Shown here in pieces: positions 1 to 64,000 of a stretch of DNA of 64,000 nt (its first letter is position 1; the number at the start of each line of letters is the position of its first letter). The notes under the pieces are model-generated. The model was not told the origin of the DNA. It worked only from the letters and a program-made list of their open reading frames with translations, and ran no database searches. Made by a program: the position numbers and the translations under genes. This DNA is from Membranipora membranacea (Eukaryota; Bryozoa; Gymnolaemata; Cheilostomatida; Membraniporidae): contig OU612066.1 of assembly GCA_914767715.1 (NCBI GenBank), forward strand, positions 20,990,283 through 21,054,282, read 5' to 3'.

Positions 1-147
1 ATATTGATATTATAACGAGATTTAAGGGTGCCTCTGTCACAGCTAGCTGCTTCATTTAGACTAACAAGCCAATCAACAGGAAGTTTTGATGACAGCAAAA
101 CATCTTCACCTTGAAGTTCTGTTTCTTGAGCCTGTTTAACAGGGTTC
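1..147 (-). CDS. Partial exon of an unknown gene, running off the left edge
   Basis: Read on the minus strand, the first ~147 bases are open without a stop and are preceded by an AG that could be a splice acceptor. The translation contains EDVLLSSKLPVDWLVSLNEA and continues out of the window. I do not recognise the family. A short piece similar to its distal part (LNEA...RGTL) recurs near 40830-40880 on the same strand, where it soon hits a stop. That suggests either a dispersed repeat or a gene fragment copied elsewhere. Without the rest of the gene neither product nor start can be given. Confidence 0.35.
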
Positions 148-213
148 CTTCAGTATAATATGATATCTACAAAAAGAATAGTGGAGAAAGTGGATAAATA
201 TCATCATATTTAC

Positions 214-395
214 AGATTGCGTGGCGCAATGGGAAAGGCATGGGTTTTTCAATCAAGAGGTCCCGTGTTCGATTCCCGGCGGTGTCAGGAAGAGCATCCG
301 ACTTGAAATGCTCCGGTGCCCCCATCAGGATCCAGTCCGTAGACCCGTACTGATGCCGAACACAAAAAGAAACAGGCAACATCAAGGTTTCTCAC
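214..395 (+). mobile_element. tRNA-derived SINE
   Basis: A degenerate tRNA-like head starts near 214. It has a polymerase III A-box-like TGGCGCAATGGG near 222 and a B-box-like GTTCGATTCC near 268. The acceptor pairing (GATTGCG with CGGTGTC) is only five of seven and the T stem has a mismatch, so this is not a functional tRNA. It is followed by a non-tRNA body beginning AGGAAGAGCATCC, a motif I associate with SINEs that borrow an RTE-type LINE tail. The 3' limit is approximate. Confidence 0.6.
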
Positions 396-433
396 ACGGT
401 ATCACTGGGTATCGACACTATAAATGGACATGA

Positions 434-1430
434 GTAACGATGTACATGTAATAACAAGTGCACAAAATCTAGCGCTGTACCATGTGTGTTCTTTGAACAA
501 TTTGGGAAAATACACCTAGTAATGAGTTGCATTTCCTACTACTCACCGGTAGAATTATCTCAGTGAATATGAGCTCTCTAAAAATACATCGGAAACGATA
601 TTCTATTTTTCTACCTGCAAAGATCAAGCCATTGTATCCATCTGGAGTTTCAAGCAAGTATATTTTGCCGACAGTCCATGGTCAGTGTTCAAGTATTTTA
701 TTAGAACTGAGATGCAATATGGTTCAAATAGTTGTCAATTTTAATAAAGATATCGGTGGCCATAATAGCTAGATATGTTAGGACTCAGTAAGTAAGCTCA
801 GTTAATTTGAATACGGGTAATAGTGTCACATTAAAAAAAATCATTAGTATGTATTTCATAACACTTATCTTGCATACAGATAGTAAGTTTGAAAACTCTT
901 TACCAACTCACTTTCTAAATTAGTCTCATTACTCTAACAGTGTACATACTAAACTGAAGACATGCATAATTATTTTTGTGAGTGGAATCATCATCATTTG
1001 TTAAAATCAATATAGCATACCTGCATTTGATAACATGTCCTAGTGAAGATGGTGTGATCACTGAGATAGAAAATAGACTGTCAAGTGTTGGTGTCACTCC
1101 AAAGTAGAGAAAATGTAATATTTTTCATTCAATTTTTAGAAGTGGCAGTCCTTTTTCCTTGCAGATTCGTCTGCTTGGCACAAACTGCAAGTCATGCAAT
1201 AATGTAACCAAGAAATTTGGTGTTGTTTCTCAGGTATTTAAATTAAAATGGGTGATGCCTTTTAAAGCGAATTCTCATTAGCACTACCTACTATGACATC
1301 GCACCAAATTATCAAGCTCGTGGCCTTCCAATAAGAATACTTTGCTCCGAAATCAGTCACCCAGAATGGATGTAATAATTAGTTACATCGATGTGTGAGC
1401 GATTTTGGAACGAGACCATAGCAGGTCTTG
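434..1430. other. Intergenic, no gene seen
   Basis: Short open frames here have no recognisable motifs, splice context or second copy. I see AT-rich spacer only. Confidence 0.5.
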
Positions 1431-1439
1431 CTCAGTCAA

Positions 1440-1770
1440 CAGGTCTATTCCAAAACCTGGGACTTTGGCAATGTTTGAGTGCCCCCTTGAGTTTTTGTTG
1501 TTTTGTTGTTTGACAACACAATAAGAACATCATCATCATACTTTAAATTGCCGCAAGAACTGAACTGAGGGGGGGGGGGGTCTTTCAACTCAAAACTGCC
1601 AAGATAAATCCAATCGATCACTCAGTGACCGAGCTCCAGGTCTACTCCAAAACCTGGGACTTTGGCTTTGACTTTGTTTGAGTGCCCAACTTGGGTTTTT
1701 CTTCTTGTCGTTTTGTTGTTTTGCGGTAATTTTAAAGTATGATGATGATGATGTTCTTATTGTATACACA
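1440..1770. repeat. Composite direct plus inverted repeat
   Basis: A block containing CCAAAACCTGGGACTTTGGC occurs near 1450 and again near 1650. The segment just after the first block (about 1518-1560, with an ATC microsatellite) is the reverse complement of the segment after the second (about 1722-1765, with the complementary GAT run). A G tract sits between them at about 1569-1580. This looks like a degraded foldback element or two oppositely resolved insertions. No coding frame and no target duplication was identified. Confidence 0.5.
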
Positions 1771-2074
1771 CAACGCTATTGTACACAGGCCTTCTGTAGT
1801 TGGTGCGAGTCCAGATTCGAGTACCCCAGTAGACCACTGGGGCACTCCTCCTCATGATATATATATTAATAATTAATGATGGGCTGTAAGTGTATGTATC
1901 ATAGAAATAGAACCAATAGAAACCTAGACCGCTCTTGGGGGTCGTCCCACTTTTCGCCAATCGCCTGTATGTAAGAAATCAGTGGTAGGGTTTCTTTCAA
2001 GAATTGAATTGATGGACTAGCTGAAAAACTAACCCTTACTACTATCTGGGTGTAACAGGAATTTTTTCTGGACA

Positions 2075-3305
2075 TTGAAATTCTTCAAGATAACAACAGC
2101 AACAGCTGGATGTTTAAAACGGTCAAGAATAGCAGCAGTAATAGTGAAAGAATCACATCGTCGATGGAACAGCTATATAAACAGGAGCGATTTCACCTCA
2201 GCGGGGAGCTTGCTCGGCATCTGGAACGATAGCTTACATAAATATGACATTCTAAAGTTTTCAAGTGAAGCTGCTGCTCCAATCAAAGTCATCGGACAGA
2301 TGTTATCACTGTTCTCAGGACAGTGTGATCTCCAGCTTTTTAGATACAAGATAGGATTATCCTACACACCTACTTGTGCGTGTCTAGAAGATGATGAAAC
2401 ACCTTGGCACTTCATGTTCGAGTGCCCGATCTATAAGGTGAGTAGAGCCTACCACGGAGTACGGCCTGATATGCATATCACTGAAATTGAAAACGCTATT
2501 GCATACCTTCATTTAACAAGACGACTTTGCAGCCATATGGTTACATGAATTTAAAACATTACGGATACATTCTCTAAATTCATAAACGAATTTTTGCATT
2601 TACATGTAAGATGTAAGACGCCATTGCCCTGCCATATACATGCCACACTGTACGCCTGGCTTACTCACAAAAGTGTATAATATAACTATAGCAGTCAAAA
2701 CTAGTCAAGGTACACAACAAAATATTAATCCCTTGAAGTTATTCATAAATTTTGCAATTCCGTGATTGAACGCATAACTGATCTATCTGTACTTCATACG
2801 ACTTAAACAAGGTGACGAATGAGGTCACCACACATATCCACGTCATACAAGCATAGTCTTGTCGGAGTGCCGACGTAGGGTACTCCTACTCAGGAGCTAA
2901 GTAGCATCGACACGGAGTCTTTGAAAATGGTGCAAGCCTACCGGTAAAAACCTCCAATAGCGAATAGCGATATATGATAATCTTAAAGTCATAATGTAAA
3001 ATAATATTAATAACCAGATCATTGCAAAGACAATCATGGATTGCAATCCATACACTCTATAATACTCATTTTTTTTTTTGTGTGCCTTCCAAAACCCCAT
3101 TAAATTATTTTTATAAGCTCCGTCTGGGAATGTGTGTGGTAGCGCAGCTGGACGTTCTGAAGTATAAATATCCCTTGTGTTTTTTCCATGTGAACCAAAA
3201 TGTTCTAAGCTCAACAGCATGCCTGCAAATATAGGCACTTTATTTTTCCTTCTTTTCTGCGTTCTTTAAGCAATAAAGATTTAACTAACTAACTAACAAA
3301 CTAAA
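2075..3305 (+). mobile_element. 3' end of a non-LTR (LINE) retrotransposon
   Basis: An open frame at 2075-2548 ends in CACLEDDETPWHFMFECPIY, a C-x-C...H-x4-C arrangement typical of the zinc-binding segment that closes the reverse-transcriptase ORF of I/R1/Jockey-type LINEs. The upstream residues also read like the region after the RT domain. About 750 bp of non-coding sequence follows as a probable 3' UTR. It ends in AATAAAGATT and a short (TAAC)n run near 3278-3298, a common kind of LINE tail. The polymerase domain itself is missing, so this is a 5'-truncated copy. The clade is uncertain. Confidence 0.6.
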
Positions 3306-3340
3306 TAAAAACTACTACTACTTAGGGAGGTGAAATCAAG

Positions 3341-3551
3341 GGAAGAGCTTGTTAGCCACATAGCAGGGTAGGTCGAGGCGCAGATTGCTAGTAGAGGCGT
3401 GGCTTGCTGCTCTTGTTTTATTGGCTACTTATTTGTATACAAACATTGTAAAAGCACATGGTTTTATCAGAATTGTGTATATTATGATGTCTTATACTTA
3501 CAAACACTCTTTATATGCTTATGTTATATGTCTATGTAATAGCACATATAA
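3341..3551 (+). repeat. Left TIR of the MULE-type element
   Basis: Reverse complement of 5655-5865 with scattered mismatches and small indels. Another partial copy of its inner end lies at about 5486-5524. Confidence 0.75.
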
Positions 3552-3926
3552 CTCTAATAACTCTATGGTAAATTATGATTGCCATGTAATATAACAGGCA
3601 TAATATAATATAACATAATAATAATATAACAGGCCCATAGTTCTAGGGGAGGCAGGGAGGCTATGCCTCCCTGAGAATATTAAATGCTAAAAATGCAGCA
3701 ACTGAAAATTCTATGTCGGAGTCAGCTCATTTTGGACTTTCATCTACTATTTCTATTCCTCAACATCTTTCGAGGCTAGTGATACATCACGCTCTGAAGG
3801 ATTATCGTCTCCTCTACCATATTTTCAAAACTACGGCCCTGGTATTATCTTAAGCTAATCCCTTGTGGGGTTATGCAGGGTCATCACGTCATTACATGTT
3901 CTTAAATCATATCTCTTTTCTAACAG

Positions 3927-4109
3927 GAAAACCCAGCCTACCAGCCTATAGACCAACGAGTCAAGGTAAAGCTGAGGGATTTAATGACACATTCGACACT
4001 AGTTGATGCTACCAGTATACAGCATCAGCTAAGAGACTATGTCCAGACACGGCTCTTCACCAGGGAAACAGCCCCTCCTACTTCTAACAAGAAGTTTTAC
4101 CCCAGCTAA
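3927..4109 (+). pseudogene. CaRF-like domain exon inside the MULE-type element
   Basis: After a pyrimidine tract and an AG acceptor, 60 codons are open to a TAA at 4107-4109. The translation contains QRVKVKLRDLMTHS, then LRDYVQTRLF and a terminal KKFYPS. This pattern (K-L-x-x-L...LR-x-YV...FYPS) resembles the conserved domain of calcium-responsive transcription factor (CaRF)-type proteins in animals. It is a fragment carried by the transposon, with an in-frame stop at the point where the domain should continue. Family assignment is from memory of the motif and moderately uncertain. Confidence 0.45.
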
Positions 4110-4632
4110 CAGATAATATACAACCACATGTACACAGCTCTAGCCGAGACACTGTAAGTTTGTTTTTTACCAGAAGATTCATCAAAGTTTTAATGCCTCT
4201 ACTATAATAGTTTAACACACCACCCATTATTGTTGTCTCTTGTTTTGAATATCCACAACTTACAATTAATCATTTTTTATCTGATAAAAGACAACACATG
4301 TATGATTGACTCTTTATTAATAAGTCAAATCCCCAATCATATTTAATTTTTTTAGATTTATTTTTGAGATCAATAGAATTTTGAGCAATGAAATACTTCA
4401 AAACTTGGCTAATCCTTGGGATACACAAGAAATGACTGTTGATTGCATATGCTTTTTGCTTCAAATTTTATTTCAAAATGTGCAAGATATTTGTTTGTCT
4501 TTGCATTGTAAATTTTGCCTGTTAACAATTAAATACGCAACAATTTTAGTTTAGCATGCATGGTAGTTCAGCGAGGTAATGTTGTTTGTGTCATTTAAAT
4601 TGTCTTCGTTTAAAATTTGTTTTTTTTTACAG

Positions 4633-4860
4633 AAAATCTTCAGATGACCAAGTCAATCTTGAAAACTATATGGAGTCACTACCAAAAGAAAAACACAGGA
4701 TACAGGACAGGATACGGATGATATGATTGAGTGTGAGGAGTGCAAGGAATGGTTCCACAGGGGGTGCGTCCACATTCCCTGGACAGCCTTTGAGCCCCTC
4801 ACAAACGAAGTGACCAACTTCAGGTGTAGAAGATGCCGGGTAGGGGCATTCTTGATTTAG
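4633..4860 (+). pseudogene. PHD-finger fragment inside the MULE-type element
   Basis: A long T tract and ACAG precede this block. Codons reading DDMIECEECKEWFHRGCV, then NFRCRRCR, give the second half of a PHD zinc finger: C-x2-C, W-F-H-x2-C and C-x2-C. The start of the block reads in a different frame (KSILKTIWSHYQKKN) and passes into the PHD frame only through a frameshift near 4695-4720, around a small GGATAC-rich duplication. The frame ends at TAG 4858-4860. It is a broken copy. Whether it came from a host gene or from a larger parental MULE is not decidable here. Confidence 0.6.
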
Positions 4861-5874
4861 TATCAATACTTTTCTCTCTTTGCACCAATTTAATTATTAA
4901 TTGACCACTTAATTCTTGTGCCTTAAATTTTTTAACACATTTGACTACTCAGGCAGTAAATAAATGTTGGTTGTAAATATGTGGTTTCCGTGCTGGCATG
5001 TTTAGAGTTATCAAAGTTATGATTTTAACTCATGTAATTTACTGAATTCTTTTAATATTTAGCTTCATAATTGTTACGAGGGTGAAACATCATGTCTTTT
5101 AATCTTTATTGTATGTATCAGCTTATCAATTACAAATAAATGTCTTTATCAACCTAAAGATATTTGAATGTATACATAAATATTTATTATATTGTAAAAT
5201 CATAGTCTGACCTCCTCAAAGTCAATGATGCCGGTGGTTAACAAACATATCATTGTTGTGTTCATGTTGAAGAGTAGTCAAGGCTTTCAAATTAATAGAC
5301 CTTCTAAGGATGATTCATCTAGTGAGAGGAGACCAAGCACAACATGCATATTCCAGCTTTAGGTGTCACAGGGTTTTGTAAGCCAGAATGAGAAAAATCC
5401 GTACCCTCCTGAGGTTTCTAAGAGGCGTTGACACATTATTCTAAGCTTTGCCACAATACCTACAAAGAACAGCAGACAAGTTGTCAGAATTTATATGTGC
5501 CATTACATAGACATACATCATAAGCAACTTTCCTGCTCTTCTGAAATAAAGTCTAACACTAGCTGGAATGTTGGAAATGTTTTAGTAGTACACATGTTGC
5601 AAAATATAGGATGTTTCTACAGAACTGAGCACATGTCAATGGCAATATCAGAATTTATATGTGCTATTACATAGACATATAACATAAGAATATAAAGAGT
5701 GTTTGTAAGTATAAGACATCATAATGTACACAATTCTGATAAAACCATGTGCTTTCACAATGTTTGTATACAAATAAGTAGCCAATAAAACAAGAGCAGC
5801 AAGCCATGCCTCTACTAGCAATCTGCGCCTCGACCTACCCTGCTATGTGGCTAACAAGCTCTTCCGAAATCAAG

Positions 5875-7232
5875 TGGCTGTTGTCTGCATTATCCAAAAT
5901 GGCCGATCATACATTTCCTGTATAGGAGTTGTCACAACATTATCAATGAAGGGACAACTCATAACTGCACAAAGCATTTCCATTTTATTATGAAGGTTTT
6001 TATTTATCCCTTGCATTAATCCATCTCATAAAGCGTTAGATTAGAGAGTCTACACCACCTTTCAGCCACTACAGAGAACGTGGAGCTCTGTATGGGCAGT
6101 AGCCAGTCTTATGAAAAAATCATCGTAGATGGTTTTGTTGGTGCAGCCCAAGTTCTTTGCTACGACATATACCAAGTTCTTTGCCCAATTCAACGCTCAG
6201 GTGTTCTGAGTTGCGTGGCAGGTGCTGTATGGGACATGTCTTACAGCACCTACCGCACGCTTTACAACACTTGTCGCAAGCGACAGTTTTCAGTGGCCAT
6301 TCAGAGCTGCATAAACTATTGTAATCGTGGAGTTTGTTGACCCAGTGATTAACTCCACCTTCAATTGAGACATTGAGTCACTTGATATGATCCAACACAG
6401 AGTAATCAGGCTTACCAGCCGCCTCAAAGAATAAGCTTGGCCTACTGGCACTGCAAAAAATGGGAAAAAGATCTATTCAACGATTCCTCCTATAAAGGTA
6501 CTTTATGATGAGGACCGTCTTTGTCTCTTAGCTTAGACTTAAGATGAGGTATTTGATGAACAAAAATGGCATTGACAACGTAGAGCAAAGAAGGCCAGCA
6601 GATACCTGTCCACTCACTGGAGAAACAAGAGCATGGAATCTGGTCAACTGTTTTCAAACGACTGGCTTTCTTGTCGACACAATTTGGGCACCAATGTAAT
6701 CTATAAGCATTCTTCTCTGGGAAACCTCATATTCTTTATGTTGCAATCCTGACATTATAATCATTTGTCGTTAGAAAGGCAGTAATGCTAATGATGTAAT
6801 GATGTAATGATGCTCTCCATGCGGACTGTAACACTGGTCTTTAGGTCAACTCACGGGAAAGCCTAAACATGTTATTCAAGTTAGATACAAAATTGTTTGG
6901 CATGACCTCAATGCCAGGTTTTTGTCTACTGTTAGCTACAATTGCAGTACCACCCTATCAGAACATCTAGATTTTTGTGGACTGTACTGTGGTGCAGGAA
7001 ATGCAGCTGGAAATTAAATAGTCAAATCTGTCAATTTGTGAACTGGAAATAAATTATGGAATAAACAGCTTACTTATGATGGGAATTAAATATGTTAGAA
7101 GCTATCAATGTTTAACACTAAATTTTGTTTATTACAAAATTAATCGTCAAGTTGGCAATGTTATAAGTGAATCATAACATATATATATCAGTTTATAGCA
7201 TATATATATATATAGATACTGAAGGCTTTACA
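5875..7232. other. Non-coding start of duplicated cassette, copy 1
   Basis: Similar in order and sequence to about 49490-51771, with an extra ~240 bp near 6070-6300. A 261 bp open frame inside that extra segment has no counterpart in copy 3 and no recognisable motif. AT dinucleotide runs occur near 7170-7215. On the minus strand an AATAAA (7128-7133) about 100 bp past the TRIM stop is a plausible polyadenylation signal. Confidence 0.5.
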
Positions 7233-10200
7233 TTAATCATAGAGAAGTTTGTAGCACAGCACAGAGCTCTGGTGACGACTGGACAGCAGCAGTCTGTTAT
7301 TTTCTGTACATAAATCAAACACCATAATCCGTACTCCTTCTTGATCTTTTAATTCTGTGATGAATTCACCTGAAATTTGGATAAATTAATTTAAGATGGT
7401 AGACATACAAAATTAAAAGCCACCTTGATGGTAATACACTGAGTGATAACTCCCTGTTGTTAGCCAACAGATTTAGGCTAGACAATCTAAACACTGTCTG
7501 CTGATTCAATTACTTTGATGAAGACACTTGTACCGGGGAGAGGTATACACCTGAGGGTGCTGGGGGCTGATACAATCAACATTGAAAGCTCACCCTTTGC
7601 TATAAATCTTTTAATAAGAAGACTATGGTAAATTTAGTGATATGGAAAACCAACACATGATAGCATAATTCATAATAAGAAGAAAAGTTCTTACCAGTTG
7701 TAGTATTGAGAACTTCTATCCATACACCTCTCTTGCTGCCGTTGTATCCATCTCCACTGACCAGTACTACATCATTACTGCTGGCTACAGAGAATGGTCC
7801 TGCTGTGAGGTTTGTTGTCCAGAGTACAGTCTCTGTGCTCATGTTGAACTTGAATACATGAGCAGGTGAGTGAGTGGTGATGATGACAGCGTCGTCTCCT
7901 GCTGAACACATAGATATGTGGGTGTGGGACTGGATCTTAGCACATGGAATCTGTCTCATCACTTTCCCGTTGAGATTATAGATAGTGATTCTCTTATTGG
8001 TGGTGGCATCAGCAACAAGTATCTGGTTTCTTACAATACAAAGTTTGTTGCCGAGGCAGGCACCATTGCTGGCAGTGTGATCCCAGGATGTGATCTGTTG
8101 ACCATTTAGATCATACGCATAGATCTTGTAAGGCTGTCCGTTCATAAGAATGTAGAGCCGATCCTGATGAGCTCTTATGGTGATGATGTCACTGGGAAGT
8201 TTGATGAAGTCTGATGTCTTGTTACCAGCTTCATCTATTCTGTTGATTGAGCCACTGTCGAGACCTACATAAGTCACACCTTTATAACTACATGATGTGA
8301 GGCAACGGTTATTTGCTGCCAGCTGCTTCACCAGCCTCATCGAGGTCGGAGGTTTTCTACTTCTCATAAGGTCATCACCGATCACAAAGTCGTCTGTTGG
8401 TACCAGAGCAGCGTTTATCTCTGTGGTACCAGAATCTGAAACACCAAAAATGACTGACCACTTATATTAAATGTTGTGTAAATGCACCAGAATTACAACC
8501 AATCCAGCAATTAATAGAACTTCATCATCTTACCCAGTGAATAATAATTATGATGATATGTCTATAATCAAGAATGATTTTTTCCGTTTTTAGGATTATG
8601 AATTTACACATTACAGCTAGTAGGGCCCTACATTTCCACTAAAAATATAATCTTACAGAACTTTTTCATGAAACTGTTGCTTCGTAGCGCTTGCACATTG
8701 TATGGCGAGGCTCGCAATAGGAAAATTAGAGGCATACCATTGGTCTGGATCAGTTGCTGGTTTCCCACCACCAGAGCATGGAATCCTTCAACAGCCATAT
8801 CATCTAGTTTAGCTTCCAAATCCTTCTTTGTTTGCAGCAGGTCAACCTGTATGATAGGAAAGGGAAGCAATATGTAAATGATTGTAGTAACCACACTCAC
8901 ACTCAATAGCTCAAATACTCGAAGTCTGGTATTCAAATATCCCAATCATTTAAAATCATTGACGAATTTGTTAAGGTGAGCATTTTAAGGTTATCTGATA
9001 TCTACTGTCATGTTATACACTTTAATTGAATCGTTCACTGCGTATGACAATATTGTGCTTAAATTTTAGGTTACTTTGCATTTGTGAGAAAATTTGTAGT
9101 TGCCTCCTTAATATCAATCAGCGGACAACTTCAATTTCTTAGTACAGGAAGGGCAGTGTTAGTTACTAATGACTGTAAATGAATTTTCTTTCATTCCATG
9201 TTTTACAATTGAAGAACCCATGTTGTATTTCAGCAAGAATTACAGTATCTATGCAGCTTGTTGGTGTAGAAGGAGAGTCATGGGGCCTCATTGTTGGGCT
9301 TCATTTATGATTTTTCCATCATATTGAAATTGAATTAACTTACACAGTGTTGTTTAGATAGATCAGAGCGGACAGTTTTGATCTGTTCATGAAACTTAGT
9401 GAGTTTTAGTCCAGCATCCTTCTCTATGTATTCTGTCAGCTTATCTTTAGTGCTGCTTCTGTTTGTGATATACTCCTCCTTCAACTTTCCATATTTCTCT
9501 CTGATAGCTTGTATCTATGTAGTAGGCAATTAGTTAAAGATGAGCTCTTTTCACAATAAATTTTGACCGGGTCAAACCTATCTATCTCACGCAGAGTCGT
9601 ATTTCACCAAGATTCAGTGTTATTACATTTTGTACTCTCTCCCAATACAATAGTGATCACAATACCTGTTTCTCCTTCGTGTCATCAATAAGTCTGACTC
9701 CTTCCTCAGTTTCTGTATCCCAGTTAGACAGAGTGATCGCTGCCTCCTTCATCACAGCTGACCATTTATCAAACAGCTCTTCACATTCCTTCTTCTTAGG
9801 CTCCAGTAATCTCTTCACCTCAGCTGAGAGCTCTTTTAGAGACATGAGCTTGTGGTTAGAGCCTAGAGGGAGTATAGAAATTGAATTAAATTAAATGGTT
9901 TTGGTTTGGAGCATCAATGTGATTGGTGAAGACTTATGGGAAACACACAGAGTCTAGGAAAGGCAGGACTGTGAAATTGAGGACAACAGACGGGATAAAC
10001 TACTACCATACCCATCGTCCTTCGGTAGTTCAGTGCTGAGCTGCAAACTGAATCTCAACATTATGATTTGACCTTCTTTTTCAGTAAAGAGATTCCAATT
10101 TGCTTTTAAGTGAAAATGGTAGCCAGATTTGTGCTGTGTAAAGGGTGGTGCCAGGGTGCTAGAATATTCAATTCTCTAAGCTTTGAAGGTCATTAATATG

Positions 10201-13027
10201 TATGTCCAAATTAAAGTACTGGGGTATTTCTTTGGCAAAATCCAAACTTTGCTCAAAATCGTCTCATTTATTCAGAAATTGTTCTCAACAGAAGGCACAT
10301 ATTATGAGATACCAATAGAAAATATCTTGGTATAAGAATGAGATCTATCAATACGCAATAAAACAAACCTTGATAATTCCACTAGGAGTTGCATCCTCAG
10401 TTTCAAAGATGATACAACTTGCATCAGTCAATTACAAATCTGATTAGCCTATATCAGATGTCAAAGGTCGCATGATGGAATTGTCACTCACCATTTTGGC
10501 AAAGGCCAACAGAAGACAAACATTCGACGCAGTGAACCCTCAAACACTTTGAACATCCAAAAGAGACGACTTGATCTTTGTGAGTCTCACAGAACTTCTG
10601 CTGCTCTACTGTTGAGGTTGTTCTCATGTACTCCTTTATATTCTGAGTCTCATGATGCCAGTTCAACTCAATGTGAAGCTGTAATGACACAAGTATTCAA
10701 ATCTGAATCTTTATCACAGGTTAAGGAAAGTTTGCTTTCTCCCATTACACTTAGCTATCACATCGAGTTATTTATTTATTATATATAAAACACTGTTCAA
10801 ACTATAGCGGGATAAAACTCCTCAGTCACTGCCTAAAGCTCTGGGAGCGAGTGATAGAGGCGAGGATAAGGGAAATGAGTAAGATCAGTGGCAGGCAGTA
10901 TGGCTTCTAGAAAGGGAAGTCAACAACACAGCCCATGTTTTGTTTGAGAGTACTCCAGGTAAAGATGAGGGAACATCAAACGGACTTACATATGTTTTTT
11001 GTCGACCTAGAGAAGGCGTATGATACAGTATGTACCTAGAGACCTAATCTGGTACTGTCTGAGGAAGCGTGGAGTTCCTGAGACATATGTGAGTGCAATC
11101 AAAGACATGTACAAGGACTGCAAAACATCAGATGTGACAAGTGTAGGTGAAACAGATAAGATTGTGATAGAAGTAGGATTACATCAAGGATCTGCACTTA
11201 GCCCTTTCCTTTTCATATTGATCTTGGGTGTCATCACCGAGGAGATTCAGGAGGACACGCCGTGGGCAATGCTGTTTGCTGACGACCTTGTTCTTTGCGA
11301 TGAAACTAGGGAGAGGATGGAAGAGACACTGGAAAAATGGAGGGGGTGTTTAGAAGATGCAGGAGTAAAAGTAAGTAGGCCAAAGACAGAACATCTACCG
11401 CCAGCCGGAAACCTACAAAGGACAGAAATGAAGAAGTATGATGGAGAAGGTTCAACTGATCTGCCGCAGGTATCAACATTCAAATACCTGGGAACCACAA
11501 TAGATCAAGAGGGAGGATGCGGAATAGAGATTGCAAAGAGTATAGAGAAGGCATGGAATAGATGGAGAGAGTTGACAGGAGTGCTTTGCGATAAGAAAAT
11601 TCCCACCAAGCTCAAGGTTCTATTGTACAAGACGGCAATAAAACCTACACTGATGTATGGAAATGAGATCTGGCCACTAACTCAAAGACAAGAAGACAAG
11701 ATAAGTGCAACTGAGATGAGGATGCTCCGACACATTTATAATATAGACTGGGAAGGGCATAATAACAAATGAGAGTATAAGGGAGGAGGCCAAAATAGAA
11801 GCGATTGCAATAAGTATGAGGAGGAGACGTCTTCAATGGTATGGACATGTACGCAGGAGGAGATAGGGAGGAAGATATTAGAATGGTGGCTGAGATGAGA
11901 ATACAGGGAAAGAGAAAGAGAGGGAGGCCAAAGAAAAGATGGATGGATACAGCGAAGGATGACATGCTGAGATGGGGCCTCTCAGATGAAGATGTTGATG
12001 ATAGAATCAGATGGCATTCTCTGATAGAACTTGGTGCCCTGCAGGACCGCCACCCATCCCGGAACACGGCGGACTAGATGAGAGATATAAAACACTCCAT
12101 TTATCGCTGATATTTTATAAAACTACTTCTCAAAATTGCCTAACAGACACACAGCCACAGGTTCTCGATTAGTATTTACCTTCTGATGAGCAGCACAGTA
12201 CTTGTGCTCGCAGTTCAGACAATAAGTGTTGGCAGTCATCTTGAGTTTTCCACTTTTCTCACACGGCTCACAGAATGTAGCAGGATGAACATTCTCTAAG
12301 GCTGAGGGAAGATTGTCTATCACCACTTTGAACTTGTTTCTGCAAATCAAAAAATGTTGAGCATTAAACTAAATCAATCTTCCAACCATGTGGCCGGTAC
12401 CATCAAGCCAACCATCCCACCTAGACAATCCCGAAACTCATCCCACTTATTCTATCCTGTCAGCTATCCCACCAACACTGCCCCGCCCCCTTTCCTGGAC
12501 AACAGGAAGTTTGGTGAATGAAATGTTTTAAATTGGCTACAGATTAATGATGTTAATCATCTGACTCGATTAATTAAAAGTCACATGCCTTATTACTTAT
12601 CCCGAAGCATAGGCGGCAAAATTTTAGTCTGTGCCAGGTTGCTCTCTGCTTGCAGGCAGGTCAGAGCACACCTGGGGGCCAACCAAACCCCAAATATGTT
12701 GAATCTGTGTGGAGCTACACACCAATATGATATATTGTTGATAGTTCAAATCAGAGACTGATTGCAATACTGTTATTAGAAACACTTTCATATTAGATGC
12801 TCTGTGAACCTCGATACTTACTGACAAACCCTACATTCGATCACATCAGTCTTCTTGAGTTGCCTCCTCAGGCAAGTCTCACAGCATACATGAGTACAGG
12901 GCAGAAACATTGGGTTATGGATAAACCCCTCTTCTTCAAGGCAGTTTCCACATGTTACCAGATGTGGCGCATCTTCTGCTACTGAGACGGCCATTTTTCT
13001 TATGGGATGTTGTGTCACTCAGTGGAT
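7233..13027 (-). CDS. TRIM protein: RING, two B-boxes, coiled coil, NHL-like propeller (copy 1)
   Basis: Eight exons on the minus strand: 13027-12822 (ATG at 12994), 12339-12180, 10678-10492, 9862-9666, 9514-9344, 8846-8657, 8435-7695 and 7369-7233. All junctions keep frame and give 651 aa. The RING is complete: C15, C18, C33, H35, C38, C41, C54, C57. Exon 2 has a B-box-1-like cluster (CEPC, YCLNC, YCAAH), and exon 3 a second B-box (CETH, CSKC, CVEC). Residues ~174-296 are charged and helical, a likely coiled coil. Residues ~360-651 carry repeated strand motifs such as GVTYVGL, DRLYIL and KRITIYNLNG, fitting an NHL-like beta-propeller. The role is inferred as an E3 ubiquitin ligase; the substrate is unknown. 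Intron 2 holds a retrotransposon. It is divergent from gene A copy 1 and paralogous to the gene at 51772-56143. Confidence 0.85.
10795..12084 (+). mobile_element. Truncated non-LTR retrotransposon inserted in TRIM intron 2
   Basis: Encodes reverse-transcriptase motifs: VDLEKAYDTV, HQGSALSPFLF, the catalytic FADDLVL and FKYLG. The frame is broken by a small insertion near 11025 and frameshifts near 11760 and 11860, and continues as RKRGRPKKRWMD to a stop at about 12077. The 12 bp ATATAAAACACT occurs on both sides (10783-10794 and 12085-12096). The paralogous TRIM intron near 55190-55202 has a single copy and no insert, which proves the insertion. There is no poly(A). The 5' end is truncated within the RT domain and the element is oriented opposite to the TRIM gene. 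An RTE-related clade is possible but not certain. Confidence 0.85.
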
Positions 13028-13494
13028 CTAAAAGCATAAGTAAATGATCGACATAATATTGCTAATGACAATACCTAGAACAAGAATATCAGGGGAGGCC
13101 CCGCCTTTCCTTCTGTTGGAGGGCTTGCTCGCTCAGGTGAAGGCGCACATTGCCATCTATAATAAACCAAGAAGCACATCCGAGTGTTACCACAAAAGTG
13201 AGGAGACTCTTTTAAATTCGCTCTTTCTCCCAGCCCCTCCCAAACAATGAATTTCATTTGCAATTTGTGACCATGACCTGTGTATGTATTTAAACAGAAG
13301 GTTGACTACAAATCTGGTAATATAGCTCGCCATAATTGAGATCTCAGTTGGTTGACTATAAAATGCCGCAATTTGCTACTCTAATCCCTAATTAGAGTAA
13401 GCAGTGATACAAAACTGAATAAGGCGATTAAAAGTTCAACACCCTAAAAGAGTTAGAGGGAGTATCTAACACCTTGATTGTACATACTACTGAC

Positions 13495-13625
13495 CTGATA
13501 TTCTCAATGGTTATGTCCTGCAATCTCTCTGTGTGTAGTTATAACTAAATCTCCACTGCTTGTTACTAACTTCCTTGTTCAAGCTGTGACTGCAGACTGC
13601 TGTGTAAGAAGTTAACTGCCTGACA
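13495..13625 (-). promoter_or_regulatory. Probable non-coding first exon of TRIM copy 1, proximal version
   Basis: On the minus strand a block containing AAGGAAGTTAGTAAC ends in GAATATCAG followed by GTCAGTAG, a usable donor. It has no ATG and lies upstream of the coding exon, whose acceptor is at 13027. The same block recurs at about 14217-14335 and twice upstream of TRIM copy 3. The exon's 5' limit is not resolved. A TATAAA-like string lies just upstream near 13692-13699 (minus strand). Confidence 0.4.
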
Positions 13626-14216
13626 AATAAGCATAACAAAACTGTGACAACAGGGAAATCCATGTGGCAGTTTCAATTTTTTAACACACAGTTTATATGT
13701 GATTGACTGATGGAGGTTAACCTGTAAGGGTTATCAATTACTCACTACTTATCAGTCTCATTCAATGAAAGGGCTGATATGGACTCAAAGGAATTTATAT
13801 TAGCTGGGGTATATTTTTATCACACTGACAAGTGATTCTAAAGTGGGTCAGAAAATGAGAGAAAAAATGAGGACACTCTTTTATATCCCACTTTCTTTCC
13901 CCAAACACTGAATTAAAGTGGAAGGGGTCCGCTGTGAGCAAGCAAGACATGTGTATAATAGTACGAGGGAGTCTTAAAGTTAAGCATTCCGAAATGTAAG
14001 ATTAATGTATCATCGCAGAGCCCGCAGTAATAGAGATCACAGTACGGTTAACAATAGAATGCAATAACCTTCATATCAATGAAGTTACACTTATTAGCAA
14101 CCTAATCCCTAACCAGAGTAAGTTGTGATAAAGGACAACTGAAGGATGTAAGAGTTCAACACATCAATGAAATAGAGAGGTAAGAGTATCTAACACATTT
14201 AATGTAAACTACTGAC

Positions 14217-14335
14217 CTGATAATCTCAATGGTTGTCCTGTAAATTCTCTGCGTGTAGCTCTATCTAAATCACCACTGTTTGTTACTAACTTCCTTGTTC
14301 AAGCTGTGACTGCAGAATGCTGTGTGATAAGTTAA
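14217..14335 (-). promoter_or_regulatory. Probable non-coding first exon of TRIM copy 1, distal version
   Basis: Second copy of the block at 13495-13625, about 700 bp further upstream, with the same donor (GTCAGT). Retention of the donor and of the upstream ~100 bp in all four copies suggests alternative first exons or promoters rather than random repeats. Confidence 0.35.
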
Positions 14336-14339
14336 ACAG

Positions 14340-16165
14340 CCTCATCTTAATACTCCGAAACAAGACTGTCAGAGTGGTTATCTGTGTGTCAGTTTCAAAT
14401 CTCTAACATTAACAGTTATATCCAATCGATTGATTGATATTAACCTGCAAGCGTTATCGATCGCTGATATAACAGTGGTAGCGGTATTTTTAAACAATTT
14501 TCAGCTAACATATAGGCCTACTTTATCACACTTGATAATGATAATTCAAGTATAGTTGAATTGTTATAAAAACTTTATCAATTTGATAATATCTTATGTA
14601 CAAGGCTACAAAACATCGTTCTCTAACAAATTTATAAACTCTATTAGTAGGATATTATTAAAAGATTTCTGCTCAAAGCTGCACAAACAAAGATCGTCTT
14701 CTTACAATGCAGAAAGAAACAATTCTCATTGATGTCGGCTCAATTATATCTCAACATTGGAAAAGGATTCAGTGAACAGTTGACCAGGAGACCAGGAAGA
14801 GGTAAATTTGAAATAACCATCACCAGTCATGCCAGTCACAAAGTCACAAATATCTAGGAGCTTCATATCATAAGAACATAAAATAAGGTCCTGCTGATCC
14901 TCAGCTCATAAGGCTCACTGCGATGGGGGAAATGCCCAAGTTAATCTATCGGTTGCCTCGAGGTGGACATGACAGGATCTGTCACTGACATATCCAGGTG
15001 TGTAGATAAACTGGAATTGTGTGTTTAACAAGTTCATGAGGCTCCTGAGGACATTCCTGTCACAGCCATAACCCTGTAAATGACAAACTCCCAATCAGTG
15101 ACGATAAAATCACTGATATTTACATCCGTTCTAACAATTCACATTTAGGACGTTATTTGCTAACCTCAATGACAAAAATTCTGCACTCTTCCCTCTAGCA
15201 TTGCAATCAATCATCATATTGTGTTTTTCTGTTTTGAATTAGAAAACATGAAGTTTTTAAAGCTGATTCCAAATAACGAAACCTTTACACTCCAAGTCAG
15301 GCTATAGAACGGGTTCTGGGCCTGAAGAGAGGCAAGATTGTTGCAACGAAACCAACCAGCGTAATCGAAAGAGAACCTCCTATGCTGACGACACTATAAT
15401 TCCTACTGCGTCATTCTTACAATAAGAAGTTCCTACTGTAAATGAAGAAACCTCACAATATCTGTGTTGGTGAGCTAGCAATATAGCTTAAATCATTAAC
15501 TTGGCGGTCTAGTCATAGTCCTAGATGATAAAGCTATACAAATGAAATGACTTAGGAAATAGGAACCAGCCCTCTATCCTCTAGCTCCAAACTTACCGTT
15601 AGGGATTTGATTGTAATATATAATATAACCGAAAATAAAAATGTTGGACGTGCATTAGACTGATAAATGGTGAAGGTTTGATCATGACGAAATAACTATC
15701 TGATATCATGAGCAAATGTTGAAGGTTGGTCTATCCAGGGAGGGTGGGACACCCTGGTCTATCAATGTTATGTAATGTTTATTCTGCACAGACAAGGATT
15801 GTCTACTCACAACACGTAAGAAAATAATTATGGCCAATTATCAAGCAGCGCAACCGAAGATTGAATTATGAATCAACCCTGAGATAACAGGAGCCATTCC
15901 CCCGGTCATGCCAATCACGATGCCAGAATAATCTGAAAGAAGTAGGCAGCCATTGATATATATGCTATGTTCATACAAACCCTCATATATGTAACAAGGG
16001 AAAGGTTGAGAGGTTGTAAGAATTTAGGAAGATAATGTTAACATCATCACCATAATTGCATATATTTCATTTTGAATTTACCTAAAATATTCTTTATAAT
16101 AAATAATAATTACTATTTTTATCATTATGAGAGGACAACTTATAATCTGAGTCCAATGTTTCGAG
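14340..16165. other. Divergent intergenic spacer, cassette copy 1
   Basis: No gene seen. Much of it aligns with about 57300-59510 in copy 3, for example a GTCTATCCAGGGAGGGTGGG segment near 15730 and 59090. It separates the 5' ends of the TRIM gene (minus) and gene A (plus). Confidence 0.5.
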
Positions 16166-16169
16166 TATG

Positions 16170-16326
16170 TCCAACAATTGAAGGAGATGCGCCATGACAC
16201 AACATTTAGCGCAATGATGACTGAATGTTGTGTGCAACAGTCAGAAAAAAGCAACCGACTAAACAAGCTGTGTTTCTGCTATTCTCTGTAAAAATCTAAA
16301 GAAATCTGAGTGATATCTACTTGAAC
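16170..16326 (+). promoter_or_regulatory. Conserved proximal upstream block of gene A copy 1
   Basis: The ~150 bp before the gene A start codon contain GGAGATGCGCCATGACACAA and AATGATGACTGAATGTTG. Almost the same sequence precedes copies 2 (41440-41580) and 3 (59510-59664), although copy 2 is otherwise quite diverged. It probably holds the core promoter and 5' UTR. No TATA box is evident. Confidence 0.4.
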
Positions 16327-19300
16327 ATGTCTTCTTATAACGAATATAATCAACAACCTGAAATGTACAGAACTGCCATGTAAGTTTACTTGTCATCCTC
16401 ATTACTACTGTTAATAAATTTATAGTAGGCAATTTATAATTCTTTTGCAATTATTCATTTATATTTTGGAGGGGCCTGAATTGTTTTGGCTAGGGGAAAA
16501 GCTTAAAATATTCACATTATTCATCAATGCATATATCAAAAAATAACCTATGCCATGACTGTAAACTCCATAAAAGTCCATCAGGTTTTTCTCAATGATT
16601 ATGTGTCATCAGCAGCATTACGCTATCAAAGATGATGCAATCGCTGCCTTCTGAGTGCACAACGACACAATGAGTAAGCAGTACAAGTAGTAGTGATACT
16701 ACTAGGTGGCTCTATGAGTGAGAGTTAAATCACATTTCATACAACTCAATCATTGTAGTAGTGAGGTAGTAGGCCGGAGGTTGTGGAGTAATATCAATGA
16801 TGATCACAATGGCCAGCAGCGGGATGTGAGTGAACGTGAGGATGTATTTTCATGCAAAAGCCAGAAAGGTGAGTCTGAGAATTTATACAGAGTGTTCTCA
16901 AATTTGAACAAAGCCCGATCCCAAAAAAGCAGTCTTGTTGCAAGTGAAGAAGCTCAGTTATGGTATATTGCAATCGATACAAATAGATCATCCGGATATA
17001 ATCACCAATTCTCTATTTAGCAACTTATTAAAACCCATTTCATTTTCAGAGTTAGATGCTGGATACCAGTCTGAGGAGGGAAGTATTTGGGACGATGAAG
17101 ATCAGTCAGATGAGGTCGTCCGTGGTAAATATCCTAAAATTAGGGAGTTTGTTATTATTTGGGAGTTATCTGTCCAGGACCAATGTGCGATGTCAAAATT
17201 ACTTTTGATATAAGTTAACATTTGGTTTATAATAATCAGCGCGGAAACATTCCATTATTCCGATAACAGAATTAGATTGAACCGAGTTAACCACCCAATC
17301 ATTGCAAAATAGAACAGACCTATAATGTATAGGCTATTTTTGAGCGATTGCAGAGGAGACACAACCTGATTGACATGAAGAGAGATCAGATTTAGATATC
17401 TTGTTCGTTTTTATTGAGATGATCCCACTCAAAATCGATGGTTATTTATGATATCTAGCATTTTAGTTCTTCCATTCTCAGATCCCAAAGACCTCTTGGA
17501 CGCAGAGTTTTCTTTCTCATTTGTTGAGTTCACTACAGACACATTATTTACCTCACTACTGTATGACAGCCTCCATCAGATTCATGAAGATTCTCTTCAA
17601 ATAAATTCACCTGACTCGTCTTTGCGAATACCTGAATATCAAAATATGGCACATGATGTAATGTGAGTACATCGTATTTAATTGTGTGCATATTCTTATG
17701 TGTTTTTTTATTTTTATATTATTATCTTCACATCATGGTATGAGGCACACTGGCTAATGTTATTTGGCTTTCTCTCATTAGCACCTCTCTCAAATCATGA
17801 ACTCAAACAAATCTATCGCTCAAAAAAGCATGATTGCTTTTCTGAATTAGCAGTTGCAGTAATCATACTAATTATCTGCTCTTGATATTCTATTCACTGG
17901 AAATAGGCCTAATTGGGTTATTTCTGTGTAATTTTCTAGTCCTGATGACCGTTTTGGTTATCTTGAAATGGAGACGGAAACTCCTCTGAATCTCAGTCTC
18001 CTGGAATTTGCCAATGAACTGATGCAGTTAGAAGATCTCGAAACATCACTTTCAACACCATTCTATCAGATCAACTCGTATGAGTGTATAACGTAAGTCT
18101 ACTTTGCACAACACATCCACTGTGGGTCGACAAACTGTCGATGTAAGCTACATCCCAAAAAAAGACACCGATTCATATTAATTATTATGAGAGTCCAAAG
18201 ATAAGATACAGATTTCTGTAAGACCTAATGTCTGCCTATGCCTGTTGTTTTTTCAACTTTGATCATAATTGAAGTTTAAATACAACACATACATTGTTCT
18301 GTTTTTTTTTTCCAGGAATGAGAACAATGGAAAAGCTGATCTGTTGCTCAGCCCTGAAGTGGGTTCTGATCATAATTTGTCATCCACAACTCGTCAGTTA
18401 CGATATATCAAAGATCTGAGTGTCTCATTCAATGACAGCTTCCTTGAGCTTACTAACAATCATCTGCAGCCAGACCTTGACAAATCATTCCAGACACCAG
18501 CTGAATATGATACGCTGGATACTATAATGTAAGTATGTTCGCAATATGTCGATTTGCCGAATCTCTTTTAAATCAAGGAATATCAAAAAGTATCCCATAA
18601 TGCAATTGCATTGAAAACATTAAAATATGTAATCTTGGAGAACTCAGGCCCTATTGCTATTTAAGTCCAATCTAGAGATCTGACCGCATACCAAATTCTA
18701 AGGATTCTATAAACAATAGTACCGCAACAACTATAAAGCCAACAGCTAAATACATATACACATATATTATTATTTTAATTTGTCATGTTTAAAAAATTTG
18801 CTTCTCATTCACAGAGCTGCAATTGTATATTCTGAAGATGAGTTGGAGAGTGCAACGAAGGAACATACGAAAGATTTACTTGAAGTTACTCAGGGTGAGT
18901 AAGATAACTTTACGGATAATATTGCTTGAATCTGGTTATTTCTGTTGCATGGGACAAAATAAACAAAATACAAACACATGTGTCTATTTGCCTAGCTGAC
19001 AATAATCACTTCATCAACTCGGAAAGCAAAGATTCCCTGATTCAGTAGGTGACCCCTTAAAGATGCTCATTGCTCTGAAGGCTAAGCTCTTCAAATCAGA
19101 TTACTTGTTGACAAGGAGGAATAGCTCAATACTTTAACCTTGTTTCAGAACTAACGGATATGGCTCCCAAAGTCAATGTAAAAATCAAACCTGAACAAGC
19201 TACATGGGTGGAGCATGAAAGTAATCATACTCTGTGTGATACGACTACTGATAAATTACGAGTCTATGATAAACGATATCGGAACACAACAAACAGAAAC

Positions 19301-19408
19301 ACAACTCACAAAGCTCAGGCTGGTATAAAGAGACGAGTGACCAAATGTTTCAAGATGGTCAAGACTTTTGTGAGGAATGTTTTCTCGAAATTATCTCACA
19401 GAGCTTAA
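16327..19408 (+). CDS. Gene A copy 1: uncharacterised 374-aa protein
   Basis: Eight exons with clean GT-AG junctions: 16327-16379, 16759-16868, 17050-17124, 17482-17662, 17940-18092, 18316-18528, 18815-18894 and 19149-19408. They join in frame to 374 aa. I do not recognise the family. The N-terminal two thirds are acidic and serine-rich, with patches such as SEEGSIWDDEDQSDE and ETPLNLSLLEFANELMQLED that look like short helices in a mostly disordered chain. The last ~30 residues are strongly basic and could form an amphipathic helix (GIKRRVTKCFKMVKTFVRN), possibly a nuclear-localisation, nucleic-acid-binding or membrane-binding tail. There is no signal peptide. AATAAA at 19649 is a likely polyadenylation signal. 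Two paralogues lie at 41581-44868 and 59665-62766. Confidence 0.75.
16545..16715 (+). promoter_or_regulatory. Highly conserved block in gene A intron 1, copy 1
   Basis: This intronic stretch, from CCATGACTG to the near-palindromic AGTAGTGATACTACTAGG, is about as similar between copies 1 and 2 as any exon, or more so. Its counterparts are about 41825-41990 and 59885-60055. It may be an enhancer, an alternative promoter, or an intron-encoded small RNA (a TGATGA-like box and CTGA about 60 nt apart). Confidence 0.35.
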
Positions 19409-19718
19409 CCGTGTTTCCATAAATATGGTTTATTTACATGCACTAATACGGGTGCGCAGTTTATTTTTTGTACATGCAGGGCTAGTTTATGAGCAGTTTT
19501 ATTGATGATTCCCATTATACCATTATACCTTCATGGCTACAGTGATTAGAGATTTATTAATCAATTTTTTATGACCGTGCAGTGTTGCACTCCAATTTGC
19601 ATTCTACAGCCTCAGTCATTTTGTTGCATGCACTTGTCTTACTGTTCCAATAAAAATCATGGAAAGCGAATTACATTGTCTTGTATATGAAACAAACTCA
19701 CCTTATCTGCGCTGGTAT

Positions 19719-19727
19719 ATGACAAGC
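19719..19727 (+). repeat. Target-site duplication, left of giant transposon
   Basis: ATGACAAGC, repeated exactly at 31666-31674. The uninserted counterpart in copy 3 (near 63161-63170) has a single related ACGACAAGC. Confidence 0.85.
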
Positions 19728-19828
19728 TAGTTAAAGAGCTCTAACTCCGGTGGTTCAGTGGCATTACATTATCATCTCTCCCCTCCGTTAGAGAAAACAT
19801 CTCTATATATAAGGAGTTGTGTGCCCCT
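19728..19828 (+). repeat. Left terminal inverted repeat, 101 bp
   Basis: Identical base for base to the reverse complement of 31565-31665. Identity stops immediately inside. Confidence 0.9.
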
Positions 19829-20072
19829 GTATAAATCCTGATGACTCATTTGTAGCCTAAGTAACCAGTAACCAGTTTGGGCTTCACTAATTTATTTTGA
19901 CCTTGACCCTTTTTTCATCATCATTTTGTTGGGTAATTCCCAGGGAAAATAATGGTTTTTATTCATCATTGATTCATTGGTAGGAAAATGAATTTTTTAA
20001 CATTCTCCTATTTCCATCTCCTTCTGATCATTTCTGATTGATACTGATACACCTCATGGAATTATGTCTTAG

Positions 20073-23000
20073 AGTGAAGGAACTAGCAGTCTGGAAGTCT
20101 CTACTAATAGTGAGTATAAATGTTCTTTGTTTTGAAATTGATGGGTCAAGATAGATAGATAAAAAAGAAAATGTGAGGAGACTCAGACTGAGTGAACGTT
20201 GGTAACTTAGTCCTGAGACTGTGTGATTATAATTATTAATATTAAGATTTATGTGATCTGAGATGAGAAAAGATACATAAGTTGACTGATATATTGCAGA
20301 GCCTATATTAATATATACATAATAAGACCAGGGAGTATCAACCTAGGTTGTTGTGTCCTGCTAGTAGGCCTAGCTAGTGACTAGTGGGTTTATGCTAAGA
20401 AGAATGTTCCTGTTGGATTTATAAATCAAAGTTTATTTATTTGATTACATTACAGTGGAGGATACAGTTACTCTGACTGGATCTATTATTCTGGCAGAGG
20501 ATAATGAAACTGATGGACAAGAGCCGCAGACTAGTCAAACTAAAAGTGAGAGTATAGCAGAGGATCAAGGAACTGATGGACAGGAACAGCAATCCAGTCA
20601 ACCTCCTCCTAATAGGAACAACAAGAAAATTGAGGACATATCGGTATGTAGTCTAGTCTAAATAAACTGAAAAATACCTTACTGTCAGTTTGTCAGCCAA
20701 AAATAACATGGATTGGTTATCCTGATCCATACATTATTATCAGTCTTTATGACTAAAACTAAAACTGGCACATGATGGGATGATTAAAATATTTACTGAG
20801 GAGATCTGACATGGGTAATATAAAAATTGTTCATCAAAGAATGATTTGCAATCTTTAATCACATTTCTTATCACAATCTTGTAACCACGTTGTTCTTTCG
20901 GCATACAGAATTTCCTGACTACGAGGTTCAGAATAGAGAAAGGGGCAGAGACCACTAAGGCACGAGTGGTGCATGTTGTTCACAGCCAATATGACGCCGA
21001 AGCATCACCTGCTGTAATAGGAAGGGCCGTGAGTGGGGCTTTTGGAAAGAAGCTTCATAACCATGGCAAAAGATGGTGAGTACTGTACTGACCCTACCAG
21101 ACTAAATGCTTGACAAGTTTCGCCCATAAATTTATATACAGTGTACTGTTTCGTCTAGCTTATTTTTACTCACAGTGCATAAATTAAGGTAGCCTATCTT
21201 CTAATTTTGGCAGTACTGGTAGCAAAGTGTCAACCCTAGACAATCGCCATTATTCACAGAAATTAAATGGGTTGTAATGGTTTAATTTCGGTGAACTGGT
21301 TACAAAAAAATGAGGTGATAACTGCTATTGTCAAGCTGTGATCAAAACTAGAGCTGCATAGAGCAGAGCCAGAGAAGATTTCAGGATCATGGGTTATATT
21401 ATGTCTTCGTAAAAGTTTCATTGACAATGTGTTTGATATAAGACTATTGACCTATTGAGCCCACTCATTGTCATGTCATTTTATGTGGAATTTTACAGCA
21501 AAGTAAGCTATCCTGGTCTGATGGAGCACACTGTGCAAAAAGCTACAGCTAAAGTATCTTCTCTCACAACCACCACAGACTTCTCTGATGTACAAGTCAC
21601 AAGACACAAAAGGCAGCTTAGTGATACCAGCAGCAGCTCAGAACCAAAGAAAGTACCAAAACCAATGAGAGAGACTCGCTCGCCACCCTATCTAGACAAT
21701 TACGAATTACCAAACATTCAAAAAGGATGCAAATTCACTCCTATCCAATCCTCTCCTTTCGTAATGAAGTCAAGGCAAACACAAACAATGCCACAGGTGC
21801 TGGGTGGGTCTTATACAATCAAGACCGCTGCTGCCTGCACTCAACAAGCTTCAATAGATTCAAAGAGGACGGGATATAACATAGCGATGGTGAGCAAAGT
21901 TTCTCAGCTCTATAGCTTTCTGTTTCTTTAAAAACGCAACACCAAGCACCAAAGATATTGTTACCGTATACTGATAATTGAGAGCACTTTGAAAAAAAGA
22001 CATTAACAGTAGAATATGCCAGCGTGTAACTATGTTCTATCTAAAGCCTATGTTGGTAACGCCCATGTTATCCGTTATTACCAAATTGCACTAATACACC
22101 TGAACTGTGTGCTGATTGGTAGCTTTTTCTTATAATAGAACTTATCACTAGAAGAAGCCAGATTCATCGGTGAATTAAGGAAAAATAGTAGAAATGGAGT
22201 GAAGTACATGATAAAGGAAGGTCTGTTTCCTGATATACAATCCGCAGTTACAGAGTACACATGCGAACAGGTACAGACTGAGATGAAGTGCTATGCCGCC
22301 ATCGAGGAAAGTGTAATGAGGAAGTCTAGTGCTGCAGAAATGGAGAGTTTCAGCTTTGCAGTAAGTCATATCGATCGACATGCTGCTCTTTGTAGACACA
22401 CATTAAAACACCGATGGCAATGTCGTAAAAACCCATATATAATAAACTCATAGAGCTAACATACACACTAACATACACAAATTGATGCACAGGTGCCAGC
22501 TGTATGTTAGCTCTATGAATAAACGACATTCTAGGGATAATGATTGTTTGATCCAAACATATCTACAAGGACTCTATATAGTGAAAATCTCAAGCTGGTT
22601 TCTGCTCAAGACTTGGAATCATACCCCAGCCATAGTAAAAGCTCTGAAAGCTGAAGAAAGCACAGAGAGCATAGCAAGCTTATCGTTATATTGAGAGATT
22701 TAAGAGGCTTTTGAGGGGAGGGGGTCACTAACCTCATCACATCTTGTCATATATAGTTCACAATAGGGTATGATTCCAATTCTACCGGTTTCTGCACCAA
22801 ATGTCAGTAATTAGTTGACAGTGTTTTACTATATGATATATATGATGTAGTGTTGACACTGTAGTTTATAAGTGAGTACTCACTATCGATGCCCTACTTA
22901 CTATATTGATATTTTATTTTGTGTCAATTGTACGCTTCTTGTAGAATCAATCACTTGAAGCAATTGCATTCAGGTGCCGTTTTAAATCACTGTTAGGCCA

Positions 23001-26000
23001 TATCTTAGTCTGTATGGCTGAGAGATGATTGGAATTGACCATGCACTCCGGAGCCCTGATTCAGATTCTTCATTGTTGATAAGTTGTTGTTGAATATCCT
23101 AATACTGGTAAATCTAGTCTATTTGACTGTTTTATTTTTCAATGCTCTCTCTGTTGCAGAGCTGCTGGCAGGAATTTCAGGATCACTTACCAACATTAAC
23201 TAGAGTCATTGTGTCAGCTTGTACGAGAAAAGACCAGGACAACCGTAAGCTGAAAACAAAGGAGTCCCTCATACCCCCGATAGCTATGACTGTTGGCAAG
23301 TGTGTCGGCATTTACAGTAGTACAATGTCGGCAGTGCGAACTATGTACAGTCTAATCCTCTCCGACGGTGGAATAAGAGATGCTTGTATGAACAGATTGG
23401 CGAGACTTTATGATACTATAACACATCAAAGCCTACTTACTAAACTGAATGACATGTCCACTCGTTACAATAAACTTCTAGACGACTGGAAGTCACAACT
23501 CCAAGAATACTCTATTGTTATTGACAACGTTGATATATTTGTCCGGCCAAGAAGGGAATGTAAGGAGAAGAGTAACATTATGAACCACATGGTTCAGGCC
23601 ATCGCTGTCAGTGAGAGGGTTAAACCTGATGCTAGTATCAGTCAGGCAGCACGGATTCCCATAGACGATTTAAAGGCGCGTGATGTATATCCTACTCAAT
23701 CAGATGACATAACATTGAAGGAGATGATGGTAGCGAAAGTGCTCGAGATTATAGCCAGACTCCCTGCTCTTAAGGAAGTACCTCTAAAATCACCATCTGA
23801 ATCGCACAAGTACTCTGCAGAGACCAGCAAAAAGACCAACATAGTTAGTATGATTATTAGTATTCATCATTTAACTCCACGGACCGACTCTAACCCCGTT
23901 TGACCTACATTTGTATGTAGCTTATCTGGGTTATTGGATAAAAGTAAAATCTCTCATAATTTGACATAGGCCTAGTTGGTAAGTTCCTAGCATGTGTTTG
24001 AGGTTAGTGACATGCCCCCAGAAGCACCATGATATTGAAAACTATCGGTTTCGGATTTTTGGGCTAGCTTAAATTAGCCTTGGAACTTTTTATATAATTT
24101 TCATTGGTGGGGTTTTTTGCGGGTTATTGCCACCATGACCTATATTATGAGCTAGTCGACACCTGATGATAGTTGTCAACTCAGCAATCTCAGCTTTCGT
24201 TAGCTTTTTTTAACAGGCTTGTGGTACGAGTCGTAATATTTGACCCAGGAATCTGGTAATTCTCTTTTTGATTATAGTTAAGTTGCTATAGTGATTTTCA
24301 GGTACATCTTGGAGTTCTAAAGAAGAATGAAAATGTAAAGGAAGAGTTGCTGTATTGTTTGAAAGATTATCATAAGCTTGCAGAGGACAAGAACAGTGAA
24401 GACCTTCTACATAAACTATGTGTTGGTGAGTGATTTAAGCGTTAAGTACCATTGAGTTAACTAAACGCACAAAGATGTATGTATAATAGGGGCACCTGAT
24501 TTCGTTCTTCACATGCACTGGTAAAGACAGAGTGCCATAACTATCCCTTTTTATGGGCATACTGGGACTCTACATCACTGGGTTTTACTTCAAGTGCACA
24601 AGACGGGATACATTAGTCATGCGAACAATATGATGCTGTAGAATGAGTGTAGGCAGGCTGATGCTGATAGTCGTCATTGCCCAAACTGCAAGTCGCAAAA
24701 AAATCTTCGTGAAATGAGTTCAATGTTATCTTAATACAGGGGATTATTTGACATTTGAGAGAGGCCAACAGGTGCTGAACACCCAGTGCGATGGTAAAAC
24801 TCCGAGAGCTAGACTCGAGGGCTTGATGATGGCTATGGCTGATTTTCATGTTCAAATGAATTTCCTCAAGATGATCTATGACACTCTCTTCAAGGTAATA
24901 ATTTGTATTGTTACTATACTGTCATTTGGGTCCTGAATTAGCCTGCATGTTTTTACCCGTGGTACACTTGGTAATCTATGCCACTTATTTAGAGATGTTA
25001 AGACATTTTTATATTTACAGGGCGATTCTCAACCATCCACTGGAACCCTCAGTCACGCAAAGAACTTCCTAAATGCTAGAAATGTGACAGCTAACCCAGC
25101 AACCCAGTACTACAACTGTGGAGCACTCTTTGACAAGGTTTTTCACGCCTATATATATACAGGTAAGTGTTCAAGAGAGAAATATTTATTGTACATGTAC
25201 TTGGTTCTACAATGATTATTCCATGACATCCAATCAAAGTAAGTTTTTGTTTGAAAATGCCTGTTGCACCTACAAGGTAGACGGTTGCTGGCATTATTTT
25301 GGAAAGCTGGGTTAAATGACCTGATATTGGTAAATACTTTGTTGCTTGAATGCAATAAGAAAGTGGTTTAATGTACATGTTTTTATTTAAAGCTGCAGTC
25401 AAAGAACTGGGTCTATTGTCACTCGATGATGAGAAAGGTAAATATGTAACTCCAGAAACAGTAGAGAGAGCAGCTCGGCGTATTGTGGATATGTATGTAG
25501 ATATATCAGTGCCTGATTTAGAAGAAACAGGAAAGATCAGGTAAGCTAGCAAAAATCATTGGAGGGAAATTATCAGTAAAAAATGTATATAGAATTTGAT
25601 ATGACTTAAATAGGCCATTGAACCTCCACTATTTCATTATATTGAATTGTTGTGTCTCAGTGTTAAGAATAAATGCTGGTCATGGTCACATATATGATGA
25701 TATCCCAAAAATGGGTCTGTGCTCTTTTCCCTATTCCCCGGATGTATATTCAGTGTTGCTTGTGGTTTTATTTGTCGCTGTATGTGTCGTAGGTGTTGTC
25801 ACTGTCCGAAGAAGTACACCACAAAATCTAATCTCAGAAAGCACCACCAGCTGATGCATCCGGACCTTGATATGACTGACGATGAGCAAGGTGATGCTGT
25901 GTTTAATCACACGTGCTTGGTTATTGTCTACGGCCTGCTTAGATCTCTACACAACAGATCAATTCAACTAGGGAATGGAGAGCAGATTATGCTATTCTAT

Positions 26001-27574
26001 AGGTAAGTTAAAGAGATCTGATCTCTTGAACCGTTGTGTGCCAACAGCTTTCACAAATTGCAGTGATTTTGCAGTGATTCAGCTCCAGCGGTGATTATGG
26101 GAGTTGTCGCACAACAGTTCAGGAGCACACCACCTCTATAAAACACTGATTATAGCCAGAACCTAATAAAATAATAATAAGTATTGGTAACAATTTACTA
26201 GGTTATTGCTTTTAGCGAAGAGATTTGCAGTTATGTTCTTACTTCCAGTTTGTCAACCGTTTTTACATATCAGATAACCACCTACCGCATCATGTAGCTA
26301 GTTTAGTAGTCATACAGGCGTCTATTATATTGTATAATGTCTATGTTTGTAACTTCTTAACATTCTACACTTTTTTCTATTTCTTTAGGTATATGTTTAT
26401 AATGTTCAAGGCAAATGGAAAATACAAATATGGTTGCGGGCTTCTGGAAACACTCATTCAGGTTGAAGTGCTACCGGCACCAATGAGCCTCCGACTTGTA
26501 TGGAACCGGTTTTTCAATTCGTATTCGAAGTCAGATACAAATATACCTCTCGATCTTGCGGTACGACTTATATTACTATGTGTAGTTTATGATATTGGCG
26601 ATCGCATTCTATTTTTGTTTTAAAATGGCACAAAACCAAAGGCATGAAAAAAAAAAAGAATACAATCAAAGTTTACACAAGTTGAATAGAAAAGACAATA
26701 CTCAAGCCCATCATAAACACACTGCCCATATCCATCACAAGCGGCGGCCATCACCCAGTGCTAAGAATGGGTCAGTGTGACCTGATGTGCATATCGGTCA
26801 TCATAATTCATTTATCTTAACCTCGTTTCAATCTATGTATGGATAAATGTCCATAAGTTCCATCATAGAATTTGGCCCTCCGCTTGTGAAAGCATGATTT
26901 AGCCTGTATATTTGTTTGTTTAAACAATACCACACTATGCAAGTTTGGTTTGTGGTTGGAAGTCTTGGTCAACGATATGAGATAATAAAGTTTTTTAAGT
27001 TAGACTTGCTCCACACACTCCGATCATAATAGGACAACTCTGAATGCTGCTGTTCTACTTTCTATCATCACAAAACTAAAACAATTGTGTTATTTTTCCT
27101 TTTTAGCTGGAACATGAAAATCGGGAGTTTAAGAAAAGACTGAAGACCTATTATGGTGTTTACACGCAGCCACACATTGACAGGATTTCTCGTGCTCGGG
27201 GAGTCCTTGTTAAAATAATCAAACGACTAGATCATGAACTAGATTATCATCAAGGTTCCAAACCAGCGAAGAGAGACGACAAGTCAATGAATGACATAAA
27301 ACTTCTGGCAGAGAAGTATCAGAAAGAGGACCTGCTAACACTATCTTCGACATCTCCGAGATCCCATTCACCAACCCTGCTCACTGTGCCAGCAAACCCT
27401 ATTTCTGGCACCAACGGAAAATCTCTCCGTCAATGGATGGACAGTCGGATGGAACTTATCAGAGTCCGGCACTATTATCAGCAGTACAGCCAGGTGGCAG
27501 CCTCCTTTGTTGATAGTACATCCTCATCCATATATGGTAATTTATATACCGAGTGGGCCGACCGCCCAGTGTAG
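20073..27574 (+). CDS. Transposase-like protein (DUF6589-type) with internal C2H2 finger
   Basis: Thirteen exons: 20073-20109, 20456-20643, 20909-21075, 21499-21889, 22139-22360, 23160-23843, 24302-24425, 24740-24894, 25021-25162, 25393-25540, 25793-26002, 26389-26560 and 27107-27574. All junctions keep frame (1,035 codons plus stop). The real start is uncertain; an ATG forms across the first junction. The segments YSIVIDNVDIF (~450), GDYLTFERGQ (~605), PSTGTLSHAKNFL and LRLVWNRFFNS...NIPLDLALEHENREFKK (~865-890) match my recollection of DUF6589-containing proteins. A canonical C2H2 finger (C-x2-C-x12-H-x4-H, CHCPKKYTTKSNLRKHHQLMH) lies at ~755-775. I infer a split RNase H-like catalytic core with D (IDNVD), D (GDYL) and E (LEHEN). 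The N-terminal ~330 residues are polar and likely disordered. Its product probably acts on the element's TIRs. Confidence 0.75.
22449..22519. repeat. Small inverted repeat in intron 5 of the transposase-like gene
   Basis: CATAGAGCTAACATACA and its inverted counterpart TGTATGTTAGCTCTATG are separated by about 35 bp. Possibly a tiny foldback element. Confidence 0.55.
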
Positions 27575-28042
27575 TAAATCCAATCATTGATCCAAATCTG
27601 CTTTCAGATATTTATGACATTATGGTTAATGTTTTTAATACAGATGCTACAACAAAATATTAAAGCCTTGCTATAATTAGGTTTTTGGTGCACATCATGG
27701 AAACAAAAACGTCAGGTCATACTAATATTTCTGGTTCAATATTATCTGAGAATGTCCGGCACTATTATCAGCAGTACAGCCAGGCAGCCTCCTTTGTTGA
27801 TAGTACATCCTCATCCATATATGGTAATTTATATACCGAGTGGGGCCGACCGCCCAGTGTAGTTAATCCAATCATTGATTTAAATCTCAGTATTTTCAGA
27901 TATTTATGACATTATTGTTTATATTTAATACAGATGCTACAACAAAATTTTAAAGCCTTGCTATTATTAGGTTCTCAGTGCACATCATGGTAACAAAAAC
28001 GTCAGTACATACTAGTATTTCTGTTTCAATATAATCTGAGAA
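27469..28042 (+). repeat. Tandem duplication of the transposase gene's 3' end
   Basis: A unit of ~280 bp starting GTCCGGCACTATTATCAGCA covers the last ~35 codons, the stop and part of the 3' UTR (from 27470). It is repeated from 27754 with small indels, and a third unit begins near 28040 (GAATGTCCAGC). The second unit is not in frame with the gene. This duplication is inside the transposon. Confidence 0.8.
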
Positions 28043-28172
28043 TGTCCAGCTACTAAACTTTGCCTATCTGTGAATATAACAATAATAACAATGATGTCAA
28101 ACTTGATAAAATTATATAGCAAATTGCCTAGCAAACATTGACACCAACTTACGACAAAGCTGAAATGCTAAG

Positions 28173-31100
28173 TCATTCATAAAAGACACTCTCATCGTCA
28201 TCATCCTCCAGATCCTCCGGCTGATCAGCCGTGATGATCGGCTCACTATCACTGAATGACTCAGTGATAGAAGAATCATATGAATTTTGTATACAATCCT
28301 TTACTTCGCAAATCACATCTTCACATATATCACAACAAAGTTTCTGATCGGTGGGCTTTGTACAGTGAAACTTAGATAACAAACTAGAACGTAAGCATGA
28401 TACTTTCACTTTACTATACTCATCCATGGTGTCATCAAGAGTCCGCCCACTTGCCATCCTCGGAAATGTAAGGAGAATCGAATGGGCATGTATTTTAGGT
28501 TCTCTTGCAGCTCTTCCCGTTTCTTGAAGGAAAGCATCAGTTGTAGTTGGAGGTCCATAATGAATAACGTACTTGACCTGTGCCATGTTTATTCCCATCG
28601 AAAGGCTCTTGGAACAGAACACAATCTTAGTCTTCCCATCTGCCTTTGCCATATCCTCGATAACATCTTGCTTGATATCATGGTCAGTTAATAGATGATA
28701 CATGACACAGAGGCCTACTTTCTCCTTGTTGCCAAGTAGTTTGCCGTGATACATGACGTATTGGTATGCATTGGTCAGATAATCTAGATTATTGAAGAAT
28801 ATCAGCATCCGAGGCAGCTGATCTGCGGCGGATGTGCGTACAAGCTCACACAGCCATCTGAAATCTTCAGGTATTTCTCCTTTAACACCAAGTGTATGAT
28901 ACCTATAAAACAAATAGCCAGTAAACCGATTACACAGCTGGCTGGTTAACTGAATGACGTGTGCTCCTTATATCCCTGAACGTATCAACTCAAAATCAAT
29001 TTAGTCTGCTATGGAAGTGGAGTTGCTTCCACTTGCAACTGACAAGAGTACACATTCTCCAAATTATCAAATAATGCTGTTGCAATTGTGTACCGTACGT
29101 AGTGGTATGCATGACAATTATACATCTGAAGATAGGAGAAGAGCATCTGTGTGATCATATGATGATATAAAATTGGTGAATGATCTATTCAGTTTGTGAT
29201 ATGTTTCATACATACGTAATGTTCCGTTTGTTGATATCCACTTTCACGATCTTGGGTGATCGCAGATGTAATGAGGATGACACACTAGCGATAACATCAT
29301 CTGGTGCAGTGGCCGAGAGGCAGACAAATGGTGCATGACTGATAAAAGCTCTTAGCTGTCCCAGCTCACCGTAAGCCTTTCTGAATGCCGTTTTGTCAGC
29401 AGATGATAGGCCCCTACAAAAAGCAAAGGATGCAGCATAATTTTATGACCTATAGGTTTGAGTGTCAAACCAGACTAGGCCAGTAGTATGTGTTTCTAGC
29501 TCAATGCTATGCAAGAAGGAAAATCCCATCTATGAAGATTGAATAAAAAAGATAAGCCGGATAGCTTTCAAAATCATGCTGTGGGGCGGGCTTGTCACAA
29601 ACTCCCAACACATGTTAGGACACATTTGGTTGGTTTTACAGTCCATCAAGGGCCTCTTGTGATTTATAACATAGCAGCATATATAACATATAGCATATAG
29701 CATTTATAACATATAACATATCAGCGGGACAGGTAACTCAAATTAAAAATGTTGTATGGGAGCTTACCATGCCTCAACCATGTGGAATTCATCTATGAAA
29801 ACCACTTTGATTGCCAACTTCTGTATAACTCTGCGTCCACAGCTGGTACTTAGTATGTTTTCCGGGCTTGAAAATATTATTACTGCGGATAGAGCTTCTG
29901 TAAGGGTTGATGTAGTCAAGTGGATAGCTGATATCTGTGGGATTACTTCCTTTATCTTCAGTATGGCATCCTTGATGAGGGCTACGAGAGGCATAATCAC
30001 GATGAACTGTGCCGATATCTTGAAAAAGAAATAATGTTATGAGCGACACTAACGGTCAGACCTACATGTATATGCAAAGCGTTGAAAATGGTCACGGATC
30101 GTCGTACCAACTCGCAGCTGCATAGTCCCAACTATAGAGATAATATTATCTCTATATGGTCCCAACTCAAACTCGGCAATCAAAGTAAGACGAATAGTCG
30201 AGTATTTTCGCTTTCTGTCTTTTAGGGTTTCCAGCTTGATTTCCTAGTTTGGAGGCACAAGTAATTATGTGCCGTCATAGTGTAGCTAACTATAGTGATA
30301 CTTACATGGGTATTTAACATGAAAACACAGAGCAAATGTCAGCTTAATATTTTCATCACAGAGACACATTGGCCCTTTTAATAACATTATCCACCTAGAT
30401 AACCCCCCCCCCCCAAGTATAAGTACACACGACTTGGCAATGTTCCAATAAAGCGTTGTGCCCTACATTGAGTCATCACTGTGGAGAGTTTAACAGGTAT
30501 AGGATAGCTGGCTTCTGAGATTCATTTTTTATCCGCCTGCATCGCAAATTTGGCTTGGTGGATTTCGATGAGGATTATGACATAGCTCTACACAATGTGA
30601 AAGTATCAAAAGTGTATATCAAAAACCCTTCGAGTGGCGGCCAAAAATGTGTGTTGAATTTCCATGTAAGTACTACTATAGGCTATATATGAATGGCTGG
30701 CTGAAATAATTAAAACAATCCATCCATACCTTACTGCTTCCGGATGTTGAGGCACCAGGGTCATCACTGCTTTGTAGACTGATATCTCCAATAAGGGTAG
30801 ATAGGGTTTCAATATCAGGCATGTCCTCATGAGCTAGGTCTCTGTCAGGCCTGTTAGGGGTGCTATGACTTATAGTATCATGACAGTTGACTGGAATATG
30901 AGGATAATTATCACCATCATCAAAGTTACTCAAGTCACTGATGTCAGTAGTGACATTCGACTGCCATGTCTCATCTGGAGAATCACATTTGATATTGTAC
31001 CTACTCCCATCAAACAAGAATGGAGCAATTTGGAAAATAAGAGATTTTCCCCATCCTGTAGGAGCAACTGCGACACTATCATGTCCTTTCCAATAACTTC

Positions 31101-31179
31101 TAATTATGCCAATCTGCTCTTCTTTAGGCTCAAAGTCAAACACTTGTAGGGAAACAGATCTGATTGAGCCAGAGTTCAT
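28173..31179 (-). CDS. RecQ-like superfamily 2 DNA helicase of the transposon
   Basis: Four exons on the minus strand: 31179-30730, 30018-29768, 29413-29216 and 28902-28173. They join in frame to 542 aa from MNSGSIR. Motif 0 (EPKEEQ), motif I APTGWGKS (~39-46), motif II DEFH (~226-229, where most RecQ proteins have DEAH), motif III SATAP (~267), a motif V-like SMGIN (~401) and motif VI QETGRAAR (~426-433) are all present. A zinc-binding segment follows (C469, CCDIC ~489-493). The C-terminus is acidic (DDDDES) and there is no RQC or HRDC domain. The insert between motifs I and Ia is polar and unusually long. It is convergent with the transposase-like gene (about 600 bp between stops) and presumably assists transposition or repair of the element. 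Confidence 0.85.
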
Positions 31180-31564
31180 TGTGTTGGTAGAGCAAGAAAA
31201 TCCTCTAGTTAGAACAAACAGAAATGAAGTCAGAAAGTCCTGCAAAAATTTTATCAAACTCAAGCTGTGCAAGGTCTCACCTAACCTGACCTGTGATGAG
31301 TGAAGCAGACAGTGTGAAACAGGAAAACAACGAGTCCATCTGAAAATGATCACCCTATCACAAAGTTTATGATTTTGCTAGAAATTCTAGGCTGAATTTT
31401 TTCAAAACTCTTTCTTTGGCATTTATATTCTCATAAAAGCAACAGCCCAGCTAACCATAGATATTTTCAGAATATTTGAAAAATTCTACATCCATTGTGT
31501 CTAATTATATTGCATTGCAGATAGGAACTTTCCAGTAAACTGGAATATTCAGTTTTTGATAAAA

Positions 31565-31665
31565 AGGGGCACACAACTCCTTATATATAGAGATGTTTTC
31601 TCTAACGGAGGGGAGAGATGATAATGTAATGCCACTGAACCACCGGAGTTAGAGCTCTTTAACTA
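31565..31665 (-). repeat. Right terminal inverted repeat, 101 bp
   Basis: Exact reverse complement of the left TIR, ending CTCTTTAACTA directly before the right target duplication. Confidence 0.9.
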
Positions 31666-31674
31666 ATGACAAGC
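31666..31674 (+). repeat. Target-site duplication, right of giant transposon
   Basis: ATGACAAGC, identical to 19719-19727, then AAGTTCTGAG as in the empty site of copy 3. Confidence 0.85.
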
Positions 31675-32222
31675 AAGTTCTGAGTGGAGGTTTTGATGTT
31701 ATCCTGCTACAGCTGTGAAGTATCTTGAGTAATAATCCATACCAAGCTGATGGATAATCCAAAAGTATGACTTAATTCTGATCTTTCTGTAATGATCATG
31801 ATTTATCATGTACTGAGTACATCTGCTATTCATATATTCCAAAGAGCACTTTATCTGAAGTATCTTGGTGCATAATCCACACTGGAGCTGTCGTATAATC
31901 TAAAAGTAGCGATTATTCCGATGATTCCGGAATGAGCTCAAATTCAGTTTTTTTATCCTGATTGAAGTTAAGTCGTCATGATGAATCCCGTAATCTGTGT
32001 TTCTGTTGTTAAAATCCCTGCAGGTCAGACAGAGGCTTGGTATGTAATATAAGATATATCCTCCAGTTTCTGTTTTTTCTGAAAAATGGAGGGATTCTTA
32101 ATCATAACAAATGATCAGTTCAGAGTGCTTTTGTACTAAATTTTACTGTTATGGAAAATAAATTCATGAATCGCCTAGTATGCTTCATATTTCATGAGGA
32201 TGCTGGACAATATATGTGATGT
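31675..32222. repeat. 3' flank of gene A cassette, copy 1 (repeat-rich, non-coding)
   Basis: Aligns with about 63171-63722 (copy 3) and more loosely with 45220-45870 (copy 2). It contains an internal degenerate tandem of ~145 bp built around GAAGTATCTTG...ATAATCCA...GATAATCC. No coding frame. A related piece of its distal part recurs at about 34205-34376, on the other side of the pseudogene. Confidence 0.65.
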
Positions 32223-32228
32223 GATGAA

Positions 32229-34078
32229 CCTTATGTGTATTTAAGTGGAAACGCACTACCAAAATTCTTCTTGCTGTTATTTTTCATATACAGCGGAGTG
32301 ACAGGATTCTTAGTTTAGAGTTTATCTGCAAATCTGAGATTTATCCCTCCTAGTTGATGATTAGTAGAAGCAGTGCTGACAGCAGAGGTCATAGAGAGGT
32401 CATTGGTGAAGGTCTTACTCTTCAACATTTGCTTAATCAGGAATGATGGGATCTGAGGCTTCATCTTCGTTGGTCCTGATGACCCTTGAAATTACATAAA
32501 CTACAATGAGAATACTATCAGCATCAACTTCGTATCAGTAAAAAAGCCGTACAAGTATAAATTCCCATATAAATGGAAGTAGCAGCAGGCATGTAGAAAA
32601 AACAAGGCACTACTAAAAAATGGTGAATTTAGCAAGTCACCTTTGATTTCATCATCTGGTAAAGTAACAACGGTTTCTTTAGTCAGGTTGAGAGAGTCAC
32701 TTGTAGTAGAAGTTGTCTGCTCTTTGTGAGTCTCGGCTGATTGCTTATCCTGCTGGAGTATTGCGTATGATGAACTGCTAGTCTTACATACAGCTGGTAC
32801 GGTGTTGGGTCTACTGGGTAGCTGGAACAGAAGAGGATAGAGTTATGTGTCTGCTACGAGGGCTCTATTGGGATTTTGTGCTTCCAATCTCAACGTTTTT
32901 AAGTGTCAACTTGACATAACAAAACACAAGATCAGATCACCGTGGAGTTTGTTTTGTATTTTCAACTTCACACCAAATTTAGGGAAGAGATAAAACATCA
33001 GCCCAAACCACATATGCAAAAGACCAATGAATGGAGAGGGAGTGCATTGAATTCCGGCTATCAGTGATGGGGATCAATTAAACAGTGGAATTTTGGGTTC
33101 TTAACCACAATAAAAATAATATCATTTTAAGCTTACATTACACGATGGAGTGTATTTTATAACATTGACTAGGTCGGGTAAAATTGGTACATAAATAAAT
33201 TCTTCCGACATAATTCAGCCCAACAATAGCAACTCACTGAATGGTTTGTCGGTATGGTATACAGCTGTGGAGTAGCGTTGTGAGCATTACGGGATAAAGA
33301 TATCTTCACACCACATACAGACTTCATCAGAGTACGTATATCAGAGATGAAGGTATCACACAGGGCCTGTGTGTCCTTTATCTGACTGATATAACCTGAC
33401 TGTCTCACACAAACTGAGGGATATCTGTCTCAACAAAGCTAAGGAAAACAACGTAATATAATAAAATATAGCAATGCTTTGAATCATATTTGGAAGGAAG
33501 GAACTCCTGTTCTATAAGTATCCTACCGTAGCAGACATTCAACATATTCGTTTGGTACATTCAACAAACAAGGAAAGGTATATCTGCTATCAGCTGTTTA
33601 CAGAGGCCAGTGTAGACGAATTTAGGTCCATTTGCCTGCAGTAGGAGTTGCTCCCCTCCACTAGTCATGCTGGCGTGACCACGGGAAGGGGAGCAACTGG
33701 AATGCAGGCAAACTGGATCAAACTTGATGGCCAGGGAGACAAAAGCACATCAACGAGCCAAAATCTACAACTATAATGAAATCTGCTCACCAAAAGCTTT
33801 TCAAATCAGCCGCTTCCACTTGCCCCGTTGAAACCCACTGAAAACACTGTCAATGTGAATTCCAGTTAAATTAGTGGTCATCATAAGGATACGTGAACAA
33901 TTTGCTTCCGATGAGTTTGAAGTTGATTTGATAGTAGAGCAAGTTCGTATCAGAGTCAGGTAATCTGTATCCGTATGTATTCTTCCAATATCGCTTCATA
34001 TCTTTGTAAGATTTGAATCCGCCATCATCAGAAGTCGGTAGAGTATGACTCATACTAAACATCTAGCCTTTCTTATTG
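32229..34078 (-). pseudogene. Partial C18orf63-like (DUF4708) pseudogene
   Basis: Exons 34078-33893, 33424-33238, 32821-32641 and about 32475-32290 match those of the copy at 35298-39486 one for one. The first contains GYRLPDSDTNLLYYQINFKL and splices to give FTYPSVCVRQ, resembling the conserved C18orf63 (DUF4708) core. Breaks relative to the other copy are a CAG-to-TAG stop right after NKKG in the first exon, a TAA after FADKL in the last, and a GT-to-GC change at the last donor. Exons upstream and downstream are absent. It is sandwiched between two copies of the cassette 3' flank, which suggests unequal exchange placed it there. Confidence 0.75.
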
Positions 34079-34204
34079 CTAAAAGAAAGGTTCAACCACA
34101 GATAACATCAGAATGAATATCTGAACTCACACTGAGTTATTCAAATACAGATGAATACATTGCACCAGAACAAAAATAACTGGTTTTAGGCTTTTTGAGT
34201 TATA

Positions 34205-35290
34205 TCCTTGTGGTTTTCTGAAAAATGGAGAGGGATTCTAAATCATATCAAACAATCAGCTCAGAGAACTTTTGTACTAAACTGTTCTGTTATGGATAAG
34301 AACTAAATGAGTCAACTTCATATTGCGCCAATCATTGCGGACAATGGACAATGGACGACATCTATGATATAATAGGCATACACATCACAAAAACTGGGTA
34401 TTTGGCAACAAGCAATCTTCCTCTCAAACTGGTTGCATTATACAATAGTATTTTAGTCAGCTGACAGCCCAAAGTTTGTAATATTGCTCAATATCCTAGG
34501 TGATTCAGGCTTGAATAGATAAAATAAGGGATATTTGGGAACTATAAGTGGCAAGCAGGATTTAAAATGGCAAAAATTGGCTTTAAAGTTCTGTGCTAAT
34601 ATACATGCAACAAGGGTTGTCTTCTGACACCCCAGAAGAAAACAACTTTTGTTTTATACAATCAGGTTGCAATATGCCAATGAGAATACATCTCTTCCTC
34701 CTTGATTAAACTTGAGTAGATATAAACATGATCACTTACACCTCCGTTAACTTACCATAGTCGTGTAACAATTGCTAGGTGAGGAGATTAATCACCCCGC
34801 CCTGACCATTAAAACCTATTTAACCCTAACACGAGAATTGACAAATTTGTGTTTAATCGTAATGTGCAATTTACTGTTTAATATTAACAAAACACAACAT
34901 ACTCTGAGCAATTTCCTTAGAAGAAAAAGACAATAACAACAAATATAGATTTACTTTGTGAAAGAGGTAAAAAAATGAAAGCCTCAATCCAAATTAATGA
35001 ATGAGCTAGTTTCAGTATGAAGGTAGAAAAATCATAGAGCAAATTGCGCAGATGATCTACCTTGTCTTGGTATGTAACAGTCATCTGATAAGAAAATAAA
35101 TGTCTAAGCCTGTGTAGCCGGGCTATTACAGATAATAATAAACAAGATTAACCTACACTATACAAGTAAGTGATTTGCTCAGACAGCAATACTATGATAA
35201 ACTTCCACTAAGCATGTATGTACTTACAACTAAAGCGGCCTGTTCATGGTGATACATACTTACAGAGTAGTAAGTTTAATTAATGCCGTT
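34205..35290. other. Non-coding cassette flank and spacer
   Basis: About 34205-34650 aligns with the copy 3 end (about 63555-64000), and its first part also with 32068-32222. From 34650 to 35290 I see AT-rich spacer without gene signals. Confidence 0.5.
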
Positions 35291-35297
35291 ACTCATA

Positions 35298-38200
35298 CTA
35301 CTGTTCTATTTTAAGCGCTGTCATGACTTTACTTATCAGATCTTCTTTCTTATCTTTAGTTCTGACCGTCACACCTCGCTGTTTGAGCCATGAAGTCAGG
35401 CAGGCATTACCAGCCTTGGATATCTGGAGGAGAAAAAAATTCAGTTGAGGATGTGTTGCTGATGTTGAATTATCAGAGAGGAAACATCAAGCATGCAGCC
35501 ATTATGGTCTAAGTAGGATTCTGATAATATGAAGCTCGAATCATTTTGTAATGCATTGAAACAAGGGAGGATAACTTGATGCAATTAAACAGATGATAGA
35601 GATTATTATGATAACGGTTTAAGATTCCAAAGTGATATTCAGCGGTCAAATTGTTCAAAGTCATCGATCGGGATGATAGTGTTCTAGTTTTCAAGTTGAA
35701 ACTTCATGTGAACAGACTCTTGGTTGCTAAGACTCCCCTGAGATCACTTACAGTTCCTGTATTTATCAGAGACATAATGACTGTGTGTGAATCCCCAGAG
35801 CTGTCTTCTGTGGTCTTCATCTTTTTACTGCCCTGAAATCTAATCAAATATTAAGTTACAGTTAATCAATTAATCATACAATCCTCTTACATGAAGTTTG
35901 ATCCAATTTTTCCGCATTACAATTGTTTCCATGTTACTGGTGAGCTGCCAGCAAATGAAAGACTCGAGCGGGGGCAACGCTTGACCTACATTCCTCCATT
36001 TCCTTCAGTGGCATATTGATGTACTGGGGTAACATAATATGGCATAACGTTGATAAAACGGTAACAAAGTGTTAGATTACACCTCAAATCTGTTGAAACA
36101 GCATTTATTTACTTCAATAAATTATATATTACTATTCTTGTGTGAGAGCTACTGGGAACGTTATTTTCATTGTTGATAATGCAACGAAAGGCCAGATATA
36201 GTGAACAATTCCTCATTGATATCAAGCTTACATGATTCAAACAAAGAGGTAGGCATCATACTAGCAGACTAACCTGTGTTGGTGTTTGGATACAGGAAAT
36301 GTCTCTTTTGACACCAACAGCTTTGGGAGTTTTAAGTATACTGACAGGCAGCAAGCCTGTCGTACTCTTTACACCAAGACAACGATTTGCAGCCGAGATA
36401 CCAGTAGGAGAGCTCTGATCTGAAACATCATTCAACAAACAATCCATTCAGATTTATTATAGTATGATACAATATACCTGCTTTTGGATTATCAAGCCAC
36501 AGCCGACTGACCAGCTGAGTGAGAATGACATGAATGCAGGCAAATCATATCAACATTGATCTACAATCAAGTGTGGTCTCTCAACATTATCAACACAATA
36601 TTCAGTGCAATGAGAAAAAAATGTTCAACCTCCATCATATCGGTATCAGCAACCAGCGTGTAACATGTAGCCCTAGATTTACCAACTGTAGGGAGAAATG
36701 TACAATAGGACACAATAAGTTTCTCCACTGTAAGGCTTATGTGTACTTAATTGATCCAAACTACCAATCTTCTACTTACTGTTATTTTTCTTGAACAGCG
36801 GAGTGACAGGATTCTTAGTGGAGAGTTTATCTGAGAATTTGAGATTTATCCCTCCTTGCTGATGATTAGTAGAAGCAGTTCTGACAGCAGAGGTCAAAGA
36901 GAGGTCATTGGTGAGGGTCTTACTCTTCACCCTCTGCTTCATCAGGAATGACGGGATCTGAGGCTTCATCTTAATAGGTCCTGAAGAGCCTAAGTTCTGC
37001 CCTGTATTAAAAAAAACTTCGAGGAGAATACAATCCACTCAGGATGATATAAGTGTTTTACAGGTGAACAAGTTTTGGAAGTACCAGCAGGCCTGTAGAA
37101 AATACTAGGCATTATTATATGGAGAGTTTAGCAAGTCACCTTTGATTTCATTATCTGGTAAAGTAACAACAGTTTCTCTAGTCAGATTGAGCGAGTCACT
37201 GGTAGTAGAAGTTGTCTGCTCTGTATTAGTATCGGCTGATTTTCTATCCTGCCGGAGTGATGCATCAGATAAACTGCTGGTCTTACAGACAACTGGTACA
37301 GTGTTAGGTCTACTGGGTAGCTGGAACATCAGTATAGAGTAGGATATTGTTTGCGTCTGGTACAAGGGCTCTGTTGGGAGTTTGTGACATTCCACATTTA
37401 TACTTCTCTGCTTTCACTTTCAGATTCTCACCATATTTATGGAAGAGATAAAACATTGGCCCAAACCGTAAATGCTTCAGGACATTAACTATCAATGAAA
37501 GGAAATGATGAATTTAAAAGTGAAATTTTGTTTAAACCCCATAAAATGAAATCATTTCAAGCTTCGGTATACAATTGCGAGTAGTCGATAACATAAAGGG
37601 CGAAACATATTTACTGCGTCGCAGTAAAAACAGTTAAAAAAACTGTATCAAATATATTTCAGTCCAAGGAGAGCCACTCACAGAATGGTTTGTTGGTATA
37701 GTATACAGCTGTGGAGTAGCGTTGTGAGCATTACGAGATAAAGATATCTTCACACCACATACAGACTTCATCAGAGTACGTATATCAGAGATGAAGGTAT
37801 CACACAGGGCTTGTCTGTCCTTTATCTGACTGATATAACCTGACTGTCTCACACAAACTGAGGGATATCTGTCTCAACAAAGCTAAGGAAATCAATGAAA
37901 TCCCATCCAAATAGCATGGCTGATTTCTGACACATACAACGCTCCAAGACGGTTTTATCAACAGTTAATTAAGAACTATACTCCCCTTTCAAAATGTGTC
38001 CTACCATACCAGTTAGGTTCATTTGCTAGCAGCTGTTTTCAGGAACCAATTAAACTCAAGCGCTTTTTTACTATCACCGAAGGTTTTTTTAATCTGCCGC
38101 TTCCTATTGGCCCGTCGAAACCGGCTGAACAATGCTAAGGTGATTCCAGTAAAAAAAGTGGTGATTGTGAGGATACGTAAATAATTTGTTTCCTATGAGT

Positions 38201-39486
38201 TTGAAGTTGATTTGATAGTAGAGCAAGTTCTCATCAGAGTCAGGTAATCTGTATCCGTATGTATTCTTCCAATATCGCTTCATATCTTTGTAAGAATTGA
38301 ATCCACCATCACCAGAAGTGGGTAGAGTATGACTTATACTAAACACCTGACCTTTCTTATTGCTAAAAGAAAGGTCTAGTCACAGATAACGTGAGGATGA
38401 ATAACTGATCTAACATCGAGTTATTCAAATCCAGATCAATACGAAAAGTACTGGCTTTAGGCATTTTGAGTTTTGTTTATTCAAGGAGTAAGCTCTTTGT
38501 TGTGTTGCATGATTTGCTGATAAAATTCAGATGAGAGTTATCCTCTCCTCGGCGAAACGTCCATTTATATGCGGATTCTTTGGTTTGTTTTCAGGGACTT
38601 GACAGGAAAGGATGGTAGTTTAGTACTTGATTTCAATGAAATGATCAACAATGTGCATCAATTTGTAAAATCTCAATACCTTGGTAAAATGTGGCACCAC
38701 TTCAATCATACATAACTTGATGATGATATGAATAACTGATCTCACATTGAGATATTCAAATACAGACCAATTCATTGTACCAAAAGATGAATTACTGGCT
38801 TCCTGCTTTTGACAAGTTAGGACCACTCAGGGAGTAAATTCTCTTAACTAAATAAACTAGACTGTTGTGTTGTATCAGGGAGTTTGGGACAGCCCCAAAT
38901 TCCCTAATTGTATGATGTCTTGAAAAAATGCAGACAGGCTTATCCTCTCCTTGAGCTGAATGTTAGAGATAGGGACAATGATCATTTAAATGAGGTTTGA
39001 TTTTTGTTTTCAGGGACACGACCTGTCATGGTGGTAACAAAAACTCGAAATTAGGAATATGTAAACATCAACTGCACCCTGTCATTAAATGACGATCAAC
39101 GATGGCCATGAAACTGTAAAATCACCATACCTTGGTAAAATGTGGCACCACTTGATACCAATAGCCTGCTGTGGAATTACAATGTGTTCATCACTCTCAA
39201 ATGTCTGTATTGTATGATGACTTATGTCCAAATCTTCTTGCTACAAATAGATATGCGGATGAAATTGTAGACCTTGCAAAGAACAAACAAGCAAGGCACC
39301 ATAGTTGTTGCAATGGCTGAAAGAAAATTCCAATTATTCATTTGAAAACAATCTGTGAAGCCTCACCGATATATCTGGAATTGTCATTGACAGTGGTGAA
39401 AGTGTTATTGTGAACTTTCGAGGAGTAAAGTTGACATCAACTTTCAATATAGTTTGCTTCATAGGGTCGGTGAGAAATACTGCCAT
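35298..39486 (-). CDS. C18orf63-like (DUF4708) protein with SAP-like C-terminus, N-terminally shortened
   Basis: Minus-strand exons 39486-39367, 39240-39131, 38362-38177, 37868-37682, 37320-37140, 37001-36780, 36419-36274, 35832-35752 and 35423-35298 join in frame to 452 aa. The order VDVNFTPRKFTITLSP, then IKWCHILPSNKKGQVFS, then SYKDMKRYWKNTYGYRLP and KLFTYPSVCVRQ matches the conserved part of vertebrate C18orf63 as I remember it. A long low-complexity Ser/Thr stretch follows. The last exon (ACLTSWLKQRGVTVRTKDKK, then DLISKVMTAL) resembles a SAP DNA-binding helix pair. The homologous N-terminal exon continues upstream to 39595, but has an in-frame TAG and a frame change near 39485-39510. 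So the gene may begin at the ATG at 39486 or be a young pseudogene. Molecular function is unknown for the family. Confidence 0.65.
38390..39160. repeat. Local tandem duplication in a DUF4708-like gene intron
   Basis: Segments around 38640-38710 repeat 39084-39155, including the 3' end of the KWCHILP exon and its donor (GTATTG instead of GTATGG). Segments around 38390-38560 resemble 38725-38960. The extra exon piece lacks its acceptor, so it is probably not used. Confidence 0.55.
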
Positions 39487-39594
39487 GGACAAGCTAATCA
39501 CCAACTATATTCCAGTTAGGAGCCATCTTAGCAGTCAAGGTGTATTTGAAACATGAACTGTATTGATAGTAAGTCACTGGACCTGGTTTGGATA

Positions 39595-41435
39595 CCTGGA
39601 TAAATAAATATAAAGTTCAGATGAAGGTTACCAGATGAACATGTTACAAAAAAAAATAGAAAACTAAATAAAATAAAACCTAACTTATTGTTTGATGAAA
39701 ATATCAATGCTCCTACATTAATTTTATTGATTCAATAAATATATGGAGGTTTTTTATGAACTGTGAGGGGCCTATTCTGAAGCTAATCCAGGATCACCCT
39801 CACATTAGCTAGCTAGCTGGACATTAAGCCACTGCCCAATAGGCCATTACCCATAGGACAACTGTCCTAAAGGCCACTACCCATACGGCCACTGCCTAAA
39901 AGACCACAACCCATAGGCCAAAACCCAGGGGGTTAGGTAAACAAATGTCTGACAAAAGTTAGTATTTGTATTAACTATAGTCATACAATTTCCTACAGAG
40001 TAGCAAAAATTCATTGTGTTTGTTCAATATATAATTGTGTTTATATATATATATATATATCCTAGAGGAGTAAAGTATTAATTATATTTAAGGCTAAATA
40101 ACATTTACTCAAATTTCTACGGTATAAATATCAGCTAGCTAGCCAAAAGCAAGTGCTAGATAACATGAAGAGACCCCCAAACTACCCCTAACTAAACTGA
40201 AGCGAAATATTCTAAAAAAAATTCTTAAAACAAAAGTGCTGCATACTAACCAAATACAGGCGAACTGAGAATTATTAACATATCCTACTAAGACCAATAA
40301 ACAGTACAATGATTTAATGCCAAAACGTGGGAACAGTGAGCTCATATGCGATGGTGCAAGGGGCTGGAAAAATTCATCATGAAAGTAAAGGTACCCCAAA
40401 CCCCTCTAGTGGGGTGGGAGTCCACCCAACGATTCACTTGGCACCAATTGTCTTGCATAAAATATCTAGTGCTAACAGATTGCTAACCTAAATGATTATC
40501 CCATCTAACCGTCCCGTGAATAATATTGAGTGGAGTTGGGACATGGGTGGTAATATGGTAAAGTTAGATGGTTGAAAAATTTTCTTGACAAACGTGGCAT
40601 GGGAAAATAAATATCAAATCTTTAGAAAAATAATTTCACTTTTATTTACACTTTTGAACCTCTGAGTCTTTAATCAGCAGCCCTTTTGTTTTTACTAAGT
40701 AGTAACGGACAGAATTCAGGGTATTCTGAGGGAGCAAATGCCTGCAAGTGTAATTTGTTGAATGTTTGATAACAGAGTGCTGCAAAATCTTACTTGCAGC
40801 TGTTAGAACACTCTAAGTAGAATAAAGTGTGCCTCTGCCAAGGCTAGTTGCTTCATTTAGACTATCAAGCAAGCAAACACTTTTTAAAATAATACGCCAA
40901 AAAACTCAAGTCATGTACTTTGTAGGTGTTATGAATAGTATTTCCTACTACACTGGTAAATATTCCTAATCAGATTAGGTTTATCAAACACTGACATGTC
41001 TTAGCTGGTGTTTGATATGAGCTCAGCCCATGGCCCTTCTCTAAATATAATACCTCAGTGTGTATATCCTTCCAGTTCTGAATAGGACAGTACAGCTAGA
41101 TACATTTTAGTGGATCTGAAAATAAAATGACTTTATCATGAAAATTCTGCAGCAGGTTTGTTGATTGGTTTTGATGTGGACTTTAGATAGGAGGGGGCAG
41201 GATGAAAATGGTCAGAATTTAGGGTTTGTTAACATCATCACAATAACCTGAATGATTGCTATCATATTGTTTTAATATGAATTATCATTGAGGTATGTAT
41301 AAATAAATATATATAAATATTTTTATTCATATCAATGTAATTTATCAACCAATGAGTGATTATAATTATTTATGTTATTCGAAATGAGAGGACAACTTTC
41401 AATCAAATACGAATGATTTTGGGTAATGATGGCCA
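39595..41435. other. Repeat-rich spacer, no gene supported
   Basis: Contains a degenerate short tandem repeat (39826-39932), an AT run (about 40041-40061) and a fragment similar to the left-edge exon (about 40830-40880). Expected N-terminal exons of the DUF4708-like gene were looked for on the minus strand and not found. Confidence 0.5.
39826..39932. repeat. Degenerate ~15 bp tandem repeat
   Basis: About seven imperfect units around AGGCCACTACCCAT. Not coding. Confidence 0.7.
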
Positions 41436-41439
41436 ACAA

Positions 41440-41580
41440 TTGAAGGAGATGCGCCATGACACAACATTTAGCACAATGATGACTGAATGTTGAGCGCAAC
41501 AATCAGAAATAAGCAACCGACTGAATAAGCTGTGTTTCTGTGATTCTCTGTGAAATTCTCTAAGTGATAGCTGTATGAAC
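41440..41580 (+). promoter_or_regulatory. Conserved proximal upstream block of gene A copy 2
   Basis: Same block as before copies 1 and 3 (GGAGATGCGCCATGACACAA), retained although the coding exons of copy 2 have diverged. Confidence 0.4.
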
Positions 41581-44500
41581 ATGTGTTCCTATAACAAATA
41601 TTATCAACAACAAATGAACAGAACTGCCATGTAAGTTTACTCACTTAATATTCTCATTACTGCTGTTACTAAATTAATAGTAGGCAGGTTTCAACTCTTT
41701 TGCAACGCATATACAGTTATTCATCATATTTTGGACTTTTTGATTTGAACTTTAAATTTAAATTTGATATGGCTAGGGAAAAGGCTTTAAATATTTAGTT
41801 TATTCATCAATGCAAATATAAAAAATAACCTATGCCATGACAGTGAACTCCCTAAAAGTCCATCAGGTTTTTCTCAATGATGATGTGTCATCAGCGGCGT
41901 TACGATATCAAAGATGATGCAATCGCTGCCTTCTGAGTGCACAACGCCACAATGAGAAAGTAAACAAGTAGTAGTGATACTACTAGGTGACTCTATCAGT
42001 GAGAGTTAAATCACATATCATACATTTCAATCATTGTAGTAGTGAGATAGTTAGCCTGAAGTTGTGGAGTGATATCGATGATGATCACAAGGGACAGCAG
42101 CCGGATATGAGTGATCATGAGGATGCATTCTCATGCAAAAGTCAGAAAGGTGAGTCTCAATTAGGGGAACCTGAAATTTGTTGATCTTGAATAACAGTCA
42201 TTATGATGTTTATATGAAGCTTTGAAGCTGCTGATTTTGTCATTGAAAAGAATTAAAACATGATGTTCCCAACTTGGAAGCAAAATCGGCCTAAGAGAAC
42301 TGGCCAGTAGTCAGCTATAGAAGAACAGACACGGCTTAGATTGCACTCAATTCAAAAGTTCAAACATATATAATAACAAATTCATGTTGGAAACATATCA
42401 AAACATATTTGATTTCAGAATCAGATGCAGGATACAGGTCTGAGGAGGGAAGTTTCTGGGATGAAGATCAGATGTGTGAATTCTCTGATGGTAAATACCC
42501 TAATCTAAAGGACATAATTGTTATTTGGAAGTTATCTATCCACTGCTATGCCAATTTTTGCTACTTGTAATTTTCAAAGCTGAAGCATTTTATGATTATA
42601 ATCGCAGAATTTAATTGAAGCGAATGAACCATGCACTCATTGCAAGACAGCACTGACATAGATGTATAGCTCCTCATTGAGTGATTGCAGAGGGATCCCA
42701 GCCTGATAGAAATATCAACTACAATATGGCAGAACAAGAGTTCACATTTTTTTTATCTCGTTCATTTTCATTGAGATACATCTACTTAAAATGGGGCATC
42801 GATAGTGATGTATGACATGTAGCACATTTAGTTCTTACATTCTCTGATTTACAGACATCGTGGACACTGAGTTTCTCGTCTCATGTGATGAAGAGACCAC
42901 TACAGACACATTATTTACTAAACGGCTCATTGACAGCCTCAATCACTTAGTAGAAGATTCTCTTAAAATTAATGATCAAGTCTCGTCATTGAAGATCCCG
43001 ACTGATCAAAATATGGTACATGATGTAAGGTGAGTATTTAATGATGTTCTACTAGTCACTTGTATTCATTTTTTTTCTTCTTTATATCATACTACAGCTG
43101 AGACCCAAATTCAGATAGATCAGTGCACTAGCAAGCTGCATGCAACTGACTGGAACTGTGAAAGCCTTCATCCCCAGCCAATAGGAATATGACAGTTGTC
43201 AATAAATAATAAACGATATAAAAAGTTTAAGGATTGTCTTTACTTTCACAATAAGAAGACAACTTATAGTTATACCCCTAAAAAATCGCTTTTTCGGGCA
43301 AAAGCTTGCATTTTTATCTTTATATCATACTAATATTGAACGTAGTATGATGTGAGCTGAATTAGTCTAAGTGCTCAGACTCCAAGGCGCAGGGAGTTAC
43401 TCGCACACGCTATCAAACTCCTCTCCCTCTAGTCTGATAGCGTGCGCAAGTAACTCCCTGCGCCTTGGAGTCTGAGCACTTAGACTAGAGCTGAATAAGC
43501 GTCCAATCAGTGATGTAATTTGGCTGTCTCTGATAGGCATACCTCTCCTAACATGTACCCAAATCAAATCTATCCAAAATGCAAAAAGACACGTATGGAA
43601 ATATGTCCCAAATTGGGAACTGATAACAAATAGACAACTGATTTGTCTGCTCTTGATCACTATATATAATATGGTTATTTCTGTGCTATTTTCTAGACCT
43701 GGAGTATTTGATACATCCATTTGGCAAAGCGTCGAGAATGATTTGATGAACAGGTCATCTCTGCATGATGAAGGCTTTGATTATCCCGACAATGAATTAG
43801 AAACGCCATTGAATCTAAGCCTCCTTGAGTTCACCGATGAACTGACGCAGCTAGAAAATCAAGATATGTCACTCTCAACACTATTCTACCAGACCATCTC
43901 AAAGGACCATTTCGTGTAAGTTTCAATGAGTATTTTGCAAAGCATTCCGCACATTGTCAATGTGCCAATCACTTTCATTCAAACCGCGAGATAATAAAAG
44001 GCATCAATGCAGTTTAATAGAAAACACTCATGATAATGTTACGGTTGCCTTATCTCATGAGAGAATCCAGGCTATGATACATTTTGTTCCCCTATTTGAT
44101 ATTTACTTCTGAGCTGACCACACAAAATGATCTGTAGTAAACAGTGATACCATTTATCCTCATTTTCATCATAATGACTATGAACAACTAGCCAATTACT
44201 AATGCCTATTGAACAATATATACGTTGAAAATCTGAAAAGGGGAAACATCAGTATTATGAGCTGTCCCCCCACAGCAAATGAACACAGTGATTTTTAACT
44301 AGTGAACTTCTATTTTACAGAGCTGAAATCGTATATGCTAAAGATGGGTTGGAGAGTAAAATACAGGAGCAACAGAATGATACCCTTACAGTTCCTCAGG
44401 GTGAGTGAGAAACATTTACACATTTAATCAGTACTGGTAATTTCTGTCACATGGAAGGATAACGAAAATATGTGTCCTTTTGCCAAGCTTTAATCATGAA

Positions 44501-44868
44501 CTCTTAAACAATGACCACTAGATTGGGTCTGTCAATCTTTGAACCGGAGGTAGTGAAATCGATAAACAAACATACTATAGCAGTGATGGAGGGCAAACTT
44601 TAACCTTATTTCAGAATCAGGAGAAACGATATGCGAAACTGATGAGGAAATAGAACCTGAGCCAGCTACATGTGTGCAGCAGGAAAGCTCTCAAATTCTG
44701 TGTGATACTTCTAGTGATAAATTACGAGTCTGTGAGAAACGGTTTCAGTCTACTACCAAGATATCGGCTACGCGCGGAGTTCAGCATGGTATAAAGAGAA
44801 GAGTTACCAAATGTTTTAAGATTGTCAAGAGTTTTGTGAGAAACACTATACGCAGGATTATCTCATAG
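41581..44868 (+). CDS. Gene A copy 2: diverged 319-aa paralogue lacking one exon
   Basis: Seven exons: 41581-41630, 42040-42149, 42419-42490, 42855-43029, 43697-43915, 44321-44400 and 44615-44868. They join in frame to 319 aa. The counterpart of exon 6 of copies 1 and 3 (213 nt, phase 2 on both sides) is missing, and its loss or gain does not disturb the frame. The fifth exon is longer than in the paralogues (219 versus 153 nt). Shared features are ETPLNLSLLEF, the acidic SEEGS...WDEDQ patch and the basic tail GIKRRVTKCFKIVKSFVRN. Intron 4 carries the 125 bp foldback MITE. No TRIM partner lies upstream of this copy. Function unknown. Confidence 0.7.
43363..43487. mobile_element. 125 bp foldback MITE related in its ends to the giant transposon
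   Basis: Two ~54 bp arms form a nearly perfect hairpin starting TAGTCTAAGTGCTCAGACTCC. The 9 bp GAGCTGAAT stands directly on both sides (43354-43362 and 43488-43496). Its first 21 bases agree with the giant transposon TIR (TAGTTAAAGAGCTCTAACTCC) at 16 positions, ungapped, and the target duplication has the same length. It lies in intron 4 of gene A copy 2. Confidence 0.75.
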
Positions 44869-44869
44869 T

Positions 44870-45910
44870 GTCTCCCTATATATATATTATGTTTACACTC
44901 ATACTGGCTCACAGGCTATTTTATGTTCATGGTCCAGTTTTTGTGTAGTTTTCTTATGGAATATTCAATGCGTCATTCCATTATACATATCTTCATGGCT
45001 GTGTTGATTAAAATTTTGTTTCCAATATTTCAATGCATTATTAGTTAGATGCATACCCTTTTTTTGCATTTTACCGCTTCAGTCATTTTGCTGCATGTGT
45101 TTTACTGTTCCAATACAAAACAATATGGAAAGTTTATTAAACTATCTTGATTTGAAAGTAGGAGAGGCAAAATCCAAAACTCACCATATTTGTGTAGATG
45201 TACTGCCATAGAAGTCTGAGTAGAGTGTTATCTTTTTTCATTCCGATACAGCTGAAAAATCTTGAAGAATAATTCATCCAGGAGCAGTCACATAATCCAA
45301 GAGTAGAAATAATTCCGGACTGGTCTTATACATCATTAATATCCTGATTTTTGTTTCATATCTTTGGGAGACGCGAGTCATATAGAGCTCATGTTATATC
45401 ATGTACTAACTATGTACATCTGATATTCATAAACTCCTATAATAGTTAGCAGTATAACTGTAGTATCGTGATGAATAATCCATACTGGAGCTGTCATATA
45501 ATCCGAGATTAGAAATGATTCCGCGACAAGCCGAAACACCTTTCTTCTACCCTGATAGTTCCTATAATTATGAGTTAAGTCATCGTGATGAATCTCCTTA
45601 TCTGTGCTTATGTTTTGAAATCCCTACAGGTCAGACAGAGGCCTCCCAAGTTATATCTGATTATATCTGATATATATCCTTCTGCTTTGGGTTTTTTCTG
45701 AAAAATAGAGGGATTCTGAATCATAACAAATGACTAATTCAGAGTACTTGTGTACTAAACTTTATTATTGTGGATAAGAACTACATTGTATGGCCTAGTT
45801 TGTTTCATATTGTATTGTACCAATCATTGCATTATGAAGATGGACAGAATCTAGGGTATGATATGCATACACCATCACATAAGCTGGATACTTGGCAATC
45901 TTGTCCCGAA
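44870..45910. repeat. 3' flank of gene A cassette, copy 2
   Basis: From about 45220 the sequence follows 31675-32222 and 63180-63720 with many differences, including ATAATCC-containing repeat units and GGGATTCTGAATCATAACAAA. An AATACA near 45112 stands where the paralogues have AATAAA. No coding region supported. Confidence 0.5.
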
Positions 45911-46910
45911 ACACACACAAACTCACGTATCCATTCTGGGACAGGGACCCACACAAGCAGGACAAGTTTAATTAAAAAGTGCGAAAATCAATATTCCGTT
46001 GAACACTCTGGGAGAGAGTCTGACTTGCAATGAGTCTCATCCTCCAATCGGGCACTCACAGGTTGATGGATTGCTGTTTTTAATTGAAAGACCGCCCTGG
46101 GCCACTACTAATTAAGCGAGGTATAAATTATATAATTCGTAAATGGATCACCTCATCATATGCATCTAAAGTAACATTTCTAGATAAATCATGTACTGAT
46201 TACACTAGAAAAGTCGGAAACCCAGCACACCGCAACAACAAACTGCTACAGCCAATCCCTTCTACTCTACGCCGATCAGCCAGACTAAAACAACGCCAGA
46301 CAGACACCAAGTGTAGCTCTGCTCTGAGATCGAGCACAGTACTAATGAAATATAGCAATGCCGGCTGTATTAATTATAAAGAATAAACTAAACTGATCAG
46401 GTTTTATATTTCACTTTTTATACCCAGGATGCCTCCTCTTTTTCTACAAAACCCTATAAGGGTCGCTGCTAATTTTTAGTCTGCTACCAATGGTTAGTAA
46501 CAAAGATAATAATAATAATAATAACAAGCATGTTTACTTTGCTAACCATTGTCCATGATCAAACACCCCCTCTCCCCATAACATAAGTATTTATATTTTA
46601 ATCTAGACGCTGACAGAGTTGCAAGCATGTCAGCCAATGTCACTGCGTTGGCCCTGATTTTAGTCAACAAATTGGCTAAAAGCATGTATACTTTGACAAA
46701 ACCAATCCAACGGCCATGGACTTACATCAATATGAATATGTATATTTTGGCACTACAAAGGATTTCTTCAAAATGTTCCAATCATGAAAATAAATACATG
46801 GTTGGAACCACATAGGTGTGAATTTTCAAAATATGTTTTCAAATTTGCTCTGGGAGCAACATGAGGCACGCAAATCCAAAATCTAATTTCATTTTAGCAG
46901 CCAAAAATAT

Positions 46911-47048
46911 CATCTAGAATTTACATTATTTGATCCCAGGCAGAAGCAAAAAATAGTGTGTGTAACATTGCGCTATGACTGCACAATGTTACACACACTC
47001 ATTTTTGCTACTGCCTGAGATCAAATATTGTAAATTCTAGAATCTAGT
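46911..47048. repeat. Foldback element, ~138 bp
   Basis: Arms starting near TCTAGAATTTAC and running through GCAAAAAATAGTGTGTGTAA are inverted around a short loop (CGCTATGACTG). Mismatches are few. No clear target duplication was found. Likely a MITE-like foldback. Confidence 0.65.
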
Positions 47049-48370
47049 TGATACCTGAAGTATCCATGTTACTGGAATTTTAATAGCCTATCCTCCCTGG
47101 CCGCATATATTCGATCATGTGTAGCCTTTTCTATCAAAAATTATGCCAAAATTTATGTATTAAAATGCGATATTTTGTTTAGCGCTGAAGCAAACTCCAT
47201 GCTTATTTCAATATTTGATGCAACATATGTTTTTTTTAAAGCTATGCAGTAATATATATATATGCTCATGTTTATAGTTTGATTTGATATATTTGATTCT
47301 CAGAAAGATCTATACACTGGTCGTGGTCAAGAAAGAATGACTAACCGCTACCTCGAGCCTCACTATACAATATTCCTCACTACTCGTTGGTAATGATAAC
47401 AGCCAACTAACAGATACTCTCAGCTTACTAAATCTCTTGAGCATTGCACTACATTTTTTGACACCTCTTTTTAATACTTAAGACTATGTAGGCTGTAGGC
47501 ACTCTCTGAAGTTCTAGATTTTCAACACTGTTTCGAACTCAATCCCTAAGTTGACATTAGCTTTTTTAACATGCCGGGATTTACATGTCCTCAAATTATA
47601 TATATAATATAATACATGTTGCGAAACTAGATATTTATACATTTCTCTCACATTGATCATGAGACGCAACCATACCAATAGAACTACAACAGTGACCCTT
47701 GCGTCTTGGCCTACAACTGACTCAACTTGTATCTCACAAGAAAAAAAACTTCCTTTATAGCCTGATTAGAGCGTCATGAGCAAAAATTGTTGACACCCAT
47801 GCTTTACCAACTTAAAAACATGTTCATTACATTCAAAAGCTCAACTATGTTATGGAGTATGATCTGCTAGAGAAGAAGTGTCAACCAACCTAAGCAAACA
47901 TATCCAAATCCTAACAACAGGTGCTTGCAATGCAAGTGAAAATAGTTGTTCATCAAATTGGTCTGCACTGAATCTAGCTAAGATATCCAAGTAAAATTTT
48001 GGTGATCACTCCCTGATATCACTATTAATTGGTACTTCAATCACACACAGTTGACACCACCATCTGTAGTAGTAACTGTGCAAAAATAATCTGAGGTGGG
48101 CCTATACTATGCAAGTTGATGTTCAATCTTACTACGAAATTAGAGAGGTCATCACTTGAGTACATATAAATGATGAAATAGTGTGCAAACTTTGTCCATC
48201 CTGCTCTGATTTTGTACCAACACAGACAGTTATCGTCTTACCATGCTCAGTGATGAATGGTATGAGGATACAGGTGTCATTTACACTAAACATCCATAAG
48301 CAACAACACAACAAAAATCATCGCTTGACTTAAATCATTTTCTGTGGAGATATTTAGCAGAGTTTAGTAT

Positions 48371-48420
48371 GACCTCTGTGATTGGTCTAATTTTGAAAGT
48401 TAGACCAATCACAGAGGCCA
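48371..48420. repeat. Short perfect hairpin
   Basis: CCTCTGTGATTGGTCTAA and its inverted copy flank a nine-base loop (about 50 bp in all). It could fold in RNA, but no gene context is seen. Confidence 0.6.
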
Positions 48421-49465
48421 TATCAATAGACTGGCCATATTATTTTATCCTTGGAATTCTAACTGGCAACTGAAACATGAAATTTTAAAACAGAGAACAC
48501 AAGCACTTCTTCAGAGCTAAACCAAACAAAGTGCACACCATCAGAATCAAAAATCTTCAATCTTATCAGATAATTGTATGTTGGGAGTGAAAATGGAGTT
48601 TTTCTGTGACAATTCAGGCAGCGTTTTGACACTAAATTTCAGTCTTGCCTATTTTAGTTTTATAGAGTTTTCCATGGGGTTCTAACATTGCGTTGGGTGC
48701 GCATGCTTCAGATCTATATCCTGAAAAAAATTCAAGGCTGTAGGAGGAATAGACACTGAGATATCTGGGTTTTAAAAACTTGTGTTTTCGAAAATCTGCG
48801 CAGTTTTTGGGCCCTGTCGAGAGTGTAAGAATTTGATGACACTTTTTTAAAACGGAAGTTGGTGCGTTTGTGTAGTGCCTAGTATATCGGTGTTGGCAAA
48901 GTATACATTCTTGTAAAAGCGGATGCCTATCTTTTCTATCTGTGAATCTTCTCCAGCAGGGAGAATTCTCTAGTCCAATCATAGGACTGCTGCATTTCCT
49001 GACTTTGGACACACCAAGCCCGAAGTCAGGAAATGTGACTGTCCGACGATTCCCATAATTAAAATTAAAAATAGCAGGGTAAATTTCACACGCATCCACT
49101 CTCCAAGACTCAACTTACATCATCACCAACTTACATCAACGACAACATCACGCTAGACCGCCTAGGGGGCGTAAGGGGCGTGCCTCAGTTTTTGGACATA
49201 ACTACGTAAGGTTTGAACATTGTTCCAGAATACCATCCCATGGATAGGGCATTTGGGTTCAGAGTGGGTACAAGTACCCATCCAGTAGAGTAGGGCATCA
49301 GATCAGTAGTATTGTCCTCTGATTGTCCTTGTCAAAGAAGAGTGGAGTACCCGAAGCCTCAGCAGTGAAGATTAGTTAATTGGTTGCAGCAGTTTTCATG
49401 TTCTCACTTATTAATTAATACATACTGACATTTGTTTAAAGAACTAAACAATTCTAAAAGAAAGC

Positions 49466-51771
49466 AGCTTAGGCAGAGGAATCAAATGGTATGTTGTCTG
49501 CATAAGTTCCAAAATGGCTGATCATCCATTTCCTGTTTAGAGTTGTTTCAAAAACATCAATGCAGAGACAACTCTCAATTGTGCACAAGCAAATCTTTCC
49601 AATGGAAGTTTTAATTAACCACTCTCCGGAGACCGTCTGAGCGAGCAATAGATATTCACGTTTAAACCACTTCTCAGTGGAGTTTTCTGACCCAGTAATT
49701 GAGCCATCTTCAATCAAGACTGAGTCACATGAGAAGACCCAACACAGATCGATCAGGTTTATCAGCCACCACAAAGTGCTATTGTCACTGATGCCGGCTC
49801 TGGGTTAGGCCTACTGGCATAACATCAAGGGCAAATAAACCACTGAATAGTCCTTCCCATGACGATACTTCCACATGAGGACAATCACTGTTTTTGATCA
49901 CAGACTAAGAATGAGGTATCTGTTGATGAAGCATGGCAACAAGATCCGCTGACATGGGCGAAAAAAAATCTGTATCGGGCATCACAAATTTACCACGATA
50001 GTTTTAATTCGAAAACAAAATACAACCAAAGGAATTATCCCAAATATATACATAGCCCAGCTAGAACCAGAGGGGTAGTAGTTGTGTGTAAGGGTCCTTT
50101 TACCAGACACATATTCATACTTGCAAAGAATACAGTTCAAATCCACTATTAGGTCACACATATGAAAAGTGAACTGATGTCCGTCATCAATTCTCTCTGC
50201 CTGCGTGTCTTCCTATACTTACGCTGCTGACATCAGCATTCACATCATGTACTTCATAATCTAATACTAGCTCATGACACTAAAGCTGCATTTACATTAG
50301 ACCGTCTCCGTCAGCTGGCCACCCACTCAGCAGTCTTTAACCCCAAGTCTGAGCCAGAGTCTGAGACTGGCATGTGTTTACATAGCGTCGGCTTAGCCAA
50401 TGTCAGTCTCAGAGAAAATAAATGTGAGTGATAGAACAAAGGGCAGTATTGAGATCGCTAAATTTGGAATTTGTGTTAAGACGGGCAGTCTTGAGACAAA
50501 AAACGAGCACTGCTCGAATTGCCAGACACCGTCTTAAAAGCCGGTCAGACAAGGTCAGTCAACCGTTTTTGTTATTCACACTACGCAGTCTCAGCCTCCG
50601 TCTTAGTAATTTGTCGGTCAAACTCAAGACAGGGCCAAAAGACGGCCTAATGTAAAGGCAGCTTAAGGATCCTGAGCATGAGTTATTAACCCTGTTCAAA
50701 GCATTGAAACTGTCTGCGGAGCGAGTTTATCCATGATCTAACATATTTCTTGTATTAACATGTTGTACTTCGGAAATATCAGAATCATGAGCCATCAAAT
50801 TGATACTTACAGTATAGAGCAAAGGTTGTATACATAGATTTGTCCATTTTGGAGAAACAATAGTAAGAAAGCTGGTCAATCTGTCTTCAGACCACTGCCT
50901 TTCTTGTCGACACCGTTCAGGTATCAATGCATAAAATATTTCATTGCATCTATCAGCATGGTGCTCAGGAAAACATCCTGTTCCCAAAGTTGCCATGTTG
51001 TTATTATAATGCGTGTTTTACTAAAATTACAGTACTGCTTATTCTAACTGTAATAATGTTCTCCATCCTGACTGTAGCGCTTCCAAAATGGCTTGGATGA
51101 CTTCGATGTATGTCAGTCTTTTGCCTACTGCTAGTTACAATTGCAGTACCATCCTATCAGAACATGTGGACTTTGGTGGGCAGTACTGTGGCGCCAGAAA
51201 TACTTGCTTATGCAGTTGAAATTAAATAAGTTTAAATCTGTATTTTGTGTGTGAAATTGAAATAAATCATGGAGTAAACAGCTTACTTATGGTGGAAATT
51301 AAATAGGTTGAAGCTATCAATCGGGGCTCAGTCCAGTAAAAGTTGAATTCCCCTCTCCCTGCTGAGACTAACCGCTAAGGTCAGTATTTGGGTCTTCTTG
51401 AGTACAGGCGTAAATACATAAATCATTAAAACAAATTTTAGCCGGAAAGCTTTGGACATTACTGTAAATGGAATGTAATAACGAGGCGGGGGGGGGGGGG
51501 GGAATGTTAGTGTAACACTTTTGGAAACAATGCAATCAACTGCCAATAGTTTGTTGTAACAGTTAATGATTTTACTTGGTTCGAACTCTATAAAGTATAA
51601 CGTTTATCGGCCTTGATGGTGGTGAGCTTAATGGTGATAAGGTTGACCTCAAAATATCCAAAACTAAATTTTGTTTATACGAAATGTAATCATCAAGTGG
51701 GCAACAGTTTTGAGTGAATCATAATTTATATAGAAGTTCGCTGCCTATATAAAGTTATTGAAAGCTAAACA
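49466..51771. other. Non-coding start of duplicated cassette, copy 3
   Basis: Counterpart of 5875-7232 plus the few bases left of the MULE-type element, so it preserves that element's empty site (AGGCAGAGGAATCAAATGG near 49474-49492). It carries a MITE at 50281-50666 and a G tract near 51487-51502 that copy 1 lacks. Confidence 0.55.
50281..50666. mobile_element. Harbinger-like MITE, copy 3 specific
   Basis: Ends TAAAGCTGCATTTACATTAG and, inverted, TTAAGCTGCCTTTACATTAG (23 of 26 bases matching over the full arms). Read as AGCTGC...GCAGCT flanked by TAA on both sides, the 3 bp duplication fits PIF/Harbinger-type insertions. The interior contains further sub-repeats of AGTCTGAG and GTCAGTC type and no real gene. 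Absent at the matching place in copy 1. Confidence 0.6.
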
Positions 51772-54700
51772 TTAATCATAGAGAAGTTCATAACACATCA
51801 CAAAACACTGATGAAAACTGGACACCAGCAGTCTGTTATTCTCTGTCCATAAATCAAACACTTGAGTCAGTACTCCTTCTTGATCGTTAAATTCTGTTAT
51901 GAGTTCACCTGAAATTTGCAATAGAGGATAAGAAAGTAATATGCAGAACAGAACAAGGTAACAAAATCCGTACATTTAACTGGTGGTTTGGTTGCTTCGA
52001 TGAGGGTACTGATCCCCTAATCCCTAACTAATTTAACCAGGACTTTATAGTACTCTATTGTTGTATGGAAGACCTACATGTATATAATATAATTTAAGTG
52101 CTTACCAGTCGCTGTATTTAGAACTTCTATCCATACACCTCTCTTACTGCCAGTGTATCCATTTCCACTGACCAGTACTACATCATTACTGCTGGCTACA
52201 GAGTGTGGTCCTGCTGTGAGGCTTGTTGTCCAGAGTACTGTCTCTGTGCTCATGTTGAACTTGAATACCTGAGCAGGTGAGTGAGTGGTGATGATGACAG
52301 AGTCTTCTCCTGCTGAACACATGGATATGTAGGTGTTGGTCGGGATCTTAGGACATGGAATCCGTCTCATCACTTTCCCGTTGAAATTATAGTTAGCGAT
52401 TCTCTTATTGGTGGCATCAGCAGCAAAAATCTGATTGTTCACAATGCACAGTTTGTTCCCACCGTAATAGCTATTGCTGTCTGAGTGATCCAAGGAGGTG
52501 ATCTGTTGACCATTCAAATCATACACATAGATCTTGTAAGGTTGTCCGTACATGAGAATGTAGAGTCGTTCCTGATGAGCTCTTATGGTGATGATGTGAG
52601 TGGGAAGTATGATGAAGTCTGTTGTCTTGTTACCAGCTTCATCTATTCTGTCGATTGAGCCTCTGCTTAGACCTACATAAGTCACACCTTTATAACTACA
52701 TGATGTGGTGCAGGAGGTATTTGATGCCAGCTGCTTCACCAGCCGTATCGAGGTCGGAGGTTTTCTACTTCTCATGAGGTCATCACCGACCACAAAGTCG
52801 TCTGTTGGTACCAGAGCAGCGTTTATCTCTGTGGTGTCAGAATCTGAAACACAGTAAATGACTGATCACTTATATTACATGTTGTGTTGATGCACCAGAA
52901 TTACAACAAATCCAGCAATCATTAGAACTATATCATCTAACCCTGTGATTAATTATGATGATATGTCTATAGGCAAGAAGCATTTTTACCGTTTTTAGGA
53001 TTATTCATTTACACATTACTGACAGGTTTGTTTTACAGCTAGTAGGGTCCTATATTTTCTCTAAAAAATAATCTTGCAGAACTTTTTCATGAAACTGTTG
53101 CTTTGTAGCGCTTGCACATTGTATGGCGAGGCTCGCACTAGGAAAATTAGAGGCATACAATTGGTCTGGATCAGTTGCTGGTTTCCCACCACCAGAGCTT
53201 GGAATCCATCATCATAAGCCATATCATCTAGTTTAGCTTCCAAATCCTTCTTTGTTTGCAGCAGGTCAACCTGTATGATAGGAAAGGGAAGCAATATGTA
53301 AATGATTGTAGTAACCACACTCACACTCAATAACTCAAATACTCGAAGTCTGGTATTCAAATATCCCAATCGGTTAAAATAATTTACGAATGTGTTAAGG
53401 TGAGCATTTTAAGGTTATCTGATATCTTCTGTCAGGTTATACACTTTAATTGGATTGTTCACATCGTATGACAATATTGTGCTTAAATTTTAGGTTACTT
53501 TGCATTTGTGAGAAATTTTGTAGTTGCCTCCTTAATAACAATGAGGGGACAACTTCGATTTCTCAGTACAGGACGGCGGTTCTAGTTACTAATGACTGTA
53601 AATGAATTTTCTTTCTTTTCATGTTTTACAATTAAAGAACCTATGTCTTATTTCAGCAAGAATTACAGTATTCATGCAGCTTGTTGGTGTAGAAGGAGAG
53701 TCATGGGGCCTCATTGTTTGGCTTCATTTATGATTTTTCCATCATATTGAAATTGAATTTACTTACACAGTGTTGTTTAGATAGATCAGAGCGGACAGTT
53801 TTGATCTGTTCATGAAACTCAGTGAGTTTTAGACCAGCATCCTTCTCTATATATTCTGTTAGCTTATCTTTAGTGCTGCTTCTGTTTGTGATATACTCCT
53901 CCTTCAACTTTCCATATTTCTCTCTGATAGCTTGTATCTATGTAGTAGGCAATTAGTTAAAGATGACCTATTTTCACAATAAATTTCGACCGGGTCAAAC
54001 TTATCTATTTCACGCAGAGTCGTATTTCACCAAGATAAAGTGTTTTAACATTTTTTACTCTCTCCAAATACAATAGCGACCACAATACCTGTTTCTCCTT
54101 CGTGTCATCAATAAGTCTGACTCCGTCCTCAGTTTCTGTATCCCAGTTAGACAGAGTGACCGCTGCCTCCTTCATCACAGCTGACCATTTATCAAACAAC
54201 TCTTCACATTCCTTCTTCTTAGGCTCCAGTAATCTCTTCACCTCAGCTGAGAGCTCTTTTAGAGACATGAGCTTGTGGTTGGAACCTAGAGGGAGTATAG
54301 AAATTGAATTAAATGGTTTTGGTTTGGAGCATCAATGTGATTGGTGAAGACTTATGGGAAACACACAGAGTCTAGGAAAGCCAGGACTGTGAAATTGTGG
54401 ACAACAGACGGGTGAACTACTACCATACCCATCGTCCTTCGGTAGTTCAGTGCTGAGCTGCAAACTGAATCTCAACATTATGATTTGTCCTTCTTTTTCA
54501 GTAAAGAGATTCCAATTTGCTTTTAAGTGAAAATGGTAGCCAGATTTGTGCTGTGTAATGGGTGGTGCCAGGGTGCTATAATATTCAATTCTCTAAGCTT
54601 TGAAGGTCATTAATATGTATGTCCAAATTAAAGTACTGGGGTATTTCTTTGGCCAAATCCAAACTTTGCTTAAAATCGTCTCATTTATTCAGAAATTGTT

Positions 54701-56143
54701 CTCAACAGAAGGCACATATTATGAGATACCAATAGAAAATATAAGAATGAGATCTATCAATACGCAATAAAACAAACCTTGATAATTCCACTAGGAGTTA
54801 CATCCTCAGTTTCAAAGATGATACAACTTGCATCAGTAAATTACAAATCTGATTGGCCTATATCAGATGTCAAAGGTCGCATGATGGAATTGTCACTCAC
54901 CATTTTGGCAAAGTCCAACAGAAGACAAACATTCGACGCAGTAAACCCTCAAGCACTTTGAACATCCAAAAGAGACAACTTGATCTTTGTGAGTCTCGCA
55001 GAGCTTCTGCTGCTCTACTGTTGAGGTTGTTCTCATGTACTCCTTTATATTCTGAGTCTCATGATGCCAGTTCAACTCAACGTGAAGCTGTAAAGACGCA
55101 AGTATTCAAATCCGAATCTTTATCACAGGTTAAGGAAAGTTTGCTTTCTCCCTTTACACTTAGCTATCACATCGAGTTATTTATTTATTATATATAAAAC
55201 ACTCCATATATCGCTGATATTTTATAAAACTACTTCTCAAAATTGCCTAACAGACACACAGCCACAGGTTCTCGATTAGTATTTACCTTCTGATGAGCAG
55301 CACAGTACTTATGTTCACAGGTCAGACAGTAAGTGTTGGCTGTCATCTTGAGTTTTCCACTTTTCTCACACGGCTCACAGTATGTAGCTGGATAGACATT
55401 CTCTAAGGCTGAGGGAAGATTGTCTATCACCACTTTGAACTTGTTTCTGCAAATTTAAATATCCTACGCATTACCGCCATACCAAATAGATTACTGAGTT
55501 GATTAATGTTTAAATTGAAATAACTATAGGATATTTGTGGAATCATCTTCTACCACTGATATAGGCAATACGATCCCACCACCAACCCCACTCGAACCAT
55601 CCCGCAACACATCCCACTTGTACCATCTCACCAACCATACCACTGACACTTATCCAGCCAACTATCTATCACTACCTATCTATCATTCCAACCTGCACTA
55701 TACCACCCATCTACCCGCACTATACCACCACCCACCGATCTGCATGATACTGCCATCCATCCCACAAACTTTGCCTGCAAACTTCTTTCTTGATATCAGT
55801 AGTTATGTGAAAGTGATGGGAAATTGTTGATTATTATGCTTGTCATGAGCAATAGAATGATCTTATTGATCAATACGCGTGATATACTATCTTTGAAAAT
55901 GGTGTCACACTAGATGCACAATGAATCCAATACTTACTGACAAACTCTACATTCGATTACATCAGTCTTCTTGAGTTGCCTCCTCAGACAAGTCTCACAG
56001 CAGACATGAGTACAGGGTAGAAACATCGGGTTATGGATAAACCCCTCTTCTTCAAGGCAGTTACCACATGTAACCAAATGGGGTGCCTCTTCTGCTACTG
56101 AGACGGCCATTTCTCTTATGTGACGGTGTGCCACTCGGTGGAT
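51772..56143 (-). CDS. TRIM protein: RING, two B-boxes, coiled coil, NHL-like propeller (copy 3)
   Basis: Eight exons on the minus strand: 56143-55938 (ATG at 56110), 55446-55287, 55087-54901, 54285-54089, 53937-53767, 53270-53078, 52843-52106 and 51908-51772. They join in frame to 651 aa. All RING ligands (CGNC, CTHVCCETC, CRVC) and both B-box clusters are kept. Compared with copy 1 there is one extra codon in exon 6 (AYDDGF) and one fewer in the propeller exon. The donor of intron 6 reads GC instead of GT; GC-AG introns are usually tolerated, so I do not count it as broken. No retrotransposon is present in intron 2. It is divergent from gene A copy 3. An E3 ligase role is inferred from domains. 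Confidence 0.85.
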
Positions 56144-56633
56144 CTATAAAGCATGAGTCAAGATCAACTTCATATTGCTTATAACAGCACCTAGAACTAG
56201 AAGATCAGTGGAGGCCTCGTCTTACCTTCTGTGAGAGGGTTTGTTTGCTCAGGTGGAGGCGCACATTGCCATCTATACCCACCTGTGAATCAACCCACCA
56301 TGTTTTTTATAGAGTGTAACCACAGAAAGACCCTGACCACTGATTCCAAGGAAAGGTAGCAGAAATAAGAAGAGTTTTTTAGTTCACTCTTTCTCCGTGC
56401 CCCTCACAAAACGATGAACGAATTCCATTAGGAAAGAGGGCTGGGAGCAATAGGATGTATACTAGCTCATGGCCCGCTATAATTGGGATCAGAGGTGGTT
56501 GACAATATTATGCCGCAATTAGCGACCTTAATCTCAACTTGAGTAAGCAGTGATAAAAGAAAATGTATTTCACAACCACAATGAGTTAGAGGGAATTAGA
56601 ATATATAACACCTTGATTGTACATACTACTGAC

Positions 56634-56755
56634 CTGATATTCTCGATGGTTATGTCCTGTAAACTCTCTGTGTGTAGCTCTATCTAAATCACCACTGCTT
56701 GTTACTCACTTCCTTGTTCAAGCTGTGACTGCAGACTGCTGTTTAATAAGTTGAA
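56634..56755 (-). promoter_or_regulatory. Probable non-coding first exon of TRIM copy 3, proximal version
   Basis: Counterpart of 13495-13625, with AAGGAAGT and the same GTCAGT donor after AATATCAG (minus strand). Confidence 0.35.
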
Positions 56756-57130
56756 AGCCTTATCTTAATACTCTGTAACAAAACTGTAAGAGTGGTTATC
56801 TATGTTGCAATTTCGGTAGCAGAAATAAGAAGAATTTTTTAGTTCATTCTTTCTCCGTGTCCCTCCCGAAACGATGAACGAATTCCATTACGAAAGAGGG
56901 CTGGGAGCATGACCTGTGTATTCAAGTATAACATCCGGAGAAATAGGATGGTTACTAGCTCATAGCCCGCTATAATTGGGATCATAGATGGTAGACAATA
57001 GAATGTCATAAATAGCGACCTTAATCTTACCTTGAGTAAGCGGTGATAAAGGACAACTAAAGGATTTCAACACCACAAGGAAATAGTGAGAGTCAGAGTA
57101 TCTAACACATTTAATGTACATACTACTGAC

Positions 57131-57250
57131 CTGATATTCTCGATGGTTATGTCCTGTAAACTCTCTTAGTGTAGTTATATCTAAATCTCCACTGCTTGTT
57201 ACTAACTTCCTTGTTCAAGCTGTGACTGCAGACTGCTGTTTAATAAGTTG
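57131..57250 (-). promoter_or_regulatory. Probable non-coding first exon of TRIM copy 3, distal version
   Basis: Second copy of the block about 500 bp further upstream, closely similar including its donor. Around both, a ~60 bp stretch starting GGTAGCAGAAATAAGAAGA is also duplicated (about 56356 and 56815). Confidence 0.35.
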
Positions 57251-57259
57251 AAAGCCTTA

Positions 57260-59505
57260 TCTTAATACTCTGAAACAAAACTGTAAGAGTGGTTATTTAT
57301 GTTGCAATTTAAAGTCTCTATGCATTGGGTCGATTAATATTAACCTGCAAGCGTTATCAATCGCTGATATGACAGTGGTAGTGGTAGTGATATTTGAACT
57401 AATCAGCTAAGGTATGCTTCGCTCAGACAATCATAATACATGTACAAGTAGAGTTGAATTATTTAAAGTACTTTATCATTTGATTTTGATAATATATCTT
57501 ACTAAGAAGGCTGAGAAATCATTTGTTCCCAACAAATTTATAAACTTTGTTACCATTATAAATACCCGCTCAAATTTGCCTAAACAAGGATTGTCTTCTT
57601 ACAAGACAGAAGGAGACAACTCTTGTTAACATAAGCTCAATCATAATTCTAATAGGATTTGACCTACTGTTGACCCAATAACCTTCACATTTATATCTAG
57701 ATAAGGTCATGGACATAAGGTTGAACCAATCATTGCTCACAGAGCCAAAAATAACAACAGAGATATAATTCCTGCTGTTCCTAAGCTCACAAGGCTTGCT
57801 CCAATGAAGGAAATGCCCATTGCCAAAGTCGATCTACTTGTTCCAGGCGTGTCAAGAACTTGGGATTGTGCATTTGAACATGAAGCTCCATAGTGATCTT
57901 AAACAAGACACAGATTTATTCACATATTATAATAAATATACCTCTTTAATGCTCTTGCTTTTAAACTGATAATAATTAAATTCCCAAAGTGAATCCTGTT
58001 GATATTTCCAAGCAATGGAGATAATCACACTGATAATACTAACTGCCCTATCAATTTAAATATTAGGCCTCTTTTCCTCACTTCAATCAGAGACTTGTTA
58101 CGTAGCGCAGTAACTTATCAAGTTCCAGGGAAAGTTTTGCTTCCTTCCAATCATGCATTGCAATCAAACGTTATATTATCTGGTAATGTTACAATATAAC
58201 AATCGAAACATTAAAATTTTGACTGAGGCTTTACAACTTGTTCCAGTCCTCAAAAAAAAATCATTGAAACAACACTTTCTTGTTCTCCAAATATTGTAAC
58301 ATGCAATCGACTCTTAATTCTCACTCAGAAATCCAACCCGCGTAATCAAAGAGAACCTAAATGCTGACACTCTAATTCCTACCGTGTCTCAAAATAAAAG
58401 AGAACACTAACTCTATCTGTGTTGGTCCACGAGGTCATACATATTTCACTTTGCTGATTATCTGCAGTATTTTGATGACCCATCCATCAGTCCCACCATC
58501 AATAAGAGACTTCACGTATCAGATCAGGAATATCCACCGGTAGATTAGTTTAGTCAGGCACTTCACCATTCATTATACCCCAGTGGGTATATGTTTCGCA
58601 GTAGGTATGTACTTCCAATTATGATGTTGACAGTATATCCCTAGCCACAGTCCAGTAATTCTGAATAACAAAGCAGAGTTTTTATAATGAGAACACAACA
58701 ATGGTTTTCTTGGTCAAAAGGGATTACAACTGAGGATAGGATCAGAGGTTTACATATTGTTATGTGTATTTGTACTGAGATTTTATATTGTTGATATCAT
58801 TTACATATTATGTGAGAATAATTAGTCTCAGCATACAGCTTGCCTTGAGTATTACAGCGTTATCTCATCTCTTTAATCTTCATGATGAAGTTATACCAAC
58901 AAAATTAAACTAGAATATAGGAACCAGCCCAGCATCCTCGATCTCAAAACTAACTGTGGGATTTGAGTGCAATGTGAAATGTAACCGAAAATAAAAATGA
59001 CAGGCATGCAGTAGACTGATAAATGGTGAAGGTTTGAGAAAGGTAACAAAACTATCTGATATCATGAGCTAATGTTGAAGGTTGGTCTATCCAGGGAGGG
59101 TGGGACACCCTGGTCTATCAATGTTATGTAATGTTTATTCCGCATAAACAAGGATTGTCTTCTCACAATACTTAAGAAAATAATTATGGCTAATTATTAA
59201 GCAGCGCGACCGAATTTTGAATTAACCTTGAGCTAACACAAGCTATTCCCCGGGTCTTGCCAGTGATGCCGGAATAACATGAAAGGAGTAGGCAGTCATT
59301 GATACATATATCAGGTTCATGTGAAAACCCCATATGGGAGCATGCGAAAAATTGTAAGAATTTAGAAAAGGGATGTAAACATCATCACAATAAACTGCTA
59401 TAATTTCACCATGAATTGAAATGTTTCTGCAGATTTAATTATCACCATTCTAATAATTGCGAGAAGACAACTAATGATCAAAAACGATTATTTCGATAGA
59501 AAAAT
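57260..59505. other. Divergent intergenic spacer, cassette copy 3
   Basis: Non-coding. Partially aligns with 14340-16165. Nothing else recognised. Confidence 0.45.
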
Positions 59506-59509
59506 ATTC

Positions 59510-59664
59510 CGACAATTGAAGGAGGCACGCCATGACACAACTCTTAGCACAATGATGACTGAATGTTGAGTGTAACAGTCAGAAATAAGCAACCAACTAA
59601 ACAAGCTGTGTTTCTGCTATTCTCTGTAAAAATCTAAAGAAATCTGAGTGATATCTACTTGAAC
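59510..59664 (+). promoter_or_regulatory. Conserved proximal upstream block of gene A copy 3
   Basis: Carries GCCATGACACAACTC and AATGATGACTGAATGTTG, as in copies 1 and 2. Confidence 0.4.
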
Positions 59665-62600
59665 ATGTCTTCTAATAACGAATATTGTCAACAACCTGAA
59701 ATGTACAGAACTGCCATGTAAGTTTACTTGTCATCCTCATTACTACCGTTAATAAATTTATAGTAGGCAGTTTATAATCCTTTTGCAATTATTCATTTAT
59801 ATTTGGGATTGGTCCTGAATTGTTTTGGCTAGGGGAAAAGCTCAAAATATTCAGATTATTCATCAATGCATATATCAAAAAATAACCTATGCCATGACTG
59901 TGAACTCCATAAAAGTCCATCAGGTTTTTCTCAATGATGATGTGACATCAGCAGCATTACGCTATCAAAGATGATGCAATCGCTGCCTTCTGAGTGCACA
60001 ACGACACAATGAGTAAGCAGTACAAGTAGTAGTGATACTACTAGGTGGCTCTATGAGTGAGAGTTAAATCACATTTCATAGAACTCAATCATTGTAGTAG
60101 TGAGGTAGTAGGCCGGAGGTTGTGGAGTAATATCAATGATGATCACAATGGCCAGCAGCGGGATGTGAGTGAACGTGAGGATGTATTTTCATGCAAAAGC
60201 CAGAAAGGTGAGACTGAGAATTTATACAGAGTGTTCTCAAATTTGAACAAAGCCCGATCCCAAAAAAGCAGTCTTGTTGCAAGTGAAGAAGCTCAGTTAT
60301 GGTATATTGCAATCGATACAAATAGATCATCCGGATATAATCACCAATTCTCTTTTTAGCAACTTATCAAAACCCATTTAATTTTCAGAGTTTAATGCTG
60401 GATACGAGTCTGAGGAGGGAAGTATTTGGGACGATGAAGATCAGTCAGATGAGGTCGCCCGTGGTAAATATCCTAAAATTAGGGAGTTTGTTGTTGTTTG
60501 GGAGTTATCTATCCAGGACCAATGTGCGATGTCAAAATTACTTTTGATATAAGTTAACATTCTGTTTTTAATAATCAGCGCGGAAACATTCTATGATTGC
60601 GATAACAGAATTAGATTGAACCGAGTTAACCTCCCGATCATTGCAAAATAGAGCAGACCTATAATGTATAGCCTATTATTGAGCGATTGCAGAGGAGACA
60701 CAACCTGATTGAAAGATAAAGAACCATATGACATGACAAGAGATCAGATTTAGATATCTTGTTCGTTTTTATTGAGATGCTCCCACTCAAAATGGGAATC
60801 GATGGTTATTTATGATATCTAGCATTTTAGTTCTTCTTTCTCAGATCCCAAAGACCTCTTGGACGCTGAGTTTTCTTTCTCACGTGATGAGTTCACTACA
60901 GACACATTATTTACCTCACTACTGTATGACAGCCTCCATCAGATTCATGAAGATTCTCTTCAAACAAATTCACCTGACTCGTCTTTGCGAATACCTGAAT
61001 ATCAAAATATGGCACATGATGTAATGTGAGTACATCTAATTTAATTGTGTGCATATTCTTATGTGTTTTTTATTTTTATATTATTTTCTTCACATCATGG
61101 TATGAGGCACACTGGCTAATGTTATTTGGCTTTCTCTCATTGGCACCTCTCTCAAATCATGAACTCAAACGAATCTATCGCTCAAAAAAGCATGATTGCT
61201 TTTCTGAATTAGCAATTGCGGTAATCATACTAATTATCTGCTCTTGATATTCTATTCACTGTAAATAGGCCTAATTGGGTTATTTCTGTGCAATTTTCTA
61301 GTCCTGATGACCGTTTTGGTTATCCTGAAATGGAGATGGAAACTCCTCTGAATCTCAGTCTCCTGGAATTTGCCAATGAACTGATGCAGTTAGAAGATCT
61401 CGAAACATCACTCTCAACACCATTCTATCAGATCAACTCGTATGAGTGTATAACGTAAGTCTACTTTGCACAACACAACCACCGTGGATCGACAAACTGT
61501 CGATGTAAGCTACATCCCAAAAAAAGACACTGATTCATATTAATTATTATGAGAGTCCAAAGATAAGATACAGAGTTCTGTAAGACCTAATGTCTGCCTA
61601 TGCCTGTTGTATTTAAACTTTGATCATAATTGAAGTTTAAATACAACACATACATTGTTCTGTTTTTTTTCCAGGAATGAGAACAATGGAAAAGCTGATC
61701 TGTTGCTAAGCCCTGAAGTGGGTTCTGATCATAATTTGTCATCCACAACTCGTCAGTTACGATATATCAAAGATCTGAGTGTCTCATTCAATGACAGCTT
61801 CCTTGAGCTTACTAACAATCATCTGCAGCCAGACCTTGACAAATCATTCCAGACACCAGCTGAATATGATACGCTGGATGCTATAATGTAAGTATGTTCG
61901 CATTATGTCGATTTGCCGATTCTCTTTTAAATCAAGGAATATCAAAAAGTATCCCATAATGCAATTGCATTGAAAACATTAAAATATGTAATCTGGAGAA
62001 CTCAGGCCCTATTTGCTATTTAAATCCAATCTAGAGATCTGACCGCATACCAAATTCTAAGGATTCTATAAACAATAGTACCGCAACAACTAAAAAGCCA
62101 ACAGCTGAATACATATACACATAAATTATTATTTTAATTTATCATGTTAAAAAATTTGCTTCTCATTCACAGAGCTGAAATTGTATATTCTGAAGATGAG
62201 TTGGAGAGTGCAACGAAGGAACATACGAAAGATTTACTTGAAGTTACTCAGGGTGAGTAAGATAACTTTACAGATAATATTGCTTGAATCTGGTTATTTC
62301 TTTTGCATGATACAAAATAAACAAAATACAAACACATGTGTCTATTTGCCAAGCTGACAATAATCACTTTATCAACTCGGAAAACAAAGATTCCCTGATT
62401 CAGTAGGTGACCCCTTAAAGATGCTCATTGCTCTGAAGGCTAAGCTCTTCAAATCAGATTACTTGATGACAAGGAGGAATAGCTCAATACTTTAACCTTG
62501 TTTCAGAACTAACGAATATGGCGCCCAAAGTCAATGTAAAAATCAAACCTGAACAAGCTACAGGTGTGGGGCATGAAAGTAATCATACTCTGTGGGATAC

Positions 62601-62766
62601 GACTAGTGATAAATTACGAGTCTATGATAAACGATATCAGAACACAACAAACAGAAACACAACTCACAAAGCTCAGGCTGGTATAAAGAGACGAGTGACC
62701 AAATGTTTCAAGATGGTCAAGACTTTTGTGAGGAATGTTTTCTCGAAATTATCTCACAGAGCTTAA
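59665..62766 (+). CDS. Gene A copy 3: uncharacterised 374-aa protein
   Basis: Eight exons: 59665-59717, 60098-60207, 60389-60463, 60845-61025, 61302-61454, 61675-61887, 62173-62252 and 62507-62766. Every exon length equals that in copy 1 and they join in frame to 374 aa. Differences from copy 1 are mostly single substitutions, for example the N-terminus MSSNNEYCQQPEM instead of MSSYNEYNQQPEM. The acidic body, the LNLSLLEFANEL patch and the basic C-terminal segment are the same. The 3' UTR carries a 13 bp tandem repeat absent from copy 1, then AATAAA at about 63092. Function unknown. Confidence 0.75.
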
Positions 62767-62798
62767 CCGTGTTTCCATAAATATGGTTTAATTACTTG

Positions 62799-62886
62799 CA
62801 CTAATACTGTGCACTAATACTGTGCACTAATACTGTGCACTAATACTGTGCACTAATACTGTGCACTAATACTGTGCACTAATACT
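62799..62886 (+). repeat. 13 bp tandem repeat in gene A copy 3 3' UTR
   Basis: About six and a half nearly perfect copies of GCACTAATACTGT. The copy 1 3' UTR has a single GCACTAATAC at this position. Confidence 0.9.
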
Positions 62887-64000
62887 TGCACTGCGTGTGC
62901 AGTTTATTTTTTGTACATGCAGGGCTAGTTTATGAGTAGTTTTATTGATGATTCTCGTTATACCATTATACCTTCATGGCTACAGTGATTGGATATTTAT
63001 TAATTAATTTTTTATGACCGTCCAGTGTTGACCTCCAATTTGCATTTTACAGCCTCAGTCATTTTGTTGCATGCACTTGTTTTACTGTTCCAATAAAAAT
63101 CATGGAAAGCGAATTACATTGTCTTGTATATGAAACAAACTCACCTTATCTGCGCTGGTATACGACAAGCAAGTTCTGAGTGGAGGTCTTGATGTTACCC
63201 TGCTACAGCTGTGAAGTATCTTGAGTAATAATCCGTACCAAGCTGATGGATAATCCAAAAGTATGACCTAATTCTGATCTTTCTGTAATGATCATGATTT
63301 ATCATGTACTGAGTACATCGGCTATTCATATATTCCAAAGAGCACTTTATCTGAAGTATCTTGGTGCATAATCCACACTGGAGCTGTCGTATAATCGAAA
63401 AGAAGCGATTATTCCAATGATTCCGGAATGAGCTCAAATTCAGTTTTTTTTATCCTGATTTGAAGTTAAGTCGTCATGATGAATCCCGCAATCTGTGTTT
63501 CTGTTGTTAAAATCCCTGCAGGTCAGACAGAGGCTTGGTATGTAATATAAGATATATCCTTCAGTTTCTGTTTTTTCTGAAAAATAGAGGGATTCTTAAT
63601 CATAACAAATGATCAGTTCAGAGTGCTTTTGTACTAAATTTTACTGTTATGGATAATCAATTCATGAATCGCCTAGTATGCTTCATATTTCATGAGGATG
63701 CTGGACAATATATGTGATGTGATGAGCATACACATACACAAATGCTTTGTATTTTGCAACGAGCAATCATCCCCTCGAACTGGTTGCATTATAAAATAGT
63801 ATTCTAGTCTTAGACTACCCTTAGTTTGCAATAATGCTAAGCTTCTAGGTGATTCAGGCTTAAAATTGTACCTAGAGAAGATCAAATTAGGGATCTTTGA
63901 GAACCATATAGGTGGTAAGCAGGATGTAGAATGGCAAGAATCTCAAAAATTGGGGATGTAAAGTAATTTGGCTTAACTTTGGCTCTTAAGTTCTGAGCAA
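62887..64000. repeat. 3' flank of gene A cassette, copy 3
   Basis: Contains the empty site of the giant transposon (ACGACAAGCAAGTTCTGAG near 63162-63180) and then follows 31675-32222 and 34376-34650 of copy 1. Runs out of the window without a gene. Confidence 0.65.

Follow-up and report, generated by a model that had tools for sequence, protein, structure and literature searches.

The 64,000-bp stretch of Membranipora membranacea DNA analysed here (the window) contains a DNA transposon which pairs a DUF6589-like transposase with a RecQ-like helicase, and the question raised by this locus is whether such an element represents an undescribed superfamily or a helicase-bearing branch of a known one, the two ideas put forward in the first-pass annotation. 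The span first given for the element, 19719-31674, places it correctly but takes in both copies of its target site duplication (TSD), and the element proper ranges from 19728 to 31665 (11,938 bp). The TSD is a 9-bp sequence, ATGACAAGC, whose left copy (19719-19727) is identical to the right copy (31666-31674). The terminal inverted repeats (TIRs) have 101 bp, the left one at 19728-19828 on the forward strand, beginning TAGTTAAAGAGCTC, and the right one at 31565-31665 on the reverse strand, and they are identical at 101 of 101 positions, so that both the perfect TIRs and the 9-bp duplication described from the first lines of evidence are borne out. When the first 22 bases of the TIR are searched in the window with up to three mismatches, only the two element ends match, and two matches are found in none of 100 shuffles. 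A paralogous flank without the insertion is located at 62895-63725 on the forward strand: when the flanks of the element are fused at a single TSD copy and compared with it, 803 of 831 aligned columns match, and at 63162-63170 the paralogue shows an uninterrupted ACGACAAGC, which is a single TSD copy with one mismatch with respect to ATGACAAGC and corresponds to the empty site that had been proposed near 63162.

Other repeats are also present in the window. A segmental duplication links 7685-19732 with 52096-63175, and then 31668-32227 with 63164-63725, showing about 92-97% identity in the longest blocks, and more diverged pieces of it are found at 41384-45811. The stretch 10795-12084, which is absent from the segmental duplicate, contains a 253-aa open frame (11011-11772) that by eye resembles a fragment of a LINE-type reverse transcriptase with a FADD motif. 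Another stretch of 2,525 bp (3341-5865) is bounded by 211-bp inverted repeats, which are 98% identical and begin GGAAGAGCTTGTTAGC, and a 9-bp sequence, GAAATCAAG, is duplicated without mismatch on its two sides. This stretch is possibly a second TIR transposon, perhaps non-autonomous, with a 9-bp duplication and with ends unlike those of the main element.

The transposase gene of the main element is on the forward strand (20456-27574) and contains 12 coding exons (20456-20643, 20909-21075, 21499-21889, 22139-22360, 23160-23843, 24302-24425, 24740-24894, 25021-25162, 25393-25540, 25793-26002, 26389-26560 and 27107-27574) separated by GT-AG introns, which after splicing give an open frame of 1023 aa. 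Its ATG is probably split by the first intron, with the A at 20109, at the end of a 5' exon, and the TG at 20456; the bases around the 5' side of this putative start codon are identical in the second full-length copy of the genome, described below. The spliced protein matches the Pfam family DUF6589 with an E value of 1.1e-42 over residues 495-918 (profile positions 8-407 of 410), as against a best E value of 0.0046 for the unspliced single exons, which supports the exon model; the profile search also upholds the identification of a DUF6589-like protein. Residues D445, D594 and E870 form a candidate catalytic triad. D445 (IDNVD; motif DNVD) is kept in eight of eight aligned loci, D594 (GDYLT; motif GD[YW]L) in five of the five loci which have this exon aligned, and E870 (LEHEN) in eight of eight, with E872 kept in seven of eight, several of these loci being near-copies. 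The rechecked residue alignment favours E870 over E872 as the putative catalytic glutamate. Two loci, L040 and L041, seemingly lack the second D, but there the alignment runs into intron sequence, and a GT donor is present at the same position. The exon at 25793-26002 encodes, from residue 742, a C2H2-type zinc finger, CCHCPKKYTTKSNLRKHHQLMHP (Pfam zf-C2H2, sub-threshold E value of 0.056), which is located between the candidate second D and the E. The spacing of its C and H residues is similar in most of the aligned loci, with a stop inside the finger in L045 and the last H replaced in L058. No relative of the transposase was found at an E value of 0.01 among the limited candidates of the protein collection, nor in the scan of the genome-contig and viral-contig collections, and the TIR pattern shows no exact match in the viral-contig collection.

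The second gene is on the reverse strand (28173-31179) and contains four exons (31179-30730, 30018-29768, 29413-29216 and 28902-28173) with GT-AG introns, encoding a RecQ-like superfamily 2 helicase of 542 aa. This protein shows the Pfam domains DEAD (E value of 2.8e-12) and Helicase_C (E value of 9.4e-13), and its best match among solved structures is WRN (E value of 3.3e-21), WRN and RecQ being the closest. The reading of this protein as a RecQ-like helicase, as well as the arrangement of two convergent multi-exon genes which are intact when spliced, was confirmed. A tandem duplication of about 290 bp (27464-28055) extends from the last part of the transposase gene into the intergenic space.

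In the host genome searched (339 Mb in 18 contigs), the left end region of the element, 19728-19833, has at least 63 matches. The TIR search for further full-length copies with a 9-bp duplication, which the first-pass annotation had suggested, found one on C4: it has 11,846 bp and its own 9-bp TSD, GAGCCGTCT, and its identity to the window element is 98.5% in one of its two main blocks and 99.0% in the other. Two shortened copies are found, one on C3 (7,297 bp, TSD GGTTTGTGG) and the other on C11 (7,433 bp, TSD GATCTTAGA), together with 11 palindromic MITEs of 107-218 bp, which consist mostly or entirely of element ends and are flanked by duplications that match in 9 of 9 bp in eight cases and in 8 of 9 bp in three. 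The 16 two-ended insertions, which are the window element, the copies on C4, C3 and C11, an element on C6 described below and the 11 MITEs sampled from the left-end matches, show an exact 9-bp TSD in 13 cases and one matching in 8 of 9 bp in three; they are not fully independent, because the pairs L018/L019, which are near-identical duplications, and L025/L026, which are reverse-complement duplications, may each be one duplicated insertion. None of the 13 exact duplications is longer than 9 bp. Loci L013-L017, which show a single end only within 10 kb, were left out of this count. The MITE L028 (C2:37266798-37267015) is a 218-bp palindrome with two pairs of TIR tips; it is bounded by a single 9-bp duplication and has no internal one, which gives the impression of doubled ends.

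Comparison of the window copy with the C4 copy, gaps excluded, shows differences at 21 of 4683 coding positions and at 68 of 7142 non-coding positions (Fisher p 0.002). The helicase frame of the C4 copy is intact and shows four non-synonymous and eight synonymous codon differences with respect to the window copy, a non-synonymous share below the approximately 75% expected without selection (p 0.0025). The transposase frame of the C4 copy is disrupted by a 17-bp deletion within an exon, so that the window copy is the only one of the two full-length copies with both frames open. The open frames and the identical TIR arms support the view that the window element is autonomous-looking, and it is apparently a recent insertion.

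Transposase and helicase genes travel together in this genome. Host genome searches gave at least 59 matches to the transposase (45 of 190 candidates scored), at least 82 to the helicase (80 of 150 candidates scored) and 19 to the DUF6589 family (31 of 31 candidates scored); clustered by place, the transposase and DUF6589 matches form at least 28 loci, and the helicase matches at least 42. A helicase locus is found at 12 kb or less from 16 of the 28 transposase loci found, in convergent orientation in all 16, and the chance expectation for a helicase within 12 kb is about 0.3% per locus. This outcome goes against the refutation foreseen in the first-pass annotation, by which other genomic copies would show the two genes apart. 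Four of the paired loci belong to the element's own family (window, C3, C4 and C11), and among the other 12 some look like mutual copies (C6:13.95M, C10:11.05M and C7:2.20M; C6:11.96M and C7:14.94M). The remaining 12 transposase loci, with no helicase match at 12 kb or less, comprise nine single matches and three loci with several matches: C5:27.16M, which is a truncated copy, C5:27.43M and C7:21.385M. In the latter, the region C7:21384558-21387636 contains several DUF6589 matches and shows no helicase within 12 kb; a similar region, C7:21361717-21364812, has a helicase match.

Diverged relatives are found in the same genome. A separate family is represented by a 13,910-bp element at C6:13946684-13960593, whose exon matches are 43-73% identical to those of the window element. 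It shows the same convergent gene pair, a TSD, GTACTAACC, and 96-bp TIRs which begin TAGTTTAAG, as opposed to TAGTTAAAG in the window element. The C7:14.94M locus is much more diverged, with 27% identity over residues 222-547, and neither TIR nor TSD was found in the 13 kb, and then 21 kb, searched there.

By these features, the window element is very probably an autonomous-looking and recently mobile TIR DNA transposon belonging to the AcademH lineage of Academ, or to a very close sister of it. It is most likely a new family of this known lineage, in which DUF6589 would be the transposase domain; this filing is made by features, AcademH being known here by its description, and DUF6589 would then be the Academ transposase. 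AcademH is the helicase-encoding lineage of Academ and, according to the title of the paper describing it, is found in animals and fungi (Kojima, 2020, Mob DNA 11:15). Its TSDs are of 9 or 10 bp and those of AcademX of 3 or 4 bp, a difference described as related to the helicase and the nuclease (Kojima, 2023, PMC10045372). A fungal survey, which reports AcademH in three groups of fungi, associates DEAD and Helicase_C with AcademH and KolobokH (PMC10799480). The window element has in common with AcademH a transposase together with a helicase, a duplication length of 9 or 10 bp (here 9) and the DEAD and Helicase_C domains, and no difference was found among the published features compared.

AcademX would belong to the same superfamily if the AcademH filing is right, and it differs in its duplications of 3 or 4 bp and in having a nuclease in the place of the helicase, as against 9 bp and a helicase here. 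The AcademX nuclease is XPG. In the Pfam search neither of the two element proteins shows an XPG domain, and XPG_I has five matches genome-wide, none of them near the 28 transposase loci. AcademX was rejected by the duplication length of 9 bp and by the absence of XPG.

The alternative that survives best, although unlikely, is an undescribed superfamily defined by DUF6589, a RecQ helicase, TAGTT termini and a 9-bp TSD, which only converges with Academ. It would agree with the lack of any mention of DUF6589 in the literature searched, with a transposase that has no relative at the above threshold among the limited candidates of the protein collection, and with the absence of any sequence tie between this transposase and a named element. 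Against it, AcademH shares both the duplication length and the helicase and is reported in animals and in fungi, and the helicase domains of the window element are the very ones tied to AcademH and KolobokH. DUF6589 is common in fungi. The available portions of PMC12210899, PMC10294476, PMC12730594 and PMC8290104 contain nothing bearing on the relation between DUF6589 and Academ. A related reading, that several diverged families of elements with DUF6589 and a convergent helicase in one genome constitute their own superfamily, separate from Academ, is similarly improbable. Of the two ideas of the first-pass annotation, the undescribed superfamily is therefore unsupported, since a helicase-bearing Academ lineage with 9- or 10-bp duplications is already in print, and the helicase-bearing branch of a known superfamily is the better fit by the published AcademH features.

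It is very improbable that the element is a MuDR/MULE that captured a helicase. MuDR/MULE elements show 9-bp duplications and often long TIRs, as the window element does, and to our knowledge they have no helicase. However, the transposase family is different: the match to DUF6589 (E 1.1e-42) extends along nearly the entire profile, the Pfam search lists neither a MULE nor a mutator family up to an E value of 1, and the only occurrence of the comparison motif in residues 442-900 is DLLH at 585, upstream of the candidate second D. Furthermore, the helicase is not a recent capture, since its pairing with the transposase is seen at diverged loci. No more probable is the reading of the helicase as a host gene that was caught between the TIRs and is idle for the element, for which the 12 of 28 loci with no nearby helicase match could be adduced; against it speak the convergent arrangement seen at 16 of the 28 loci and the low number of non-synonymous differences between the window and C4 copies. 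Helitron and KolobokH, which are also helicase-bearing DNA transposons, are the least credible of all and were ruled out by duplication length and transposase family: Helitrons have no TIRs, and here perfect TIRs and a TSD are present and, in the Pfam search, no HUH or Rep family is listed for either protein. In Helitrons an HUH nuclease is joined with the helicase (PMC12730594), and KolobokH shares with the window element a DDE transposase and a RecQ helicase, which in Kolobok-1_CCri is encoded on the complementary strand, but Kolobok duplicates TTAA, of 4 bp (PMC9587614), whereas the duplications of the window element family are of 9 bp and varied in sequence.

In an AcademH-type element, as this one very probably is, the DUF6589-containing protein would be a DDE transposase. 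It would bind the TIRs of 101 bp, cleave the DNA at the TAGTT...AACTA ends and transfer these ends to target strands with a stagger of 9 bp; that insertion is staggered is shown by the 9-bp duplications. The RecQ-type helicase would be its dedicated partner, and may act by unwinding the ends or on intermediates of gap repair or strand transfer. An interrupted gap repair after excision would be consistent with the MITEs and shortened copies; these do not separate a cut-and-paste from a replicative route. The helicase recurs as a partner of the transposase and shows few non-synonymous changes, and its convergent pairing with the transposase at diverged loci argues that it may matter for transposition, in agreement with the published link between the helicase and duplications of 9-10 bp (Kojima, 2023, PMC10045372). 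The window element is a real transposon in unusually good condition, most likely of a published kind and not a new superfamily. The analysis suggests that DUF6589, an uncharacterised Pfam family, represents a transposase domain, a name it could be given in annotation. The window copy, whose ends are exact, whose empty site is present in the paralogous flank and whose two genes are open, would be suited to testing the function of a DDE transposon that bears a helicase.
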